Assembly: GCF_018398315.1 (NCBI RefSeq)
Contig: NZ_JAHBRW010000001.1
Coordinates: 2,228,001 to 2,292,000 of the forward strand
DNA length: 64,000 nt
Source: Chelatococcus sp. YT9
Lineage (GTDB): Bacteria > Pseudomonadota > Alphaproteobacteria > Rhizobiales > Beijerinckiaceae
Reading direction: 5' to 3'
Positions 1 through 64,000 of the stretch are shown here, piece after piece. Each line of letters starts with the position of its first letter. Position 1 is the first letter of the stretch. The notes beneath the pieces were generated by a model. The model was given only the letters and a program-made list of their open reading frames with translations, ran no database searches and was not told the origin of the DNA. A program made the translations under genes and the position numbers.

Positions 1-205
1 TGCCGAGCAGATAGACATGGCCGCCGGCATCCTGCGCGCTCTCGAACCATACCAGCAGAATGGCAATAACGAGCAGCGCTAAAGTGGCGAGCACATTGAT
101 GCCGGCCGCGACGAAGCGATTGCGTCCGTCAAGAAGCAGCATGAAGGCGCCGGCGACCAACGGGATGACGATCGGCGCGATGGTGAGATGCTCGAGCCAG
201 TTCAC
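1..205 (-). CDS. phaD: Mrp/Pha cation:proton antiporter subunit D (N-terminal 68 residues, cut by window edge)
   Basis: This is the 5' end of the gene downstream of phaC; the rest lies beyond base 1. Translation from a GTG at 203-205 gives VNWLEHLTIAPIVIPLVAGA followed by hydrophobic segments, the usual start of MrpD/PhaD, a NuoM/N-like membrane subunit of the multi-subunit Na+(K+)/H+ antiporter. The GTG overlaps the phaC stop in a GTGA arrangement, so translational coupling is likely. The identity rests on this N-terminus and on the phaAB-phaC-phaD order. The ion carried cannot be told from the sequence. Confidence 0.85.
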   Translation of the reverse strand, partial: MNWLEHLTIAPIVIPLVAGAFMLLLDGRNRFVAAGINVLATLALLVIAILLVWFESAQDAGGHVYLLG

Positions 206-546
206 TGGTCTACCTCGCGACCATCGACATGATCGTTGCCGGTCAGGCCTCGCGATGCCAGCAGCACGACGAGGAACAGCGCCGTCATCGCAAAGCTGAT
301 GACGATGGCAGTCAAGACCAGAGCCTGCGGCAGCGGGTCCGCATAGCGCGCGAGGTCGCCCGTGCCGGAGCTGCCGAGCACCGGCGGCGCGCCGGCGCGC
401 AGCCGTCCCATCGCGAAGATGAAGAGATTGACCGCATAGGACATGAGCGACAGGCCGATGATGACCTGGAACGTACGCGGACGCAGAAGGAGCCAGATGC
501 CTGAGCTGCAAAGCACGCCGATGGCGATGGCAATGACGAGTTCCAT
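202..546 (-). CDS. phaC: Mrp/Pha cation:proton antiporter subunit C
   Basis: A 114-residue NuoK-like membrane subunit of the Mrp antiporter, the family's usual length. Three hydrophobic segments are visible: residues about 3-22, 27-47 and 72-95. The motif GLSLMSYAVNLFIFAMGRL is typical of MrpC, as are the polar loop with several Pro and Gly and the DPLPQALVLTAIVISFA segment. It starts one base inside the phaAB stop (TGATG) and ends in a GTGA overlap with phaD, so all three genes are one transcription unit on the minus strand. Identification is secure from motifs and gene order. Confidence 0.93.
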   Translation of the reverse strand: MELVIAIAIGVLCSSGIWLLLRPRTFQVIIGLSLMSYAVNLFIFAMGRLRAGAPPVLGSSGTGDLARYADPLPQALVLTAIVISFAMTALFLVVLLASRGLTGNDHVDGREVDQ

Positions 547-3473
547 CAGCGGGCCTCCTCCACGGCTTCAGCCTCGGCTGCCTTGGCGGCGGCCATGGCG
601 CGGTAGACGCGGATGGACTGGTGGGCGAGGGCGATCAGAACCAGAACCGTGGCGCCCAGCACCAGCGAGAACACGCCGAAATCGAAGAAGAGCGCGCTTG
701 CCAGTGGCACGCGGCCGAGCACCGGCAAATCCGCATACTGGAAGGCCGACGTGAGGAAGGGGCGACCCAAGGCAAGCGCTGCGACGCCGGTCGCGGCGGC
801 AACCAGCAAGCCGGCGCCGATCCAGCGGACCGGCAGGATGCGCAGGCGAGCCTCCACCCACCGTGCGCCACCCGCCATGTACTGGAGGATGAAGGCGATG
901 GCAAAGGTGAGCCCCGCGACAAAGCCGCCGCCGGGTGCGTCGTGGCCGCGCATGAAGAGAAACACGGCCATCATCGCGACCACTGGAAACAGTAGCCGCA
1001 TGATGAGGCCGGGCACAATCATGTAATGCGCTGCGATGCCGGTTTTTGGAGCATCATAGCGGTCGGCATCAAACTGGTTCTGGAACCGCTTCTGTCTGGG
1101 GGCTTCCACCGAAATGCGGGCGGGGCGGAAGCGGCGCAGCAGCGCGAAGACTGTGATGGCGACGATGCCGAGCACGGTGATCTCGCCCAGGGTATCGAAG
1201 CCGCGGAAGTCGACGAGGATGACGTTCACGACATTGCGGCCGCCGCCCTCGGTATATGCACGCTCGAGGAAATTGTTGGAGATGCTGTTGAGCTGCGGCC
1301 GGGTCATCACCGCATAGGCAACCGCCGCCAGGCCCGCGCCGCCGACGATGGCGATGATGAGATCCCGCAAGCGCCGCAACCGCGCGGCAAAGCTGATGGG
1401 CCCGGCATCCTCCAAGCGCTGCGGCAGCCAGCGCAGGCCGAGCAGGAGCAGAACGGTGGTGACGATTTCCACTAGAAGTTGGGTGAGTGCGAGATCCGGC
1501 GCCGACAGCCAAGCGAAGGTGATGCAGGTTGCAAGCCCTGCGCCACCCATGATGATCACGGCAGCGAGGCGATGGTATTTGGCCTGATAGGCTGCACCGA
1601 GCGCGCATCCGCAGCCGACCATCCATAGCAGCACGAAGCTTGGATCCACCGAGAAGGGCCAGTCGACGTCAAGCGACAGCGAACCCCTGAACAGGGGCCA
1701 AAGTCCCGCCAGAATGGCCACCGCCAGCAACAGTCGCAGTTGGGGCTGCAGCCGCGTGGTGCCGACGATATCGGCGATGCCGCGCGCCCAGCGCCATGAC
1801 AGCATGACGATGGCGCGCTCGAAAATGCGCTTGCCTTTGAGCTCTCGCAGGAGCGGCGCACCTTCGATGTTGCCTGAGAGGTAATTCTTCAGCGTAAAAT
1901 AGGTGATCACACCACCGATCAGCGCCACGAAGCTCATGATCAGCGCGAGGGTGAAGCCGTGCCACACGGCCAGGCTGTAAGATGGCAGATTGGGGCCGAG
2001 CACGCCCTCGACGGCCGTGGCGAGGAAGCTGCCGACCGTCGGGCCGGGCAGGATGCCGATCAGCAGGCAGATCAGCACGAGCAAGGCAATAGGCACGAGC
2101 ATCCAGATCACGGGATCGTGGGGCTTGCGCGGCAGGTCTGTCGCGACCGGCCCGAAAAAGACCTGGTCGATCAGGCGTAGGGAATAGGCCACGCTGAACA
2201 TGCCGGCGAGTGTCGCCAGGTAGGGCAGGTTGTTGTCCAGCACGGAGTTTCCGTGGCTTTCGATGGTCTCGGTAAAGAACATCTCCTTCGAGATGAAGCC
2301 GTTGAGCAGCGGCACGCCGGCCATCGACGCCGCGGCTACCATGGCGAGCGTGGCTGTGATCGGCATCGCCCGGAACAGGCCGCCGAGCCGCCTGACATCG
2401 CGGGTGCCGGCCTCGTGGTCGATGATGCCCGCCGCCATGAAGAGCGAGGCCTTGAAGGTTGCGTGATTGATGATGTGGAAAACCGCCGCCACCATGCCGA
2501 GCGGGCTGCCGAGGCCGAGCAGGAGCGTGATGAGTCCGAGGTGACTGATGGTGGAATAGGCGAGAAGGCCCTTCAGGTCCTGCTGGAAGAGGGCGAGGAA
2601 GGCGCCGATCAGCAGCGTCAGCACACCCACCGAGGCGAATATCCAGAACCAGTATTCATGGTTGGACATGACCGGCCATAGCCGTGCCAGCAAAAAGACG
2701 CCGGCCTTCACCATGGTTGCCGAATGCAGATAGGCCGAGACGGGCGTGGGCGCGGCCATGGCCCGGGGCAACCAGAACTGGAAGGGGAACTGCGCGCTCT
2801 TCGTGAGGGCACCCATCGCTATCAGCAGCAGGGTCGGCAGGTAGAGCGCGTGGGAGACGATGCGATCGCCGGAGGCGAGCACGACGTCTAGATCATAGCT
2901 GCCGACGATATGTCCGATGATCAGCATGCCCCCGAGGAGGCACAGGCCGCCGGCTGCCGTGACCGTGAGCGCGACCCGCGCGCCGTCACGGGCATTCTGG
3001 TTATGATGCCAGTAGGCGATCAGCAGGAACGAGAAAAGGCTCGTCAGTTCCCAGAAAAAGACGAGTTGAATGAGATTGCCGGAGAGGACGACACCGGTCA
3101 TCGCGCCCATGAATGCGAGCAGGAACGAGAAAAACCGCGGTGCCGGATCTGCCGGCGACATGTAATAGCGTGCATAAAGCACGACGAGGAACCCGATGCC
3201 GAATATAAGGATGGAAAAGCACCAGGAAAATCCGTCCATACGGGCGATGAAGTTCAGTCCGTAATCCGGAAGCCACTCATATTCCGTGCGTACGACCTTT
3301 GCGTCTCGCACGGATGGCAAGAACAGAATGGTTATGACAAGATTCGTGAGCGATACCGTGCCGGCAAGCCAAGCTTCTGCGTTGCGTGCATTGGTCGGAA
3401 AAAAGGCCGCGATGACGCTTCCCACGAAGGGAAGGGCGATGAGAATGGTCAGATATAGCGCGGCATCCGACAT
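546..3473 (-). CDS. phaAB: Mrp/Pha antiporter fused subunits A and B
   Basis: A 975-residue polytopic membrane protein. The first two thirds are an ND5/NuoL-like proton-translocating core: WELTSLFSF around Glu142, LTKSAQFPF around Lys225 and MVKAGVF around Lys256 are the charged intramembrane residues expected in MrpA. The C-terminal part (about 800-960) is an MnhB-like domain with YMIVPGLIMRLLFP and GHDAPGGGFVAGL. The A-B fusion is known from alphaproteobacterial Pha systems such as that of Sinorhizobium meliloti. The complex exports monovalent cations in exchange for protons and usually serves alkali or salt tolerance. The gene is first in the operon and divergent from the small XRE gene. 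Confidence 0.95.
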   Translation of the reverse strand: MSDAALYLTILIALPFVGSVIAAFFPTNARNAEAWLAGTVSLTNLVITILFLPSVRDAKVVRTEYEWLPDYGLNFIARMDGFSWCFSILIFGIGFLVVLYARYYMSPADPAPRFFSFLLAFMGAMTGVVLSGNLIQLVFFWELTSLFSFLLIAYWHHNQNARDGARVALTVTAAGGLCLLGGMLIIGHIVGSYDLDVVLASGDRIVSHALYLPTLLLIAMGALTKSAQFPFQFWLPRAMAAPTPVSAYLHSATMVKAGVFLLARLWPVMSNHEYWFWIFASVGVLTLLIGAFLALFQQDLKGLLAYSTISHLGLITLLLGLGSPLGMVAAVFHIINHATFKASLFMAAGIIDHEAGTRDVRRLGGLFRAMPITATLAMVAAASMAGVPLLNGFISKEMFFTETIESHGNSVLDNNLPYLATLAGMFSVAYSLRLIDQVFFGPVATDLPRKPHDPVIWMLVPIALLVLICLLIGILPGPTVGSFLATAVEGVLGPNLPSYSLAVWHGFTLALIMSFVALIGGVITYFTLKNYLSGNIEGAPLLRELKGKRIFERAIVMLSWRWARGIADIVGTTRLQPQLRLLLAVAILAGLWPLFRGSLSLDVDWPFSVDPSFVLLWMVGCGCALGAAYQAKYHRLAAVIIMGGAGLATCITFAWLSAPDLALTQLLVEIVTTVLLLLGLRWLPQRLEDAGPISFAARLRRLRDLIIAIVGGAGLAAVAYAVMTRPQLNSISNNFLERAYTEGGGRNVVNVILVDFRGFDTLGEITVLGIVAITVFALLRRFRPARISVEAPRQKRFQNQFDADRYDAPKTGIAAHYMIVPGLIMRLLFPVVAMMAVFLFMRGHDAPGGGFVAGLTFAIAFILQYMAGGARWVEARLRILPVRWIGAGLLVAAATGVAALALGRPFLTSAFQYADLPVLGRVPLASALFFDFGVFSLVLGATVLVLIALAHQSIRVYRAMAAAKAAEAEAVEEAR

Positions 3474-3576
3474 GTGCGACGGCAGGACCTCTTGCGAAGT
3501 TGATCACAGGGTGGGGTGTTGCTCAAGTTCATACATTATGGTTGACTTCGGGTGGCAATTGCAATGGCCTAAGCCC

Positions 3577-3831
3577 ATGAATTTACGTCCCGAACAATGT
3601 CGCGCTGCTCGCGGGCTACTCGACTGGACACAAGATCAGCTCGCGACGGCCGCCGGTGTGTCCCGGAGCACAGTGCGCGACTTCGAATGCCACCGGCACG
3701 AGTTGCAGCGCACGACGGAGATGCTGGTCGTCAAGGCTCTGGAAGAGGCAGGCGTCCGCTTCCTGGCAGCGAACCGCGAAGGACCGGGCGTGCGGCTCAA
3801 GAAGCCGGCCGCTTCGGGAACGGCCCCCTGA
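3577..3831 (+). CDS. Small XRE-type helix-turn-helix regulator
   Basis: An 84-residue protein starting at the ATG at 3577. It opens with MNLRPEQCRAARGLLDWTQ and continues into QLATAAGVSRSTVRDFE, a standard Cro/C1 (XRE) helix-turn-helix. The C-terminus, EEAGVRFLAANREGPGVRLK, is the tail commonly found on tiny alphaproteobacterial XRE proteins. No sensor domain is present. The open frame extends upstream to 3286, but that part is antisense to phaAB and is probably not translated. The gene is divergent from the antiporter operon, so it may regulate it or itself; that is inference only. Confidence 0.8.
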   Translation: MNLRPEQCRAARGLLDWTQDQLATAAGVSRSTVRDFECHRHELQRTTEMLVVKALEEAGVRFLAANREGPGVRLKKPAASGTAP

Positions 3832-4012
3832 GCGTGCTTCACATCGCCATTCCGGGCGGGCCTATGGGCCCGAGCCCGAGACCATGAGCGCGGCGACAAC
3901 CAATAGAGTGCCGGCCACCCGACGTGTCTTCTTGTCAGATCCTGTGTTCATTGGCTCGGGTTTCTCGCTGACGCTAGGCCGGACACGACAGCCTGCGAGC
4001 TCTGGCCCGATC

Positions 4013-4690
4013 TTAGAACCGGCTCTCCAGCCCCATCTGCCAGAAGTCGGCTTCGAGCCGCGTCGCGTCACGGAAGGTGCCGGCCAGCTCAGCGAAGCGC
4101 GCCGGATCGACGGATGCCAGCCGCTGGTTCAGCCAGCGGCGTTCGCCTTCCGCGGCGTCCTGGAACTCATCGCTCGCGTACATCGCGATCCAGCTCGCAT
4201 AGGGATTGCCGTCACGCTTGAGAAAAGGCTGCGCGGTCAGCCAGGTCGCGATCTCCGCATAGCCGATCATGCACGGCACGAGCGCCACATGGAGATCGAG
4301 AAGGTCGCCCCGGTTCCCGGCATCGAGCACATAGCGGGTATAGGCCATGGTCGCCCGCGCCTCGGGCACCCGCATCAGATCCTCCTCGGATAGGCCCCAC
4401 TGCCGGCAATAGTCGACATGGAGGCCGAGCTCGACGTCGACGATCGCTTTCAGCATGTCGAGGCCTTGGCGGAGCTCGACGATCGTCCGGCTCTTGTACA
4501 CGGCAAGCCCCCAGGCCCGGGCGAAGTGAATGAGGAAGAGATAGTCCTGCTCCAGATAGTGCCGGAAGGCCGCTTGGGGCAGCGTGCCGGCGCCGAGCTG
4601 GCGCACGAAGTCATGCTGGCAATAGGCGCGCCAGTCGTCGGCGCAGGCAGCCTTCAACCGGTCGAATGGCGTGAGTGCGGAGGTGTTCAT
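4013..4690 (-). CDS. tenA: TenA-family aminopyrimidine aminohydrolase (thiaminase II)
   Basis: A 225-residue all-helical TenA/THI-4 protein. Members hydrolyse 4-amino-5-aminomethyl-2-methylpyrimidine to HMP, salvaging thiamin breakdown products in the cytosol. The active-site set is visible by comparison with Bacillus subtilis TenA: Asp49 in EQDYLFL, the nucleophile Cys140 in ALVPCMIGY, Tyr144, and Glu213 in LEADFWQMG near the C-terminus. Length matches the family. No other thiamin gene lies in the window and I see no TPP riboswitch in the 93 bases upstream. It lies downstream of the polyamine genes on the same strand with a hairpin between, so co-transcription is uncertain. Confidence 0.92.
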   Translation of the reverse strand: MNTSALTPFDRLKAACADDWRAYCQHDFVRQLGAGTLPQAAFRHYLEQDYLFLIHFARAWGLAVYKSRTIVELRQGLDMLKAIVDVELGLHVDYCRQWGLSEEDLMRVPEARATMAYTRYVLDAGNRGDLLDLHVALVPCMIGYAEIATWLTAQPFLKRDGNPYASWIAMYASDEFQDAAEGERRWLNQRLASVDPARFAELAGTFRDATRLEADFWQMGLESRF

Positions 4691-4731
4691 CGCGGTACCG
4701 GAGAGGCTTCGTGGGATGAAGGCGTGGTGTG

Positions 4732-4764
4732 ACCCGGCCGAATCCGGAATGGATGCGGCCGGGT
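4732..4764 (-). terminator. GC-rich hairpin between the polyamine genes and tenA
   Basis: ACCCGGCCG (4732-4740) pairs perfectly with CGGCCGGGT (4756-4764), and the loop holds a smaller ATCC/GGAT stem. It follows the carboxynorspermidine dehydrogenase stop on the minus strand by about 20 bases. No T-run follows it, so it may terminate weakly, attenuate, or simply stabilise the mRNA end. Confidence 0.4.
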
Positions 4765-4783
4765 TGAGGCGAGCACAGCGTTG

Positions 4784-6076
4784 TCAGCGACGGCCGGAGG
4801 CCACCCGCCTCGCCGCCACAGGCTCTTCCGCATCGTCCGAGAAGTCGAGCGCGCGGTCGCCGTCCTCGTCACGGATGCGCGTCGGCAGGCCCATGTGATT
4901 CAGGAGGTCGAGGAAGGGCCGTGGCGGCAGTTCCTCGACATTGGCCATGGTCTTCACGTCCCAGTCGCCGCGGGCGATCAGCATAGCGGCCGCGACCGGC
5001 GGCACGCCGGCGGTGTAGGAAATGCCCTGGCTTCCGACTTCCGCGTAAGCTTCTTCGTGATCAGCGACATTGTAGATGAAGACCTCCCGCTCGCGGCCGT
5101 CCTTCACCCCTTTCACGAGATCGCCGATGCAGGTCTTGCCGGTGTAGTCGGGCGCCAGCGATGACGGGTCCGGCAGCACGGCCTTGACTACTTTCAGGGG
5201 AACCACCTCAAGACCCTCCGCCGTCTTGATGGGCTGCTCAGACAAAAGGCCGAGGTTCTTCAGCACGGTGAAGACGGTGACATAGCGCTCGCCGAACCCC
5301 ATCCAGAAGCGGATATGCGGCACGTCGAGGTTTTTCGACAGCGAATGGATCTCGTCATGGCCGGTGAGGTAGGAGGTGCGTGTCCCGACCACCGGTAGAT
5401 CCCAGTCCTTGCGGACTTCGAACATTTTGTTGGAGGTCCACTGCCGGTTCTGCCACGACCAAACCTGGCCGGTGAACTCGCGGAAGTTGATCTCCGGATC
5501 GAAGTTCGTGGCGAAGTAACGGCCGTGCTCGCCAGCATTGATGTCGATGATGTCGATCGAATCCATGCGATCGAAATACTCGTCGCGGGCCAGCGCGGCA
5601 TAAGCATTGACGACGCCCGGGTCGAAGCCGGCGCCGAGCACGGCGGTGACGCCGGCTTTGGCGCAGGCCTCGCGGCGCTTCCACTCGTAGTTGCCATACC
5701 ACGGCGGCGTCTCGCAGATCTTCAGCGGGTCCTCGTGAATGGCGGTGTCGATATAAGCGGCGCCGGTCTCGATACAGGCCTGAAGCACCGACATGTTGAT
5801 GAAGGCCGAGCCCACGTTCAGCACGATCTGGCTCTTCGTCTTCGCGATGAGGGCCTTGGTGGCCTCGACGTCGAGCGCATCGAGCGCATGCGCTTCCAGA
5901 ACGCCCGGCCGCTTCATGGCCTTCTTCTCATGGACGGATTGCACGATGGCGGCACATTTCTCGACTGTGCGCGACGCGATATGGATGTCGCCCAGGACGT
6001 CATTGTGCTGGGCGCATTTATGCGCGACGACCTGAGCAACGCCGCCGGCGCCGATGATGAGGATGTTGCGTTTCAT
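4784..6076 (-). CDS. Carboxynorspermidine/carboxyspermidine dehydrogenase (LYS1/saccharopine dehydrogenase family)
   Basis: A 430-residue NAD(P)H-dependent reductase. It condenses aspartate semialdehyde with a diamine to give carboxynorspermidine or carboxyspermidine. The N-terminus, MKRNILIIGAGGVAQVVAHK, is the family's Rossmann GxGGVA motif. The internal FDPGVVNAYAA and DINAGEHGRYFATNF segments are typical. The start at 6076 is preferred over the in-frame codon at 6100 because it places the nucleotide-binding motif at the extreme N-terminus, as in homologues. Its partner decarboxylase lies just upstream on the same strand, 42 bases away. Whether the natural amine is putrescine or diaminopropane cannot be told. 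Confidence 0.9.
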   Translation of the reverse strand: MKRNILIIGAGGVAQVVAHKCAQHNDVLGDIHIASRTVEKCAAIVQSVHEKKAMKRPGVLEAHALDALDVEATKALIAKTKSQIVLNVGSAFINMSVLQACIETGAAYIDTAIHEDPLKICETPPWYGNYEWKRREACAKAGVTAVLGAGFDPGVVNAYAALARDEYFDRMDSIDIIDINAGEHGRYFATNFDPEINFREFTGQVWSWQNRQWTSNKMFEVRKDWDLPVVGTRTSYLTGHDEIHSLSKNLDVPHIRFWMGFGERYVTVFTVLKNLGLLSEQPIKTAEGLEVVPLKVVKAVLPDPSSLAPDYTGKTCIGDLVKGVKDGREREVFIYNVADHEEAYAEVGSQGISYTAGVPPVAAAMLIARGDWDVKTMANVEELPPRPFLDLLNHMGLPTRIRDEDGDRALDFSDDAEEPVAARRVASGRR

Positions 6077-6118
6077 TGCGGCTCGGTGCCTCCTAACCAC
6101 GAGTTCGGGATGATCGCC

Positions 6119-7216
6119 TCAGGAGAGGCTCGCTCTGTAGTCTTCAAACGAGAATTGCTTGACCAGGCGGATATCGCCGTTGAGTTCGCGCAGGGCGATG
6201 GACGGCATGCGGACGCCGTTGAACCAGTTTTTCTTCACCATGGTGTAACCGGCCGCGTCCTGGAGAGAGATCCGGTCACCCACCTTGAGCGGAGCCTCGA
6301 ACCGGTACTCACCGAAGATGTCGCCGGCGAGACATGACTTACCGCAGACCATATAGCTGTGAGGGCCGGTGTTCGGCTCCAGCTTGGCGCTTTGGCGGTA
6401 GATCAAGAGATCGAGCATATGCGCCTCGATCGAACTGTCGACGATAGCGAGATCCTTGCCGTTGTTGAGCGTGTCGAGCACCGTCACTTCGAGGGTCGTG
6501 CTTTTTGTGATCGCGGCCTCGCCTGGCTCCAGATAGACCTGCACGCCATAGCGCTCCGCAAAACTTTTCAGGCGCGCGGAGAAGGCCTCGATGGGGTAAC
6601 CCTCGCCGGTGAAGTGAATGCCACCGCCGAGGCTGACCCAGGAGATCCGCGCGAGGAGAGAGCCGAAGCGCTCCTCGATTGTCGCGAGCATGCGATCGAA
6701 CAAGGCGAAGTCGCCGTTCTCGCAGTTGTTGTGGATCATGAAGCCGGTGATGCGGTCCATGACGCCTTCGATGCGGGCGACATCCCATTCGCCGAGACGG
6801 CTGAACGGCCGGGCCGGGTCCGCGAGATCGAAGTCCGACGAGCTGACCTGCGGGTTGAGCCGCAAGCCGCGTTGCAGGCCGACGGCCCTGTCCGCGTAGC
6901 GGGTGAGCTGACTGACGGAATTGAAGATGATCTTGTCGGCGTGCGTGACGACCTCGTCGATCTCGTCGTCCCCAAAGGCCACGCTATAGGCGTGCGTTTC
7001 ACCGCCGAACGTCTCGCGGCCGAGGCGCACCTCATAGAGCGACGAGGACGTCGTGCCATCCATGTAGTCGCGCATGAGATCGAACACCGACCACGTCGCA
7101 AAGCACTTCAGGGCGAGCAGCGCCTTGGCCCCGGAACGCTCCCGTACCTCCTCGATAATGCGCAGGTTGCGCAGGAGCCTGGACTTGTCGATGAGATAGT
7201 ACGGTGTTTGAATCAT
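6119..7216 (-). CDS. nspC: Carboxynorspermidine/carboxyspermidine decarboxylase
   Basis: A 365-residue PLP-dependent decarboxylase of the alanine-racemase-fold group. It removes the carboxyl group to give norspermidine or spermidine. The PLP lysine is Lys37 in LLALKCFATWSVFDL, a near-diagnostic NspC sequence. Further family marks are SSSLYEVRLGRE, SLGGGIHFTGEGYP and the C-terminal CLAGDIFGEY loop. The start at 7216 gives MIQTPYYLIDKS, the normal family N-terminus; the open frame continues to 7303 but the extra residues look non-family. It is upstream of the dehydrogenase in what is probably a two-gene operon for S-adenosylmethionine-independent polyamine synthesis. Confidence 0.92.
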   Translation of the reverse strand: MIQTPYYLIDKSRLLRNLRIIEEVRERSGAKALLALKCFATWSVFDLMRDYMDGTTSSSLYEVRLGRETFGGETHAYSVAFGDDEIDEVVTHADKIIFNSVSQLTRYADRAVGLQRGLRLNPQVSSSDFDLADPARPFSRLGEWDVARIEGVMDRITGFMIHNNCENGDFALFDRMLATIEERFGSLLARISWVSLGGGIHFTGEGYPIEAFSARLKSFAERYGVQVYLEPGEAAITKSTTLEVTVLDTLNNGKDLAIVDSSIEAHMLDLLIYRQSAKLEPNTGPHSYMVCGKSCLAGDIFGEYRFEAPLKVGDRISLQDAAGYTMVKKNWFNGVRMPSIALRELNGDIRLVKQFSFEDYRASLS

Positions 7217-7467
7217 GATGGCTTGCGCGACGCTCTCTGCTGCGCAGCCAGCCCCGGGGGGTGGCGCGATAGCGCAGATGTGAATGACGATGGTTGTGGA
7301 CAAAAACCGGATGCGTGGCTGACAGGACGTTTGCGCAGGGGAGGAAGACCCGGCGCATGAACGAAGGTGTCTGCCCGAGCAACCAGCTCAACGGCGCATC
7401 GCGACGTCCATCCCCATACGGAACGGGCAAACGATGCTAACGCCGCATGACGAACAGGCGGCGTCGT

Positions 7468-7752
7468 TCAGGCCACGTATCGATTCGAAGCACACCGATG
7501 GGTTGGAGGCGGCATCGCGCCCAGCCGCCGGTTGGCCGTACCGGCCCCGGCATATGCGATCCTGCTGCGCCCTATCAGCCGATAAGGCCCTCTCAACGCG
7601 CCCATGACAGCGGCGGTATGGCGATGAGAATCCATCGCGCCAATGACCGGAGTGCGCCCCGCGGCGGCGTTCAAGCGAAGAAATTCTTCCGTTTGGGAGG
7701 CATTCAGCAAAACTGCGCCCATCCCCAATTGGAAGAGGGCGTCGTACGACAT
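7468..7752 (-). CDS. Small hypothetical protein upstream of nspC
   Basis: A possible 94-residue ORF starting with MSYDALFQLGMGAVLLNASQ. I do not recognise a domain in the remainder, which is rich in Ala, Gly and Arg, carries four His, and has no membrane segment. From memory only, the first 20 residues resemble the leader of some alphaproteobacterial S-adenosylmethionine decarboxylases, which would suit a polyamine neighbourhood. No catalytic part of such an enzyme follows. It could be a broken remnant, a conserved small protein, or not coding at all. The frame is also open upstream to 7830. Confidence 0.35.
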   Translation of the reverse strand: MSYDALFQLGMGAVLLNASQTEEFLRLNAAAGRTPVIGAMDSHRHTAAVMGALRGPYRLIGRSRIAYAGAGTANRRLGAMPPPTHRCASNRYVA

Positions 7753-7914
7753 GGCGTCCTCCCCAACCAGCAGATGTAACCCGCAAAGGGCGGGCGCGCC
7801 GCTTATAGCGGCTCGGTCAGGGAAATTCAACCGGTGTCACGGCCATTCAGGCTGCAATGGTTCCCAAGTCGCGGCCGGACAAGCCGCGGCCGGAGCAGCC
7901 CCCGTTGGGACGCC

Positions 7915-8409
7915 TCAGGCGCGGAGATGGCCGAGGCTGCGAGCTCCTGGGCGCGGCAGAGGGCTCTGCTCATGAGCCGCACTGAGGCACTGGCTGATTT
8001 CCTCAGCGCTTGTCGCGTGGCGCAGCTGGGCAAGCAGCTCAGGCTGGCGCAGCAGGCGGCACATCGGGGCGAGATTCTGAAGAAAGCCATCCTTGCAATG
8101 CGTCGGCCAGATGAAAGCGAAGACGACATCCACGAGTCCACCGTCCTGCGCACCGAAATCAACCGGCACCGCCAATCTGGCGAAGGCTGCGGCCGGCTTT
8201 ACGAGGTCATCCAGGTGAGCGTGGGGAATGGCGACGCCGTGGTTGATGGCTGTGGAACCGAGACGTTCGCGCGCGTTGAGCGCCGTCAGGAGCCGGTCCT
8301 TGGCCAAGCCCGTTCGCTGGCTGAGGGTGGCCGCAAGCGCATCGAGAGCCGCGGATTTGCCGCGGACATCCAACTCAAGCGCGATATCGTCCGTATTCAG
8401 GAAATCCAT
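7915..8409 (-). CDS. ptsN: PTS IIA-like protein of the nitrogen-regulatory (PtsN) type
   Basis: A 164-residue EIIA-Ntr/fructose-type domain. The phosphorylatable histidine is His63 in NHGVAIPHAHLDDL, and FAFIWPTHCKDGFLQNLAPM is the family's second conserved block. Such proteins accept phosphate from NPr and act mainly as regulators, for example of potassium transport or of kinases, rather than in sugar uptake. The start MDFLNTDDIALELDV at 8409 is chosen because GGAGG lies upstream, though at a long spacing; an in-frame ATG at 8430 overlaps that Shine-Dalgarno. No rpoN, hpf or hprK neighbour is present, so this is a stand-alone copy. Confidence 0.85.
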   Translation of the reverse strand: MDFLNTDDIALELDVRGKSAALDALAATLSQRTGLAKDRLLTALNARERLGSTAINHGVAIPHAHLDDLVKPAAAFARLAVPVDFGAQDGGLVDVVFAFIWPTHCKDGFLQNLAPMCRLLRQPELLAQLRHATSAEEISQCLSAAHEQSPLPRPGARSLGHLRA

Positions 8410-9102
8410 AATTTGCACCCGTTCCTCCATGGGTCGTGGAGGTGTTCACGGCCGCGTCGCGCCTATTGCGATGCCTGCAGCCGGTGTCAAAGTGAATCGC
8501 TCGCCGTTTCGGTGGACCAGCCCCAACACGACATGCCAAAGCCCGCGCTACGGCGCGCCACAATTGTCATGGCTGCAGGAGATATCCGATAGTCGCTGGC
8601 CGAAACGGTCATTGCCGGGACGTTCTGGCTCAAAATCATCGGGCTAGAAGATGATCCAGCAGCAAGCACAGATAACAACATCCTCTCCTCGGTTGAGCTC
8701 CGAAGGCAAAGGGCGTTCGTCAGTGGCAAGCTGCAAGACTCCGTGCGTTACCAGTTTCTAGTCACCCGGACGTCCTGGATCCGGTAGAAACTATGGGTTA
8801 CGCACCCGTTCCAATAGCCAGCGATGGGGGGATCAAACCTCCGAGAAATCGACATCACGATAACTAAGCATGGCGAGCGGAAAGTAACTCGCCCCCGGCG
8901 GAAGTCAAGCCGGCGGAGAAAAACGCCCTTTAACCGACCGTTAAGCAGTTAATTCTTTTGCGCTTTTTGGCTTTTCAGCGGTCTATTGATGTCGTGGCTT
9001 CCGTGCAACAAGCGGAAAAACCAAGCACAGGCTTGCGGCGCCGCCACCGATTCGACACAAATCCGCCGCGGTGCGACGTTGCGTCGCCATGATCGTGGAG
9101 AA
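8410..9102. other. Long non-coding stretch upstream of the paaF-like operon
   Basis: Nearly 700 bases with no ORF I can support. Short open frames exist (for example 8487-8729 on the minus strand) but show no family resemblance, and they look like shadow reading of GC-rich DNA. The right part (about 8930-9100) is richer in A and T than the coding regions and probably holds the promoter of the hydratase operon. I see no strong hairpin or tRNA. Confidence 0.5.
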
Positions 9103-9119
9103 ATTCCGCAGGATGGAAT
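9103..9119. promoter_or_regulatory. IclR-type operator, upstream copy
   Basis: ATTCCGCAGGATGGAAT, an interrupted palindrome with ATTCC/GGAAT arms. It differs at only one base from the copy at 9182-9198. IclR-family regulators often bind TTCCGC-type palindromes, and an IclR gene lies two genes downstream in the same operon. The assignment is by motif and context. Confidence 0.6.
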
Positions 9120-9181
9120 TAATTTCTGAAACTTGATCGTTTCTGGATGTGGCTGTAAGTACAGGTAAGGAAAAGCAAATT

Positions 9182-9198
9182 ATTCCGCAGAATGGAAT
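9182..9198. promoter_or_regulatory. IclR-type operator, downstream copy overlapping the translation start region
   Basis: ATTCCGCAGAATGGAAT, 79 bases from the first copy. It covers the GGA that would serve as Shine-Dalgarno for the ATG at 9204, and contains another in-frame ATG (9192). Binding here would lie between promoter and gene and block expression, so repression is the simplest reading. Confidence 0.6.
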
Positions 9199-9203
9199 TT
9201 CCG

Positions 9204-9974
9204 ATGTCCGCTGTCCTTTTGGAACGCCCGTCCACGTCCGTCGCGTTGCTGCGGCTCAACCGTCCAGAAGTTCGAAATGCCATCGATGACGGCGTGAGGT
9301 CTCTCCTCGTGGAGCATCTGGCGGCGCTCGATGCTGATCCGGAAATTCGCGCTGTGATCATGACCGGCGGTGAGAAGGTGTTCGCAGCCGGAGCGGACAT
9401 CAAGGCGATGTCCGTCATGAATGCCGCAGACATGGCGGCAAGCCCGGGTGCCGCCGCCTATTCCGCGATCAGGGCTTTCCGGAAGCCCGTCATCGCGGCT
9501 GTCTGCGGCTTCGCCCTTGGTGGCGGCTGCGAACTCGCGATGCATGCGGACATCATCATTGCAGGGGAGGGAGCGAAGTTCGGCCAGCCAGAGATCAAGG
9601 TCGGGATCATGCCGGGTGCCGGCGGCACGCAGCGCCTGCCCAGGGCAGTGGGCAAGTTCAAGGCGATGAAGTTACTGCTCACTGGGGATTTCATCTCAGC
9701 CCGCGAGGCTGATGCGTTGGGCCTGGTTTCGGAAGTGGTCCCGGACGCTGAGGTGCTTCCTAGGGCCCTTGCCGTCGCTTCCGCCATAGCTGCCCTGCCT
9801 CCGATCGCGGCGCGGGAAATCAAGCGAGCGGTTCTCGATGGCGCGGATCTTCCTCTCGGTGAAGGACTCGCGCTTGAGCGCGAGGCCTTCGTCCAGCTCT
9901 TCGATACGAAGGACCAGAAGGAGGGTATGAACGCCTTCCTTGAAAAGCGTCCCGCGGCTTTCAAGGGTGAGTGA
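9204..9974 (+). CDS. paaF: Enoyl-CoA hydratase of the PaaF (2,3-dehydroadipyl-CoA hydratase) type
   Basis: A 256-residue crotonase-fold enzyme adding water to a 2-enoyl-CoA, probably 2,3-dehydroadipyl-CoA. The CoA/oxyanion motif FAAGADI is at 60-66 and GGGCELAMHAD at about 106-116. The general base Glu130 is in FGQPEIKVGIMPGAGGTQRL. The second glutamate of mitochondrial-type hydratases is replaced by Lys156, as in Escherichia coli PaaF as I recall it, which supports the adipyl-type assignment. The start at 9204 is preferred because the alternative ATG at 9192 lies inside the operator palindrome. The dehydrogenase follows one base after the stop. Confidence 0.85.
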   Translation: MSAVLLERPSTSVALLRLNRPEVRNAIDDGVRSLLVEHLAALDADPEIRAVIMTGGEKVFAAGADIKAMSVMNAADMAASPGAAAYSAIRAFRKPVIAAVCGFALGGGCELAMHADIIIAGEGAKFGQPEIKVGIMPGAGGTQRLPRAVGKFKAMKLLLTGDFISAREADALGLVSEVVPDAEVLPRALAVASAIAALPPIAAREIKRAVLDGADLPLGEGLALEREAFVQLFDTKDQKEGMNAFLEKRPAAFKGE

Positions 9975-9975
9975 G

Positions 9976-11517
9976 ATGGCCATCGATCCGCAGTCTCCGA
10001 GCCTCACGATCGGCATCGTGGGTGCCGGTGTCATGGGCCGCGGCATCGCCCAGGTGGCCGCTGAGGCCGGCATCACCGTGCTGCTCGCCGACGCGCGCAG
10101 GGGCGCGGGCGAGGAAGCCCGCGATTTCTGCGCGGGGCTGATCCGCCGGAAGGTCGACAAGGGCCAGCTCACCGCGGCCGAGGCAGATGCCACCATCGCG
10201 CGTATCCAGCCAACGAATGCGGGTCCCGAGAGCGGCTACGGCCCTTTCGCGCCCTGTGATCTCGTGGTGGAGGCGGTCGCCGAGCGGATCGACATCAAGA
10301 CGGCGCTTCTGAAAGATCTGGAGGCCGTGGTGCGCGACGATTGCATCATTGCCACCAATACCTCCTCCCTGTCCGTGACGGCCTTCGCGGCTGCGGCGCG
10401 TTTGCCCGGCCGCGTCGCTGGCTTCCACTTCTTCAATCCGGCACCGCTGATGAAGATCGTCGAGGTCATCGGCGGCGTCCTGACGGACGAATCTGTGGTC
10501 GAGACGCTGCTCGCCATCGGGCAGCGCATGGGCCACTTCGCGGTGCGCGCCAGCGACACGCCGGGCTTCATCGTCAACCACGCCGGGCGCGGCTATACCA
10601 CCGAGGCGCTGCGCATCGTCCAGGAGGGTATCGCCGGTTTCGCCGACATCGACCGCATCATGACGGAGACCGTCGGCTTCCGCATGGGCCCGTTCGAACT
10701 GCTCGATCTCACCGGCCTCGACGTCTCGCATCCCGCCATGGAGGCGATCTACCGCCAGTATTACGAGGAGCCGCGTTACCGCCCAGTCGTCATCACGGCG
10801 CAGCGCCAGACCGGCGGTCTGCTCGGCCGCAAAACCGGCCGGGGGTTCTACGCTTATCCGGATGGCAAGATCGAACGGCCCGCCGAGCCGGTTGCGCCCA
10901 CCGCGCCCGAGGGGGCGACTATCTGGATCAGCCAACGCTACCCGAGGGCCGCGGTGCTCCTACAGGAGGCGTTGGCAGCTGTCGGCGCGACATTGGAAGC
11001 GGGCGAGCGCCCCAGCGCAGACGCGGTGATCCTTCTCACCCCGCTGGGCGAGGATTGCACCACGGCGGCGCTGGCGGAGGGCGTCGATCCCGCCCGCGCG
11101 GTTGCCGTTGATTGCCTGTTCGGACTGGAGAAGCGGCGCACCCTCATGCGCAATCCGGCGGCGCGGCCTGAGATTGCCACGGCGGCGCATGGTCTTCTCG
11201 CGGCGGGCGGCCATGCAGTCACGGTCATCAACGACAGTCCCGGCTTCGTTGCCCAGCGCATAGCGGCCGGGATCGTCAATATCGGCACCGACATGGCGCA
11301 GCAGCGGGTGGCGCAGCCGGAGGATATCGATCGGGCGGTGGAGCTCGGGCTCGGCTATCCTAAAGGCCCCCTTAAGCTTGGCAACGCTATCGGGCCCGAG
11401 CGCGTGCTCGCGGTCCTCGAGGCCATGTATGGCTTCTACGGCGATCCGCGCTACCGGCCGAGCCCCTGGCTGAAGCGCCGGGCGAGGTTGGGACTCGATC
11501 TGTACGCGCGAGACTGA
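9976..11517 (+). CDS. paaH: 3-hydroxyacyl-CoA (3-hydroxyadipyl-CoA) dehydrogenase
   Basis: A 513-residue NAD-dependent dehydrogenase of the long PaaH form. A Rossmann domain has GAGVMGRG at 16-23. The catalytic His151 is in GFHFFNPAPLMKIVEV. The first C-terminal domain has DTPGFIVNHAGR and the second, duplicated one has DSPGFVAQRIAAG, as in PaaH and not in short FadB-type single-domain enzymes. It oxidises the product of the hydratase upstream, to 3-oxoadipyl-CoA if the operon works as inferred. The start ATG is one base after the hydratase stop, so the two are coupled. The IclR gene follows after three bases. Confidence 0.88.
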   Translation: MAIDPQSPSLTIGIVGAGVMGRGIAQVAAEAGITVLLADARRGAGEEARDFCAGLIRRKVDKGQLTAAEADATIARIQPTNAGPESGYGPFAPCDLVVEAVAERIDIKTALLKDLEAVVRDDCIIATNTSSLSVTAFAAAARLPGRVAGFHFFNPAPLMKIVEVIGGVLTDESVVETLLAIGQRMGHFAVRASDTPGFIVNHAGRGYTTEALRIVQEGIAGFADIDRIMTETVGFRMGPFELLDLTGLDVSHPAMEAIYRQYYEEPRYRPVVITAQRQTGGLLGRKTGRGFYAYPDGKIERPAEPVAPTAPEGATIWISQRYPRAAVLLQEALAAVGATLEAGERPSADAVILLTPLGEDCTTAALAEGVDPARAVAVDCLFGLEKRRTLMRNPAARPEIATAAHGLLAAGGHAVTVINDSPGFVAQRIAAGIVNIGTDMAQQRVAQPEDIDRAVELGLGYPKGPLKLGNAIGPERVLAVLEAMYGFYGDPRYRPSPWLKRRARLGLDLYARD

Positions 11518-11520
11518 CGA

Positions 11521-12333
11521 ATGCGCAGGCGGGAAATCGCGCTGGCTGTGCCTGAGGGCGAAGGCGGCAACTGCCGTGATCCGCAATTCGTCACCGCGCT
11601 TGCGCGCGGTCTTGATGTGCTGCGCGCCTTTCGCCGTGACGATCCGCCTCTTGGCAATCAGGAGCTCGCGCAGCGCACCGGTTTGCCGAAAGCGACGGTT
11701 TCGCGTCTGACCTACACCCTGAGCAGCCTTGGCTTTCTGACCTACGCGCCGGTGACGGCGAAATATACCCTCTCCATCAGGGCGCTGGCGCTGGGCTTCA
11801 CGGCGCTCGGCAGCATGAGCGTCCGTGATGTCGCGCGTCCGCATATGCAGGCGCTCGCTGATGAAACCGGGGTGTCTGTGGCGCTTGGCGCGCGGGACGG
11901 CACCTCGATGGTCTATATCGAGCATTGCCGTGGCGCTAGCCCGCTGCATATGGGCATCGAGGTCGGATCCCATATCAGCCTGGCGCGTTCGGCGATGGGG
12001 CGGGCTTTTCTCGCGGGGCTTGATCTCGCGGAGCGCGCGCAGCTCATGGAAACAATGAGCCACCGCGACAACTGGGCGGAAATCCGCCAGGGTGTCGAGG
12101 ACACGCTTGCAGCCTATGCCGAGCGTGGCTTCACATTGCTGATTGGAGACTGGCGGCCTGAGATCAATGCTGTCGGCGTGCCGCTCGTCCTGGGCAGCGG
12201 CGGCTCGCTGACCTTCGCGCTCAATTGCTGCGGGCCTGCGGTCCTGCTCTCGCGGGACGATCTGATCGAACGGATAGGGCCACGGCTTGTGGCTGTGGCG
12301 GATGCCGTCCGCGATGCGATGTATAGGGAATGA
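11521..12333 (+). CDS. IclR-family transcriptional regulator (PcaR/PcaU-like)
   Basis: A 270-residue regulator. A winged helix-turn-helix lies at about residues 22-85, with LGNQELAQRTGLPKATVSRL as the recognition region. The C-terminal effector domain includes SVALGARDGTSMVYIEHC and GRAFLAGL, typical of IclR proteins that sense aromatic-pathway acids such as protocatechuate or 3-oxoadipate. It is encoded inside the catabolic operon, between dehydrogenase and thiolase, so it is expressed with its targets. The two TTCCGC palindromes ahead of the hydratase are its likely binding sites. Whether it represses or activates is not shown. Confidence 0.88.
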   Translation: MRRREIALAVPEGEGGNCRDPQFVTALARGLDVLRAFRRDDPPLGNQELAQRTGLPKATVSRLTYTLSSLGFLTYAPVTAKYTLSIRALALGFTALGSMSVRDVARPHMQALADETGVSVALGARDGTSMVYIEHCRGASPLHMGIEVGSHISLARSAMGRAFLAGLDLAERAQLMETMSHRDNWAEIRQGVEDTLAAYAERGFTLLIGDWRPEINAVGVPLVLGSGGSLTFALNCCGPAVLLSRDDLIERIGPRLVAVADAVRDAMYRE

Positions 12334-12366
12334 GGGCCCGTCGAGGCCCGTGGCAGGGGATGGACA

Positions 12367-13575
<1,209 letters not shown>

Positions 13576-13650
13576 GGTTACCCATCCTGGAGAGCTCCGG
13601 CCTCACCGGTGAGCGCTCAGGTTGAGGTGCGGGCTAGCGAGAAGGATGTC

Positions 13651-14499
13651 ATGCGCAACGAATTCCATGAAGCGAACCGCCTGTCCTGGAACGCGGCGAC
13701 TGTTGCGCATAACAGCCACAAGGGTGATCAGGCGGCCTTTTTCCGTGCCGGCGGCTCGACCTTGTTTCCGGAAGAAACTGCATTGCTCGGCAACTTGGCC
13801 GGCCTCAGCCTCCTGCATCTTCAATGCAATTCAGGGCAGGACAGCCTGAGTATCGCGCGGCTCGGCGCCGACGTCACCGGCGTCGATATCTCAGACGAGG
13901 CGATCGCCTTCGCCCGCGGGCTCGCGGCGGACAGCGGGATTTCGGCGCGATTCGAGCGTGAGGACCTGTTGACGTGGTTTGCTCGGGCCGCTGCGGAGGG
14001 CCGACGGTTCGATCGGGTCTTCGCCTCCTACGGCACGATCTGCTGGTTGTCGGATATCGGCGCTTGGGCGGAGGGTATAGCAGCAGTGCTGAAGCCCGGC
14101 GGCTGCTTCGTATTCGTCGAGTTTCACCCCTTTGCAATGGTCTTCGACCAGCAATGGCGACCGCATTACCAGTATTTCAACATCGGGCCTATCGCGGAAT
14201 CGGGGGTTGGAGACTATGTCGCACAGTCAGGCGAAGGTCTTGCCCCCTCAGGCTACGAACCGGGTGTGAAGGATTTCGCCAATCCGCACCCTTCGTTCGA
14301 ATTCGCCTGGGGAATCGGAGAGGTCGTCTCGGCTCTTCTGAAGGCCGGGCTCACGCTCGATCAACTCGCCGAATACCCTTATGCCAATGGCTGGCGCGGT
14401 TTTGAGAATATGCGTGACCTTGGGGGTGGACGTATGGTGCCACCCGATACGATGCCGCGTATTCCATTGATGTACAGCATCGTCGCAAGCAAAAATTGA
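13651..14499 (+). CDS. Class I SAM-dependent methyltransferase
   Basis: A 282-residue protein with a Rossmann-type methyltransferase domain. Motif I is degenerate, LHLQCNSGQDSLSIARLG (about 55-72), and the acidic residue contacting SAM is Asp79 in TGVDISDEAI. FDRVFASYGTICWL and GGCFVFVEFHP are the later motifs, and a C-terminal region (about 180-282) may hold the acceptor site. The substrate is unknown. The ATG at 13651 has AAGGA just upstream; a GTG at 13609 is also in frame. It lies 75 bases after the thiolase on the same strand and may be co-transcribed, though nothing links it functionally. Confidence 0.75.
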   Translation: MRNEFHEANRLSWNAATVAHNSHKGDQAAFFRAGGSTLFPEETALLGNLAGLSLLHLQCNSGQDSLSIARLGADVTGVDISDEAIAFARGLAADSGISARFEREDLLTWFARAAAEGRRFDRVFASYGTICWLSDIGAWAEGIAAVLKPGGCFVFVEFHPFAMVFDQQWRPHYQYFNIGPIAESGVGDYVAQSGEGLAPSGYEPGVKDFANPHPSFEFAWGIGEVVSALLKAGLTLDQLAEYPYANGWRGFENMRDLGGGRMVPPDTMPRIPLMYSIVASKN

Positions 14500-14573
14500 A
14501 CTCGACGGCGGTGTCGTCTCGCGCGGAATCTGGTGTTCACCGCGTAGATGCGCAGCAGAAGACGGTCCGAAAC

Positions 14574-15380
14574 CTAGCGACCTTTGAAAACGGGCGCGCG
14601 TTTTTCAGTGAAGGCCATTTGGCCCTCCCGCGCATCCTCGCTGAGGAAGACATCAGCTGAGATCCGCTTTTCATGGGCCAACGCCGCGCGCGCAGGTAAG
14701 CCTTGGACGTCGCGCAGTGAGCGGCGGATCGCACGGACCGCGACCGGAGAGTGGCTGGCGATCTTTTCCGCCAGTGCAAGGCTTGAGGTCAGGACGTCAC
14801 GCTGCGGCACGACACTGTTGAGAAGCCCCCACCCCAGTGCTGTTTGCGCATCGATCAGTTCGCCGGTGAGCAGCAGCTCCATCGCGCGCACATCCGACAC
14901 GTGCCGGGATAGTCGGACTGTCGCGCCCCCGGCTGGAAAGAGGCCCCATTTTACTTCTTGCATGCCGAGCCGGGCCGTCTGGGAGGCGACCCGCAGGTCC
15001 GCGCCGAGGGCGAGCTCCATGCCGCCAGCGATGGTATAGCCGTTGAGCGCCGCAACCACCGGTTTGGTGACGTCAAAGTCACGGAGCAACGCTGTTTCAA
15101 AAACCATCGGATCCGCGACGACGCGCTCGTCCCAGGCGTCCTCTGGCTGCCGGCCGCCGTTGAATAGCGTAATCAGGCGGCTCAAGTCAGCGCCCGCACA
15201 GAAGGCCTTCTCGCCGGCGCCCGTGATCACTGCGACGCGGATGGCATCGTCGTCGCGAATACGCAGCCAGGTCTGTTCCAGCAGTACGAGAGTCTCGGGA
15301 TCCAGGGCGTTGTGGACCTCTGGACGGTTGATCGTGACGAGCGCGACGGTGCCGCGTCGCTCATAGAGCACCTTGGACAT
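14574..15380 (-). CDS. Enoyl-CoA hydratase, both catalytic glutamates present
   Basis: A 268-residue crotonase-family protein. It has FCAGADLSRL (60-69), the second oxyanion element IAGGMELALGAD, and both catalytic glutamates: Glu142 in LGMQEVKWGLFP and Glu168 in RAMELLLTG. It is therefore likely a true 2-enoyl-CoA hydratase, though the usual PGAGGTQRL is changed to PAGGATVRL. The start at 15380 gives MSKVLYERRG; the frame is open upstream to 15527. It lies 52 bases downstream of livF on the same strand and is probably the last gene of the transporter operon, hence of the TetR regulon. Confidence 0.85.
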   Translation of the reverse strand: MSKVLYERRGTVALVTINRPEVHNALDPETLVLLEQTWLRIRDDDAIRVAVITGAGEKAFCAGADLSRLITLFNGGRQPEDAWDERVVADPMVFETALLRDFDVTKPVVAALNGYTIAGGMELALGADLRVASQTARLGMQEVKWGLFPAGGATVRLSRHVSDVRAMELLLTGELIDAQTALGWGLLNSVVPQRDVLTSSLALAEKIASHSPVAVRAIRRSLRDVQGLPARAALAHEKRISADVFLSEDAREGQMAFTEKRAPVFKGR

Positions 15381-15432
15381 CTGGGGTTCATCCACTCTGC
15401 TGCCAGCGGCTTCCAAGCAGTGATCGCGCCGT

Positions 15433-16140
15433 TCATTCGGCTCCGAGATAGGCCTCGCGCACCCGGGGGTCGGAGCGCAAGATCGCGGCAGAGGCTGACA
15501 GGGTCGGCTGCCCCATCTCCAGCACATAGCCGTGGTCGGCGACGGACAGAGCCATGTTCAAGTTTTGCTCGGCAAGCAGGATCGCGAGACCTTTCGTTCG
15601 TAACGTGGCCAGCGTCTCCGCGACGCGATCCACCATTGCCGGGGAGAGCCCGAGGGTTGGCTCATCCAGCAGGAGCACCTTCGGTTCCGACATCAGCGCC
15701 CGTCCGATCGCGAGCATTTGCTGCTCACCGCCTGACATGGTGCCGGCGAGCTGGTCCAGACGCTCTTCGAGACGGGGAAAGATCGACATGATATCCGCCA
15801 TACGCGTGGACACCGCAACGGCGTGCCGGCCGCGGTAACCGGCAAGCAGATTATCCTGCACGGTCATATGCGGGAAGACGTGGCGCCCCTCCGGCACCAA
15901 CGCGATGCCCCGCTGCACCCGGCCGGAAGTCGGCAGGTTTTCCACCGCAACACCATCCAAAAGAACGCCGCCGGATGCGTTTTCCAGTCCCATGATGCCC
16001 TTGAGGCTGGAAGACTTGCCCGCGCCGTTCGAGCCGACGAGGCAGGCTATCTCGCCGGCTGCGACGCTGATGCTTAGCTTGCTGATGGCCGTGATCGGCC
16101 CGTAATGAACCGCGAGATCTCGGGTGACGAGAGCACTCAT
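15433..16140 (-). CDS. livF: ABC transporter ATPase, LivF type
   Basis: A 235-residue ATPase of the branched-chain amino acid (HAAT) family. It has Walker A GSNGAGKSS, the signature MSGGEQQMLAIGRAL and Walker B VLLLDEPTLGLSP. Length and the missing C-terminal extension fit LivF. Its ATG overlaps the stop of the livM-livG fusion (ATGA). With the other liv genes it powers uptake of a carboxylic acid or related compound. In catabolic clusters such importers usually carry the pathway substrate rather than amino acids. The frame is open far upstream, but that part lies antisense to or inside livG. Confidence 0.9.
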   Translation of the reverse strand: MSALVTRDLAVHYGPITAISKLSISVAAGEIACLVGSNGAGKSSSLKGIMGLENASGGVLLDGVAVENLPTSGRVQRGIALVPEGRHVFPHMTVQDNLLAGYRGRHAVAVSTRMADIMSIFPRLEERLDQLAGTMSGGEQQMLAIGRALMSEPKVLLLDEPTLGLSPAMVDRVAETLATLRTKGLAILLAEQNLNMALSVADHGYVLEMGQPTLSASAAILRSDPRVREAYLGAE

Positions 16141-17957
16141 TGGGTCTGACCTACGCCGAAATAGGCTTCGTTCACCATCGGATGGTTCCGGACTGCCGCC
16201 GGCACGCCTTCCGTTATCTGTTCGCCGTGGTGCAGCACGACGAGCCTGTCGCAGACGCTCATCATCATACGGACGTTGTGCTCCACGAGAATGATCGCAA
16301 TGCCGCGCTGCTTGAGCCGGCGCAGCAACGTTGTCAGCGTGGCTGCTTCGACAGGATTGAGCCCGGCTGCCGGTTCGTCGAGGAGGAGGACCTTGGGGTC
16401 GGTGGCGAGCGCGATGGCGATGGAGAGGAGCCGCTGCTCGCCATAGGCCAGCGAGCGGGCCAGCGACCCGGCTTTCTCCATCAGCCCCACCTCCGCCACG
16501 AGTTGCCACACGATCTCGGCGCGTGCGGCCTCGTCCGCCCGGAAGCGGGTCGACTGGATCAGGCTCGCGGCAAACGACACCGGCCGTCGATTGTAAACGG
16601 CAATCAGTATATTTTCGTAGACCGAAAGGTCTCCGAAGATTGTTGTCTGCTGAAAGGTGCGCGCCAGCCCCAGTTCGGTCAGTCGATGAGGGGGGAGTGC
16701 CGAGACATCCTTCCCGAACAGGCTGATGCTGCCGCTGGTCGGCCGCACGAAGCCGCTCGCCATGCTCATGCAAGTCGATTTACCGGCGCCATTGGGTCCC
16801 ATGAGGCCCAGGATCTCACCCCTGCGGAGGGAAAACGAGACGTCCTTGAGGGCGACCAGGGCGCCATAACGCTTGGTCAGCCCGGAGACGGCAAAGACGG
16901 GAGGACCGGATGGTGTCTCGGCGCCAACATCCGCCATTGGACCTGCAACGGGCGCCGTGACATGGAGAGGCTTCTCCAACACTTCGGACGTGGTTGGCGC
17001 CGCCGCCTGTTTCGATGGCCAGAGCGACACGAGCCCCTTCGGCAGAAGTCTCACAACGACGATGAGGAGCACACCGAAAACCGCGAAGCGCATTTCGCCT
17101 ACCGAGCGCAGGACCTCCGGCAGCCAGGCGAAGATCGCCGCGCCGATGACTGGGCCGATGAGCGACCCGCGCCCTCCGAGAATGACGATCAGGACCGCAG
17201 TCGCCGAATAGAGTGGCGTCAGCAGATTGGGAGTGACGATCAGGATTTTGGGAATGATCAATGCGCCAGCAATGCTGCCCAACGCTCCGGAGAGCGCGAG
17301 GTTCTGCACGCGGACGCGAAGGGTTGGGATGCCGACGCTTTCGGCGAGGTCGATGCTCTCGCGGATGGCGATCCATGAGCGTCCGATGGGTGAGCGAAGG
17401 AGCCGCTTGATAGCGAGATAGGCGAGGCCTGCCACAAGGAGAACAATCGCCAGATAGTATTGCTGGAAACTGGCAAAGGGAGCCAGGAACGAGAGCGTAG
17501 GCCGTGGCATCATCATGCCCATCGGCCCGCGCGTGAGATCGACCCAGTTCTCCGCGATGAGGCGCAGGATTTCGGCCGCCGTCATCGTCGCGATGGCAAA
17601 GTAGGCCCCGCCGATGCGCAGCGAGGCGAAACCGATGAGGGCTCCCAGCAGCATGCCTGGTATCGCGCTTAGAGCGACGGCGAACCAGAAGTTGATGCCC
17701 AGATAGACATTGGTCAGAGTCGCGAAATAGGCGCCCAGCCCGAAGAAGGCGGCATGGCCGAAGGACGTGAAGCCGAGATAGCCGAAGACCAGATTGAGGC
17801 TCAAGCCGAGGAGAGCATAGACAGCGCCGAGAACGATGAGCCCCGAGATGTAGTTCGAGAGGCCGATAGCCGGCACGACTGCCGCCACGAGGCAGATTGC
17901 TACGAACCAGAGCCAGTCCAGCCGCCTGTCTTTCAGAAGGGAAAACGAAGTCATCAT
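16137..17957 (-). CDS. Fused Liv-type permease (LivM) and ATPase (LivG)
   Basis: A 606-residue fusion. Residues about 15-315 are a LivM-type permease with many hydrophobic helices and the family segment SLNLVFGYLGFTSFGHAAFF. After a linker of about 35 residues comes a LivG-type ATPase (about 355-605). It has GPNGAGKST (Walker A), the LivG-type signature SLAYGEQRLLSIAIAL and VLLLDEPAAGLNP (Walker B), plus the short C-terminal tail with VLHHGEQITEG. The fusion is seen in some proteobacterial catabolic importers and fixes the stoichiometry. It starts four bases inside livH, overlaps livF at its end, and is clearly one reading frame. Confidence 0.9.
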   Translation of the reverse strand: MMTSFSLLKDRRLDWLWFVAICLVAAVVPAIGLSNYISGLIVLGAVYALLGLSLNLVFGYLGFTSFGHAAFFGLGAYFATLTNVYLGINFWFAVALSAIPGMLLGALIGFASLRIGGAYFAIATMTAAEILRLIAENWVDLTRGPMGMMMPRPTLSFLAPFASFQQYYLAIVLLVAGLAYLAIKRLLRSPIGRSWIAIRESIDLAESVGIPTLRVRVQNLALSGALGSIAGALIIPKILIVTPNLLTPLYSATAVLIVILGGRGSLIGPVIGAAIFAWLPEVLRSVGEMRFAVFGVLLIVVVRLLPKGLVSLWPSKQAAAPTTSEVLEKPLHVTAPVAGPMADVGAETPSGPPVFAVSGLTKRYGALVALKDVSFSLRRGEILGLMGPNGAGKSTCMSMASGFVRPTSGSISLFGKDVSALPPHRLTELGLARTFQQTTIFGDLSVYENILIAVYNRRPVSFAASLIQSTRFRADEAARAEIVWQLVAEVGLMEKAGSLARSLAYGEQRLLSIAIALATDPKVLLLDEPAAGLNPVEAATLTTLLRRLKQRGIAIILVEHNVRMMMSVCDRLVVLHHGEQITEGVPAAVRNHPMVNEAYFGVGQTQ

Positions 17958-18817
17958 CGCGCCTTGAACAAGCCTTGCGGGCGCACGAGCAATGTTACGA
18001 TGAGCAGCGACATGAGGATCGCCTGTGCGATACCATCAATAACGAGGCCGCGCAGGAAGATCTCCAGAAAGCCGATGCCAATGCCGGCGACAACGGCGCC
18101 CACGACACTCCCCATGCCACCGATCACTACGACGACGAAAGCCTTGATGACCACGTGCTGGCCGATATACGGGGTGAACAGCGAAATAGGCACCATAAGC
18201 GCGCCGGCAATGCCGGCGACGCCTGCGGCCAGCAGGAAAGTCGTGGTTCGCACGCGCTTGACGTCAATGCCGATAACCTGCGCGGCGAAGTTGTCTTGAG
18301 CAACGGCCCGGAGATCGCGGCCAAGGCTCGTGTATTTCAAAAGCGCATGGATAAGGAACAGTAGAACAAAACCGCCGACGATGACCAGAATGCGCTGATA
18401 GGTAATGACGACGTCGCCGATATGAAGAGCGCCGATGACTCCATCAATGCGGCGAGGTGCTGGTCCGTAAGTATAAAGCACCGCTTCAAGTATCAGGATA
18501 CTTGCGGCATAGGTTCCTATAAGGGCCGAGTTTCCTCCATCCCTTCGTTGCAGAACCGGCCTGACCGCGACCGTGTCCACCAGGAATGCCACGGCGACCG
18601 CCGCAATCATCCCCAGGGGAACGGCAATGACATAGGGAGCGCCCAGCATCGTCGTGGCCAGCACGACGCCGAATCCGCCTAGCATGTAGAACTCGCCATG
18701 GGCGAAGTTGATGATATGCAGGACCCCGAAGACCAATGTAAGCCCCAACGCTATCAGCGCGTAGCTCATGCCAGCGCTGAAGCCGTTGAAAACCTGCTGA
18801 GCGATCGCCTCTATCAT
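17954..18817 (-). CDS. livH: ABC transporter permease, LivH type
   Basis: A 287-residue inner-membrane permease, typical LivH length. It has about eight hydrophobic segments. Family marks are FNGFSAGMSYALIALGLTLV near the N-terminus, INFAHGEFYMLGGF and the C-terminal GGMGSVVGAVVAGIGIG. It pairs with the LivM half of the fusion protein to form the channel. Its stop overlaps the start of the fusion gene, and it begins nine bases after the binding-protein gene, so the order binding protein-livH-livMG-livF is one operon. Confidence 0.92.
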   Translation of the reverse strand: MIEAIAQQVFNGFSAGMSYALIALGLTLVFGVLHIINFAHGEFYMLGGFGVVLATTMLGAPYVIAVPLGMIAAVAVAFLVDTVAVRPVLQRRDGGNSALIGTYAASILILEAVLYTYGPAPRRIDGVIGALHIGDVVITYQRILVIVGGFVLLFLIHALLKYTSLGRDLRAVAQDNFAAQVIGIDVKRVRTTTFLLAAGVAGIAGALMVPISLFTPYIGQHVVIKAFVVVVIGGMGSVVGAVVAGIGIGFLEIFLRGLVIDGIAQAILMSLLIVTLLVRPQGLFKAR

Positions 18818-18826
18818 GACCGGACC

Positions 18827-19942
18827 TCATTGTCGCTGAATGCGGCCGTCCTTGACCTCGACGATAAAGGGCGTGCTGAGCGCCTGGCCGGTCTTGTCGA
18901 ACTTGAGCTCACCGCGCGGCGTGGTCCAGGTATCCTGGTGAATGAGCGCAGCCAGCTTGGCGACATCTGTCGTGCCGGCTTTCTGGATAGCCTGGGTGGC
19001 GACGCGTGCGCCCTCGAACCACAACAGCTCGAGCTTTTCCGGAGCAATGCCCACTTTGGCCTTGTAAGCCTCGACAAACGCCGCATTCTCCGCGCCGGGC
19101 ATGCTGGGGACATAGATGTCAGTGCAGATTGCGCCCTCTGCGCCGCCGCCAGCCAGCTCGACGGCACGCGCGTTCAGGATGCCGGGCGCAAGCACCAGAT
19201 ATTTGGGCTTATAGCCCAGCTCCTTGGCGACCCGCATGATATTGCCGTATTGCTCGACGTTATTGCCGGCAAGATAGAGCATCTCCGCTCCCGAGGCCTT
19301 CGCGGCTGTAACGAGCCCGCTATAGTCGCTGGACGAGGTGTCGTAGAGCTGGTTGAACACGACCCTATTGTCCGGATCTTTGGGGAACATGGCGCGCAGC
19401 CCGGCCAAATAGGCGCGGCCCGTGTCGTTATTCTCGCCGATATAAGCAATGCCCTTGGGGTTTGCTTTCTGCATGTATTCGACAAGGACATCGCCGTCCA
19501 TCTTCACAGTGGAATTGAACCGGAAAACCTTGTCGTAGCCGGAGGTGGTCACGTCCGGATGCTTCGCGGCAACCGGAAGATAAAGCAGTTCCTCGGCAGT
19601 GGCGATCGGCAGTCCGGCGAGTGCGACGGTGCTGCCATAGGGACCGATGACGATCTTGACATTGTCCTGGTCGACCAGCCGCTGCATGCCGCTGACGCCC
19701 TCGACCGGTGAATTGCCGTCGTCGTAGACGACAAGCTCGAAGGGCCGGCCATTGAGGCCGCCCTTGGCATTGGCCATGTCGATCGCGATCTTGGCTGCCT
19801 CGACGGCCTGGCTGCCAAGAACGGTACGAACGGGAGCAAGCATGCCGATCTTCACCGGCTCTCCCTGCGCCTGCGCCAGGGGCGCAAAAGTCGTGGTGGC
19901 CAGGATGATCGCCCCCGCCGCCAAAAGATGTCGCCGCAACAT
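18827..19942 (-). CDS. ABC transporter periplasmic substrate-binding protein, LivK type
   Basis: A 371-residue type I periplasmic binding protein. A signal peptide (about residues 1-25) ends in ...LAQAQG. The mature part starts VKIGMLAPVRTVLGSQAVEA, and GPYGSTVALAGLPIA and GENNDTGRAYLAG are family segments. It captures the transported compound for LivH/LivMG/LivF. The ligand is unknown; since the importer shares TetR-type operators with a long acyl-CoA pathway, a carboxylic acid is more likely than leucine. It is the first gene of its operon, and two 14-bp palindromes lie 56-111 bases upstream. Confidence 0.9.
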   Translation of the reverse strand: MLRRHLLAAGAIILATTTFAPLAQAQGEPVKIGMLAPVRTVLGSQAVEAAKIAIDMANAKGGLNGRPFELVVYDDGNSPVEGVSGMQRLVDQDNVKIVIGPYGSTVALAGLPIATAEELLYLPVAAKHPDVTTSGYDKVFRFNSTVKMDGDVLVEYMQKANPKGIAYIGENNDTGRAYLAGLRAMFPKDPDNRVVFNQLYDTSSSDYSGLVTAAKASGAEMLYLAGNNVEQYGNIMRVAKELGYKPKYLVLAPGILNARAVELAGGGAEGAICTDIYVPSMPGAENAAFVEAYKAKVGIAPEKLELLWFEGARVATQAIQKAGTTDVAKLAALIHQDTWTTPRGELKFDKTGQALSTPFIVEVKDGRIQRQ

Positions 19943-19997
19943 GTATCGCCTCCCTGCAGTCCGGCTTCTATGGCCCGGAACGAGCGCAGACTATGAC

Positions 19998-20011
19998 AGA
20001 GCGGTCGCTCT
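19998..20011. promoter_or_regulatory. TetR-type operator, copy 1
   Basis: AGAGCGGTCGCTCT, a 6+2+6 palindrome in the divergent promoter region between the binding-protein gene and the hydratase at 20089. It is identical to copies at 29152 and 29185 beside the TetR gene. Its centre is 42 bases from copy 2. Confidence 0.8.
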
Positions 20012-20039
20012 CGTCAAGCATCTCACGGCATGACTTTAC

Positions 20040-20053
20040 AGAGCGCTCGCTCT
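20040..20053. promoter_or_regulatory. TetR-type operator, copy 2
   Basis: AGAGCGCTCGCTCT differs from the other copies by one central base. It is 35 bases upstream of the hydratase start at 20089, a position from which a bound repressor could block that gene's promoter. Confidence 0.78.
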
Positions 20054-20088
20054 CGTCTATCTCCAAGAAAAATGGAGATGAGACGCCC

Positions 20089-20889
20089 ATGTCCCACGTT
20101 GATCTTTCCGTCGAGGATGCTGTTGCTGTCCTGCGCATTTCCAACCCCCCCCACGGCTACATGAACGATTCCGTGACGGATGAGCTGCACCGCGCACTTC
20201 GGCGCACCATCGCGCGGCCTGACGTGAAAGTGATCGTGCTGACGGGCGGCGAGCCGGATGTGTTCATCCAGCATTTCGATCTTCATGATGTCGAAGCCGT
20301 TGTCCGCAAATTGAACGAGCGTGGTGACCGCTTCGGTGACGGGGCGCATGTTCCCGAACGTGCAATCGATGTGATGCTGCGGCGCATCGACATGTCGCCC
20401 AAACCCGTCATTGCCGCCATCAACGGAAACGCGATGGGAGGAGGCCTGGAGCTGGCGCTCGCTTGCGATTTTCGACTGGCGCAGGATGGCGACTATCTGA
20501 TCGGCCTGCCCGAGATCCGCATTGGAGCCTTGCCTGGCGCCGGCGGCACCCAGCGGCTCGCCCGCATCGTCGGGCCGGCGCGCGCGCTCGATCTCGTGCT
20601 GCATGGGCGTCGGTTGTCCCCGCGGGAGGCCCTCGCGGCCGGCATCGTCATCGAGGTGACGGATGGACCGGTACTCGAGCGAGCCATGGAGCGCGCGCGC
20701 GATCTCGCCTCGATCCCCTCCAATGCGCTCGCCTCGGTGAAGCGCCTGATCCGCGAGACGGCCGAGCGGCCACTCTATGAGGGCCTCGACGTGGAACGCA
20801 CGTTGTTCATGGATTTGCTGGCCCAGCCGGAAGCCCTGGAGATGGTCTCCGCGCTCAACGCCCGTGGCGGTGACTTCCGCACGGTATAA
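20089..20889 (+). CDS. Enoyl-CoA hydratase/isomerase family protein with altered oxyanion motif
   Basis: A 266-residue crotonase-fold protein. The second oxyanion element GNAMGGGLELALACD and the base Glu142 in GLPEIRIGALPGAGGTQRL are normal. The first element, usually F-x-A-G-x-D, reads VFIQHFDLHD (58-67), so Ala-Gly is replaced by Gln-His. The second catalytic glutamate is Asp168. It may hydrate or isomerise an unusual acyl-CoA, but the reaction cannot be named. The start at 20089 is used because the open frame further upstream runs through the operators. It is a single gene, divergent from the liv operon and convergent with the racemase gene. Confidence 0.8.
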   Translation: MSHVDLSVEDAVAVLRISNPPHGYMNDSVTDELHRALRRTIARPDVKVIVLTGGEPDVFIQHFDLHDVEAVVRKLNERGDRFGDGAHVPERAIDVMLRRIDMSPKPVIAAINGNAMGGGLELALACDFRLAQDGDYLIGLPEIRIGALPGAGGTQRLARIVGPARALDLVLHGRRLSPREALAAGIVIEVTDGPVLERAMERARDLASIPSNALASVKRLIRETAERPLYEGLDVERTLFMDLLAQPEALEMVSALNARGGDFRTV

Positions 20890-20960
20890 GGACGGTTGGC
20901 GGTTGACCTACACGGAAAGGCGTGGGGTGACCCCGTGCCTTCCGCTGCGATGATGGGGAC

Positions 20961-22067
20961 TTATGCCCATTCCGCCAGGATCGTCGCAGCGTCGGTGTCG
21001 CGTGCCAGGCCGGTCTGGATCTGTCCGGGCGTGCGGCTGAAGCGCGGCGCCGGTGATGGTTGCAACAAGCCGTCCACTGTCCCGAAGGTGCCTCGCTCCA
21101 CGAGATGCGGATGGGTGTGAGCTTCGTTCAATGTCAGCACCGGCATGACACAGGCGTCCGATCCATCGAAAACCTCCTGCCAATGCGCCAGCGGTTGTGC
21201 CTTGATCACCGCTGCGATCCGGGCCCGAAGCGCCGGCCAGTGGGTGCGCTCCTCCCGCGGTGGCAGTGTCGCCGCATCGAGGCCGAGGCCTTCGAGGAAC
21301 ATGAGCCAGAAGCGGCCCTCGAAGGCGCCGGCGGCGATATGGCGGCCGTCGGCTGTCTCATAGGTGCCATACCAGGGCGCGCCGCCGTCGAGGATGTTTT
21401 GGCCGCGTTCCGTCAGCCACGAACCTTGGGCGAGAAAGCCGTAGAACTGTGCCATCAGCGCGCTCGCGCCATCGACCATGGCCGCATCGACCACCTGGCC
21501 CTGACCCGTGGCGCGGGCGTGGAGGAGAGCGCATGCGACGCCGAAGGCGAGGAACATGGCTCCTCCGCCGAAGTCCCCGACAAGGTTGAGAGGCGGCACG
21601 GGCGCACGTCCGTCTTCGCCGATGCTGTCGAGGACGCCCGTCAATGCGATATAATTGATATCGTGCCCGGCGGTGCGGGCGAGGGGGCCGGATTGTCCCC
21701 AGCCGGTAATCCGCCCATAGACGAGACGCGGATTGTCCGCGAGGCAGGCCTCCGGGCCAAGGCCGAGGCGCTCCATCACTCCTGGCCGGTAGCCCTCGAT
21801 GAGGATATCCGCGCGTGCGATCAGCGCCCTGGCCTCGGCCCGCGCGTCCAGCGCCTTGAGATCGAGCGTCAGCGTCCGGCGCCCGCGCAGCGTCGGGTCG
21901 AGTTCCGCTGGCAGGTCGACCGCGGCATCACCCGCCATCGGCCGCTCGATGCGGACGACATCAGCGCCCATGTCTGACAGCAGCATGCCGCAGAAGGGCG
22001 CCGGGCCGACACCCTCCATCTCGATGACGCGCACACCTGAGAGCGGTCCGGAGGCGCGCGCGCTCAC
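20961..22067 (-). CDS. Alpha-methylacyl-CoA racemase-type enzyme (CaiB/BaiF family)
   Basis: A 368-residue type III CoA-transferase-fold protein. It carries the catalytic set of alpha-methylacyl-CoA racemase at the spacing of the Mycobacterium tuberculosis enzyme: His135 in AGHDINYIALTG, Asp165 in VGDFGGGAMFLAFG and Glu250 in GAFEGRFW. (The mycobacterial residues are His126, Asp156 and Glu241, a constant offset of nine.) It probably interconverts 2R- and 2S-methylacyl-CoA esters so that a stereospecific dehydrogenase can act. The GTG start at 22067 overlaps the stop of the acyl-CoA dehydrogenase upstream (GTGA). It is last in the operon beginning at 29108. Confidence 0.82.
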   Translation of the reverse strand: MSARASGPLSGVRVIEMEGVGPAPFCGMLLSDMGADVVRIERPMAGDAAVDLPAELDPTLRGRRTLTLDLKALDARAEARALIARADILIEGYRPGVMERLGLGPEACLADNPRLVYGRITGWGQSGPLARTAGHDINYIALTGVLDSIGEDGRAPVPPLNLVGDFGGGAMFLAFGVACALLHARATGQGQVVDAAMVDGASALMAQFYGFLAQGSWLTERGQNILDGGAPWYGTYETADGRHIAAGAFEGRFWLMFLEGLGLDAATLPPREERTHWPALRARIAAVIKAQPLAHWQEVFDGSDACVMPVLTLNEAHTHPHLVERGTFGTVDGLLQPSPAPRFSRTPGQIQTGLARDTDAATILAEWA

Positions 22068-23200
22068 AGTGATCGCCCGATGATTTCCTTCATGATCTCG
22101 TTGGTGCCGCCATAGATACGCGTGACACGGGCGTCCGCGAAGGCGCGCGCGACGGGATATTCCACCATATACCCGTAGCCGCCATGCAGCTGCAGGCAGT
22201 GATCGATGAGCTTGCACATGAAATCGGTGGACCAATATTTGGCCATGGCTGCGGTCTTGCTGTCGAGCTTGCCGTCGCAGACCAGCTCAAGGCAGCGATC
22301 CACAAAGACGCGTCCGATCTGAAGCTCTGTCTGCAATTCGGCCAGGGTGAAGCGATTGGCCTGGAACTCGATGATCTGCTTGCCGAAGGCTTTGCGCTCC
22401 TTCACATAGCGGAGGGTTTCCTCGAGCACCCCCTCGGCCGTGGCTATGGCGGCCACCGCGATCTGGATACGCTCCCACGGCAGTTCCTGCATCAGCTGCG
22501 TGAAGCCCTCGCCCTCCGCTCCGAGAAGATTGGAAACCGGCACGCGGACATTGTCGAAGAACAATTCGCAGGTGTCCTGGGCCTTGTTGCCCAGCTTGTG
22601 CAGCGGCGCGCCCTTGCTGAAGCCCGGCCTGTCGGCTTCCACCAGCAGCATGGATACGCCCTTGGAGCGCTGGGTCGGGTCCGTCTTGACGGCCAGCGCA
22701 ACGAGATCGCAGTTGTGGCCGTTGCTGATGAAGGTCTTCTGACCGTTGACGATATAGTGGTCGCCGTCACGCACAGCCGATGTCTTGATATTGGCGAGGT
22801 CGGAGCCAGCGGCCGGTTCGGTAAGGCCGGCGGCGGCGATGACCTCGCCGCTGATTAGGCCGGGCAACCAGCGCTGCTTCAATTCTTCGGAACCATAGGT
22901 CACGATATAGGGGGCGGCTATTTCCGAATGCACGGAAAAGCCGGGGCCGCTGAAGCCGAGGCGCGCCTGCTCCTCGAAGATGATGGCCGCGTAACGCCGG
23001 TCGAGGCCAAGGCCGCCGTATTCCTCCGGAGCCGATGTACAGAGAAGGCCCGCGGCTCCCGCTTTCTGCCAGAGCTCCCGGGGCACATAGCCCTGTTCCT
23101 CCCACGCCGCGTGATAAGGCGCAACCTCGCGCTCAAAGAAGCGACGCACGAGATCGCGGAAGGTTTCATGATCGCTGTCATAGATGGTGCGTTCGATCAT
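22064..23200 (-). CDS. Acyl-CoA dehydrogenase, long-chain (LCAD/ACADL) type
   Basis: A 378-residue FAD-dependent acyl-CoA dehydrogenase. The catalytic glutamate is in the LCAD/isovaleryl-CoA dehydrogenase position, Glu243 in LPWERIQIA. The usual MCAD position is glycine in YGGTNEIMKEIIGRSL (from 363), an arrangement found in mammalian LCAD. AGLTEPAAGSDLANIKT and LQLHGGYGYMVEYPVARAF are standard family blocks. LCAD-type enzymes accept long and 2-methyl-branched acyl-CoAs, which agrees with the racemase next door. It passes electrons to ETF. A good Shine-Dalgarno (GGAG) precedes the ATG at 23200. Confidence 0.9.
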   Translation of the reverse strand: MIERTIYDSDHETFRDLVRRFFEREVAPYHAAWEEQGYVPRELWQKAGAAGLLCTSAPEEYGGLGLDRRYAAIIFEEQARLGFSGPGFSVHSEIAAPYIVTYGSEELKQRWLPGLISGEVIAAAGLTEPAAGSDLANIKTSAVRDGDHYIVNGQKTFISNGHNCDLVALAVKTDPTQRSKGVSMLLVEADRPGFSKGAPLHKLGNKAQDTCELFFDNVRVPVSNLLGAEGEGFTQLMQELPWERIQIAVAAIATAEGVLEETLRYVKERKAFGKQIIEFQANRFTLAELQTELQIGRVFVDRCLELVCDGKLDSKTAAMAKYWSTDFMCKLIDHCLQLHGGYGYMVEYPVARAFADARVTRIYGGTNEIMKEIIGRSL

Positions 23201-23240
23201 TGGTGTCGGTCTCCTGCCGCGAGACGGCTATTATTGGTTT

Positions 23241-24047
23241 TCAGACGAAACGAGGCGCGCGTTTTTCCATGAAGGCGCGGACACCTTCTTCGAAATCCGC
23301 GGATGCGTTGAGGCGTGCGTTGGTATCGCGCTCGAAATCGAGCTGTTCATCCAGCGTATGATTGCCCCCGCGATCTATTGCTTCGGCGACGAGCGCCAGC
23401 GCCGCGCGCGGCCCGTTTGCGAGGTGCCGGGCGACGGTCTCCACCGCGCCGGCAAGTTCTCCGTCAGGAACGGCTTTCCAGATGAGCCCCCATTCTGCCG
23501 CGGTCTCCGCCGGAAGTCTCTCCCCGAGCATGGTGAGCCCTATCGCGCGGGCGCGACCGACGAGGTGCGGCAGCATCCATGTGCAGCCGCAATCCGGGAT
23601 CAGTCCGAGCTTCGGTGTGAAGACCTGGACGAAGGACGCGGAGTGGGATGCAATGACGATGTCGCCTGCCAGCGCGACGCCGACGCCACCGCCCGCCGCC
23701 ACGCCGTTCACAGCGATCACCTTGGGCTTCGGGAGAGTGTACAGCGCGCGGATCAGCGCGTTGGTCTCCTTCTCCATGACCTCCCGCGTCACGGCGGAGC
23801 GCTCCTCCCGGCTCGTGCCAAGGCCGGTCAGGGGGTCGCCGAGGTCCATGCCGGCGCAAAAGCCGCGTCCCGCTCCGGTGAGCACGAGCACGCGCGCCTG
23901 CGGATCATCCCGAACCTGCGCCAGGGCCTGCAGGAGTTCGGCGATCATCGCCCGCGTCAGGGCGTTCAGAACATCGGGGCGCTTGAGAGTCAGTCGCGCT
24001 ACGCCGCTCTCGACGACAAGATCAATGGTGGTAAAGTTCTCTGGCAT
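23241..24047 (-). CDS. Enoyl-CoA isomerase/hydratase of the PaaG type
   Basis: A 268-residue crotonase-fold protein with FCAGMDLGDPL (63-73) and NGVAAGGGVGVALAGD. In place of the hydratase glutamate segment it has FTPKLGLIPDCGCTWMLPHLVG. The conserved Asp152 in IPDCG is the residue used by PaaG-type isomerases, so double-bond isomerisation is more likely than hydration. The ATG at 24047 is preferred to the GTG at 24053 because AGGA is correctly spaced only for the ATG. It is an interior gene of the TetR-controlled minus-strand operon. Confidence 0.82.
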   Translation of the reverse strand: MPENFTTIDLVVESGVARLTLKRPDVLNALTRAMIAELLQALAQVRDDPQARVLVLTGAGRGFCAGMDLGDPLTGLGTSREERSAVTREVMEKETNALIRALYTLPKPKVIAVNGVAAGGGVGVALAGDIVIASHSASFVQVFTPKLGLIPDCGCTWMLPHLVGRARAIGLTMLGERLPAETAAEWGLIWKAVPDGELAGAVETVARHLANGPRAALALVAEAIDRGGNHTLDEQLDFERDTNARLNASADFEEGVRAFMEKRAPRFV

Positions 24048-24077
24048 CGCCACGTCCTGTCATACCGTTCTGTGTTT

Positions 24078-24920
24078 TCACGATGAGAAACGGAAATAAT
24101 CGGGCTTGGAGACCGCCCACACATCTCCCCATAACTGCTGCCCGCCGTCGATCGTCAATACTTCGCCTGTCACGAAGCGCGAAGATGGCAGCGCGAGATA
24201 GATGCAACCCTCGACAATTTCCGTGGAACTGGCCGGACGGCGCTGGACGTTGGCGTCTGTGCGGATCCTGGCTTGCACATCCGGGGGGTATTGCTCCAGA
24301 GCGCCCGTGTCGACGATGCCTGGTGCGAGACAGTTGATGCGTATGCCGAGCGGCGCCCATTCGATCGCGAGCGTCTTGGAGAGATAGATGACCCCGGCCC
24401 GTGCGGCGACGGAATGTGCCATGCCGGGAATGCCCCGCCAGATATCAAGGACGACATTCACGATTCGTCCTTCCTCCGTGCGGTCGCGCCAGCGCTGAGC
24501 CGTGGCCTGCATCATGTTCCAGGTGCCGTTGAGATTGGTGTCGATGACCGCGTGCCACCCCTTGGGTGAGAGATCGATAGCCGGCTGGACGAACTGCCCG
24601 CCGCCGTTGTTCACAAGGATATCGATCCGACCAAGCCTGGCGAAAACCTCATCGAGCATGGCCGCGATCTGACCGGGCTCACGGATCGAGCAGGCATGCG
24701 AATGCGCTGCCCCGCCGCGGCTCCGGATCAGGGCTACGGTCTCCGCCAGCGGTTCAGGCCGGCGTCCGCACAATACGACGGTGGCCCCAAGCCGCGCCAT
24801 GGTGATGGCGATTGAGCGTCCGAGGCCCGTGCCGCCGCCGGTGACGAGCGCGACCTGCCCCGCGAGCACATCCTCGCGAAAGCTCAGCGGCGCGGTGAAG
24901 GGGTCATCGCTTTCAGCCAA
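24078..24920 (-). CDS. SDR oxidoreductase resembling peroxisomal trans-2-enoyl-CoA reductase (PECR)/dienoyl-CoA reductase
   Basis: A 280-residue short-chain dehydrogenase/reductase. Nucleotide binding is by VTGGGTGLG (26-34), followed by ILVNNGGGQF. The usual YxxxK active-site segment reads AHSVAARAGVIYLSKTLAIEW, matching the HSxAARAGV form in mammalian PECR. It lacks the canonical tyrosine there, suggesting an enoyl-CoA or 2,4-dienoyl-CoA reductase rather than an alcohol dehydrogenase. The start appears to be a TTG at 24920 that overlaps the stop of the CoA-transferase gene; no in-frame ATG lies near. It may remove awkward double bonds during beta-oxidation. Confidence 0.75.
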   Translation of the reverse strand: MAESDDPFTAPLSFREDVLAGQVALVTGGGTGLGRSIAITMARLGATVVLCGRRPEPLAETVALIRSRGGAAHSHACSIREPGQIAAMLDEVFARLGRIDILVNNGGGQFVQPAIDLSPKGWHAVIDTNLNGTWNMMQATAQRWRDRTEEGRIVNVVLDIWRGIPGMAHSVAARAGVIYLSKTLAIEWAPLGIRINCLAPGIVDTGALEQYPPDVQARIRTDANVQRRPASSTEIVEGCIYLALPSSRFVTGEVLTIDGGQQLWGDVWAVSKPDYFRFSS

Positions 24921-26706
24921 GGAATAGTCCTTTCGGGTCGAGCTGGCGCGCGAGGCTGATCTCCTCCGCTTCCGGCGCCGGTTCGAGGCGGACGTCGTCA
25001 GCGACGGCGAGTTCCCAGCCCGTCTTGGCGACCGCCATGGCGATGAGGTCGGTTTTGGAGTGGCCATCCCGGGCGAGCACCCGCGACAGCGCGAATTCCC
25101 CATCACCGCCCTGGCGCTCCAGCGCGCCGAGCTCGGTCACGATGGTTCGCACGGCCCGGCCGGGGGTTGTGATGAAATGGACCGCCTCGACAAGGCGCTT
25201 GGGCGAATGGGCCATGGTGACAAGCACTTCCGAGGCGCCGCTGCCGATATCATTGGCGCCGCCGGAACCGGTGAGCATGAAGTCCGGAAGTTTAGAGGTA
25301 TTGAGATTGCCGGCCCGGTCGACCTGCGCGGCGCCGAGCACGCCCACAGCCCGGTTGCGCGGCCCCCCTGTCAGCACGCCGAGCGTGGTCAGGGCATCGG
25401 TTTCCATGAGGCCGCCGGACATGTTGCGGTAATTGAACAGGAAGGGGTCGGCAGGGGAGGGCACATAGCCGTACATGCCGGCCTCAACCATCAACGGCAC
25501 GTTGTGCCCGTTCTGCCGCTCGAGCAGCGAGGCCATCCAGGCGGCGAGCGAAGAGATGCCGAGGCCGGCGAGGATGCACGACAGTTCTCCGCTACGCAGC
25601 CGCTCGCGCAGGACGCGCGTGGCCAGGATGGCGTGGCGCTCGTTCTCGGATGAGGCGCGCGCCTCCGCGGGGCCGGCGAGTTCCGGCCATTCGAGCCGCC
25701 ATCCATCCTTCGCCCTGCGTCCGCGCAACGCGTGAACGCGTTCAGATCCGAGCTTCGCAAGATAGGCTTCGTGGCTCCCGCAGCCAAGGATCCATTCCTG
25801 CGACCAGCGATCGAGCGCGTCCGGGGTCTTCCCGGCGTGCCGCAGCTCTTCGAGAAAGGCGTAATCGTCCGGATAGCCCGGCACCTCCGGCACCGCGTCG
25901 CCCGGAAGGGAATTGGGGTGGCCACCGAGCGGCACTCCACAGACCGCTGCGACGCAATGGCCAGGTATCTGTACCTGGTGCGAATAGCGGCTGATGAAAT
26001 CATCCTCCACAATGCGCTCGGCCGTGACGATCACAGCACGTCGCGCCGCGAAGGCAGCCCAGGCGCCATCGTAGAACGGCGGACAGATAATGGCATTGCC
26101 GAAGCGGTCGGCCGCGAGCGCATGCACGAATGTGACGTCGGGCGCGAAAGGCGCCACCACCGTGGCGGCCGCATCGCCAAACGGGTTGTCGATCGTCGCG
26201 ACCTGTCCGCTCGCGGCGAGTTCGGTCGCCATGTCGCTGCCGGCGAGCGAGCCCGTCGGCATGAAGGGCAGGCCGAGCGCCGCCGCCATCAGGCGCTGCT
26301 TGAGGGTGAGCAGCGACCAGCTCTCGAAGGCAACCGAGCCGTCGCGGGCCGCCTGCACGTAAAGGGGATGCGGCGCGGGCGTCGGAAAGGTAAGCGCGTG
26401 GATCGAGGCGATGACCTTTTTTACGAGCCCCGCGCGAATAAGCGGGGCGTGCTGATTGGCTATCGCGGGAGCGGCGAGCGTGAATCCCGGGTCGCGCGAC
26501 CAGAACTGCCTCGCGACCTCGAACATCGCAGCATTGGGCCGGGCCATTGAGCCGCCGAAATAGAGCGTATCGCCCGGCCGCACGTGACGCGCCACCGCAT
26601 CCTTGAGGGTGGTAACCCGGTTGCTGCCGGCGGGTTGCGCCTTGAAAGAGGCCCAACGGGCGGCAATCGCGTCAGTATCGGCAAATGTCACGGGAGCAGC
26701 CGTCAT
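24913..26706 (-). CDS. Single-chain CoA-transferase, glutaconate CoA-transferase (GctA-GctB) type
   Basis: A 597-residue protein joining the two subunits of a class I CoA-transferase. Residues 31-330 match GctA (VTTLKDAVARHVRPGDTLYF, AALGLPFMPTGSLAGSDM, IDNPFGD, QEWILGCGSHEAYLAKLG). Residues about 355-597 match GctB (VPLMVEAGMYGY, RAVGVLGAAQVDRAGNLN, FMLTGSGGANDI). Glu408 in VEAG aligns with the glutamate that carries CoA in GctB. IpdAB-type relatives act as hydrolases on ring-derived CoA esters, so both CoA transfer and C-C cleavage are possible. The gene overlaps the ligase gene upstream (ATGA) and the SDR gene downstream. Confidence 0.8.
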   Translation of the reverse strand: MTAAPVTFADTDAIAARWASFKAQPAGSNRVTTLKDAVARHVRPGDTLYFGGSMARPNAAMFEVARQFWSRDPGFTLAAPAIANQHAPLIRAGLVKKVIASIHALTFPTPAPHPLYVQAARDGSVAFESWSLLTLKQRLMAAALGLPFMPTGSLAGSDMATELAASGQVATIDNPFGDAAATVVAPFAPDVTFVHALAADRFGNAIICPPFYDGAWAAFAARRAVIVTAERIVEDDFISRYSHQVQIPGHCVAAVCGVPLGGHPNSLPGDAVPEVPGYPDDYAFLEELRHAGKTPDALDRWSQEWILGCGSHEAYLAKLGSERVHALRGRRAKDGWRLEWPELAGPAEARASSENERHAILATRVLRERLRSGELSCILAGLGISSLAAWMASLLERQNGHNVPLMVEAGMYGYVPSPADPFLFNYRNMSGGLMETDALTTLGVLTGGPRNRAVGVLGAAQVDRAGNLNTSKLPDFMLTGSGGANDIGSGASEVLVTMAHSPKRLVEAVHFITTPGRAVRTIVTELGALERQGGDGEFALSRVLARDGHSKTDLIAMAVAKTGWELAVADDVRLEPAPEAEEISLARQLDPKGLFLG

Positions 26707-28247
26707 GGAATTAGCCCCAGTGCCTTGCGAAATAGCAGCTTCTTCACGCGGCCAGTTTCCGTGCGCGGCACATCAGCGCCGTTGCTGGTCCGGACGGCTT
26801 CCGGCCATTTGAAGGGCGCGAGCTTGCCTTCACAGAAGTGCCGGATCTCCTCCACCGAGAATTCACGTCCCTCTTCCATCGGGATGAGAACCGCAAGCAC
26901 TGTTTCGCCAAGCACATCGTGGGGCTGCGGCAGCGCAATGACTTCGCGGATTTCAGGATGCTGGACGATACAGTTCTCGATTTCCAGGCTGGCGATATTC
27001 TCGCCGCCGCGACGGATGATGGACTTCAGGCGATCAACGAAGAAGAAGCGGTTTTCCTCGTCACGATAAGCGAGGTCGCCGGTGTGAAACCAGCCGTCGC
27101 GAACGACTTCCCGGAACGCGGCCTCATTGTTGAAATAGCCGGCAAACCCTTGCCCGAAGCGGGCCGTGATCTCGCCGACCTCGCGGACGCCAACCTCGAC
27201 GCCGGTGTCGGGATTCACGATACGTAGATCCACGCCACGGACGGGCCGGCCGACGCAAGGATAGGCATCTGGCAGGTCATAGCAGTCCGCCCCGGCGAGG
27301 GTGCCGGGCGTCTCTGTCATGCCATAGCCGTCGAGCACGTCGCAGCCCCACCGTTGACGGATCTGCCGCCAGCGCCCCGCCGCGCCATTGGCGAACAGAA
27401 TGCGCAGCTTCTCGACGGCGCGACGCTCGACCTCCGTCGGAGGAAGCGTCAGCAGGATGGCGATCACGGCACCCATGGTCCATAACACGGAGGCGCCGCT
27501 GCGATCCGCCTGATCCCAGAAGCGGGATGCGCTGAAGCGGCGCGCCAGCACCATCGTGCAGCCGGCGAGCACGCACATCGTCGTGCCCCAGTTGAGCGCC
27601 ATGCCATGGAGTAGCGGGGTCACCAGCATGACCCTGTCCTGCGAGGTCAGCCGGAGATTTTCCTGATAGCCCGCGATACCGTGAATGATGCTGCTCGAGC
27701 GCTGCAACGCTGCCTTGGGCTTGGCGCCGGTCGTGCCGGACGTGAAGACGATGCTGAGAAGGGCATCGTCTGGTATCTCCGGATCGCGTACCCACACGGG
27801 CTCAGATGACGGGCTCCAGGCGTCCTTCATGCCATCGACGGGCGCGTCGCTGAAAATGTGGGCAAGGCCGGGGTTGGTCGAAGCGAGGTCTAACGCCAGC
27901 GCATTCTGCGCCTTTGCGGTGACCAGCACGCGCGGCGCGAGCGTATCCAAGTAGGATTGAAGTTCGGCGGGAAGTAGATCCGTGTTCAGCCCGGCGGCTA
28001 TCGCGCCTATCTTCTGGCAGGCGAAATAGATGACCAGCCATTCGATCGAATTGGGCATCAGGATCGCGACGGGATCGCCGCGCTTGACCCCGCATGAGCG
28101 CAGATGCGCGGCCAGATGGGCTGCGCGTTCGGCCGCAGCGGCATAGGTGATCATGCGGTCCGCACCCGCCTCGTCGCCGACGAAGTGGATGAAGACGCGA
28201 TCGGGTGCCTCGCGAGCGACCTTCTCGAAGTGGTCGATCAGCAGCAT
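26703..28247 (-). CDS. AMP-forming acyl-CoA synthetase
   Basis: A 514-residue ANL-superfamily ligase that activates a carboxylic acid with ATP and CoA. The phosphate loop is VFTSGTTGAKPKA, the A5 motif GYGMTETPG, the A7/A8 block DGWFHTGDLAYRDEENRF and DRLKSIIRRGGENI, and the C-terminal catalytic lysine probably Lys503 in RTETGRVKKLLF. It most resembles CaiC-like and medium-chain ligases, but the acid is not identifiable. It is the second gene of the operon, three bases after the amidohydrolase, and is the presumed entry step after import by the Liv system. Confidence 0.88.
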   Translation of the reverse strand: MLLIDHFEKVAREAPDRVFIHFVGDEAGADRMITYAAAAERAAHLAAHLRSCGVKRGDPVAILMPNSIEWLVIYFACQKIGAIAAGLNTDLLPAELQSYLDTLAPRVLVTAKAQNALALDLASTNPGLAHIFSDAPVDGMKDAWSPSSEPVWVRDPEIPDDALLSIVFTSGTTGAKPKAALQRSSSIIHGIAGYQENLRLTSQDRVMLVTPLLHGMALNWGTTMCVLAGCTMVLARRFSASRFWDQADRSGASVLWTMGAVIAILLTLPPTEVERRAVEKLRILFANGAAGRWRQIRQRWGCDVLDGYGMTETPGTLAGADCYDLPDAYPCVGRPVRGVDLRIVNPDTGVEVGVREVGEITARFGQGFAGYFNNEAAFREVVRDGWFHTGDLAYRDEENRFFFVDRLKSIIRRGGENIASLEIENCIVQHPEIREVIALPQPHDVLGETVLAVLIPMEEGREFSVEEIRHFCEGKLAPFKWPEAVRTSNGADVPRTETGRVKKLLFRKALGLIP

Positions 28248-28250
28248 GGC

Positions 28251-29108
28251 TCAGGATTCCTGTGGAAGACCGAGGACGCGCAGGAGGTTGTCACGCAGGA
28301 AAAGGCGCTCGGTTGCTTCGTCGAGGCCCAATTGTTCGAACTTCTCGAAGTAACGATCATAGCCGATGTAAGGCCAGTTCGTACCGAAGATCACCTTGCG
28401 CTTGCCGCGTGTCTTGAGGAACTGCACGACACTGTCCGGCCAGTGATCGGGCGCATGGGCGCAGGTGCTGAGATAGACGTTGGGATGCTTGAGCGCCATG
28501 GCGATCATCTCGGTCTCCCATGGCCAGCCGATATGGCCGCCGATGAGCTTCAGCCGGGGAAAATCAAGCGCGATGCGGTCGAGATGAATGGGCCGGCCGG
28601 GCTCGGAGGGCATCAGGCCGGCGGTGTGACCAACCTGCAGCCAGACCGCGATGTCGAGCTCGCAGCACTTGGCATAGATCGGGTAAAAGCGCCGGTCATC
28701 CGGATTGAGATCAGCCGCGTAGGGCAGCATCCGCACGAAGCGGAAGCCGTGGTCTCGGGCGCAGCGGTCGATCTCCTCAAGCGATTCCATGATGTCGCGC
28801 GTCGGGTCGATGCCGACGCCCGGAATGACGCGTCCGGGCATCGCCTTGGTCAGTCCAACCACCCAGTCGTTCTCGACATGGAGGTCCCGGGTCTTGCGCG
28901 CGTCATAGCCGCTGACGAGGATGCGCTCGATGTTGTGTCGGTCCATCTCCGCGGCCATCTCTTCGAGCGGGATGCCATCATTGATGACCTCGGGGCGCTT
29001 GAAGATATGCTCGAAGATGTGGCGATACTCGGGAAGCCTGCCATAGCGATGCGCGATCTCCCGTGGCATCGGCCGCACGCTGACGTCGATTGCTGGCGTC
29101 CTTGGCAT
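28251..29108 (-). CDS. Amidohydrolase-2 (ACMSD-like) family protein lacking usual metal ligands
   Basis: A 285-residue TIM-barrel protein of the amidohydrolase-related (PF04909) type. The late part, WLQVGHTAGLMP, LKLIGGHIGWPWETEMI and KVIFGTNWPYIGYDRYFEKF, is clear family sequence. The N-terminal HxH metal motif is absent (AIDVSVRPMP), and the conserved aspartate near the end of the barrel is asparagine (FGTNWP). It may bind a metal differently or not be a hydrolase. The start at 29108 follows GGAGGAG. It is the first gene of the operon driven from the TetR-operator region, so its product belongs to the pathway. Confidence 0.78.
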   Translation of the reverse strand: MPRTPAIDVSVRPMPREIAHRYGRLPEYRHIFEHIFKRPEVINDGIPLEEMAAEMDRHNIERILVSGYDARKTRDLHVENDWVVGLTKAMPGRVIPGVGIDPTRDIMESLEEIDRCARDHGFRFVRMLPYAADLNPDDRRFYPIYAKCCELDIAVWLQVGHTAGLMPSEPGRPIHLDRIALDFPRLKLIGGHIGWPWETEMIAMALKHPNVYLSTCAHAPDHWPDSVVQFLKTRGKRKVIFGTNWPYIGYDRYFEKFEQLGLDEATERLFLRDNLLRVLGLPQES

Positions 29109-29151
29109 CAGCTCCTCCTGCTTGAGTTTGGCGACCTTGAACATCATGGAG

Positions 29152-29165
29152 AGAGCGGTCGCTCT
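29152..29165. promoter_or_regulatory. TetR-type operator, copy 3
   Basis: AGAGCGGTCGCTCT, 44 bases upstream of the amidohydrolase start, in the divergent region with the TetR gene. It is identical to copies 1 and 4. Confidence 0.82.
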
Positions 29166-29184
29166 GTCTGGAATGATGTCGCAC

Positions 29185-29198
29185 AGAGCGGTCGCTCT
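29185..29198. promoter_or_regulatory. TetR-type operator, copy 4
   Basis: AGAGCGGTCGCTCT, 33 bases from copy 3 and 51 bases ahead of the TetR start, which fits autoregulation together with control of the divergent catabolic operon. Confidence 0.82.
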
Positions 29199-29248
29199 GG
29201 TCAAGGCCCTCGTTTTCATATACTGACCATTGCAGATATGAGGTTTTC

Positions 29249-29908
29249 ATGACGCGCAACAAATCCGAGATGCCACGCCGTGAGGAGTTTCTTACGGCTG
29301 CGCTCAACCGGTTCGCCAAGTTCGGTTATATGGGCACGTCGACGCGCGATATCTGTGCCGAGGTCGGCCTCGTCCATTCCGCGATCTACAATTACTTTCC
29401 GTCGAAAGAAGCTGTCGTCCTCGCGATTGAAGAGCGAGAGATGAAAGCCATGCTCGACGGGCTCGGCGCGGTCATCGAAGCGCCCGGGCAGGACGCGCGC
29501 GAGCGGCTGACGGCAACTGTGCGCTACGTGTTCGACCGGTCGATCGTGCGGCGCAATGCCTGGCGTCTCATGGCGGACATGATCCGGTCTCTGAAGCCAC
29601 GTGCCCGCAATGCGGTGATCGAGCGGCGCGACCGTTTTGAGACCATGGTGCGCAATGTGCTGGTGGAAGCCGTCGAAGCCGGGATCTTGCCTCCGCAGGA
29701 TACGCGCCTCGCAAGCCTCACGCTATTCGGCATGGCGGAAGGCATGTCGGGCTGGTTCCGCAAGAACGGGCCCAACAGCATGGAGGAAGTGGTTGATCAT
29801 GCGACCTCGTTCTTTCTGAACGGGGTCGGCGCCAAGGCTGCTGAAATGACGAAGCCGGTGGAGAAACCGGTGCGGAAGAAGCGCAGCAAGGCTGATGCGG
29901 CGGCATGA
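29249..29908 (+). CDS. TetR-family regulator of the 14.6-30.8 kb acyl-CoA regulon
   Basis: A 219-residue TetR regulator. The DNA-binding domain spans about residues 10-58: REEFLTAALNRFAKFGYMGT, then DICAEVGLVHSAIYNYFPSK. The helical ligand domain has no recognisable signature; relatives in acyl-CoA clusters usually sense a CoA ester. The tail (about 203-219) is Lys/Ala-rich. It is divergent from the amidohydrolase operon and its stop overlaps the start of the dehydratase gene (ATGA). Four matching palindromes, two here and two 9 kb away, make it the likely repressor of import and catabolism. Confidence 0.88.
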   Translation: MTRNKSEMPRREEFLTAALNRFAKFGYMGTSTRDICAEVGLVHSAIYNYFPSKEAVVLAIEEREMKAMLDGLGAVIEAPGQDARERLTATVRYVFDRSIVRRNAWRLMADMIRSLKPRARNAVIERRDRFETMVRNVLVEAVEAGILPPQDTRLASLTLFGMAEGMSGWFRKNGPNSMEEVVDHATSFFLNGVGAKAAEMTKPVEKPVRKKRSKADAAA

Positions 29909-30819
29909 GTAATCGAGGTGAAGTCGCGCCGACCAGCTCTGGGGAGCCCTCGCTGGCGCAATCCATCGCGCTGCAGATCGGTCGTGTTTTCCGGGCGCAT
30001 ACGATTGAGGTGACTGCTGACGCCATTGTGGCCTATGCCCGTGCGATCGGCGAGACCGACCCGATCTATGAGCTTTCAGCGCCGCAGCGATCAGGAGATG
30101 CGGCCCTGCCTGCGCCGCCGACTTTCCTGTTCACGCTGAGCATCGCCAAGCCTCGGCCCTTCGATGTCTATGAGGAGCTCGGCATCGACCAGACCCGCAT
30201 TCTGCACGCCGAACAATTCTTTCGCTTTGAGAGGCTCATCGTTGCGGGACAACGCCTGACGTTCACGCCGCGCCTGACCGGAGTTAGTGAAAAGCAGCAC
30301 GGCAGCTTGTTATTTGTGACGACCACAACGGCGGTTGCCGACGAGACCGGTCAGCGAGTTGCCGAACTTGGCACCGTCATCGCCATCCGACAAAGCGGGG
30401 GTGGCGGGCAGCCGCGCCCCGCTAACCATAATCCCGTGGTCTTGCCACCCAGCGCCAGACCAGTCATTGCCATGCCGCCGGTTACGCCCGAAACGCTGGT
30501 CCGCTTTGCGGCGGCCTCGGGCGACTGCAATCCCATCCATCTCGACAGCGGTGCAGCGCGGGCGGCCGGGCTGGATGATGTTATTGCCCATGGCATGCTC
30601 ATTGCCGCCTATGCTGGGCGTGCCATCGGGCAGTGGTTTCCACGGCGCCGCATCGCCCAATTCGCAACGCGCTTCACGGGGATGACGCGGCTCGGCGATG
30701 TCATCAGTCTGTCGGCTGAGGCTGAGGACAAGGCGCCGGAGCCTCGATCCTTCATCATCGCGGCTCATGACCAATTTTGGGACCTGAAACTGCGGTCACG
30801 GGTCGATTTCGCCGCTTGA
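29905..30819 (+). CDS. Double-hotdog MaoC-type enoyl-CoA hydratase
   Basis: A 304-residue protein of two hotdog domains. The first (about 20-155) is the non-catalytic FAS1-like dehydratase N-domain. The second (about 190-300) has the hydratase-2 motif: Asp207 and His212 in ASGDCNPIHLDSGAARAAG, then DVIAHGMLIAAYAG. Enzymes of this layout hydrate 2-enoyl-CoAs to 3R-hydroxyacyl-CoAs, often bulky ones as in steroid degradation. The gene overlaps the TetR stop by four bases, so it is co-expressed with the regulator and is part of the regulon. Confidence 0.85.
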   Translation: MSNRGEVAPTSSGEPSLAQSIALQIGRVFRAHTIEVTADAIVAYARAIGETDPIYELSAPQRSGDAALPAPPTFLFTLSIAKPRPFDVYEELGIDQTRILHAEQFFRFERLIVAGQRLTFTPRLTGVSEKQHGSLLFVTTTTAVADETGQRVAELGTVIAIRQSGGGGQPRPANHNPVVLPPSARPVIAMPPVTPETLVRFAAASGDCNPIHLDSGAARAAGLDDVIAHGMLIAAYAGRAIGQWFPRRRIAQFATRFTGMTRLGDVISLSAEAEDKAPEPRSFIIAAHDQFWDLKLRSRVDFAA

Positions 30820-30845
30820 ACCGATAGGTCGGTGCAGCGCGGCGG

Positions 30846-31727
30846 CTAACCCCGTGCTGATGATCCAAGCCGCGCCAACACGCGCTCGGCGCGTAACAGA
30901 TGGGGGCGATCGAGCATCTCTCCGTCGACGCCCACGACACCTGCGTCAGGATTGGCGCGGAACGCCGCGATGACGGCACGCGCACGAGCCACCGCGTCCT
31001 CGGAGGGGGTGAAGGCCGCATTGATCACCGGGACCTGGGCCGGGTGGATCGCCATCTTGGCGACGAACCCGTCACGACATCCTTCACGGCATTCGGCGGC
31101 CAGGCCATCAAGGTCCCTGAAATTGGTGTAGACAGCGTCGACGGCATTGACCGAGGCGGCTGCCGCGGCGAGCAAGGTGAGCGAGCGCGTGAGGCGGTAC
31201 GGCTCTGTATAAGCGCCGCTCGCGTCACGGTTGGTCTCGGCGCCGACGTCGGCGGACAGGTCCTCGCCACCCCATGTCAGCCCCATCAGGCGCTCGCTCG
31301 CGTCGGCAAAGGTTCCGAGCGCGAAGATCCCGCGGGCGCTCTCCGCGGCAAGGGCGAGCACGCGCGTCGCGCCGTCACCGGTGCCGGCCTTCGCCTCCCA
31401 TACGGCGAGCTTGGTGCCGAGCCGTGCCACATCCGGCCCGCCACAGGCCTTAGGCAGCACGATGCCGTCGGGGCGGGCCAGCATGACGCCTGCGAGATCG
31501 TCATCGACCATGCCGGTGTCGAAGCCATTCACCCTGACGTAGAGAAGGGGCCGGTCCGCCTTCTCCTTGGTTGCCGCAATGAAATCGGCCGTAATCCGCC
31601 GCGCGTCAGCCTTCGCTCCTGGCGCGACCGCATCTTCGAGGTCCAGGATGAGCGCATCGGCGCCGGTCGTCAGCCCCTTTTCGAGCTTGCGCGGGGAATC
31701 GCCGGGAACGAAAAGCAGGGATCTCAT
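30846..31727 (-). CDS. CitE/HpcH-type CoA-ester lyase (malyl-/citramalyl-CoA lyase-like)
   Basis: A 293-residue TIM-barrel lyase. The N-terminal RSLLFVPGDSPRKLEKG and DALILDLEDAVAPG are standard. Arg66 in VRVNG binds the carboxylate, and Glu129 (AAESARG) and Glu155/Asp156 (GGEDLSADVG) are the metal ligands. Enzymes of this group split malyl-, beta-methylmalyl- or citramalyl-CoA, releasing acetyl- or propionyl-CoA. It is the last gene of the LysR-linked operon, nine bases after the MaoC hydratase. With a CaiB-type transferase and Meh-like hydratase it resembles the itaconate set; next to a carboxylase it might split an HMG-CoA-like ester. Confidence 0.85.
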   Translation of the reverse strand: MRSLLFVPGDSPRKLEKGLTTGADALILDLEDAVAPGAKADARRITADFIAATKEKADRPLLYVRVNGFDTGMVDDDLAGVMLARPDGIVLPKACGGPDVARLGTKLAVWEAKAGTGDGATRVLALAAESARGIFALGTFADASERLMGLTWGGEDLSADVGAETNRDASGAYTEPYRLTRSLTLLAAAAASVNAVDAVYTNFRDLDGLAAECREGCRDGFVAKMAIHPAQVPVINAAFTPSEDAVARARAVIAAFRANPDAGVVGVDGEMLDRPHLLRAERVLARLGSSARG

Positions 31728-31736
31728 TTGGCCATC

Positions 31737-32237
31737 CTAAACCGTTGTGCTGCGCTTCAGCATGAAGGCTTGCCGCATGCATTGGGCGACGAGTGTGCCA
31801 TCCTGCTTGTAGGCGCGATGAATGAATTCGACGATGCCAGCATCCGGCCGCGAGCGCGATTCGCGTTTTGAGGCGATCTCGGTCGTCACGTTGACGGTCT
31901 CACCCTCAAAGAGGGGAGCGGGGAACTTGATGTCCGTCATTCCGAGATTGGCGATGAGCGTGCCCATGGTCGTGTCGTTGACGGAAATGCCGATCATGAG
32001 GCCGAGTGTGAAGAGCGAATTCATCAGCGGGCGGCCCCATTCCGTCTCCGTCGCGCAGAAATGCGCGTCGATATGGAGCGGCTGGGGATTGAGCGTCATG
32101 TTGGAGAACAACATGTTGTCCATCTGCGTCACCGTCCGCGTCAGGCGGTGGCTGATAACGGCGCCCACGGTGAAGTCCTCGAAGTAGAGCCCTCCACGCG
32201 GATGCAGCTCGTGGCGTTCCGGCTGCGGGTCAGGCAT
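31737..32237 (-). CDS. MaoC-family hydratase
   Basis: A 166-residue single-hotdog protein. It has the MaoC/mesaconyl-CoA hydratase-type segment NMTLNPQPLHIDAHFC, then GRPLMNSLFTLGLMIGISV and the C-terminal KQDGTLVAQCMRQAFML. It likely hydrates an unsaturated CoA ester that the adjacent CitE-type lyase then splits; MaoC next to CitE is a recurrent pair in bacteria. The start at 32237 has TGGAG correctly spaced; an in-frame ATG at 32264 without a good ribosome site would add nine residues. Confidence 0.82.
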   Translation of the reverse strand: MPDPQPERHELHPRGGLYFEDFTVGAVISHRLTRTVTQMDNMLFSNMTLNPQPLHIDAHFCATETEWGRPLMNSLFTLGLMIGISVNDTTMGTLIANLGMTDIKFPAPLFEGETVNVTTEIASKRESRSRPDAGIVEFIHRAYKQDGTLVAQCMRQAFMLKRSTTV

Positions 32238-32301
32238 CGCTTTGCTCCAGGGATCGGCGCTCATGGTAATTAGGGCTCATGGAATCCAGGTCTCATCAAG
32301 A

Positions 32302-34299
32302 TCAACTCCCCAGCGGATCGAGCTGGATCAGGGTTGCGCCTTCAGCCACCTGCTCACCGGGTGCCGCATTGATCGCGGTAACCGTGCCGTCGAAAGCCGA
32401 TGTCAGGACATGTTCCATCTTCATCGCCTCGACAACAGCCAGCCGCTGACCCTTCTTCACCGTATCGCCGAGCGCGACGAACACCGCCACAAGCTTGCCG
32501 TGCATGGGCGCGGCAATACCGCTTCCAGCCGTGAGGTGGTCGAGGTCCACGGAGAATGGATCGTGAAGGCCGACACGTGTCTGCCGCGCGTCATGGATGA
32601 CGAGCACGCCATCGGGGGTCACTGCCAGCGCCGTCCCGCCATTGCCCGCGTCGCCTGACCGAGTCGTTCCGTTTGCCCAGTGCACCGCGATGGCCGACGT
32701 TTGATCCGACTGGCATAGCCATTCGATGCCGATGTCATCGATACGCTCCCCATCAACCGTGACGGACAATCCCTGACGGCGTGTCCCCATCAGCTGGAAG
32801 GCGTCCCGCGTGTCCCAGGGGGAGAACGCTTCTGAGCCGGGTTTGCGCGCCGTGTCGTCGTGGTGATCCGCGAGGAGGGCGAGCACGCCGCGACGCACAG
32901 CTTCCGCATCGATGGGTCGCGGCACGGCTCCGAGGCTGTCCAGGTTGCGCTCGATGAAGCCAGTGTCGAATTGGCCCGCTCGAAAGGCGGGCGCCTCGCA
33001 GAGCTTCTTCAGGAACGCTATATTGGTCCGCGGGCCCGCGATGACTGAACGCCCAAGCGCGCCGGCGAGGCGATCGAGCGCCTCTTCACGCGTCGCACCA
33101 TGAGCGATGACCTTCGCTATCATCGGATCGTAGAATGGCGAGACTTCGTCGCCCGCCTCCACGCCCGTGTCCACCCTGAGGTCCGCGTCAGTCGGGAACT
33201 GCAGCGCCCAAAGATGGCCGGTCGACGGCAGAAAGCCCTTTTCGGGGTCCTCCGCATAGATCCGCGCCTCCACCGCGTGACCGTCGATCCTAAGGCCTCC
33301 CTGGTCGAACGGCAGCACCTCGCCCGCCGCCACACGCAGTTGGAGTTCGACGAGATCTAGTCCGGTGATCGCCTCTGTGACGGGATGCTCCACCTGCAGG
33401 CGCGTGTTCATCTCCATGAAGTAGAAGCGGTCTGATCGCAGGCCTTCACTGGCGTCGACGATGAACTCGACCGTGCCGGCGCCGACATAGCCTACGGCGC
33501 GCGCCGCCTGCACGGCCGCGTCTCCCATGGCCTGGCGCATCGCCGCGGGCATGCCGGGCGCCGGTGCCTCCTCGATGACCTTCTGGTGGCGCCGCTGCAG
33601 CGAGCAGTCACGCTCGAACAGGTGCACGACGTGATCGTGGGCATCGGCGAACACCTGGATCTCGATATGGCGCGGCGCGAGGATGTATTTCTCGATCAGC
33701 ACTCGGGGATCGCCGAAGGCGCCAGCCGCCTCGCGTTGGGCGCTCTCCAGTGCGCCCGCGAAATCGGCTGGATCATCGACACGCTTCATGCCCTTGCCAC
33801 CGCCGCCGGCGACAGCCTTGATGAGCACGGGATAGCCGATTTCCATTGCTTTCTCGGCCAGAAAGTCCGGCTCCTGGCGCTCACCGTGATAGCCGGGCAC
33901 GATCGGGACGCCCGCTGCGGCCACCAGGGCCTTGGCGGCATCCTTGAGGCCCATCGCCCGGATGGCAGAGGCTGGCGGCCCAACGAATGTCAGGCCAGCC
34001 GCCGCGCAGGCTTCCGCGAACTCGGCCCGCTCCGACAGGAAGCCGTAGCCGGGGTGGACAAATATTGCGCCGCTGCGCCCCGCGACATCGATGATGGCGC
34101 CGATATTGAGATAGCTCTCGCGGGCGGGCGCCGGGCCGATGCAATGGGCCTCGTCGGCCATGCGCACGAACAGTGCCTCGGCGTCAGCCTCCGAATAGAC
34201 GGCGATGGTCCGCAGGCCCATGCGCCTTGCGGTGCGAATGATGCGGCAGGCGATCTCGCCGCGATTAGCGATGAGGACAGCGGCGTTCGTCATGATCAT
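32302..34299 (-). CDS. Biotin-dependent acyl-CoA carboxylase alpha subunit (methylcrotonyl/geranyl-CoA type)
   Basis: About 665 residues: biotin carboxylase (1-450) with AVLIANRGEIACRI and the ATP-grasp loop AGGGGKGMKRV, a linker domain, and a C-terminal biotinyl domain with Lys627 in VVEAMKMEHVL. The MKMEH form is usual for methylcrotonyl- and geranyl-CoA carboxylases. It carboxylates biotin, which the beta subunit uses to carboxylate a 3-methyl-2-enoyl-CoA. The start is uncertain among a TTG at 34311 and ATGs at 34299 and 34293, none with a strong ribosome site. It lies immediately after the beta subunit gene. Confidence 0.9.
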   Translation of the reverse strand: MIMTNAAVLIANRGEIACRIIRTARRMGLRTIAVYSEADAEALFVRMADEAHCIGPAPARESYLNIGAIIDVAGRSGAIFVHPGYGFLSERAEFAEACAAAGLTFVGPPASAIRAMGLKDAAKALVAAAGVPIVPGYHGERQEPDFLAEKAMEIGYPVLIKAVAGGGGKGMKRVDDPADFAGALESAQREAAGAFGDPRVLIEKYILAPRHIEIQVFADAHDHVVHLFERDCSLQRRHQKVIEEAPAPGMPAAMRQAMGDAAVQAARAVGYVGAGTVEFIVDASEGLRSDRFYFMEMNTRLQVEHPVTEAITGLDLVELQLRVAAGEVLPFDQGGLRIDGHAVEARIYAEDPEKGFLPSTGHLWALQFPTDADLRVDTGVEAGDEVSPFYDPMIAKVIAHGATREEALDRLAGALGRSVIAGPRTNIAFLKKLCEAPAFRAGQFDTGFIERNLDSLGAVPRPIDAEAVRRGVLALLADHHDDTARKPGSEAFSPWDTRDAFQLMGTRRQGLSVTVDGERIDDIGIEWLCQSDQTSAIAVHWANGTTRSGDAGNGGTALAVTPDGVLVIHDARQTRVGLHDPFSVDLDHLTAGSGIAAPMHGKLVAVFVALGDTVKKGQRLAVVEAMKMEHVLTSAFDGTVTAINAAPGEQVAEGATLIQLDPLGS

Positions 34300-34314
34300 G
34301 GGGCTCGTCAAAGG

Positions 34315-35922
34315 CTACATCCTCAAAACGCCGAACCGGGTGGCCGGAATGGGCGCGTTCAGCGTTGCGGAGAACGCAAGCCCCAGCACCCGCCGCGTTT
34401 CCGACGGCAGTATGATGCCGTCGTCCCATAACCGCGCCGTCGCATAATAGGGGTTGCCCTCCTCTTCGTAGCGGTCGCGGATGGGCGCCTTGAACGCCTC
34501 CTCCTCGGCGGCACTCCAGGTCTTGCCGTCCGCCTCGATATTGTCACGCCGCACGGTGGCGAGCACGCTCGCGGCCTGCTCGCCGCCCATGACGGAGATG
34601 CGGGCATTCGGCCACATGAACAGGAAGCGCGGTGAATAGGCGCGGCCACACATGCCATAGTTGCCCGCGCCGAAGGAGCCGCCGACGATGACCGTGATCT
34701 TTGGGACCTCGGCGCAGGCGACCGCCGCCACGAGTTTCGCGCCATCCTTGGCGATGCCGCCAGCCTCATACTGCCGACCCACCATGAAGCCGGCTATGTT
34801 CTGCAGGAACAGCAGCGGAATGCGCCGCTGGCAGCAAAGCTCGATGAAATGCGCGCCCTTCAGCGCGCTCTCGGCGAAGAGGATGCCGTTGTTGGCGACG
34901 ATGCCCACGGGAATGCCCCAGATGCGGGCAAAGCCCGTCACCAGCGTCGTGCCGTAAAGCCGCTTGAACTCGTCGAATTCCGAGCCATCGACGAGCCGCA
35001 TGATGACATCGCGAATGTCGTACTGCTTCTTCAGATCCGTCGGCACGATGGCGTCGAGATCGTCGACGGCAAAACGCGGCTCCAGCGGCGCGGCGATGTC
35101 CATTTCCGGACGCTTCCGGCTGTTGAGATTGGCGACGATCCGGCGGACGATCGCGAGCGCATGCACGTCATCGGTCGCGTAATGGTCCGCCACACCGGAT
35201 TGGCGCGCATGGACGTCGGCACCGCCGAGATCCTCGGCGGTCACCACTTCGCCGGTCGCCGCTTTCACCAACGGCGGCCCGCCGAGGAAGATCGTGCCTT
35301 GCTGGCGTACGATCACCGTTTCATCGGACATGGCCGGCACGTAAGCGCCGCCGGCCGTGCAAGAACCCATCACGCAGGCGATCTGCGGTATGCCCCGTGA
35401 CGACATGGTGGCCTGGTTGTAGAAGATCCGCCCGAAGTGATCGCGATCCGGGAAAACTTCAGTCTGATGAGGCAGGTTCGCGCCGCCGGAATCGACGAGA
35501 TAGATGCAGGGCAGGTTGTTCTCTCGAGCTATGTCCTGCGCGCGAAGGTGCTTCTTGATAGTCATGGGGTAGTAAGTGCCACCCTTGATCGTCGAATCGT
35601 TGCAGACGATCATGACCTCGCGCCCAGCGACACGGCCGATTCCAGTGATGATGCCCGCGCCATGAATGGCGTCGTCATAGAGACCGTGGGCTGCGAGTGC
35701 TCCAAGCTCAAGAAAGGGCGACCCGGGGTCGATGAGGCGCATGACCCTTTCGCGCGGCAGGAGCTTGCCGCGGGCGAGATGCCGCTCGCGCGCCTTCGCG
35801 GGCCCGCCTGTCGCTACGATTTCGCGTTTATTCAGGAGATCGCGCGTGAGGTCCGCCCAGGCGGCGCGATTGGCGGCTGCCGCGCTATCGTTCAACGAGG
35901 CGGGAGGATGATGCTGCGTCAT
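34315..35922 (-). CDS. Acyl-CoA carboxylase carboxyltransferase beta subunit (methylcrotonyl/geranyl-CoA type)
   Basis: A 535-residue carboxyltransferase. The central block [39 protein letters not shown] and [20 protein letters not shown], and the C-terminal [20 protein letters not shown], are characteristic of methylcrotonyl-CoA carboxylase beta and its geranyl-CoA paralogue. These cannot be told apart here. It transfers carboxyl to the gamma-carbon of a 3-methylcrotonyl-type CoA. A 244-base gap separates it from the Meh-like gene upstream, so it may have its own promoter as well as read-through. Confidence 0.92.
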
Positions 35923-36166
35923 GTCGTTTAGCCTTGTTCCGCCCGGTATTATTCAGATTGCGCTTGAATACGCATCATAGACAAGCTTGTGTGTTTGAGA
36001 ACAACCAATGATTCCGATTGCGATTGTTTCCCGCCGGCCGCCATCACAGGCAATTTTATTGCTGGGTGGCACAGGTTTCGTGATCTTATTGATTGGTAGC
36101 GCGTCCAACGCATGAACACTCGGCAGAGGTGCCACCCGCCACAGGGTCGTGCCGAAGTTGTCAGCA
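35923..36166. other. Intergenic gap inside the LysR-linked gene series
   Basis: This 244-base gap between the Meh-like gene and the carboxylase beta subunit, both on the minus strand, is A/T-richer than its surroundings. It contains no supported ORF or strong hairpin. It may hold a secondary promoter for the carboxylase-MaoC-CitE part. I cannot name a specific site. Confidence 0.4.
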
Positions 36167-37051
36167 TTACCAGACGGCCTTCGCCTCCATGGTTGTCCGT
36201 CCATGCACGTCGGCTGTCCACAGGCGCAAGCTGTCGCCGTCCGCATCACTGGCGTTCAGGGTGAAGTCGGCGCCGTCGAACAGCGGGCTCACTCCCCGGA
36301 AGTCGAATGTCCTGGGTGAGCGGCCATCCCTGAGCGAAGCCGCGAATTCCACGAGCAGCGTCGCCTGCAGCGGGCCGTGCACCACAAGCCCCGGATAGTT
36401 CTCCTCATCGCGGGAGTATGGCTGGTCATAGTGAATACGATGTCCGTTGAAAGTCAGCGCCGAATAGCGGAACAGCAACACCGGGCTGCACGGCACCACA
36501 AGGTGCCACTGGGCTTCCGGCGGCTTTGTCGGCCATGGAGGTGTTGCCGCCCCACCGGCCTGTGCCTCGCCGCTCCGGGGAGGCTCGGCATCGCGATAGA
36601 CGATGTCCTGCCGCTCACGGATCGCCAATCCCCGCGCCGTGGTGATCTCATGGTCGACCGTGACGAAGCACAGGGTGCCGGATCTGCCCTGCTTCGCTGC
36701 CACGTCGCGGATCACGGACCGACGCGTGACGATGTCGCCGGGCTTCAGCCTCTCATGGAATTCGAGCCGCCCGCCGGCCCACATGCGACGGGGCAGGGTT
36801 GTCGGCGGGAGGAAGCCGCCGCGCGCGGGATGCCCATCCGGCCCCAGTCCCGCCATCGGCGCGATGGGTGGCGCGAGGCACCAGTGCATCGCCAGGGGTA
36901 CCTCGGCGCTATCCCAGGATTCGTTCGCGTCGATCGCGATGGTTGCGAGCAGCCCGCGAACGAGGCGATCCGTCAGCACGTCCCGCGCCTCATCCGAGCG
37001 GCCAATCCAGCCGCGCAGATGCTCGATGTCGAGTTGCGCTGCCCGGGTCAT
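36167..37051 (-). CDS. Mesaconyl-C4-CoA/itaconyl-CoA hydratase-like protein (HTD2/Meh family)
   Basis: A 294-residue double-hotdog protein. The N-terminal half has the acid-activation region HWCLAPPIAPMAGLGPDGHP followed by PRRMWAGGRLEFHERLKPGD. The C-terminal half has LFRYSALTFNGHRIHYDQPY and NYPGLVVHGPLQATLL, the typical hydratase motif of the FAS1-like/Meh group. Known members hydrate mesaconyl-C4-CoA in the 3-hydroxypropionate cycle or itaconyl-CoA in pseudomonads. Its start overlaps the stop of the CaiB-type transferase (ATGA), which matches the itaconate operon composition. Confidence 0.82.
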   Translation of the reverse strand: MTRAAQLDIEHLRGWIGRSDEARDVLTDRLVRGLLATIAIDANESWDSAEVPLAMHWCLAPPIAPMAGLGPDGHPARGGFLPPTTLPRRMWAGGRLEFHERLKPGDIVTRRSVIRDVAAKQGRSGTLCFVTVDHEITTARGLAIRERQDIVYRDAEPPRSGEAQAGGAATPPWPTKPPEAQWHLVVPCSPVLLFRYSALTFNGHRIHYDQPYSRDEENYPGLVVHGPLQATLLVEFAASLRDGRSPRTFDFRGVSPLFDGADFTLNASDADGDSLRLWTADVHGRTTMEAKAVW

Positions 37052-38199
37052 GTCGCCTTTCCCCTGTGCTGTTCGGCGAATTCGGCTCGAATCGCGTCCG
37101 TGTGCTGTCCCAGCGCCGGCACGGCCCCGGGTTGAAGATCCCGCCTGGAAGGCGAGCCGACGCTCCGGAATACACCGCCGGGTATGGCTACGTCGACGCG
37201 TCTGAGGGCCGGATGGTTGGAGAGATCCGCCACCTCCGAGACATTGGACCAGGCGAGCTGATGGCGTTCGAGTTTCGCGATCATCCCTGCCTTGGTTTCA
37301 GCGGCGAAGATCGGCTTGATGATCGCGTCGAGAGCTTCACGGTTGGCGACCCGGGACGGATTGTCGGCGAAACGGCTATCCCCGGTGAGATCCTGCCGAC
37401 CCAGCACGCCCGCGCAGAACCGCGCCCATTCCTGTGGGTTTTGCACCACCGCGACGATCTCGCCATCACGGCAGGCAAAGGCGCCGTAGGGATAGATCGC
37501 GGCATGGCTCAGGCCGGCGCGTGGCGTGGGCTTGGCCGCGTAGTCATGGTGCAGCAGCGGCACACTCATCAGGTCCGCCATCACGTCGAACATGGCGATC
37601 TCGATGGCCTGCCCACGTCCCGTCTCGGCCCGCTCGATCAGTGCCTCAAGGATAGCGGCATGGGCGGTCATTCCCGTCGCCACATCGGCGATGGACACAC
37701 CGACCTTGGCTGGGGCGTCCGGCGTGCCGGTGACCGCGCACAGGCCGCTTTCCGCCTGTATCAGCATGTCATAGGCGCGCATGTCGCGGAAGCTCGTGTC
37801 CTGGGCGTAGCCCACGATGTCGACGGCGATCAGCCGGGGATAACGCGCGACGAGCTCCGCCGAGCCGAGGCCGAGCCGTTCGGTGGCGCCCGGGGCGAGA
37901 TTCTGCACGAAGACGTCAGCCTCGGCGACAAGCCGCTCGACAAGAGCACGGTCCGCCTCATCCTTGATGTCGAGGACCGTGCTCTCCTTGCCGCGATTGA
38001 GCCAGGCGAAATAGGCGCTCGTGCCCTTCACGGTTCGGTCGTAGTGCCGCGCGGTCTCGCCGCCGGCACGCTCGATCTTGATGACGCGCGCGCCTGCATC
38101 CGCAAGGCGCACGGTGCAAGTCGGCGCCGCCACCGCCTGTTCGATGGCGACCACGAGCAGGCCCTGCAGTGGGAGGAGGGTGTCCCCGGACAATGCCAT
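37048..38199 (-). CDS. Type III CoA-transferase (CaiB/BaiF family)
   Basis: A 383-residue CoA-transferase. The catalytic aspartate that forms the mixed anhydride is Asp144 in RAYDMLIQAESG, and LNRGKESTVLDIKD and NLAPGATERLGLG are family blocks. It moves CoA from a donor such as succinyl-CoA to a free acid. It differs from the racemase-type protein at 20961, lacking that enzyme's His/Asp/Glu pattern. The start at 38199 has GAGG eight bases upstream; the frame stays open to 38610, but that is antisense-type sequence within the dehydrogenase gene. It follows the acyl-CoA dehydrogenase by ten bases. Confidence 0.85.
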   Translation of the reverse strand: MALSGDTLLPLQGLLVVAIEQAVAAPTCTVRLADAGARVIKIERAGGETARHYDRTVKGTSAYFAWLNRGKESTVLDIKDEADRALVERLVAEADVFVQNLAPGATERLGLGSAELVARYPRLIAVDIVGYAQDTSFRDMRAYDMLIQAESGLCAVTGTPDAPAKVGVSIADVATGMTAHAAILEALIERAETGRGQAIEIAMFDVMADLMSVPLLHHDYAAKPTPRAGLSHAAIYPYGAFACRDGEIVAVVQNPQEWARFCAGVLGRQDLTGDSRFADNPSRVANREALDAIIKPIFAAETKAGMIAKLERHQLAWSNVSEVADLSNHPALRRVDVAIPGGVFRSVGSPSRRDLQPGAVPALGQHTDAIRAEFAEQHRGKAT

Positions 38200-38209
38200 G
38201 GGCCGGTCC

Positions 38210-39382
38210 TCAATAGGAGCGCGGCATGCCGAGCACATGCTCGGCGATGTAGCTGAGGATGAGGTTGGTCGAGATCGGCGCCACTTGATAGAGCCGCGTT
38301 TCCCTGAACTTGCGCTCGACGTCGTATTCCTCGGCAAAGGCAAAACCGCCGTGGGTCTGGACACAGGCCTCAGCCGCGGCCCAGGACGCGTCGGCGGCCA
38401 GCATCTTGGCCATGTTGGCTTCGGCGCCGCAATCCTTGCCCGCCTCGAAGAGTTCGGCCGCCCGGTGAACCATGAGTTCAGCCGCCCGCATCTGCGCATA
38501 GGCCTTCGCGAGGGGAAACTGGATGCCCTGATTCTGGCCGATCGGCCGTCCGAACACCACCCGCTGATTGGCATAGGCAGTGGCTTTCTCAAGGAACCAC
38601 TTGGCATCACCTATACATTCCGAGGCGATGAGAATGCGCTCGGCGTTCATCCCCGAGAGAATATAGCGGAACCCTTTGCCTTCCTCGCCGATGAGATTCT
38701 CAGCGGGGATGCGGACATTGTCGAAGAACACTTCCGTCGTCGAGTGATTCATCATCGCGCGGATCGGCTGGATTGTAAGGCCGTTCGTCTTCGCCTCTCG
38801 CATGTCGAGGATGAAGACTGACAGGCCATCCGTGCGCTTGGCGACCTCGTCCCGTGGCGTGGTGCGGGCGAGCAGCAGCATGAGATCGGAATAGGCGGCG
38901 CGCGACGTCCAGACCTTCTGGCCGTTCACGACATAATGGTCCCCCCGGCGCTCGGCGAAGGTCTTGATGGAAGTGGTATCCGTGCCGCTGGTCGGCTCCG
39001 TCACGCCGAAGGCCTGCAGGCGCAGTTCACCGGCGGCGATCTTGGGCAGATAGGCGCTCTTCTGCGCGTCGTTGCCATGCCGCACCAGGGCGCCCATGAT
39101 GTACATCTGGGCGTGACAGGCCGCGCCGTTGCAACCCGCACGTTGGATCTCCTCCAGAATAGCGGCCGCTGCGGAGAGCGGCAGGCCTGCGCCGCCATAG
39201 GCCTCCGGTATCAGCACCGAGAGATAGCCGGCTTCGGTCAGCTCCTGCACGAACTCTTGGGGATAGGCGTCCTCCCTGTCGAGCTTGCGCCAGTATTCGC
39301 CGGGAAACTGCTCGCAAAGCTTACGCACCGCTCCGCGGATCTCGCGGACATCTTCCGTCTCGCCCGACATCTCGAAGGTCAT
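38210..39382 (-). CDS. Acyl-CoA dehydrogenase with isovaleryl-type catalytic glutamate position
   Basis: A 390-residue FAD enzyme. FGVTEPTSGTDTTSIKT and GQKVWTSRAAYSDLMLLLART bind FAD and substrate, and EEGKGFRYILSGMNAERIL carries Glu248. That is the position used by isovaleryl-CoA and long-chain dehydrogenases. The segment where most dehydrogenases carry YEGTxEI reads LYQVAPIST, so Glu248 is likely the base. Substrates could be a branched short acyl-CoA. It is the first structural gene after the LysR gene, and a TATGC-N7-GCATA palindrome lies 81-97 bases upstream. Confidence 0.87.
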   Translation of the reverse strand: MTFEMSGETEDVREIRGAVRKLCEQFPGEYWRKLDREDAYPQEFVQELTEAGYLSVLIPEAYGGAGLPLSAAAAILEEIQRAGCNGAACHAQMYIMGALVRHGNDAQKSAYLPKIAAGELRLQAFGVTEPTSGTDTTSIKTFAERRGDHYVVNGQKVWTSRAAYSDLMLLLARTTPRDEVAKRTDGLSVFILDMREAKTNGLTIQPIRAMMNHSTTEVFFDNVRIPAENLIGEEGKGFRYILSGMNAERILIASECIGDAKWFLEKATAYANQRVVFGRPIGQNQGIQFPLAKAYAQMRAAELMVHRAAELFEAGKDCGAEANMAKMLAADASWAAAEACVQTHGGFAFAEEYDVERKFRETRLYQVAPISTNLILSYIAEHVLGMPRSY

Positions 39383-39462
39383 GCTATCCCACCCACCGCT
39401 CTGTTTGCACTCTGGATAGCAAGCCGCCGCGCAACCGTGAAACGCCGTCTCGCTATTTCAGA

Positions 39463-39479
39463 TATGCTGATGCGGCATA
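39463..39479. promoter_or_regulatory. Putative LysR-type operator
   Basis: TATGC-N7-GCATA, an inverted repeat of the size expected for a LysR box. It sits in the 106-base gap between the LysR gene and the acyl-CoA dehydrogenase it probably controls. The assignment is by form and position only. Confidence 0.5.
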
Positions 39480-39488
39480 CTTCAGGGA

Positions 39489-40421
39489 TTATGAATGCTC
39501 TTCCAGGATCGCTCTCCAGCGGCCGCTTTCCACTAGCGCGGCAACCTCTGACATCACCATGGCTGCGAATTGCCGGATGGCGGGCGCCGGTGGGCGGTCG
39601 ATGACACTCGCCAGAACGAGGCGGCGTGTGATCTCAGGCTCGACAATCGGTCTTGCCAAGAGGGTCCCGGCCTCGACATCCGCGAAGACCGACAGGAAGG
39701 GCAGGATCGTCGCACCGAGACCACGACGGACGAGGTCTATTTGCACCGGCAGGGAATCCGCCTCCACCACCGGCTCGAAGGCATAGCCGGCCTGGGCGGC
39801 CACGCTGTCGATCAGCAGCCGCAGGCCGTGCCGGCGGCTCGGCAGCACGAGCCGCAGGTCCGCGATCTCGGCGAGTGACGCCACGGATGCTTCCACTGGC
39901 CGCGGTCCGGGCGGCTCGATCAGGAACAGTCGCTCCAGCAGCAGGGGCTGGGACCGGATCGTCGAAGGCAGCTTGTTCTCATAGAGGACGCCGAGGTCAA
40001 TCGCGCCGCGCTGCAGCCAGTCCAGCACATGCCCGCTGTAGCCTGACACGACGCGCAGTTTCACGCGCGGATGCAGCCGCGAGAATTTTTCGATGAGCAC
40101 GCCAGAGAGCACATCCGCGACGGTCGGTGGCATGCCGAAGGATACCTCGCCGGTAAGGACCGCTTGCTCGGACTTGATCTCCGCGCGCGCCTGTTCGATC
40201 TCGCGCAGGATCACCGTGGCGCGCGCAAACAACGCCGCGCCCTGGTCGGTCAGCTCCACGCCCCTGCCGTGCCGACGAAACAGCTGCGCGTCGACCTCGG
40301 CTTCCAGGGCCTGAATCTGGCGCGTCAGCGCGGACTGGGCGATGTGAAGTCTTTCAGCGGCGAGGCTGATGCTGCCAAGTTCCGCAACATGAACGAAGGT
40401 ACGTAATTGCTTGACTTCCAC
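39489..40421 (-). CDS. LysR-family transcriptional regulator
   Basis: A 310-residue regulator. The helix-turn-helix near the N-terminus (GSISLAAERLHIAQSALTRQ) begins at about residue 16 if translation starts at the GTG at 40421 (VEVKQLRTFVHVAELG), the normal LysR layout. The open frame extends to 40490, but the extra 23 residues are not family-like. The effector domain has GEVSFGMPPTVADVLSGVL. It lies directly upstream of, and on the same strand as, the acyl-CoA dehydrogenase-CoA-transferase-hydratase series, unlike the usual divergent layout. In pseudomonads a LysR protein controls the itaconate genes, a useful parallel. Confidence 0.85.
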   Translation of the reverse strand: MEVKQLRTFVHVAELGSISLAAERLHIAQSALTRQIQALEAEVDAQLFRRHGRGVELTDQGAALFARATVILREIEQARAEIKSEQAVLTGEVSFGMPPTVADVLSGVLIEKFSRLHPRVKLRVVSGYSGHVLDWLQRGAIDLGVLYENKLPSTIRSQPLLLERLFLIEPPGPRPVEASVASLAEIADLRLVLPSRRHGLRLLIDSVAAQAGYAFEPVVEADSLPVQIDLVRRGLGATILPFLSVFADVEAGTLLARPIVEPEITRRLVLASVIDRPPAPAIRQFAAMVMSEVAALVESGRWRAILEEHS

Positions 40422-40526
40422 CGATTTCGGTCTCGCCGCAGATGCCCGGACTATTGCCCTTCTACCTGAACTGGGCGCGCCGATCTTCAAGATGTTTGGG
40501 CGAAAGCCGCTGAGGGAGCGCCGGCC

Positions 40527-42200
40527 TCAAGCGGCGCGGTCGACTTTGCGCGAGAGCAGCGCGAAGGCAAGCGAGATCAAGGTGGTGATGCCGATCGTGA
40601 CGGCGCTCATGGCCATGCCCAGCTGCACGGAGCCTTGGTCGAACTGGCGCCAGATGAAGGTAGCGATGGTCTGCATGCCCACCGGCGCGAGCAGGAGTGA
40701 GGCCACCAGTTCGCGTGACGCGATCGCGAAGACGATCAGCATGGCGGCAATCAGGCTTGGCGCGATGAGCGGCAATAGAACCCGCGTGAAGGTGACGATC
40801 GGCTTGGCGCCCGAGACGCGCGCGGCCATCTCGAGACTTTCGCCGACCTGGCGGAAGGCGGCATTGGCATAACGCACGGGGTAGGGCAGCAGGATGCAGC
40901 AGTAGGCCAACAACAGGATCAGGGGAGTATTGTAGGGGCTTGCCGGCCACCAGCTTTGGTTCCAGGCAAGGATCAGCCCGACCGCAACGACAACACCGGG
41001 AATTGCATTTGGCAGCACGGTCAGGGCATCGAGGACCTGCCGGCCCTTGAGCTTGGTGCGCACCACGAAATAGGCGGATGTAGCGCCGAGTACGCCGGTC
41101 GCGAGAGCGGTCGCCAAGCCGAGAAGGAGACTGTTGCGGAGCGCTTCTACGCCCCCAGAGGCGCCCTCGGTCATTGCCAGGAAGTTGTCGACCCCGAGAT
41201 TGGAAAGGGCGAGACCGCCCGAGATGGTGCGCGAGAAGGCCGTCGCCAGAATGGCGAACAGCGGCACGATCGTGGACAAGAGCGTGACCAGCGCGAACAG
41301 CAGGATGACTGGCAGGGTCCAGACGCCGAGGGCGTATCGCGTGGTGTCCGCCGAACGGCCACCGACGGTTTCGTAGGACCGCGAGGACAGGAGCCGGAGC
41401 TGCAGGCCGAACGCCGAAAGGGAGAGCGCGACCAGAACAAGAGAGAGGGCCGAAGCGCCCGACAGGTCGATCGGCCAGTCGGAAACACGCGTGTCGATGG
41501 CGGTGACGAGGACGTCGAAGCCGGCGCGGGCGCCGAGTGCCGCTGGCGTACCATATTCCTCGATCGTCATCGCGAAGACGATGAGGAGGCTCGCCACGAT
41601 GCCAGGCGCGGACAAGGGCAGGGTGACGCGCAGAAAGGCGCGCAAGGGCGTGGCGCCGGATACACGTGCAGCGTCGGTGAGCCGCGTGCCGATGGCACCG
41701 ACCGTCCTCGACACCGCGAAATAGATGGCCGGGAACACGTTGAGCGTCATGACGATCGCGACGCCCCAGAAGGAAAACAGGAGCTTGCCGAGATCGAACC
41801 CTGCGATCTGGAAGAGATACCCGCGTGGCTGCAGCGTCATGATCCAGGCAAGCGCTGCGATATAGGGCGGGATCATGAAGGGTACGAGCAGCAGAACGTC
41901 CCACAGCGATGCGAGCGGCACCCGGAACAGGGCGCGGATGACGCCGAGCGGAACCGCAATCAGCGAGGACAGCGCGACCACCACCACGCCAAGCGTGATG
42001 GTGTTCAGCGTCAGGCCCAGGAGCTTGCTGTCGGAGAAAGCTTCGACGAGCGCGCTGAAGGGCGCTGCCAGCGAGCCCGAGCCGAGGTTGGGAAAGATGG
42101 CTTGCAGCAGCACAAAGACGAGGGGGAGCGCCACGACGACGAGCAGACCCGCCACTGTCGTTACAACAAATCCCTGGTCGGCGCGTCCCCCACTGATCAC
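40527..42200 (-). CDS. ABC transporter permease, fused two-domain FbpB/ThiP type
   Basis: A 557-residue inner-membrane protein made of two homologous permease halves (about 1-275 and 285-557), each with six hydrophobic helices. The EAA-like loops are TDAARVSGATPLRAFLRVTLP and LEMAARVSGAKPIVTFTRVLLP. This layout is typical of importers for ferric iron, thiamin, 2-aminoethylphosphonate and related solutes. The start is a GTG at 42200, six bases after the binding-protein stop. The complete importer is binding protein, this permease and one ATPase. The substrate is not known. Confidence 0.88.
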   Translation of the reverse strand: MISGGRADQGFVVTTVAGLLVVVALPLVFVLLQAIFPNLGSGSLAAPFSALVEAFSDSKLLGLTLNTITLGVVVVALSSLIAVPLGVIRALFRVPLASLWDVLLLVPFMIPPYIAALAWIMTLQPRGYLFQIAGFDLGKLLFSFWGVAIVMTLNVFPAIYFAVSRTVGAIGTRLTDAARVSGATPLRAFLRVTLPLSAPGIVASLLIVFAMTIEEYGTPAALGARAGFDVLVTAIDTRVSDWPIDLSGASALSLVLVALSLSAFGLQLRLLSSRSYETVGGRSADTTRYALGVWTLPVILLFALVTLLSTIVPLFAILATAFSRTISGGLALSNLGVDNFLAMTEGASGGVEALRNSLLLGLATALATGVLGATSAYFVVRTKLKGRQVLDALTVLPNAIPGVVVAVGLILAWNQSWWPASPYNTPLILLLAYCCILLPYPVRYANAAFRQVGESLEMAARVSGAKPIVTFTRVLLPLIAPSLIAAMLIVFAIASRELVASLLLAPVGMQTIATFIWRQFDQGSVQLGMAMSAVTIGITTLISLAFALLSRKVDRAA

Positions 42201-42206
42201 GGTTGC

Positions 42207-43160
42207 TTACTTCCCGCCGGTCGCGGCGTTGAAGCCCGACAGGATTTCCTTGCGCGCAGCGTAAACCTTGTCCGTGTCCACCGACAGGATCTTGAGATCG
42301 CCGACCAGCGGGCGGTCGGCTTTCACGTCGGTGCGGGCGGGCATCAGATAGACTTTGGCGACAGCAGCCTGTCCTTCATCGGACAGTACGTAGTCGATGA
42401 AAGCCTTGGCGCTTTCTGGCTGCTTCGACCAGTTGAGGATGAGCATCGGCCGCGGGGCGATGACCGTTCCGGAAGTGGGGAAGATCACCTCAATGCTCTC
42501 GTCCTTGGCGGCTCCGCCGAGCGAGATGTAATCCACCGCGCCGAACACGGCGGCCTTGGCGCCCTGCAGCACGGGCGTCAGCGCGGCGGCATTGGCACCG
42601 GCCACGACCATGCCGTTGGCGTTCAGGTTCTTGAAAAGCTGGAAGTTCTCGCCCTGGAGCGCGGCGACGAGCTCGAAGGTCGCGCCGGATTCGGCCGGAT
42701 CCGGCATGGTCACGAGGTCCTTGAAAGGCGGCTTGGCAAGGTCGGCCCAATCGGTCGGGCGCGCGGTGCCGCTCTTCGGGTTCCAGGCGATGGCGAGCGC
42801 GGACACGCCCTGCGCCACGGCATCCTTCGTCTTCAGAAAGTCTGGCACTTTAGCGGCGTTCGGGCTCGTGTAGGGCAGGAGCCAGCCGCGCTTGCTGAAG
42901 TCCGTGGCCGTATCCCACGAGGCGGAGATCAGCACGTCGACGACCGGGTTGCTCGCCTCGGCCTCGATGCGCGCCATGACCTTGCCGGTCGTGCCCTGGA
43001 ACACCGAGACAGGAATCTTGGTCTTGGCCGTGAACCCCTTAGCCAAGGTTTCGATGAGATTGGCGGGGCCTGCGGAATAGACCGTGATCTTGTCCTGAGC
43101 GGTGGCTGCCGTGGCGAGGCCGAGCGTGATCGCGCCGGCCAGAAATACTCTACGCATCAT
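42207..43160 (-). CDS. Periplasmic substrate-binding protein, FbpA/AfuA-like
   Basis: A 317-residue type II binding protein. The signal peptide (about 1-21) ends TAATAQ; the mature part starts KITVYSAGPANLIETLAKGF. VFQGTTGKVMARIEAE and ALAIAWNPKSG are family segments. The adjacent tyrosine pair that binds ferric iron in FbpA is not visible in the expected C-terminal region (GAVDYISLGGA instead). Iron is therefore doubtful, and a phosphonate or other small ligand is possible. It overlaps the ATPase gene upstream (ATGA). Confidence 0.85.
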   Translation of the reverse strand: MMRRVFLAGAITLGLATAATAQDKITVYSAGPANLIETLAKGFTAKTKIPVSVFQGTTGKVMARIEAEASNPVVDVLISASWDTATDFSKRGWLLPYTSPNAAKVPDFLKTKDAVAQGVSALAIAWNPKSGTARPTDWADLAKPPFKDLVTMPDPAESGATFELVAALQGENFQLFKNLNANGMVVAGANAAALTPVLQGAKAAVFGAVDYISLGGAAKDESIEVIFPTSGTVIAPRPMLILNWSKQPESAKAFIDYVLSDEGQAAVAKVYLMPARTDVKADRPLVGDLKILSVDTDKVYAARKEILSGFNAATGGK

Positions 43161-44287
43161 GGTGTTGTCTCCAGTGAAGCTGGACGGGCCGCCTCGCTCG
43201 GGAAAAAGCGCAGTCGGTCCATCGTGAGATCGAGGGCTAGGACTTCACCGATCGCGGCTCGGCTGGGGGCGATCACGGTGACGGGAAGGCCGGGTGCGTC
43301 ATCTTCGCCGAGGCGAACGGTCAAGAGATAATGGTCCCCACGGAACAACGAACGCGTGACGGTGCCGGGTAGGGATTGCGGTCCAAGGACGCTGGGCACC
43401 AGCGAATCGCGGCGCAGCAGCAGCCTGCCGTTGCGTGCTCCGTGCCAACCGGCCGGAAGCCGGCCGATGGCCATGCGGGCTGCCGGGACATAGATCTCCC
43501 CCTCCCGGATCTCGACGTCGGCCATCGTGCCGAGGTGAAGGAATTCACACACATCCGGCGAAGCCGGGACATTGACGAGCTGTTCCGGCGCATCGAGTTG
43601 GATGATCTTCCCGGCGCGCATCACCGCGACGCGATCCGCCAGTCCGAAGGCTTCGGCGTGGTCGTGCGTCACATAGACCCCGCTTAATCCGAGTTCGCGT
43701 ATGAGTGAGGAAATCTCGCCGACGAGTGTTTCCTTGAGGTCGCGGTCGAGATTGGAAAGAGGTTCGTCGAAGAGCACAAGGCGTGGCTCGGACACGATTG
43801 CCCGGGCGATCGAGACGCGCTGTTGCTGCCCACCGGAGAGTGATCCCGGTGAGCGGTCGGCAAAGGCGGCCAGCCCGACGCGACGCAATGCCTCGCGCGC
43901 CCGGCTGTCACGCTCCGCCCGCCCGACGCCGCGCATTTCCAGGGGAAAGCTGACGTTGCGGGCAACACTGAGGTGTGGCCACAGCGCGTAATCCTGGAAC
44001 ACCATGCCGAGCCCGCGCCTCTCGGGTGGCAACACTTTGCGCGCATTGGCGTCTGCGACAATCTCTCCCCCGATGCGGATGCGCCCAGCCGTCGGCGCGA
44101 GCAGGCCGGCGATGAGCTTGAGCAGCGTGGTCTTGCCGCAGCCGGACGGGCCGAGCAATGCCAGGATTTCAGCCCCCCTGACGGTGACGTTGAGGCTCTT
44201 TAGGATCGAGGCTGATCCGTAGGAAAAGGCGACGCCTTCTGCCTCGAGGGCGGGACGAGCTATTGTCCTCGGTGGAGATTGAAGCAC
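43157..44287 (-). CDS. ABC transporter ATPase, FbpC/PotA-like with TOBE domain
   Basis: A 376-residue ATPase with Walker A GPSGCGKTT, Q-loop FQDYALWPHLSV, signature SLSGGQQQRVSIARAI, Walker B LVLFDEPLSNLD and switch VTHDHAEAF. A C-terminal TOBE domain (about 285-365) follows. It opens the three-gene importer operon on the minus strand. The start appears to be a GTG at 44287. Strong similarity to FbpC, PotA and phosphonate ATPases does not resolve the substrate. Confidence 0.88.
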   Translation of the reverse strand: MLQSPPRTIARPALEAEGVAFSYGSASILKSLNVTVRGAEILALLGPSGCGKTTLLKLIAGLLAPTAGRIRIGGEIVADANARKVLPPERRGLGMVFQDYALWPHLSVARNVSFPLEMRGVGRAERDSRAREALRRVGLAAFADRSPGSLSGGQQQRVSIARAIVSEPRLVLFDEPLSNLDRDLKETLVGEISSLIRELGLSGVYVTHDHAEAFGLADRVAVMRAGKIIQLDAPEQLVNVPASPDVCEFLHLGTMADVEIREGEIYVPAARMAIGRLPAGWHGARNGRLLLRRDSLVPSVLGPQSLPGTVTRSLFRGDHYLLTVRLGEDDAPGLPVTVIAPSRAAIGEVLALDLTMDRLRFFPSEAARPASLETTP

Positions 44288-44695
44288 GGTCTCGAATCGC
44301 AGTTGGCAGAATGACGGATGCCCGCGCCGGACTGGGACCGCGGCGAGTTCTTGGGTCCGCTTCTATGACGCTTGTGCGACAGTTCGACGACACTGCGGGA
44401 GCGTGCGCCGCCGTCGGTTTTATTGCCTTCGGGCTCTGATCCGTCCCGCGCCACGACGACCTGCCGACGGTGCTGCCGGAATACGGCATTTCGCTGCATC
44501 CCGGAGCAGCGTCCCCTGGCTCTAGCGCAAGCTCCGGCATGAGTCCTTGGCCACAATCGATGCGGGGCTAAACCCGAATGCAGGCTTGGCGGGGCCCCTG
44601 CGGGGCGAGCCCAAGGGTTGTGAACTCCGAGCCCGCTGTTCCGTGAGGCACGCGATCAGATCGTGTGGTTCTCGTGGCTGTGTTGCCTTCGCCGC
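44288..44695. other. Intergenic region upstream of the Fbp-like importer
   Basis: About 400 bases between the ATPase start and the PPK2 stop, both on the minus strand. Short ORFs here (for example 44260-44556) have no family resemblance. The region should hold the importer promoter; I recognise no specific operator or riboswitch, and no clear terminator for ppk2. Confidence 0.45.
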
Positions 44696-45595
44696 TCAGT
44701 ACAACTCCGGCACATACATTTCGGGCGGCACCGGATGCCGGAGGTAGTCGGGATTGCGCACGCGCTCGGGGAGGACGATCTCTGGCTTCGGCACGTCCTC
44801 GTACGGGATCTGGCTTAACAGATGTGCGATGAAATTGAGTCGAGCCCTTTTCTTGTCAACGGCCTGAACCACCCACCACGGCGCGTGAGGCGTATGAGTG
44901 CGTTCCAACATCTCTTCCTTGGCCCTGGTATAGTCCTCCCAATGGATCCGGCTCTCGAGATCCATTGGGGATAGCTTCCACTGCTTGAGCGGGTCCTCAA
45001 TCCGCATGCGGAACCGGAATTCCTGCTCCTCGTCAGTGATCGAGAACCAGTACTTGAGCAGGATTATGCCTGAACGCGTCAGCATATGCTCGAAGTCGGG
45101 AGCGGAGCGGAAGAACTCCTCGAGTTCCTCGGGTGTGCAGAAGCCCATCACGCGCTCTACGCCCGCGCGGTTGTACCAGCTGCGGTCGAACAGAACCATT
45201 TCGCCTGCGGTGGGCAGATGCGCCACATAGCGCTGGAAATACCACTGGTGGCGTTCACGCTCGGTCGGTGCTGGAAGGGCTACCACGCGGCAGATGCGCG
45301 GGTTGAGCCGTTGCGTCACACGCTTGATCGCGCCGCCCTTGCCGGCGGAATCGCGTCCCTCGAAGAGGATCACGACCTTCAGCTTCTTGTGCTGGACCCA
45401 ATCCTGCAGCCGGATGAGCTCATGCTGCAGCCGGAAGAGTTCCCGGAAATAGACCCGGCGGTCCAACACCGAGCCGGCAGGCGATATGCCTTCCGCGACG
45501 AGATCGTCGAGCCGCTCCTCTTCGAGCTGCATCTCCAGCTCTTCGTCGAAACTGTCGGCGATCTCGGCTTTGATCCGGTCCAGATCGGAAGGCAT
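44696..45595 (-). CDS. ppk2: Polyphosphate kinase 2
   Basis: A 299-residue PPK2-family kinase, which moves phosphate between polyphosphate and nucleotides in the cytosol. Walker A is EGRDSAGKGG (79-88). The lid/Walker B block is LFDRSWYNRAGVERVMGFCT with Asp137 and Arg138. Further family blocks are RRVYFRELFRLQHELIRLQDW, YFQRYVAHLPTAGEM and SPMDLESRIHWEDYTRAKEEM. A single PPK2 domain of this length is usual for class I; whether it favours ADP or GDP cannot be told. It appears monocistronic. Confidence 0.95.
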   Translation of the reverse strand: MPSDLDRIKAEIADSFDEELEMQLEEERLDDLVAEGISPAGSVLDRRVYFRELFRLQHELIRLQDWVQHKKLKVVILFEGRDSAGKGGAIKRVTQRLNPRICRVVALPAPTERERHQWYFQRYVAHLPTAGEMVLFDRSWYNRAGVERVMGFCTPEELEEFFRSAPDFEHMLTRSGIILLKYWFSITDEEQEFRFRMRIEDPLKQWKLSPMDLESRIHWEDYTRAKEEMLERTHTPHAPWWVVQAVDKKRARLNFIAHLLSQIPYEDVPKPEIVLPERVRNPDYLRHPVPPEMYVPELY

Positions 45596-45963
45596 GCTAT
45601 GTCCTGTTGGTGTTGAAGGTCATTTCGGGCGTCGGTATCCACGGCGCCACGTCAAGGCCTGCCGGGAGCGCAGCTGCCAAGCCGTACGCTGCGCTAGCAT
45701 AAGCTCTTCATTCGTCCGAATGATGAAGGCCCGAAACCGCGAGCGCTCGGACGAAATCACGTCTGCGCCCTCGCGGTTGTGTCGAGGTCGAGCTCCATCC
45801 CGGGCCGCTCCAGCGCCATCAGGAAAGAGGGCCTATATCCCGACATCTTGCATACCGGCGGGAGCTTTAGGCTGCCAATGCTAGTCAATAATCTTTGTGC
45901 AGATCGTCTTCAAACCGATTCCGCTTATTACGCACGCTGCAGTGGCGCTGAAATTCTCTTCGC
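45596..45963. other. Intergenic region between ppk2 and the AraC gene
   Basis: About 370 bases with no supported ORF. It must carry the ppk2 promoter and the end of the AraC transcript. The part near 45880-45960 is A/T-richer. I see no obvious hairpin with a T-run. Confidence 0.45.
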
Positions 45964-46767
45964 TCAAGAACTTTGCGGCATCGCACGCGTAGCATGTTTG
46001 CGCATATAGGCCTGCGGGCTCAGTCCCATTTCGATCCGGAACGCATATACGAAGGCTGAAGTTGAACTGTATCCAAGCTCCATGGCGGCTTGGGTCACGC
46101 CCATACCGCCTCCGAGCAGCTCGATCGATCTGAACAGACGCAAACGCCGCCGCCATGAGCGCAAGCTCATGCCCAGCTCTGCCTCGAATCGTCGGGCGAG
46201 CGTTCGCGGCGAAATGCGCAACTCCTGTCCCCATTCTGCGGGCGTGCGGCTGTCAGCCGGATCGAGATAGAGCGCCTCACACAGGACTGACAGCGGCTCG
46301 GTGCGGGGCCATGGGAAGGCGGTTGGCAAGGGGGGCGCCCGCCTGAGCTGGTCAAGTATCAACGCGGTGACGCGACCAGCGTAACCATCCGAGGGGTCTT
46401 GGCCTGCGATCGCCGTCGCCTCGATGATCAAAGCCTGCAGCAAGGGCGACACGCTGAATACCGTCGCCGATTCCGGCAAACCCGCGCCGGCCTCGTTCGC
46501 TATCCAGAGACTGCGGAACTCGGCGCCAAGGAGAGATCCGACGCGGTGGCGTATGCCCGTCGCCAACCAGACGGCTTGATCCGGCGAGACGACGAATGAT
46601 CGCCCGTCGGCATAAACCGTCAAAACCCCCGAGACGGCATAGACCAATTGGTTCCACTGATGCGAGTGCTCGGGGAAATAGTGCCGTTCGGGAATGATCT
46701 GCGCGCGGACCGTCATCGGCGCCGGAGGCGAGGCGCTCGGTGGCGCTGTGATTGGTGTCCACGTCAT
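45964..46767 (-). CDS. AraC-family regulator with N-terminal cupin domain
   Basis: A 267-residue regulator. An N-terminal cupin (about 20-100) has RHYFPEHSHQWNQLVYAVSG and DQAVWLATGIRHRV. A C-terminal AraC domain has ISPRTLARRFEAELGMSLRSW and the second helix-turn-helix GVTQAAMELGYSSTSAFVYAF. This layout is common in regulators of efflux genes. The start is the ATG at 46767, with GAGG upstream; the TTG at 46773 is less likely. It is divergent from an MFS gene, its probable target. Two direct repeats lie just upstream of its start. Confidence 0.87.
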   Translation of the reverse strand: MTWTPITAPPSASPPAPMTVRAQIIPERHYFPEHSHQWNQLVYAVSGVLTVYADGRSFVVSPDQAVWLATGIRHRVGSLLGAEFRSLWIANEAGAGLPESATVFSVSPLLQALIIEATAIAGQDPSDGYAGRVTALILDQLRRAPPLPTAFPWPRTEPLSVLCEALYLDPADSRTPAEWGQELRISPRTLARRFEAELGMSLRSWRRRLRLFRSIELLGGGMGVTQAAMELGYSSTSAFVYAFRIEMGLSPQAYMRKHATRAMPQSS

Positions 46768-46782
46768 GCGCAACGACCTCTA

Positions 46783-46809
46783 ATATGGCGTGTAATCGAT
46801 ATAGCGTGT
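46783..46809. promoter_or_regulatory. Tandem direct repeats upstream of the AraC gene
   Basis: ATATGGCGTGT (46783-46793) and ATATAGCGTGT (46799-46809) are spaced 16 bases apart. AraC proteins typically bind such direct half-sites. They lie in the AraC-MFS intergenic region, 16-42 bases from the AraC start. Confidence 0.45.
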
Positions 46810-47140
46810 CACCTCATCGAGATACAGCCACACCAGCATCGGCTAAGTATGGCGACCGGGAGCCTCGGCTGCCCGCCGCTGAACGCGGATCGTCGCGAAG
46901 GAGAAGCGAGCCATTACGTCCCTCGACAACTCCAGTCCGCCTTTTTCGATCGTTTTTGCTGTCGGATGCCGTGAACGACCAATCGCATTGGGCGGGATTG
47001 CTGCCTCGCCCCCCGCTCGGACCTGGAGACATGCCGTCTGCGCTGCGCAGAAACAGGTATCTCGGGCCTGATGCGAAGCGGAACAGCAGACCAGGCCAGC
47101 GCTCTCCGCTCGATCCATCATTCCAACGTCTGAAGTCCCC
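46810..47140. other. Divergent intergenic region of the AraC and MFS genes
   Basis: About 330 bases with promoters presumed for both genes. Apart from the direct repeats at its left edge I see no structured element, and no ORF that I can support. Confidence 0.4.
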
Positions 47141-48373
47141 ATGTCACACGCTTCCGCACGCACGTCAGGCCAGCTATCCCCGGAGACGCTCTACCCCCAC
47201 GCGCGGAGCAATGTCGCAAGATTGACCATCGCGCAGGCGCTTGCCGGCGCGAATGCAGTGATTGTCTATGCGACCGGGGCTATCGTCGGGGACATGCTAG
47301 CGCCTGCACCTGCGCTGGCGACGCTTCCCATTTCCATCTTCGTGGTCGGAATGGCGGCCAGCACATTGCCCGCTGGTGCCATCGCCCAGCGGCATGGACG
47401 GCGTGCTGCTTTCATGACCGGAACAGGCTGCGGCGTGCTGGCGGGGTTGCTGGCGTCGCTAGCCGTGATGTTGAGTTCGTTCTGGCTTTTCTGCACGGCG
47501 ACATTCTTGGGCGGTGTCTATGCCGCCGTTGTTCTGTCCTTCCGTTTTGCGGCCGCGGACTGTGTGCCGCCTGAGCGGCGGCCGCGAGCGCTGTCTTTCG
47601 TCATGGCTGGCGGGATATTCGCCGGGGTGATCGGGCCGCAGCTCGTCACCTACACGATGTATCTCTGGATGCCCTACATGTTCGCGGCAACCTTCCTGGC
47701 GCAAGGCGCGGTGGCTGCCCTTTCGGCCTTCATTCTATTCGGAGTTCGGCTTCCCGCGCCGACTGCGGCTGACATGTCCGGCGGCCGACCGCTCGGTGTG
47801 ATTGCCCGGCAACCCCGGTTCATCGCGGCTGTGATCTGCGGAGTCGTCTCTTATCTGCTGATGAACTTCCTCATGACCGCCGCCCCTCTCGCCATGCGCA
47901 TGTGCGGCCTTTCACAGGAGGCGTCCAACCTCGGCCTGCAATGGCACGTCATGGCCATGTACGCTCCGAGCTTCTTCACCGGACGCCTGATAACGCGTTT
48001 CGGCGCGCCGAGCGTCGTCTCAGCTGGCCTGGCGCTGACTGGCGCGTCAGCGGCAGTCGGTCTACTGGGTGTGGATATCGCGCACTTCTGGCTGACGCTC
48101 ATCCTTCTCGGCATTGGCTGGAACTTCGGGTTCGTGGGTGCGTCCGCGCTTGTGCTGGAGTGTCATCGCTCGGACGAAAAGGCCCGGGTCCAGTCGCTCA
48201 ACGACTTTGCGGTATTCGGAACCATGGCAATCGGCTCCTTCCTGTCCGGCGGGCTGTTGGCCGCCTACGGCTGGAACACCGTCCTGTGGCTATCGTTTGT
48301 TCCGCTCGCGCTCGCGATCCTCGCTCTTTTTGGAACCTACGCGGCGCAACGTTCCAGTGCTGCGAGACCCTGA
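47141..48373 (+). CDS. MFS transporter
   Basis: A 410-residue major facilitator protein with about twelve hydrophobic segments. The loop between helices 2 and 3 is GAIAQRHGRRAAFMTG, a version of the MFS motif A. It has a polar N-terminal tail of about 24 residues and a long central loop around residue 205. The family member is most like small drug/solute exporters of the YnfM/Bcr kind, but the substrate is unknown. It is divergent from the AraC regulator, which supports an inducible efflux function. Confidence 0.85.
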   Translation: MSHASARTSGQLSPETLYPHARSNVARLTIAQALAGANAVIVYATGAIVGDMLAPAPALATLPISIFVVGMAASTLPAGAIAQRHGRRAAFMTGTGCGVLAGLLASLAVMLSSFWLFCTATFLGGVYAAVVLSFRFAAADCVPPERRPRALSFVMAGGIFAGVIGPQLVTYTMYLWMPYMFAATFLAQGAVAALSAFILFGVRLPAPTAADMSGGRPLGVIARQPRFIAAVICGVVSYLLMNFLMTAAPLAMRMCGLSQEASNLGLQWHVMAMYAPSFFTGRLITRFGAPSVVSAGLALTGASAAVGLLGVDIAHFWLTLILLGIGWNFGFVGASALVLECHRSDEKARVQSLNDFAVFGTMAIGSFLSGGLLAAYGWNTVLWLSFVPLALAILALFGTYAAQRSSAARP

Positions 48374-48490
48374 AGATAAGGGCGGCAGCGGGCGTGAACG
48401 ATGGGGCCGGACAGAGGCGGGATGATAGGTGCGCGGAGCCTTGGCTGAGCCGCCAGCTCATCTGCCCGGTCCGGGTGGTTCATCGGGCTG

Positions 48491-48520
48491 AAAACAAAGG
48501 CGGCGACCCGAAGGTCGCCG
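48491..48520 (-). terminator. Rho-independent terminator of the tRNA-Gly gene
   Basis: Read on the minus strand, CGGCGACC-TTCG-GGTCGCCG forms an 8-bp stem with a stable UUCG loop, followed by CCTTTGTTTT. It lies 26 bases past the tRNA 3' end. It could also stop transcripts arriving from the MFS gene on the other strand. Confidence 0.85.
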
Positions 48521-48546
48521 TGCCAAGCCTTTGATATTTGAGAAAC

Positions 48547-48621
48547 TGGAGCGGGCGAAGGGATTCGAACCCTCGACCCCAACCTTGGCAAGGTTGTGCT
48601 CTACCCCTGAGCTACACCCGC
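48547..48621 (-). tRNA. tRNA-Gly (anticodon GCC)
   Basis: A complete 75-nt tRNA with encoded CCA. The acceptor stem GCGGGTG pairs with CGCCCGC through one G-T pair, with discriminator T. The D-arm is AGCTCAGGGGTAGAGC, the anticodon arm CAACCTTGCCAAGGTTG with GCC, and the T-arm GAGGGTTCGAATCCCTT. It reads the GGC and GGT glycine codons. The gene has its own terminator and no integrase nearby. Confidence 0.97.
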
Positions 48622-48766
48622 ATCCATCTGGCGGCCGCTGCGGCGGCGCCGATGGGTGCTTCATGCCGTAAAGCCGGACGGAATGCAAGAGCCTATCGCA
48701 GAGAATTCTGAAGATGGCGATTTGTCCCCAGGCAAGCTTCGGAATGAGCTGTGCAGGCCGGGGAAT

Positions 48767-49597
48767 TCAGCGGCCGTCGTCAAAAAGCGCGTCCTTGATG
48801 GCATTCCAACTTGCCTCGTCAGCCGCGCAGATCAGTCCTCCGCCATGCAGCGTCGGCCGATAGGCTGAGCCGTCGAAGCGCGCGGAATATCCGCCTGCCT
48901 CGCGATGAAGCAACCAGCCGGGCGCATGATCCCAGGGCATCAGCTTCGCATAGACCGCGAAGTCGCAATGGCCGCCGGCGAGGAGGCGATATTCGTGGGC
49001 AGCGCAACGGTAGCTGCTCGTCACCGCAAAGCGCGAGAGATTTGCGGTAGCCCGTGATCGTTCCGGCTCTGGCAGGTAAGCCCAGGAGACGAGGCCGTTC
49101 ATATCGTGTATCGGTACGGGCGCGGCGACCCGCAGATCGACCCGGCGCCCATCGCGATGCTCCACCCAGGCGCCCTCGCCACGCAGCGCACAGGCAAAAT
49201 CGTTCATGACAGGATCATGGATGATGGCCCCGACCACCTCGCCTCGCTCGATCGCCGCGACCATGACCCCGAAAAGGGGAAGGCCCGAAGCGAAGTTCTT
49301 GGTGCCATCGATGGGATCGAGAACGAAGGCGAGCTCCGCGCCACCGATGCGACCGAGCAGGCTCGGATCCGCGGCCGTACTTTCCTCGCCGACGATCACT
49401 GCAGCTGGGAAAAGCTTGTTGAGCGCAGGTGTCAACGCGCGTTCCGCCGCTTCGTCAACATCCGTCACAAGGTCATGGATTGAGGTTTTCGCACGGATGG
49501 CGCCCTCGTCCAGATTTTGGAAGCGCGGCAGGATGAGAGATTGCGAAACGTCCCGCAAGACCTCAGCGACCGAGAGCAGGTTCTGAAGTGAAAACAT
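48767..49597 (-). CDS. Inositol monophosphatase-family phosphatase
   Basis: A 276-residue Mg-dependent phosphatase of the FIG superfamily. Metal ligands are visible: Glu71 in IVGEES, Asp94 and Asp97 in LDPIDGTKNFASG, and the late WDHAPGWLLHREAGG. Members act on inositol phosphate, histidinol phosphate or sugar phosphates, and the substrate cannot be chosen from sequence. The ATG at 49597 (MFSLQNLLSVAE) is preferred; the frame runs open to 49690. It appears to stand alone; the Rid-family gene is divergent from it. A role with the amino-sugar genes further right is possible but unsupported. Confidence 0.87.
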   Translation of the reverse strand: MFSLQNLLSVAEVLRDVSQSLILPRFQNLDEGAIRAKTSIHDLVTDVDEAAERALTPALNKLFPAAVIVGEESTAADPSLLGRIGGAELAFVLDPIDGTKNFASGLPLFGVMVAAIERGEVVGAIIHDPVMNDFACALRGEGAWVEHRDGRRVDLRVAAPVPIHDMNGLVSWAYLPEPERSRATANLSRFAVTSSYRCAAHEYRLLAGGHCDFAVYAKLMPWDHAPGWLLHREAGGYSARFDGSAYRPTLHGGGLICAADEASWNAIKDALFDDGR

Positions 49598-49918
49598 GGG
49601 CCAAGACCTCGGCTGCGTGGTGTTTTGTAGACACGGCGGTTGAGAATGCGTGCCAGGGGGCAAAGGGAAGTTCAAGGCTGCACGCGCCAACCCCGCCCCA
49701 CCGCACCTTGCTACGCGTGTTTCTCAAGCTGTTGTGGAAGGCCTCTTGCGCCTCCTGATAGCGCCTGTCAACGCGCCATGGGAGGCACGCGCGGCTCGGG
49801 TTGCACGGAAAATATTTCAAGTTTAAATTATCAAGTTGGCATTGGGCGGGGCGTGGACCTGCCGGCATGCCGGCGATGAGCATGGCCGGCGGCGCATCGA
49901 GGGAGCGGCAAGAGGGCT
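49598..49918. other. Divergent intergenic region of the phosphatase and Rid genes
   Basis: About 320 bases with no supported ORF. An A/T-rich stretch near 49808-49832 (TTTCAAGTTTAAATTATCAA) is the best candidate for promoter DNA of the Rid gene. No LacI-type palindrome like those further right is present here. Confidence 0.4.
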
Positions 49919-50374
49919 ATGGCGGACAAGATCAACGGACATTCCGATGTGGTTGGAACGGCTCCCGTCGCGAACGGCCCTGTGCACACAGTTCTTCAGC
50001 CCCCGGGCTGGCCGCGCCCGAAGGGTTATGCCAATGGGATGATGGCCGAAGGGCGCGTCGTGGTGACGGGCGGCATCGTGGGGTGGGACGCGGAGGGGCG
50101 TTTTCCGCAAGGTTTCGTCGCGCAAGCCCGACAAACCTTCGCCAATATCGCTGCAATCCTGGCGGAGGCGGGGGCTGGCCCCGAGCATTTGGTTCGCCTC
50201 ACCTGGTATGTAACCGACATCGATGCGTATCTAGCCGACGGTCGGGCTCTCGGGGCCGCTTACCGTGAATTCTTCGGTCGCAATTTCCCCGCCATGGCGA
50301 CCGTACAGGTCGTGCGACTGGTGGAGCCCGAAGCGCTCATTGAGATCGAGGCGACCGCCGTCCTTCCCTCATAG
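49919..50374 (+). CDS. Rid-superfamily (YjgF/YER057c) protein lacking the RidA arginine
   Basis: A 151-residue Rid-family protein. YANGMMAEGRVVVTGGIVGW, FANIAAILAEAGAGPEHLVRLT and the C-terminal LIEIEATAVLP are clear family sequence. The segment that in E. coli RidA reads ARSC, with Arg105 needed for imine deaminase activity, reads FPAMATVQV here with Met126. It is therefore probably one of the non-deaminase Rid groups. It lies 485 bases upstream of an aminotransferase gene on the same strand, but with its own gap, so a link is only suggestive. Confidence 0.82.
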   Translation: MADKINGHSDVVGTAPVANGPVHTVLQPPGWPRPKGYANGMMAEGRVVVTGGIVGWDAEGRFPQGFVAQARQTFANIAAILAEAGAGPEHLVRLTWYVTDIDAYLADGRALGAAYREFFGRNFPAMATVQVVRLVEPEALIEIEATAVLPS

Positions 50375-50730
50375 TCCGCCAACGATTCGTCCTTCGACGC
50401 TGATTATCCGATTCGCCACTCACGTTAAGGCGCGTGTAATCTCTTGAACGTCGAAATCGGGGAGCGTGAAGGGCCCTAGAGCGTCGACGTGCGGGCCCCT
50501 CGGGGTGGTGTCGCGGTCTAGAGACCGCATGCCGCTTGCCGAGCGGGACAGACCGCGCGGTTCCCTTTCCGACCCTGCGATCGGTTGCATGAGGACACCA
50601 AGCGGAGGCCAAACCAAGCGCAGTTCCGTGAAACGCGCACCGCCTCACGAGATCCCCAGCTTCTTATGAAATCCTTTTTGGCGATGGAGAAATGCGCTGG
50701 GGACACAGCGCTCCACCAACTGCGCATTTT
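50375..50730. other. Intergenic region upstream of the aminotransferase operon
   Basis: About 355 bases after the Rid gene. Short minus-strand ORFs (for example 50337-50648) look like shadow reading. The last part leads into the LacI-type operator at 50731. No terminator with a T-run is visible. Confidence 0.4.
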
Positions 50731-50746
50731 ATGCAATCGGTTTCAT
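50731..50746. promoter_or_regulatory. LacI-type operator A, ahead of the DegT/Gfo-Idh operon
   Basis: ATGCAATCGGTTTCAT, one base different from operator C at 60163. A TTGACC that could be a -35 element begins at its last base. It is 114 bases before the aminotransferase start. Confidence 0.65.
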
Positions 50747-50859
50747 TGACCTTTGCTGCAGAATAGAGCGAAATAGTCCCGCCAACCCGAATGTGCAGGC
50801 TCGTCCAAGAGCGGCCGCGGGCGGTGTTCGAGGGGCGCACAGGTGGAGGGTCGGGGAAA

Positions 50860-52044
50860 ATGGCAGAGGTATTGAAGGCCGGTGCAGCACAGCCGGCGCT
50901 CGCACGCCTGATCCCCCCTTGGCCGCCGACGCCATCGGTGGAGGTCGAGAGCCGGATCGTTGAAGTCGTGCGCTCAGGCCTGTGGGGGAGCACCCAGGGA
51001 CATGTCGTGGAAGCGCTCGCCAAACGGCTGGCGGCCTTGCACGGTGTGCGCGCGGCCACCTGTTGCGCCAACGGTACCATCGCGATCGCGCTGGCGCTGA
51101 AGGCGGCGAATGTGCGCGCGGGCGACGAGGTCATCGTTCCGGCCTACACCTTTCTTGCGACGGCGAGCGCGCCTTTACTTCTCGGCGCAATTCCCGTCTT
51201 CGCCGAGATCGATCCGACCACCTTGATGATTGATCCCGACGATGTGCAGAGGAAGGTGAGTCCAAAGACGCGTGCCGTCATTCCTGTACATCTCGCCGGG
51301 GCGGTCGCCGAGGCTCATGCCATCAGGCAAAAGCTTGCAGGATCGCGCATCGTCGTGATCGAGGATGCCGCGCAGGCGATCGACGCCGCCCATGTCGACG
51401 GCCGCGTCGGCACTCTCGGCGACATGGCGACCCTGAGCTTCCAGACCAGCAAAAACGTCGCGGCGGGCGAGGGCGGGGCGGTCCTGACCGACAATGCCGA
51501 GTTCGGTGACATCCTTTGGTCGCTGCACAACGCCGGCCGCAGCCGTGGCGGCGGCTGGTATCAGCACGACCGCGTCGGCTGGAACCTGCGCATGACCGAG
51601 ATGCAGGGCGTATTGGCCGACTCGATGCTCGACACGCTGGCTGATATGGACGCGGCGCGTGCTGCAGGCTGGAAGAGTCTCGCAGGCTTGGCCGAAGCGG
51701 AAGGCCTTCCGGTCCAGGTGGTGGAGCCTGTGCGTACCATCCGGCACGCGCGTCATCTGATGCCCTGGCAACTCGCGACCGCCCGTCGTGACAAGGCATT
51801 GCGCGATGCTGTGGTAGCCGCGTTGCAGGAGGCGGGCATTCCGGCAAGTGCCGGCTATCCGCCGATCAATCGCATGCCGGCTATACGGGCCGAGGTCGCC
51901 GCGCTCGGTGGCCGGCCGGTGGATGACCTGCCGGTTACGGAAGAGGCGGCAGCGCAAAGCTGGTGGCTCCCACAGAACGTCCTGCTCGCGAATGAAGAGG
52001 TGCATGCGGCCGTCATCGCTGCCATGGCCAAGGCGCTTGGATAA
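50860..52044 (+). CDS. DegT/DnrJ/EryC1-family sugar aminotransferase
   Basis: A 394-residue PLP enzyme with fold type I. The PLP lysine is Lys198 in LSFQTSKNVAAGEGGAVLT, Asp169 in VIEDAAQAIDA contacts the ring nitrogen, and VPAYTFLATASAPLLLGAIP is a typical family segment. Members exchange keto and amino groups on sugars or cyclitols. With two Gfo/Idh dehydrogenases it could oxidise and transaminate a sugar, in either direction. The ATG at 50860 follows GGAGGG. It is the first gene of the operon behind LacI-type operator A. Confidence 0.87.
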   Translation: MAEVLKAGAAQPALARLIPPWPPTPSVEVESRIVEVVRSGLWGSTQGHVVEALAKRLAALHGVRAATCCANGTIAIALALKAANVRAGDEVIVPAYTFLATASAPLLLGAIPVFAEIDPTTLMIDPDDVQRKVSPKTRAVIPVHLAGAVAEAHAIRQKLAGSRIVVIEDAAQAIDAAHVDGRVGTLGDMATLSFQTSKNVAAGEGGAVLTDNAEFGDILWSLHNAGRSRGGGWYQHDRVGWNLRMTEMQGVLADSMLDTLADMDAARAAGWKSLAGLAEAEGLPVQVVEPVRTIRHARHLMPWQLATARRDKALRDAVVAALQEAGIPASAGYPPINRMPAIRAEVAALGGRPVDDLPVTEEAAAQSWWLPQNVLLANEEVHAAVIAAMAKALG

Positions 52045-52110
52045 AAGGCACTGGGGTGAGAAGCCCGGGTCCCGATGGGAAGAACTCTGGGTTGAATGGA
52101 AGGGCTACGG

Positions 52111-53151
52111 ATGCCGGATCTCAAGGTTGGATTGATCGGGCCAGGCGCGATTGGTCAGACACATGCGCGCGCCATCGCGGAGATCGAGAGCCTGCGGCTT
52201 GCGGCCGTGGCGGGTGGCGCGCCGGAGGACGCGGCCGTGCTGGCCGGTGGCGACGCGGCTCGATGGTTCGCGACGGCGGAGGAGATGATCGATGCCGCCG
52301 ATCTCGATATCGTTGTCATCGCGACGCCGAGCGGCGCGCATTACGCGCCGGCAGCCCAGGCCATCGCGAATGGGCGGCATGTGCTCGTCGAGAAGCCGCT
52401 GTGCGTTGACTGGGACGAGGCGGCGCGGCTCGTCGTGCAGGGTGAGCAGGCCGGGCTCACCTGCGGTGTCGTTTCGCAGCGGCGCTTGGAGCCGCAACAT
52501 GTTTATATCCACGATGCGCTACGCGCGGGGCGTCTTGGAGCTCCCCGGCTGATCGAGGCGGATGTGCATTGGTGGCGCTCACCGGAGTATTACCGGGAAA
52601 AGCCATGGCGCGCTGAGGTTAGTCATGGCGGTGGTTCCCTGTTCAACCAGGGCGTTCACAGCCTTGACCTGATGCTTTGGCTGTTTGGTCCTGTGGTTCG
52701 CGTGCAAGGCATCGCGACGACGTTGGGTCATGACTTGCCTATCGAGGACACGACGGCGGCGATTCTCACCTTCGCCAGTGGCGCCATCGGTACGCTCGTC
52801 ACCACGACGGCGACGCCGCCGGGCCATCCCGCCGGCCTGCGGATGTTCACGGATCGAGGGGCCTTCACGGTGGAGCACGCAAGTGTCGTGCGCTGGGATT
52901 TCCCCGACGTGCCGGCGCCCGGTGCAAGCTCCGGGATTGCGAGCGGCGCGGCCAATCCGGGCGACATCGGCATCGCGGGCCATGTGCAGCAATGGCAGGA
53001 TTTCATCGCTGCCATAGACGAGCGGCGCGCGCCGGCCGTGAGTTTCCGCGACGGTTTCGAGGCCGTGCGGGTGGCGAGCGCGATCTACCGCTCGTCCGAG
53101 GAAGGCCGCGCGGTTGAGATTGCAGAGTTTCCCGTCGGCGGGGAGGAGTAA
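52111..53151 (+). CDS. Gfo/Idh/MocA-family sugar dehydrogenase 1
   Basis: A 346-residue NAD(P)-dependent oxidoreductase. The N-terminal Rossmann motif LKVGLIGPGAIGQTHARAI is normal. Glu94-Lys95-Pro96 in VLVEKPLCVD is the hallmark of the family. GGGSLFNQGVHSLDLMLWLFG carries the catalytic histidine. It likely oxidises or reduces a sugar or inositol ring hydroxyl. The ATG at 52111 has AAGGG upstream; the one at 52096 does not have a ribosome site. It lies 66 bases after the aminotransferase and three bases before the second dehydrogenase. Confidence 0.87.
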   Translation: MPDLKVGLIGPGAIGQTHARAIAEIESLRLAAVAGGAPEDAAVLAGGDAARWFATAEEMIDAADLDIVVIATPSGAHYAPAAQAIANGRHVLVEKPLCVDWDEAARLVVQGEQAGLTCGVVSQRRLEPQHVYIHDALRAGRLGAPRLIEADVHWWRSPEYYREKPWRAEVSHGGGSLFNQGVHSLDLMLWLFGPVVRVQGIATTLGHDLPIEDTTAAILTFASGAIGTLVTTTATPPGHPAGLRMFTDRGAFTVEHASVVRWDFPDVPAPGASSGIASGAANPGDIGIAGHVQQWQDFIAAIDERRAPAVSFRDGFEAVRVASAIYRSSEEGRAVEIAEFPVGGEE

Positions 53152-53154
53152 GCC

Positions 53155-54171
53155 GTGGCAGGGCGTATTGAGATCGCGGTGATCGGCGCGGCGCATCAGC
53201 ACGTGGACTATGTGCTCGATGAGGTTGCGAGGCGTGATGACGTCGGCATCGTTGCCGTGGTGGAGCATGATCCAGCGCGCCGCGCGACCCTGGAGCAGCG
53301 CACCGGGGCGCCCGGCTATGCAGAGGTGGAGACGATGCTCGAGCGGCATCGCATAGACGCGGCATCCGTTGTGACCGAGTTCGGCGCGCGCGCCGGCATC
53401 GTCACGACTCTCGCTCAGCGCGGGATTTTCGCCATCGTCGACAAGCCGCTGGCGGTCACGCGGGCCGGCCTGGACGCGCTGGAGGCAGCGCTCGACGGCC
53501 GGCCGCTTGTCGCCTTGATGCTGGAGAAGCGCTTCTATCCGGTAACGCTGGCGCTGCGCGGCCTCGTCGCCGATGGCGTTATCGGCGAGATCGTCACGAT
53601 TCATGCGACCGGTCCGCACAAGTTCTACGCCGCGCGGCGGCCGGGCTGGATGTTCGACGCGGACCAATACGGCGGCATCCTCGCCGACTTGACCGTGCAC
53701 GATATCGATCTTGCCTTATGGCTCATCGGCGGCACGCGCGGGACAGTTGCCGGCTGGGTATCGGCGATCGACGCGCCGGGTGTCGGCGTCCTTCCGGGCA
53801 AACGGAGTTTTCCCGGCGCCGGGCGCGCGATCCTCACCGTTGAAGGAGGACCGCAGGTCGCAGTAGAGGTCGACTGGTTGCAGCCCGAGGCCTCGCCCCG
53901 TCATGGCGACTACGCCATGCGCATCACCGGCACCCGGGGGCGGGCGGATGTCTTGTTCGCCGAGGACAAGCTGCTGGTCGAAACCCATGACACGCCGTTG
54001 CGCGAGTGGCCATTGCCGCCCGGCGAACCGCCGGCGCGCTTCGCGCTCGACCATCTGGCGAGGGGCGAGCCGCTCGCGGTGCCGACGCCGGACGCTCTGC
54101 GCGCCACGCGCATCGCAATCCTCGCCCAGGAGAGCGCGGCTGCCGGGGGCAGGGCGCTGGAGTGGGCGTGA
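53155..54171 (+). CDS. Gfo/Idh/MocA-family dehydrogenase 2, atypical motifs
   Basis: A 338-residue protein. The Rossmann segment is unusual (IEIAVIGAAHQHVDYVLDEV, without GxGxxG), and the EKP motif is Asp96-Lys97-Pro98 (VDKPLAVT). LMLEKRFYPVTLALRGLV and GGILADLTVHDIDLALWLIGG, with its histidine, are family sequence. It may use a different cofactor conformation or act on a distinct substrate from dehydrogenase 1. It starts with GTG at 53155 after GGGGAGGAG. It ends the operon; the next gene is convergent. Confidence 0.82.
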   Translation: MAGRIEIAVIGAAHQHVDYVLDEVARRDDVGIVAVVEHDPARRATLEQRTGAPGYAEVETMLERHRIDAASVVTEFGARAGIVTTLAQRGIFAIVDKPLAVTRAGLDALEAALDGRPLVALMLEKRFYPVTLALRGLVADGVIGEIVTIHATGPHKFYAARRPGWMFDADQYGGILADLTVHDIDLALWLIGGTRGTVAGWVSAIDAPGVGVLPGKRSFPGAGRAILTVEGGPQVAVEVDWLQPEASPRHGDYAMRITGTRGRADVLFAEDKLLVETHDTPLREWPLPPGEPPARFALDHLARGEPLAVPTPDALRATRIAILAQESAAAGGRALEWA

Positions 54172-54221
54172 ATGTGGCGGTTTGCGCGATCTCACTGAGC
54201 GAGCCGAGACGTCTCCGCCCT

Positions 54222-54277
54222 CCCGGGGTGTCATCAAGTCAGTCACGCCGCGCCGATCCCTCTCCTCAGGGGAGGGT
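54222..54277 (+). repeat. Palindromic intergenic repeat, copy 1
   Basis: It begins CCCGGGGTGTCATC and ends with the hairpin GATCCCTCTCCTCAGGGGAG. The reverse complement of copy 2 reads CCGGGGATGTCAC, then GATCCCTCCCCCCAGGGGAG in the same order. Dispersed repeats of this kind are common in Hyphomicrobiales genomes. Confidence 0.65.
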
Positions 54278-54388
54278 GGCGCCGCAGGCGCCGGGTAGGG
54301 GCTGCCTGACGCTGACCCGACGGCAATATGGCTAGCCTGCGAGCATGGGCTCAAGCCGCGTGACCCCACCCGACCTCGCTGATGCGAG

Positions 54389-54434
54389 ACCCCTCCCCTG
54401 GGGGGAGGGATCAGCCCCGAGTGACATCCCCGGC
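54389..54434 (-). repeat. Palindromic intergenic repeat, copy 2 (inverted)
   Basis: An inverted copy of the element at 54222-54277, with the hairpin CCCTCCCC-TGG-GGGGAGGG near 54391-54409 and GTGACATCCCCGG at 54421-54433. The copies face each other about 110 bases apart. Confidence 0.65.
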
Positions 54435-54499
54435 GGGCTGCACAGCAGCTCCGGAAGGGGATCTCGATATCAACCACGAACCGGTGATGGACGCGTCCG

Positions 54500-55738
54500 T
54501 CAGAGCAGCGCCAGCGCAGCCTCCGCTAACGCTTCTGCCGTACCGGGCGCGAAAGGGCCGGGCGTGCCATAAGGACGCCAGGCGATATCGACTTCATAGC
54601 CGCCATCGGGGATGGCGGTGAGGGGAGGGATGTAGCCCGGGTTGGTATAGGCATAACCAACGACCAACGCTCCCGGGACCGCAGCCTGCAAGGCCAGCGC
54701 CTGATCAACGAATATCTCGCCGGGCAGAAAAAAGGCCGTGAAATCGCCCAGCCGCAGCGCGCCGACGGTCAGCTCGGTGCCCGCATGCGCGCGTGCCAGC
54801 CAGTCGCGGTCGATCTGCGCCATGGCCTTCTCGCCAAAGCTCGCAGCGGGGTTCGAGAGGACCTGCGACGCCTCGTGGGCAACCCGGACACGCTGCGACG
54901 TCTCGACGGAGGCGAAAGCAGCGGCTCGGGTGGTCTCGCCGTAGGCGAGCGTCTCGACAGGCTGCCCCTTCAGCCCGCGCAGAGCGGGGGCGACCGTATC
55001 CGCCAGCAGCGTTCCGATCCGCTCAGCCTCTGCGGGGGTGCGCCTGGACATCCCGCTCTGGCGGATTGAGTCCATCGTCTTGTGGCCGGTGTTGATCTGC
55101 CCGCAGCAGCCGGTGGTGTACAACACCGGCGCAGATAGGAGCTCCTCCAGCCGGCTACGTGCGGCACCGGGGAAATCCGCGCTGTAGCGAAGATTGTCGG
55201 GCCCGAGCACGACCGGGTGGCAGGCGAAGTTCACCCAGAGCGCGCCGAGCGTGCCATTCTCCATGCAGAAGGCCACCGCATCGGCGTTGTGATCGACCGG
55301 GCCATCATCGAGGCGGCGGTTGTGGGCGATGCCGGGCACCGGCACCTTGATTGGGCTGATGCGGCCCGGCCGCAGAGCAGCGCTCGCCTCTTGCAGCAGA
55401 TCCAAGGTCGTCGCGACGAGGCTGTCCACATAGGCAGCATCGGCATGGCCGAGCATGGAGCGGGCGAGCACGGGCGGACCGGCATGGGTGTGGGTCGCGC
55501 AAGGCACGAGATCGATATCGCCAGGCAGTTGCGGCGCGAGCCTGATACGGAAATCTTCCGGCACACCGATGAGATCGAGGGCGAGGATGGCCACGCGCCG
55601 CTCGCCCACCTCCACGAGAAGGAGCCGGGCTGTCAGCGGATCGAGCGTGCCGGTAGCGAGCCCGGCGCGGCTCGCGAAGCCCGAGAGCTCGGTCGGCGTC
55701 GCCGGTGTGATCCCGCGCATGGCAAAGGCAAAGCGCAT
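54500..55738 (-). CDS. Neutral/alkaline ceramidase-like hydrolase
   Basis: A 412-residue protein related to the N-terminal catalytic domain of neutral/alkaline non-lysosomal ceramidases (PF04734-like). The metal-binding segments are CATHTHAGPPVLARSM and FACHPVVLGPDNL, followed by SADFPGAARSRLEE and TTGCCGQINTGH. It is much shorter than true ceramidases and has no signal peptide, so it is likely cytoplasmic. In this sugar operon it may hydrolyse an amide such as an N-acyl amino sugar; that is inference. It starts 12 bases after the second permease gene. Confidence 0.75.
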   Translation of the reverse strand: MRFAFAMRGITPATPTELSGFASRAGLATGTLDPLTARLLLVEVGERRVAILALDLIGVPEDFRIRLAPQLPGDIDLVPCATHTHAGPPVLARSMLGHADAAYVDSLVATTLDLLQEASAALRPGRISPIKVPVPGIAHNRRLDDGPVDHNADAVAFCMENGTLGALWVNFACHPVVLGPDNLRYSADFPGAARSRLEELLSAPVLYTTGCCGQINTGHKTMDSIRQSGMSRRTPAEAERIGTLLADTVAPALRGLKGQPVETLAYGETTRAAAFASVETSQRVRVAHEASQVLSNPAASFGEKAMAQIDRDWLARAHAGTELTVGALRLGDFTAFFLPGEIFVDQALALQAAVPGALVVGYAYTNPGYIPPLTAIPDGGYEVDIAWRPYGTPGPFAPGTAEALAEAALALL

Positions 55739-55750
55739 GGTAGTCCTCCG

Positions 55751-56623
55751 CTATTCCTTCAGCCCGCTCGATGCCACACCCTGCACGAAATTGCGGCGCA
55801 TGAAGGCGAAGAACAGGATGCTCGGGAGGAGCGCGAGCGCCGCCGCGGCGCTGAGACGGCCGAGATCGACCGTGAAGCCGGTCTGAAACAGCGCGAGTCC
55901 GACCTCCAGGGTATAGCTTTCCTTGGTGGCGGTGATGATCATCGGCCAGGTGAACGCCGTCCAGGACTGGAAGAAGGCGAGCACGGCGAGCGTCCCGAGC
56001 GGGCCGCGCATCAGCGGCACGACGATCCTCAGAAAAATCCAGCTCTCGCTTGCCCCGTCGATGCGGGCAGCTTCGATCAGTTCGTCCGGAATCGACGCGA
56101 TAACATACTGGCGGATGAGAAAGATGCCGAAGCTCATCACGAGATAGCCGATGAGCAATCCCCACAGCGAGTTCAGAAGACCGAGCTGCTGCACCCCGAG
56201 ATAGAGCGGGATCATATAGACCTCGAACGGGATGATGGCCGTCGCGAGGATCATGCCGAAGATGATATGCACGCCTGGGAAGCGGAACTTGCCGAGCACA
56301 TAGCCTGACACCGCCGAGGTCGTGACGATGGCGATGGTGGACAGGACCGCGAACAGGAAGGTGTTGCCGATCCAGCGCAGAAGGGGCGTTTCGGCGAGAA
56401 CTGAGGTGATGTTCTCCAGGGTTGCGTCACGGGGAATGATGGTCGGCGGCCACTGCAGCAGTTCTTGAGGCGACTTGAAGGCGTTCGACACCAGGAACAC
56501 CAGCGGCAGCAGCATCAGGATGCAGAAAATGATCAGGATGACGTCGATCACGCCATTCAGGATGCGCTCACCCGCGGTCGCGCGTGGGCCGGCTTCGGTG
56601 GCGGAGAGGGACCTGTCGCTCAT
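55751..56623 (-). CDS. Sugar ABC transporter permease 2 (MalG type)
   Basis: A 290-residue carbohydrate (CUT1) importer permease with six hydrophobic helices. The coupling EAA loop is SIPDELIEAARIDGASESWI. Family blocks are MLLPLVFLVSNAFKSPQELL near the N-terminus and FFQSWTAFTWPMIIT near the C-terminus. The ATG at 56623 overlaps the stop of permease 1 (ATGA). No ATPase gene for the system lies in the operon or elsewhere in the LacI-linked region. Confidence 0.92.
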   Translation of the reverse strand: MSDRSLSATEAGPRATAGERILNGVIDVILIIFCILMLLPLVFLVSNAFKSPQELLQWPPTIIPRDATLENITSVLAETPLLRWIGNTFLFAVLSTIAIVTTSAVSGYVLGKFRFPGVHIIFGMILATAIIPFEVYMIPLYLGVQQLGLLNSLWGLLIGYLVMSFGIFLIRQYVIASIPDELIEAARIDGASESWIFLRIVVPLMRGPLGTLAVLAFFQSWTAFTWPMIITATKESYTLEVGLALFQTGFTVDLGRLSAAAALALLPSILFFAFMRRNFVQGVASSGLKE

Positions 56624-57540
56624 GCCCGGCCCTTTTCGCGGAAGACTCTGAACTGAATGGCCGTGAGGGCGAGCACGATGGCGAGCAGGATGACGGCCTC
56701 GGCGGCGGCATAGCCGACCCGATAGTTGCGGAAGCTGTTCTCCAGCATGTCCAGCACCAGCACACGGACCAGCCTGCCCGGCGCGCCCTGCGAATCCGAT
56801 GCGAGCACAAAAACCTGCGCGTAGATGTTGAAAGCCGCGATCAGCGTGATCACGGAGACATAGAGAAGGACCGGCTTGAGCTGCGGTATGGAAATGTGCC
56901 GAAAGCATTGCAGCGCCGAGGCGCCGTCGAGCCGCGCCGCCTCGTAGAGCGACTGCGGAATGTTCTTGAAGCCGACGAGGAATATGAGGACGGCATAGCC
57001 CAGTGCTTGCCATGAGCACAGGACGATGACGCAGATGATGGCGAGCACCGGGTCAAACAGCCAGGCCTGCGGTGGCAGCCCGAAAAAGCCCAGGAGGGTG
57101 TTGAGCGGGCCGAGGCGTGCGTCGAATATCCATTTCCAGGCCATGGCCGCGGGCACGAGCGAGACGACGTGCGGAATGAAGATCGACGTCTCGTAGAAGC
57201 CCGCGAAACGCGACCTCGTGCGATGGTGGATGAGGGCGGCGAGGACAAGGCCGAGCGGCACGGTGATCGCCAACACCCCGAAGGCAATGATCGTCGTGTT
57301 GCGCAAGGCCTCGAGGAAAAGCGCGTCGGTGACGAGTTCACGGAAGTTGTCCAGCCCGATGAAGGGCTTGCGGCGCGAGATCAGGTTCCACTGAAACAGA
57401 CTGAGACGCAACGTCTCAATGATGGGAATGAAGCGGACGAGGGTATAGATGATGAGTGCGGGCAGGAGCGCCAGGATGGCGAATGTAAAGCCCTTGCGAT
57501 TCCAGGTACCGACCAGTTCCCGCACGCTTTCTCTCCGCAT
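56620..57540 (-). CDS. Sugar ABC transporter permease 1 (MalF/UgpA type)
   Basis: A 306-residue CUT1 permease with six helices. The EAA loop is NIPQSLYEAARLDGASALQCF, and IFIPHVVSLVPAAMAWKWIF and YAQVFVLASDSQGAPGRLV are family blocks. The start MRRESVRELVGTW at 57540 is chosen; the frame stays open into the binding-protein gene but that part is not permease-like. An 85-base gap with a strong hairpin separates it from the binding-protein gene. Confidence 0.9.
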   Translation of the reverse strand: MRRESVRELVGTWNRKGFTFAILALLPALIIYTLVRFIPIIETLRLSLFQWNLISRRKPFIGLDNFRELVTDALFLEALRNTTIIAFGVLAITVPLGLVLAALIHHRTRSRFAGFYETSIFIPHVVSLVPAAMAWKWIFDARLGPLNTLLGFFGLPPQAWLFDPVLAIICVIVLCSWQALGYAVLIFLVGFKNIPQSLYEAARLDGASALQCFRHISIPQLKPVLLYVSVITLIAAFNIYAQVFVLASDSQGAPGRLVRVLVLDMLENSFRNYRVGYAAAEAVILLAIVLALTAIQFRVFREKGRA

Positions 57541-57558
57541 TCGGGACCAAGAAGAGTT

Positions 57559-57593
57559 CGCCGGTGTGTTTGGGGAGGAGAAACACACCGGCG
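57559..57593 (-). other. Perfect 13-bp hairpin between binding-protein and permease genes
   Basis: CGCCGGTGTGTTT (57559-57571) and AAACACACCGGCG (57581-57593) form a perfect stem with a nine-base loop. Placed after the binding-protein gene, it likely stabilises that message or partly terminates, giving more binding protein than permease. No T-run follows directly. Confidence 0.75.
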
Positions 57594-57625
57594 ATGCGCT
57601 AAAGGCACGTGTCGCAGACGCCGGA

Positions 57626-58927
57626 TCAGGGCGTGGCGAGCAGGCCTTCACGCTTAAGGATGGTGTCAACCTCCGCGGCAGCCTCCTTGAGGAACGCATC
57701 GATGGCGGCGTCATCCTTGAGCTTCGGGTTGGTGTAGCCGTCGACGAGGCGCGCTGCGACGCGTGTCAGGATCTCGCTGGCCGGGGCGATCGCGGGCAGG
57801 GAGAAGAACTTGTAGTCAGTGGGAAAGTTGACGAAGGCGCCGAAGGCCGGCGTCTTTGCAATGATGGCGGAGTAATCGACATCTTTTCGGTTGGGCAGCC
57901 AGCCGATGTTGTCCAGGAGCCACTGCAGGTTTTCCGGCTCGTTCGCCTGGAGGATGTACTCCCAGGCGAGGTCGGCTTTCTTGCCGGGTTTGGTCGGCAC
58001 ATAGAGATTGACCGGAATGACGATCGAGCCGCGCGGCAGCGGCGCGGTGGCATATTTCAGATTGGGCGACTTCTTGGCGATGTCACCAATCACCCAGGAC
58101 TCGCGGATGAACATGGCTGTCTGACCGAGCTCGAAGGCTTCCGCATCCGCCTTCATCTCCGGCGTGACTGTTTTCAGTACCTGGACGTTGTCGACGTACT
58201 GCTTGAAAGCTTTGCGTCCGGCCTCGTTGGCGAAAGCCGCCCTCCATTTGCCGTCCTTCTCCTCAAGCAAATTGCCGCCGAACTGGAACAGGTTGATCCA
58301 GAACTTCTCGGCCACGCCCTGACCGCCGCCCGACAGGCGCAGGCTCCAGCCGCTGACCGTCGGCTTGCCCTGCGCGTCGCGCTGCGTCAGCTTTTCGGCG
58401 TAAGGCGTATAGTCTTCCATGGTCTTCGGCGGGCCGGAAAGGCCTGCCTTCGCGAACATGTCGGTGTTGTAGTAGAGCGCAGTCTGCCCGCGGAACAGCG
58501 GCACGCCGTAGATCTTGTCCTCGAAGGTGACGCTATCCTGGAAGAATTTGTCGAAATGCTTGCTGTCCTTGACGAACTTCACGACGTTGTCCGGCGCGGG
58601 CGGAACGAGGCCGCCTTCCAGATACCGGGTCGCCTCGACCTCCATCTCGATGACATCAGCGGCGGCCCCCGAGGGCAGCGCAAGCGCGTTACGCTTTTCG
58701 TGCTCGCGCAGGGCGATCAGCTCGACGCTGACTTCCAGATCCGGGTATTTCTTCTTCAACTGCTCGCCGACCCGCTTGTAAAAGGGCTCCATCTCGGGCC
58801 AACCGCCCCAGATCGTGAGCTTCTCGGCTTGGGCGGGCAGCATGGATGCGAAGAGCGTCGCCGCCGCGATGGCGAGGATGGGCCGCTTCCTTGCGGGCTT
58901 CCTGCTGGTCGATTCTGCGAAATTCAT
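57626..58927 (-). CDS. Sugar ABC transporter substrate-binding protein (family 1)
   Basis: A 433-residue periplasmic binding protein of the MalE/UgpB kind. A signal peptide (about 1-34) ends SMLPAQA-EK. The mature part starts LTIWGGWPEMEPFYKRVGEQ, and YGVPLFRGQTALYYNTDMFA and PRGSIVIPVNLYVPTK are family segments. The ATG at 58927 follows GAGGGGA. LacI-type operator B lies 55-70 bases upstream, so the importer is induced by the sugar it carries. The ligand could be an amino sugar or its glycoside, judging by the linked enzymes. Confidence 0.9.
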   Translation of the reverse strand: MNFAESTSRKPARKRPILAIAAATLFASMLPAQAEKLTIWGGWPEMEPFYKRVGEQLKKKYPDLEVSVELIALREHEKRNALALPSGAAADVIEMEVEATRYLEGGLVPPAPDNVVKFVKDSKHFDKFFQDSVTFEDKIYGVPLFRGQTALYYNTDMFAKAGLSGPPKTMEDYTPYAEKLTQRDAQGKPTVSGWSLRLSGGGQGVAEKFWINLFQFGGNLLEEKDGKWRAAFANEAGRKAFKQYVDNVQVLKTVTPEMKADAEAFELGQTAMFIRESWVIGDIAKKSPNLKYATAPLPRGSIVIPVNLYVPTKPGKKADLAWEYILQANEPENLQWLLDNIGWLPNRKDVDYSAIIAKTPAFGAFVNFPTDYKFFSLPAIAPASEILTRVAARLVDGYTNPKLKDDAAIDAFLKEAAAEVDTILKREGLLATP

Positions 58928-58981
58928 GATCGGATCCCCTCTGACGCTGGCGCTCTGGATCGCCTCTCCTGAAAAAGTGTC

Positions 58982-58997
58982 GTGCAACCGGTTGCGT
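58982..58997. promoter_or_regulatory. LacI-type operator B, ahead of the sugar importer
   Basis: GTGCAACCGGTTGCGT contains TGCAACCGGTTGC, a perfect palindrome in its centre with the CCGG core typical of LacI-family sites. It lies between the LacI gene and the binding-protein gene. Confidence 0.75.
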
Positions 58998-59037
58998 GTC
59001 AAGCGGCCTTCGCGTGGCGTCCGCCGTGAAGATTCGA

Positions 59038-60045
59038 TCAGGCGCCGATAGCCGGTCCCGTTGTCCCCCGCACGACGAGATGGGACTCAAGCACGTAGCG
59101 CACATCGCGCATGGCTTTGACTTTCAAGAGGTCCATGAGCAGATCCGCAGCGACCTGGCCTGCTTCCTTGCAACGTGCGGAGACGGTCGTCAGCGGGGGA
59201 TATGTAGTCGCGCCGAGCACGTCATCGCAGCCGACAACGCTGAACTGGCCCGGCACGTCGATGCCGCGTTCGGCCAAGCCCGCGAGAAGGCCCTGAGCGA
59301 CAAGATCATCGAAAGCCAGCGCGGCTGTAGCCCTTGAGGCGAGGATCTGTCCCGTCGCCGCGTAGCCGGTTTCATAGGTCGGAGGACGAGCCGGAACGGC
59401 AATGATCTCCACGCCGCGCTTCGTCGCCTCCCGACGCAGGGCAAGGCGACGCTGCTGATTGGACCACGACGCGGATGGTCCGCTGACATAGACGATGCGG
59501 CGATGGCCATGTTCGATGAGATGCGTGAGGGCGGCGGTGATGCCGGTGGCGCTGTCGATGAGGACCCTCGGAATGCCGCCAACGTCGCGGTTGACGAGCA
59601 CGATCGGCCGGCGCTCGGCATAAAGCCGGATACGCTCTTCATCGAGACGCGAAGAGACCAGGATCATACCCTCGACCTGGCTGGTGAAGCGGCCGACGAG
59701 AACGTCCTCCCGCGCAGCCTGTTCGTCGGAATTACCGAGGAAGACGCAGAAGCCGGCTTCGTCCGCCCGCAACTGCGCAGCCCGAATCAGCGGTGGGAAA
59801 AACGGATTGGCGACGTCGGGCACGATAAGCGCGAGATTGCCGTGGCGGCCCGTGCTCAGCGCCCGCGCGACCTGATTCGGAACATAGCCGACTTCGCGGG
59901 CAATCGACTTGACGCGCTGGACCGTGGCTTCGCTCAACATTTCCGGCCGCGTGAAGGCGCGGGAAACCGTAGCGCGCGAGACGCCCGCCAAGGCTGCCAC
60001 CTGATCGATGGTGGGCACGCGCCGCCGGGATGTTTCGTCGTCCAT
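59038..60045 (-). CDS. LacI-family regulator of the amino-sugar locus
   Basis: A 335-residue regulator. The headpiece TIDQVAALAGVSRATVSRAF and the hinge-side REVGYVPNQVARALSTGR are standard. The effector domain is of the ribose-binding type (LALIVPDVANPFFPPLIRAA; FSVVGCDDVLGATTYPPLTT). The ATG at 60045 follows GGGA; a TTG at 60048 is also in frame. Three CCGG/TCGG-centred palindromes, ahead of the DegT operon, the importer and the NagB-like gene, are its probable sites. The gene is divergent from nagB and upstream of the importer. Confidence 0.9.
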   Translation of the reverse strand: MDDETSRRRVPTIDQVAALAGVSRATVSRAFTRPEMLSEATVQRVKSIAREVGYVPNQVARALSTGRHGNLALIVPDVANPFFPPLIRAAQLRADEAGFCVFLGNSDEQAAREDVLVGRFTSQVEGMILVSSRLDEERIRLYAERRPIVLVNRDVGGIPRVLIDSATGITAALTHLIEHGHRRIVYVSGPSASWSNQQRRLALRREATKRGVEIIAVPARPPTYETGYAATGQILASRATAALAFDDLVAQGLLAGLAERGIDVPGQFSVVGCDDVLGATTYPPLTTVSARCKEAGQVAADLLMDLLKVKAMRDVRYVLESHLVVRGTTGPAIGA

Positions 60046-60162
60046 CAAACTTTTTCCCGCGCGATCGTTCTCGAACTATCTGGCTTCACGAGGAGACTAG
60101 CGGAAAACCGCCTCGCTGAGGAACCCTGGGAAGGATCATAGGGCAGAATTCGATGGCTTGAC

Positions 60163-60178
60163 ATGCAATCGGTTGCAT
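60163..60178. promoter_or_regulatory. LacI-type operator C, between lacI-type gene and nagB-like gene
   Basis: ATGCAATCGGTTGCAT, a near-perfect 16-bp palindrome. It overlaps the end of a TTGACA (60159-60164), so a bound repressor would cover a likely -35 element of the NagB-like gene. Confidence 0.75.
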
Positions 60179-60286
60179 AGGAGTTTCACACGCTTGCGGT
60201 GTGTGCGCACCTTCGGGGAAGGCGTGAACCGCCATACCGTCTCTTCGTGGCGGCGGGTGATTGAAGAGGTCGAGAGGGAAGACCTG

Positions 60287-61051
60287 ATGGAATCAGTTGC
60301 AGGACAGCAAACTGTGCGACCGGTCGTTCTGTCCTTTGGCACGCGGTTGGAGATGGGACGCGCCGCCGCAGCCGACGTCGCCGCTGAGCTCAGGGCGCGA
60401 TTGGCACGCCAGCCAGGCGTACGGATGATCTTCGCCGCCGCCGTTAGCCAGAACGACATGTTGGAGGCGCTGATCGCCGAGCCCGGAATCGACTGGCGAC
60501 GGGTGACAGCCTTCCATATGGACGAGTATCTGGACCTGCCCGCCGATGCGCCCCAGCGCTTCGGGAATTGGCTGCGCCAAGCGATCTTCGATCGACTGCC
60601 GTTCGCCGCTGTTCACCTGATCGATCCCGGCTCGAACGCCGATGCTGCAGTTGCGGCCTATGCTGCAAATCTCGCGGAGGCGCCGATCGACATCGTTTGT
60701 CTCGGAATAGGCGTCAACGGACACCTGGCCTTCAATGACCCGCCCGTTGCTGACTTTGCTGATCCGCAATCAGTCAAAATCGTCACGCTCGATGACGTCT
60801 GTCGCCAACAGCAGGTTGATGACGGCGCCTTCGCCACCGTCGCTGAAGTGCCGCAGCGCGCGGTCACCCTTACGATACCGCGCCTTCTCGACGCCGATCG
60901 TCTCTTCTGTGTGGTACCTGGTGCGTCCAAACGGGAGGCTGTCGACCGGGCATTGAAGGGCCCGCTCGAGACGGCTTGTCCGGCGAGCGTTTTGCGGCTC
61001 CATCCGGCGTGTCGCCTCTATCTTGACGCGGAATCGGATCCGCGCCGTTGA
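60287..61051 (+). CDS. NagB-like glucosamine-6-phosphate deaminase/isomerase
   Basis: A 254-residue sugar-phosphate isomerase of the NagB/RpiA fold. Asp79 in TAFHMDEYLDLP and His146 in CLGIGVNGHLAFNDPP align with the catalytic Asp72 and His143 of E. coli NagB. Position 148 of NagB (Glu) is Asp151 here, and the DGH aspartate is Asn144, as in Bacillus NagB. It likely converts glucosamine-6-phosphate or a related amino sugar phosphate to the keto sugar and ammonia. The ATG at 60287 follows GAGAGGGAA. It is controlled through operator C. Confidence 0.85.
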   Translation: MESVAGQQTVRPVVLSFGTRLEMGRAAAADVAAELRARLARQPGVRMIFAAAVSQNDMLEALIAEPGIDWRRVTAFHMDEYLDLPADAPQRFGNWLRQAIFDRLPFAAVHLIDPGSNADAAVAAYAANLAEAPIDIVCLGIGVNGHLAFNDPPVADFADPQSVKIVTLDDVCRQQQVDDGAFATVAEVPQRAVTLTIPRLLDADRLFCVVPGASKREAVDRALKGPLETACPASVLRLHPACRLYLDAESDPRR

Positions 61052-61055
61052 GGCT

Positions 61056-61089
61056 GCGTGCCGCGCCGCGGCCCGAGAGTGCGGCACGC
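61056..61089. terminator. Hairpin between convergent nagB-like and L,D-transpeptidase genes
   Basis: GCGTGCCGC (61056-61064) pairs perfectly with GCGGCACGC (61081-61089), loop of 16 bases. It sits five bases after the nagB-like stop, where a terminator is expected for both convergent genes. No T-run follows, so efficiency is uncertain. Confidence 0.5.
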
Positions 61090-61123
61090 CGTTCCAATGC
61101 GCCGCCGTTCTTGCGTGATCGCC

Positions 61124-61876
61124 TCAGGCTTGCGCGCCACCGGCGGGCAGAACCACGACCTTGGTGCCGACTGGCACACGCTGGTAGAGATCTATCGCGT
61201 CCTGGTTGATCATGCGAATGCAGCCGGAGGACACGTTCTTGCCAATCGTCCACGGCTCAAGCGTGCCGTGAATGCGGTAGAGAGTGTCCTTGTTGCCCTG
61301 CCACAGATACATGGCGCGGGCGCCCAGTGGATTATGCGGCCCGCCGGGAACACCGAGCCCGCTCTGCAACTGGCTTGCCACTTTCTTGAGCTCGGGCTGG
61401 CGCTGGATCATCTCCTTCGGCGGATACCAGTCTGGCCATTCCTGCTTTGAATTGATCGTCGCGGCGCCTGACCAGCCGAAACCCTCGCGTCCCACGCCGA
61501 CGCCATATCGCATCGCCCGTCCATTCTCCTGGACGAGATAGAGATAGCGTTGGCGAGGGTCGACGACGATGGTGCCTGGTTGCTCCGTCGTGGAGTAGGG
61601 CACGGAGCGACGCAGATAAGCAGGATTTATCTCGGATAGATTGACGGCCCGCACGGGGAAGCGCTCCCCCTCGACAGGGCCGTAATAGGAAGCGACCTGC
61701 GCATCGGACGCCGGTAGATCCGCCGGAGGCGGGATCTCGCGATCAGCAATGCGTCGCCCCGTACTGGGACCAAGGTTTGCCTGTTCCGGGTTCGGGCTTA
61801 CGCAGCCACTGAGGCCGAGACCCGTGAGGCCGGCCGCCAGACCGGAGAGAAAGCTGCGGCGTTTCAACTCGATCAT
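61124..61876 (-). CDS. L,D-transpeptidase (YkuD domain) lipoprotein
   Basis: A 250-residue cell-envelope enzyme. The N-terminus has Arg-Arg then a hydrophobic run and a lipobox, KRRSFLSGLAAGLTGLGLSG-C, so export and lipid attachment are expected. The YkuD domain (about 95-245) has IVVDPRQRYLYLVQENGRAM, GARAMYLW and the catalytic block HGTLEPWTIG followed by SSGCIRM. Such enzymes make 3-3 peptidoglycan cross-links or attach lipoproteins to the wall. The ATG at 61876 is preferred over the codon at 61900. It has no evident link with the sugar genes around it. Confidence 0.9.
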   Translation of the reverse strand: MIELKRRSFLSGLAAGLTGLGLSGCVSPNPEQANLGPSTGRRIADREIPPPADLPASDAQVASYYGPVEGERFPVRAVNLSEINPAYLRRSVPYSTTEQPGTIVVDPRQRYLYLVQENGRAMRYGVGVGREGFGWSGAATINSKQEWPDWYPPKEMIQRQPELKKVASQLQSGLGVPGGPHNPLGARAMYLWQGNKDTLYRIHGTLEPWTIGKNVSSGCIRMINQDAIDLYQRVPVGTKVVVLPAGGAQA

Positions 61877-62287
61877 GGACTTATCGTACTCCCAACGCAC
61901 TGTTCGCGGTCTATGTCTCGATGGTATATGACGTGGTGCACTTCAGTCGTTTGAACGTGGGCAAGGCTCCCAAGAAGCGTTTCACATCGTAAGGCCGCTG
62001 TCGCTGCCGGGCCGAAAGAAGCGCATGTTACAGTCTAGCTCAAACTTCGTAGGGCTGGTACCGCTCCGCACATGGTCTGCATTATCTAGTTTGAAGTAAC
62101 GTTAGCGCGGCTGCGGAGTTTTAGTTGTATCTGCTTCGGACGACCTGCAGTGCGACGTGCTGGGACACGGTCTCCCGGGCATAAAAATCTATAAATTTCA
62201 ATAGTTTATTGCGTGCCGTTTGTCCTGCGAAAGCTCGGTGGTGGCTTTCGCAGCCCTCAGTCATCCTTACTAGTATCGGTGTTTCCT
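61877..62287. other. Intergenic region upstream of the L,D-transpeptidase gene
   Basis: About 410 bases of relatively A/T-rich DNA, especially at 62080-62220. It presumably contains the L,D-transpeptidase promoter and the end of the small membrane-protein gene. A 73-codon frame at 62121-62342 overlaps that gene and shows no family features. Confidence 0.45.
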
Positions 62288-62764
62288 TCAACGCTTCGTG
62301 AAGAAGGTCATCAGCACCTTCTCCTTCTCGCCAAGCAGACACAGAAAAGTATGGGGCTCATCCGAGTGTTCGCGTTGGATAGCTGCTTGGCCGATTAGGA
62401 CAGTGGTGATCTTGACACCTCCGATTTCGGCGTTCGCTTTCGCAAGAGTGAGGCTGTCGAGATCGAGCTTGACGTCCTTCAGGGGCGAGTTGCCGCCGGC
62501 TTGCTTCAACGTTTCGATGGAGGCTTTCCGGCATGCCGCCGCCTCGACCGGCTCCTGAGCCGTCGCGGGCAGAGAATAGATGATAGCGCCAAGCAATGCG
62601 CCGATCCCAAGGATTGACGCGGCCTTGAGGAATTCCGGGAAGGCAGCCAAAGGCGCCATGCGCCGTGAGGTTCTCCGTTTCAGGAGACGCTTTGCCTTAG
62701 AGACAAAGGACAACCGGCCGGGCGGTGAACTTATGGGAATATCCACGATCTCCATGGGCGGCAT
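62288..62764 (-). CDS. Hypothetical membrane-anchored or exported protein
   Basis: A 158-residue protein I do not recognise. The N-terminal 45 residues are basic (KAKRLLKRRTSRR). A hydrophobic segment (about 46-66, FLKAASILGIGALLGAIIYS) ends in LPATAQEP, which looks like a signal peptidase site. The C-terminal part has two cysteines and LDLDSLTLAKANAEIGGVKI. Translation from 62764 has GGAG at good spacing; a later start at 62659 would give a normal signal peptide. It lies between the L,D-transpeptidase and nagA genes. Confidence 0.6.
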   Translation of the reverse strand: MPPMEIVDIPISSPPGRLSFVSKAKRLLKRRTSRRMAPLAAFPEFLKAASILGIGALLGAIIYSLPATAQEPVEAAACRKASIETLKQAGGNSPLKDVKLDLDSLTLAKANAEIGGVKITTVLIGQAAIQREHSDEPHTFLCLLGEKEKVLMTFFTKR

Positions 62765-62838
62765 TGATCATTCTCCGCGTTGCGCCACAGAGCTTCAACG
62801 TTGCTGGAGATGAAAGGTTGCACATTACCGTGCAGCCG

Positions 62839-63984
62839 TCAGACGCGCCGCTCTCCTTGGACGAAGACCGCCTCGAGCGACAAGGTTGAATCGCCCGGCG
62901 CCCAACGGAAGCGGATGAGATCAGCGGGCGCCCCCACCCGGATGGTGCCGCGGTTGCTCGCGAAGCGGCCGGGGTTGACCGTTGCGAGCTTTAAGGCGTC
63001 ACCGAGGGTTAAGCCTCCCATGATCGTCGCCTGCGCCACGCAATCTGCGAGGGGCCGCACCGCACCAGCGAGGAAGGGCGTACCCGCTACTCCAAGCCGG
63101 CCATCGGCAGTCAATTCGACACGGCCGCCGATCGGCTGATCGTAGACGCCGGGCGGCAGGCCGCCGAGCGCGACTGCGTCCGAGACCAGCACCGCACGTT
63201 CCAGGCCCTTTGCGCGCAGCATGGCCCGGAAGGTATCTCCAGGAAGATGGTGCCCATCGGCGATGAAAGTCGCGGTGAGGCGATCCTCGGCAAGCTGCGT
63301 CCAGATGAAATTAGGGTGGCGGGGCAGAGTGGCCGCCGCGCCGTTCCCGAGATGGGTGGACAGGCTCGCCCCCGCATCGACCGCCGCCGTGATTTCAGCG
63401 GGAGACGCGCCGGTATGGCCTATCGCGACATGCACGCCCTCTCGCGTCAGCGCGCGGATATAAGCCGGCGCTTCCCGATAGTGCGGTGATAGTGTCACGA
63501 GGCCGACCAAGCCGCCGCTCGCGGCCTGCCAACGTCGGAATTCCTCGATATCTGGCGGTCGGACGTGAGCGCGCGGATGCGCCCCACGCGGGCCGTCCTC
63601 CGGCGAGAGGTGAGGGCCCTCGACATGGACGAAGGGGATCGCATGGGCGATACGGGGATTGCCGGCGCGCGCCGCGGCGATCGCACGGAGCGCTGCGACG
63701 ATCGCCTCCTCGGACGCGGTGATGATCGTCGGCAGAAAGGTCGTGACCCCGACCCGCAGCATGGCGTCCGTCAGAGCCTCGACCGTCGCGACGGTCAGCG
63801 CGCTGCCATTGATGTCATGACCGTTGAAGCCGTTGACCTGCAGGTCAACGAGGCCGGGGGCGAGCCAGACGCTCTCATGCTCCGGCCCCGCCGCGATCGA
63901 GGCTATCAGCCCGTCTGCAACGTCAATGGCGAGCGCGCGGCCTGTCGCGGGATCTTTGCCCGTGATGGTCAAAGGCTGCCTCAT
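62839..63984 (-). CDS. nagA: N-acetylglucosamine-6-phosphate deacetylase
   Basis: A 381-residue amidohydrolase-superfamily deacetylase. Metal and catalytic residues are present: Glu122 in VHVEGPHLSPEDG, His190 in AIGHTGASPAEI, His211 in STHLGNG and Asp269 in VLVSDAVALGG. LAPGLVDLQVNGFNGHDING is the family N-terminal motif. It removes acetate from GlcNAc-6-phosphate, giving the substrate of NagB. No LacI-type site lies in the 16 bases before the window end, so its promoter and any operon partners are outside. Confidence 0.92.
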   Translation of the reverse strand: MRQPLTITGKDPATGRALAIDVADGLIASIAAGPEHESVWLAPGLVDLQVNGFNGHDINGSALTVATVEALTDAMLRVGVTTFLPTIITASEEAIVAALRAIAAARAGNPRIAHAIPFVHVEGPHLSPEDGPRGAHPRAHVRPPDIEEFRRWQAASGGLVGLVTLSPHYREAPAYIRALTREGVHVAIGHTGASPAEITAAVDAGASLSTHLGNGAAATLPRHPNFIWTQLAEDRLTATFIADGHHLPGDTFRAMLRAKGLERAVLVSDAVALGGLPPGVYDQPIGGRVELTADGRLGVAGTPFLAGAVRPLADCVAQATIMGGLTLGDALKLATVNPGRFASNRGTIRVGAPADLIRFRWAPGDSTLSLEAVFVQGERRV

Positions 63985-64000
63985 GGCTGCCTCATCCGCG

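What the first reader, a model, noticed from the sequence alone, without database searches (positions are those of the whole stretch)
50731..60178. Three LacI-type operators link a DegT aminotransferase, two dehydrogenases, a sugar importer and a NagB-like enzyme
ATGCAATCGGTTTCAT (50731), GTGCAACCGGTTGCGT (58982) and ATGCAATCGGTTGCAT (60163) precede the three transcription units around one LacI gene. DegT plus Gfo/Idh recalls kanosamine-type chemistry (NtdA/NtdC of Bacillus). Joined with import, a ceramidase-like hydrolase and NagB, it suggests degradation of an unusual amino sugar, with oxidation and transamination of the ring. I know of no described pathway with this set.
Basis: partly seen in the sequence, partly recalled or inferred. 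Interest (0 to 1): 0.75.

Follow-up and report, generated by a model that had tools for sequence, protein, structure and literature searches.

The report
LacI-controlled amino-sugar import and breakdown regulon
A sugar-sensing repressor and its DNA switches, conserved in many related bacteria, appear to control genes that import and break down an amino sugar, and in this genus and one relative the usual middle steps are replaced by an unusual set of enzymes whose substrate is not known.

Summary
The operators are real. The exact pattern occurs three times in the 6.74 Mb genome, all here. A fourth, weaker site (50575) lies 156 bp before the DegT site and recurs in the three other genus genomes. 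The genus is Chelatococcus.

The motif is very likely the site of an orthologous LacI group. In 84 related loci, 74 of 74 testable NagB genes and 73 of 84 importer genes have it upstream; all 150 sites lie at NagB, importer or DegT, against one site in the reversed control.

Most related loci read LacI-NagB-SIS-NagA-hydrolase-importer-AGE-like. Chelatococcus lacks SIS (4 of 4 genomes) and AGE-like (3 of 3 searched) and has DegT plus two Gfo/Idh enzymes. A Methylobacteriaceae MAG shares this set, with sites before DegT, importer and an unlinked NagB-NagA pair. An Agrobacterium plasmid has both dehydrogenases without DegT.

This is a new variant of an amino-sugar regulon. The nearest solved relatives are AHBA synthase and 3q2k/3q2i, not NtdA. 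The substrate is unproven; a 3-amino sugar is my best guess.

The parts
50575..50590 (+). fourth, weaker operator (CTGCGATCGGTTGCAT), 156 bp before the next; possible looping partner
   Evidence: a site at the same place in L026, L028, L029
50731..50746 (+). operator in front of DegT (ATGCAATCGGTTTCAT)
   Evidence: a site with 3 mismatches also lies in front of DegT in L032
50860..52044 (+). DegT/DnrJ/EryC1/StrS aminotransferase (longest ORF from 50791; conserved part from about 50860)
   Evidence: PF01041 277.9 bits; alignment; profile best to AHBA synthase with the lysine motif aligned
52096..53151 (+). Gfo1, Gfo/Idh/MocA dehydrogenase nearest to 3q2k/3q2i
53155..54171 (+). Gfo2, second Gfo/Idh/MocA dehydrogenase
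54500..55738 (-). hydrolase related to neutral ceramidase, no signal peptide seen by eye, positions of all four recalled zinc ligands conserved
55751..56614 (-). ABC sugar permease B
56620..57558 (-). ABC sugar permease A (longest ORF to 57714)
57626..58930 (-). sugar-binding protein of the importer (longest ORF to 59002)
58982..58997 (+). operator in front of the importer (GTGCAACCGGTTGCGT)
   Evidence: same position in related loci
59038..60048 (-). LacI-family repressor
   Evidence: PF00356 and PF13377; 48-70% identical to LacI of related loci outside the genus
60163..60178 (+). operator between the divergent LacI and NagB genes (ATGCAATCGGTTGCAT)
60287..61051 (+). NagB-like sugar-phosphate deaminase (longest ORF from 60158)
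   Evidence: PF01182; start by comparison
62839..63984 (-). NagA-like deacetylase, next door but with no operator seen
49919..50374 (+). RidA-family protein before DegT; possible partner, upstream of the operators
   Evidence: present in the genus, found in 1 of 84 related loci, the Chelatococcus one

Best explanation
This is an inducible import-and-degradation regulon for an amino sugar, probably N-acylated and possibly part of a small oligosaccharide. SHOWN by sequence: a LacI-type repressor gene, and conserved operator-like sites between LacI and NagB, at the importer and (two) at DegT. INFERRED: without the sugar the repressor binds and blocks all three units, the two DegT sites perhaps by looping; with the sugar or a derivative it lets go. 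The importer brings the sugar in. The ceramidase-type hydrolase, in the cytoplasm, removes an N-acyl group. Gfo1 and Gfo2 oxidise and reduce one ring position, perhaps C3. DegT takes the freed amino group off onto a keto acid, leaving a keto sugar for a Gfo enzyme to reduce. The product, a GlcNAc- or GlcN-type sugar, is phosphorylated by a kinase encoded elsewhere, deacetylated by NagA and deaminated by NagB to fructose 6-phosphate. In most relatives SIS and AGE-like proteins are present where this genus has DegT, Gfo1 and Gfo2. My confidence in the regulon and the amino-sugar theme is about 0.85; in removal of a 3-amino group about 0.25 (lowered from 0.3 on re-checking, because a 4-aminotransferase ranks above WbpE among the DegT hits).
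For: Exact operators only here in the genome. All 150 sites in 84 related loci lie at NagB, importer or DegT, against 1 in the reversed control. LacI, importer, NagB and NagA are 58-77% identical to those of four plasmid operons. DegT-Gfo1-Gfo2-hydrolase with importer recur in a Methylobacteriaceae MAG, with sites (3 mismatches each) before DegT, importer and an unlinked NagB-NagA pair. Gfo1-Gfo2 sit with the same LacI group, two sites, NagB, NagA and importer on an Agrobacterium plasmid. SIS is absent from 4 of 4 genus genomes and the MAG, one control genome being positive; AGE-like is absent from 3 of 3 genus genomes searched, two other genomes being positive. The hydrolase profile matches neutral ceramidase 2zws at 3.7e-19 with the metal ligands aligned. 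DegT is nearest to AHBA synthase, whose RifK also makes UDP-3-amino-3-deoxyglucose with the oxidoreductase RifL (PMC8788734, passages). Gfo1 is nearest to 3q2k/3q2i, which I recall as WlbA, a UDP-GlcNAcA 3-dehydrogenase. The binding protein's profile hits are mainly oligosaccharide binders. Homologues of DegT and hydrolase share six haloarchaeal plasmid records among the rows shown (25 of 38 and 20 of 26); in Natrononativus the two genes are 3 bp apart.
Against: No substrate or activity data. NagB, NagA, DegT and both Gfo proteins fall below all NCBIfam cut-offs listed, so their exact activities are not assigned. Perosamine synthase (232-236 bits, a 4-aminotransferase by recall) and scyllo-inosose aminotransferases (224-235) rank above WbpE (211) for DegT, so C3 is not singled out. 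No kinase or glycosidase was seen among the commonest neighbour groups. The Agrobacterium locus lacks DegT and hydrolase and carries mannonate-dehydratase and fructuronate-reductase-type genes, which points to a uronate part. NagA here has no operator seen. Next to DegT, RidA is found only in Chelatococcus among 84 loci. The Chloroflexota locus with DegT has no such site.
Confidence: 0.5

Rival explanations
1. The substrate carries a hexuronate as well as an amino sugar (a glycosaminoglycan-like disaccharide or amino-uronic acid). Gfo1 and Gfo2 make and remove a 3-keto group to open the glycosidic bond or to epimerise; DegT handles a keto or amino intermediate of that route.
For: UxuA-like matches in 26 and mannitol/fructuronate-type dehydrogenase matches in 12 of 84 loci (a few weak or on the other strand), directly in line with the importer operon in L021; both types beside Gfo1-Gfo2 in Agrobacterium. 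Haloarchaeal regions with DegT, hydrolase and Gfo genes also hold sulfatases (3 of 4 regions) or heparinase II/III-family genes (2 of 4). Glucuronide 3-dehydrogenase 8tdi is among the Gfo1 profile hits (120 bits).
Against: Chelatococcus shows no UxuA or such dehydrogenase in the locus (L031), and no lyase or glycosidase was seen among the 25 commonest neighbour groups. The haloarchaeal Gfo proteins are only 22-30% identical to Gfo1/Gfo2.
Confidence: 0.25
2. Kanosamine-type degradation: DegT removes the 3-amino group of kanosamine or its 6-phosphate and a Gfo enzyme reduces 3-keto-glucose, the reverse of NtdA/NtdC or RifK/RifL.
For: DegT nearest to AHBA synthase; 3-keto plus transamination is the logic of RifL/RifK and KabC/KabA (PMC8788734, passages).
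Against: NtdA ranks far below (151 against 276 bits). Kanosamine would need neither NagA, NagB nor a second dehydrogenase. Gfo1-Gfo2 occur without DegT in Agrobacterium.
Confidence: 0.12
3. DegT and the two dehydrogenases are a biosynthetic set that merely shares the repressor.
For: Most named solved DegT relatives are biosynthetic (names; function by recall).
Against: The gene set travels with importer and hydrolase in a MAG of another family (L032), and DegT-Gfo1 homologues with a related importer in Chloroflexota (L109). The genome's two other DegT matches lie in what by eye is a polysaccharide-synthesis region with another Gfo gene.
Confidence: 0.06

Closest known systems
LacI/NagB/SIS/NagA/ceramidase-like/importer/AGE-like operons of Hyphomicrobiales and relatives (not named in the papers searched)
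   Same: same LacI group, operator, importer, NagB and NagA (58-77% identical to four plasmid operons); same hydrolase superfamily
   Different: window lacks SIS and AGE-like, has DegT, Gfo1 and Gfo2, and a hydrolase on a long separate branch (100/100 support, with a long-branch warning)
NagR (LacI) and NagQ (GntR) regulons of GlcNAc use in Proteobacteria (PMC5343134, passages)
   Same: control of nagA- and nagB-type genes
   Different: those passages place NagR in gammaproteobacteria and NagQ in alpha among others; PTS transporter there, ABC importer here; no DegT in the passages seen
RifL/RifK and KabC/KabA (NtdC/NtdA) kanosamine synthesis (PMC8788734, passages)
   Same: an oxidoreductase plus a PLP aminotransferase acting at C3 of a hexose
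   Different: biosynthetic; NtdA is not the nearest relative of the window DegT; RifL itself was not compared
WlbA/WbpE (2,3-diamino uronic acid synthesis, recalled)
   Same: Gfo1 nearest to 3q2k/3q2i (recalled as WlbA); WbpE among DegT hits (211 bits)
   Different: nucleotide-sugar biosynthesis; here an importer regulon, and several aminotransferases rank above WbpE
Streptomyces NagS (PMC12680351, abstract, outline and passages)
   Same: SIS-family protein in GlcNAc metabolism, like the SIS of the related loci
   Different: paper reports distant homologues (26-36% identity) with no or negligible activity; identity of these SIS proteins to NagS was not measured here; no SIS in Chelatococcus

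Membership tests
LacI-family repressor | LacI HTH and periplasmic-binding-type sensor domain | tested here: met
   PF00356 52.9 bits (cut-off 27), PF13377 104.2 bits (cut-off 26.5)
LacI-family repressor | binds the palindromic CG-centred operators named | not testable with these tools
   strong footprint only
DegT/DnrJ/EryC1/StrS aminotransferase | family profile and conserved PLP lysine motif | tested here: met
   277.9 bits against cut-off 19.8; SFQTSKN aligned with SFQNGKL of AHBA synthase; that this lysine is catalytic is recalled
NtdA/KabA kanosamine aminotransferase | closest solved relative is NtdA | tested here: not met
   NtdA 151 bits, AHBA synthase 276 bits
glucosamine-6-phosphate deaminase (NagB) | superfamily profile | tested here: met
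   PF01182 76 bits against 27
glucosamine-6-phosphate deaminase (NagB) | NCBIfam NagB model cut-offs | tested here: not met
   best 113.7 bits against 326; TIGR00502 93.7 against 236.9
glucosamine-6-phosphate deaminase (NagB) | active-site Glu after FN (E. coli Glu148, recalled) | tested here: not met
   FNDP in the window; of 73 family NagB proteins 60 matched the motif, all with FNDP, 13 did not match
N-acetylglucosamine-6-phosphate deacetylase (NagA) | TIGR00221 cut-off | tested here: not met
   183.4 against 225.65 bits
neutral ceramidase | PF04734 match | tested here: inconclusive
   no hit for the window protein; relatives L021 46.8 and L022 37.1 bits over 32.1; family profile to 2zws 3.7e-19
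neutral ceramidase | zinc ligands His97, His204, Glu411, Tyr448 (recalled for the Pseudomonas enzyme) | tested here: met
   aligned with H83, H174, E341, Y369, invariant in 14 sequences
neutral ceramidase | secreted, about 650 residues | tested here: not met
   412 residues against 646 in 2zws; no signal peptide seen by eye
neutral ceramidase | acts on ceramide | not testable with these tools
   no activity data
Gfo/Idh/MocA dehydrogenase | both domains | tested here: met
   PF01408 and PF22725 over cut-off for both proteins
AGE epimerase (for the AGE-like protein of related loci) | family profile | tested here: inconclusive
   no Pfam or NCBIfam hit for L021; profile to N-acylglucosamine 2-epimerase 8bry only 5.1e-6; so named in the Martelella record

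The most novel reading that the evidence does not exclude
A catabolic pathway that runs 2,3-diamino-sugar chemistry backwards: the hydrolase strips the 3-N-acyl group from an imported N-acylated 2,3-diamino sugar (as in lipid A or surface glycans of some Hyphomicrobiales), DegT removes the 3-amino group, a Gfo enzyme reduces the 3-keto group to give a GlcNAc-type sugar, and NagA/NagB finish it. It would be the first assigned degradation route for such sugars that I know of, and the DegT-hydrolase pairing in haloarchaea would extend it to another domain.
Probability: 0.12. Interest if true: 0.8.

Novelty: new variant of a known kind. Interest (0 to 1): 0.5.

Why it matters
The core is a widespread LacI regulon, mostly in Hyphomicrobiales, not described in the papers found here, with a very clear operator; its inducer could be found by a simple reporter or binding screen and would inform some eighty loci at once. 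The Chelatococcus variant is a natural swap: SIS and AGE-like proteins in most relatives, DegT plus two dehydrogenases here, under the same repressor group. If both serve the same sugar, roles follow for several poorly known enzyme groups, including cytoplasmic relatives of ceramidase.

Tried and rejected
Chance operators: rejected by genome-wide and 84-locus counts, though the stricter core has 4 places elsewhere against 1 in the reversed control. Operators of another LacI protein: unlikely, because the sites follow this LacI group and its targets through many genera; the site at 2011337 before a ribose-type binding protein may belong to another repressor. SIS as Streptomyces NagS: not supported by the NagS paper, which reports distant homologues without that activity; identity was not measured here. 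Conserved kinase or glycosidase: none seen among the 25 commonest groups of unmatched neighbours, judged by eye. A BadF/BadG-type kinase candidate lies elsewhere in the genome (C1:2653381-2654205), unlinked. DegT in wider sampling: 1 of 397 order genomes at 1e-80 and 1 of 398 phylum genomes at 1e-85, both the own genome; these scored at most four candidates per genome and can miss; 4 of 4 in the genus. Hydrolase in the class at 1e-20: 1 of 385, a thin sample, since one search found many relatives. A first SIS search had no positive control and was repeated with one. Substrate residues of Gfo1 and Gfo2 were not resolved. Structure prediction of the hydrolase was asked for six times and never ran.

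Literature, ten searches: kanosamine degradation, ceramidase with amino sugar and LacI (34, none), glucosamine/SIS/LacI/Rhizobium (41, none), DegT with Gfo/Idh, diamino sugar with GnnA/GnnB (44), NagS (49), RifL/RifK (69), Chelatococcus, the operator core as text (74, none), NagQ/LacI regulons. Seen: PMC12680351 abstract, outline and passages; PMC8788734 passages; PMC4052901 passages; PMC5343134 passages; the rest as search listings. Supplements were not available, so an entry in RegPrecise tables cannot be excluded.


Full report
OBSERVATION. The three sites are at the stated places. The exact pattern occurs at 3 places in the 6.74 Mb genome, all in this locus; at up to 2 mismatches there are 36 rows against 23 for the reversed control, so the rest is near background. 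With a stricter symmetric core and up to one mismatch, 4 of 8 places are here, against 1 place in the reversed control. Of the 4 elsewhere, one lies before what by eye is the start of a ribose-type binding-protein gene and 3 lie inside longest reading frames. A fourth site at 50575 stands 156 bp before the DegT operator; in 3 of 3 other genus genomes a site stands at the same place, 157-160 bp from its neighbour.

GENES. DegT, two Gfo/Idh proteins, two permeases, binding protein, LacI and NagB-like protein are confirmed by Pfam. The window hydrolase has no Pfam hit of its own, but two relatives scanned pass the Ceramidase_alk cut-off and the family profile finds neutral ceramidase 2zws at 3.7e-19. 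In that alignment the recalled zinc ligands of the Pseudomonas enzyme fall on H83, H174, E341 and Y369, invariant in 14 sequences. It is 412 residues long and shows no signal peptide by eye, so it is probably cytoplasmic. NagB very likely begins at 60287, which leaves 108 bp between the third operator and NagB and 114 bp between it and LacI. A NagA-like gene lies at 62839-63984; no site was seen at its genus orthologues.

RELATED LOCI. A scan of species genomes with the binding-protein alignment kept 80 of 95 confirmed loci, to which I added four plasmid loci. Of these 84: binding protein 84, permease A 82, hydrolase 82, permease B 81, NagA 78, AGE-like 77, SIS 76, NagB 75, LacI 74, UgpC 62, Gfo3 32, UxuA 26, mannitol-type dehydrogenase 12, DegT 3, Gfo1 3, Gfo2 2 (several loci are cut by contig ends, and weak paralogues are counted, chiefly under UgpC and Gfo3). 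The usual order is LacI, then divergent NagB-SIS-NagA-hydrolase-binding protein-permeases-AGE-like-UgpC. AGE-like is a weak assignment.

OPERATOR FOOTPRINT. With ATGCAACCGGTTGCAT and up to 3 mismatches there are 150 sites in 84 loci (1.57 Mb) and 1 in the reversed sequences. All 150 lie at NagB, binding protein or DegT: 74 of 74 NagB genes (over 45% identical to the window's, with enough upstream DNA) and 73 of 84 binding-protein genes have one within 330 bp. The 11 misses are L033, L073, L084, L087, L088, L091, L092, L097, L100, L109 and L110. The consensus was chosen after seeing the four plasmid loci and the genus, so those are not independent.

THE VARIANT. SIS without DegT: 75 loci; DegT without SIS: 2; both: 1 (Chloroflexota L109, no operator); neither: 6, mostly short contigs. 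SIS is missing from the whole genomes of 4 of 4 Chelatococcus and of the L032 MAG, with L033's genome as positive control. AGE-like is missing from 3 of 3 Chelatococcus genomes searched and present in the genomes of L032 and L033. L032 (Methylobacteriaceae MAG) has LacI, AGE-like, importer and hydrolase, and DegT-Gfo1-Gfo2, with a site (3 mismatches each) in front of importer and of DegT. Elsewhere it has a NagB-NagA pair (NagB 44-46%, NagA 43%) with a 3-mismatch site at 3550, which is 81 bp before the NagB match and 153 bp before that, though inside the longest ORF there. Agrobacterium pAtCFBP6624 has LacI-Gfo2-Gfo1 divergent from NagB-NagA-UgpC-importer-UxuA-dehydrogenase, two sites between them (1 and 2 mismatches), and no match to DegT, hydrolase, SIS or AGE-like. 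So Gfo1-Gfo2 go with the core, and DegT is a further layer. The hydrolases of the DegT loci form a separate branch (100/100) on a long stem; the tree program warns that long branches meet there.

WIDER LEADS. Six haloarchaeal plasmid records hold matches to both hydrolase and DegT among the rows shown (25 of 38 and 20 of 26). I read four: Natrononativus, Haloprofundus, Haladaptatus and Halosolutus. DegT is 31-34% and hydrolase 29-31% identical; Gfo/Idh genes are annotated in all four, RidA-type genes in 3 of 4, sulfatases in 3 of 4, heparinase II/III-family genes in 2 of 4. The window RidA did not itself match there at 1e-5, and no operator-like site was found. DegT and hydrolase are 3 bp apart in Natrononativus and about 4, 15 and 23 kb apart in the others. 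These regions were picked because both genes had hits, so they show that the pairing exists, not how common it is.

NEAREST KNOWN ENZYMES. The DegT profile ranks AHBA synthase first (276 bits), then an unspecified DegT aminotransferase 8gyh (255), perosamine synthase (232-236), 2-deoxy-scyllo-inosose aminotransferases (224-235), WbpE (211) and, much lower, NtdA (151). Gfo1 ranks 3q2k and 3q2i first (244 and 229 bits), the next at 137; I recall these two as WlbA. AHBA synthase RifK, with RifL, also makes UDP-3-amino-3-deoxyglucose (PMC8788734, passages). The top hits point to C3 keto and amino chemistry, but perosamine synthase, a 4-aminotransferase by recall, ranks above WbpE, and resemblance at this level does not fix a substrate. 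The Gfo2 hits are mostly unnamed oxidoreductases.

MECHANISM AND CONFIDENCE. The regulon and its amino-sugar theme are well supported by comparison, though every activity is inferred. The step order in the best explanation is my proposal. NagB in this family has Asp where E. coli NagB has Glu148 (recalled), in 60 of 60 matched motifs out of 73 proteins, and NagA and NagB fall below NCBIfam cut-offs, so their substrate may not be plain GlcNAc-6-phosphate.

NOVELTY. I found no paper describing this LacI regulon or this gene set in the ten searches made (listed under tried and rejected); supplements and RegPrecise tables were not available. I rate it a new variant of a known kind: a sugar regulon with a NagA/NagB end and an unusual middle.

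Noticed in passing
49919-50374: RidA-family gene directly before the DegT operators, present in the three other genus genomes (one only partly in the fetched stretch); RidA-type genes are also annotated in three of the four haloarchaeal regions read, though the window protein does not match them at 1e-5.
   Followed up: partly
48767-49690: Inositol-monophosphatase/HisN-type phosphatase divergent from RidA, below all NCBIfam cut-offs; found in two of three genus stretches, the third being cut before it.
   Followed up: no
60287-61051 and 73 family NagB proteins: FNDP instead of FNEP at the NagB active-site motif in all 60 matched motifs, perhaps a different phospho-sugar substrate.
   Followed up: partly
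L129 position 2038 (G000:C1:2011337): A near-match site TGTAATCGATTGCA just before the by-eye start of a ribose-type ABC binding-protein gene elsewhere in the genome.
   Followed up: partly
L109, 8907-20512: Chloroflexota locus with SIS, a related importer, amidohydrolase-like and ROK proteins (by eye), Gfo1 and DegT homologues, without this operator.
   Followed up: partly
L133 (Agrobacterium tumefaciens pAtCFBP6624, 5300-17423): Same LacI core with Gfo1-Gfo2 and UxuA plus fructuronate-type dehydrogenase on a plasmid typed as conjugative.
   Followed up: yes
L025 about 4500-14500 (just beyond the window's right end): A long masked run of N follows the NagA region in the genome held here.
   Followed up: no
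45964-48373: AraC-type regulator and a divergent MFS-type transporter gene, named by eye from the reading frames; tRNA-Gly at 48547-48621.
   Followed up: no
61124-61900: L,D-transpeptidase-like gene (named by eye) between NagB and NagA, found in the same place in the other three genus genomes.
   Followed up: no
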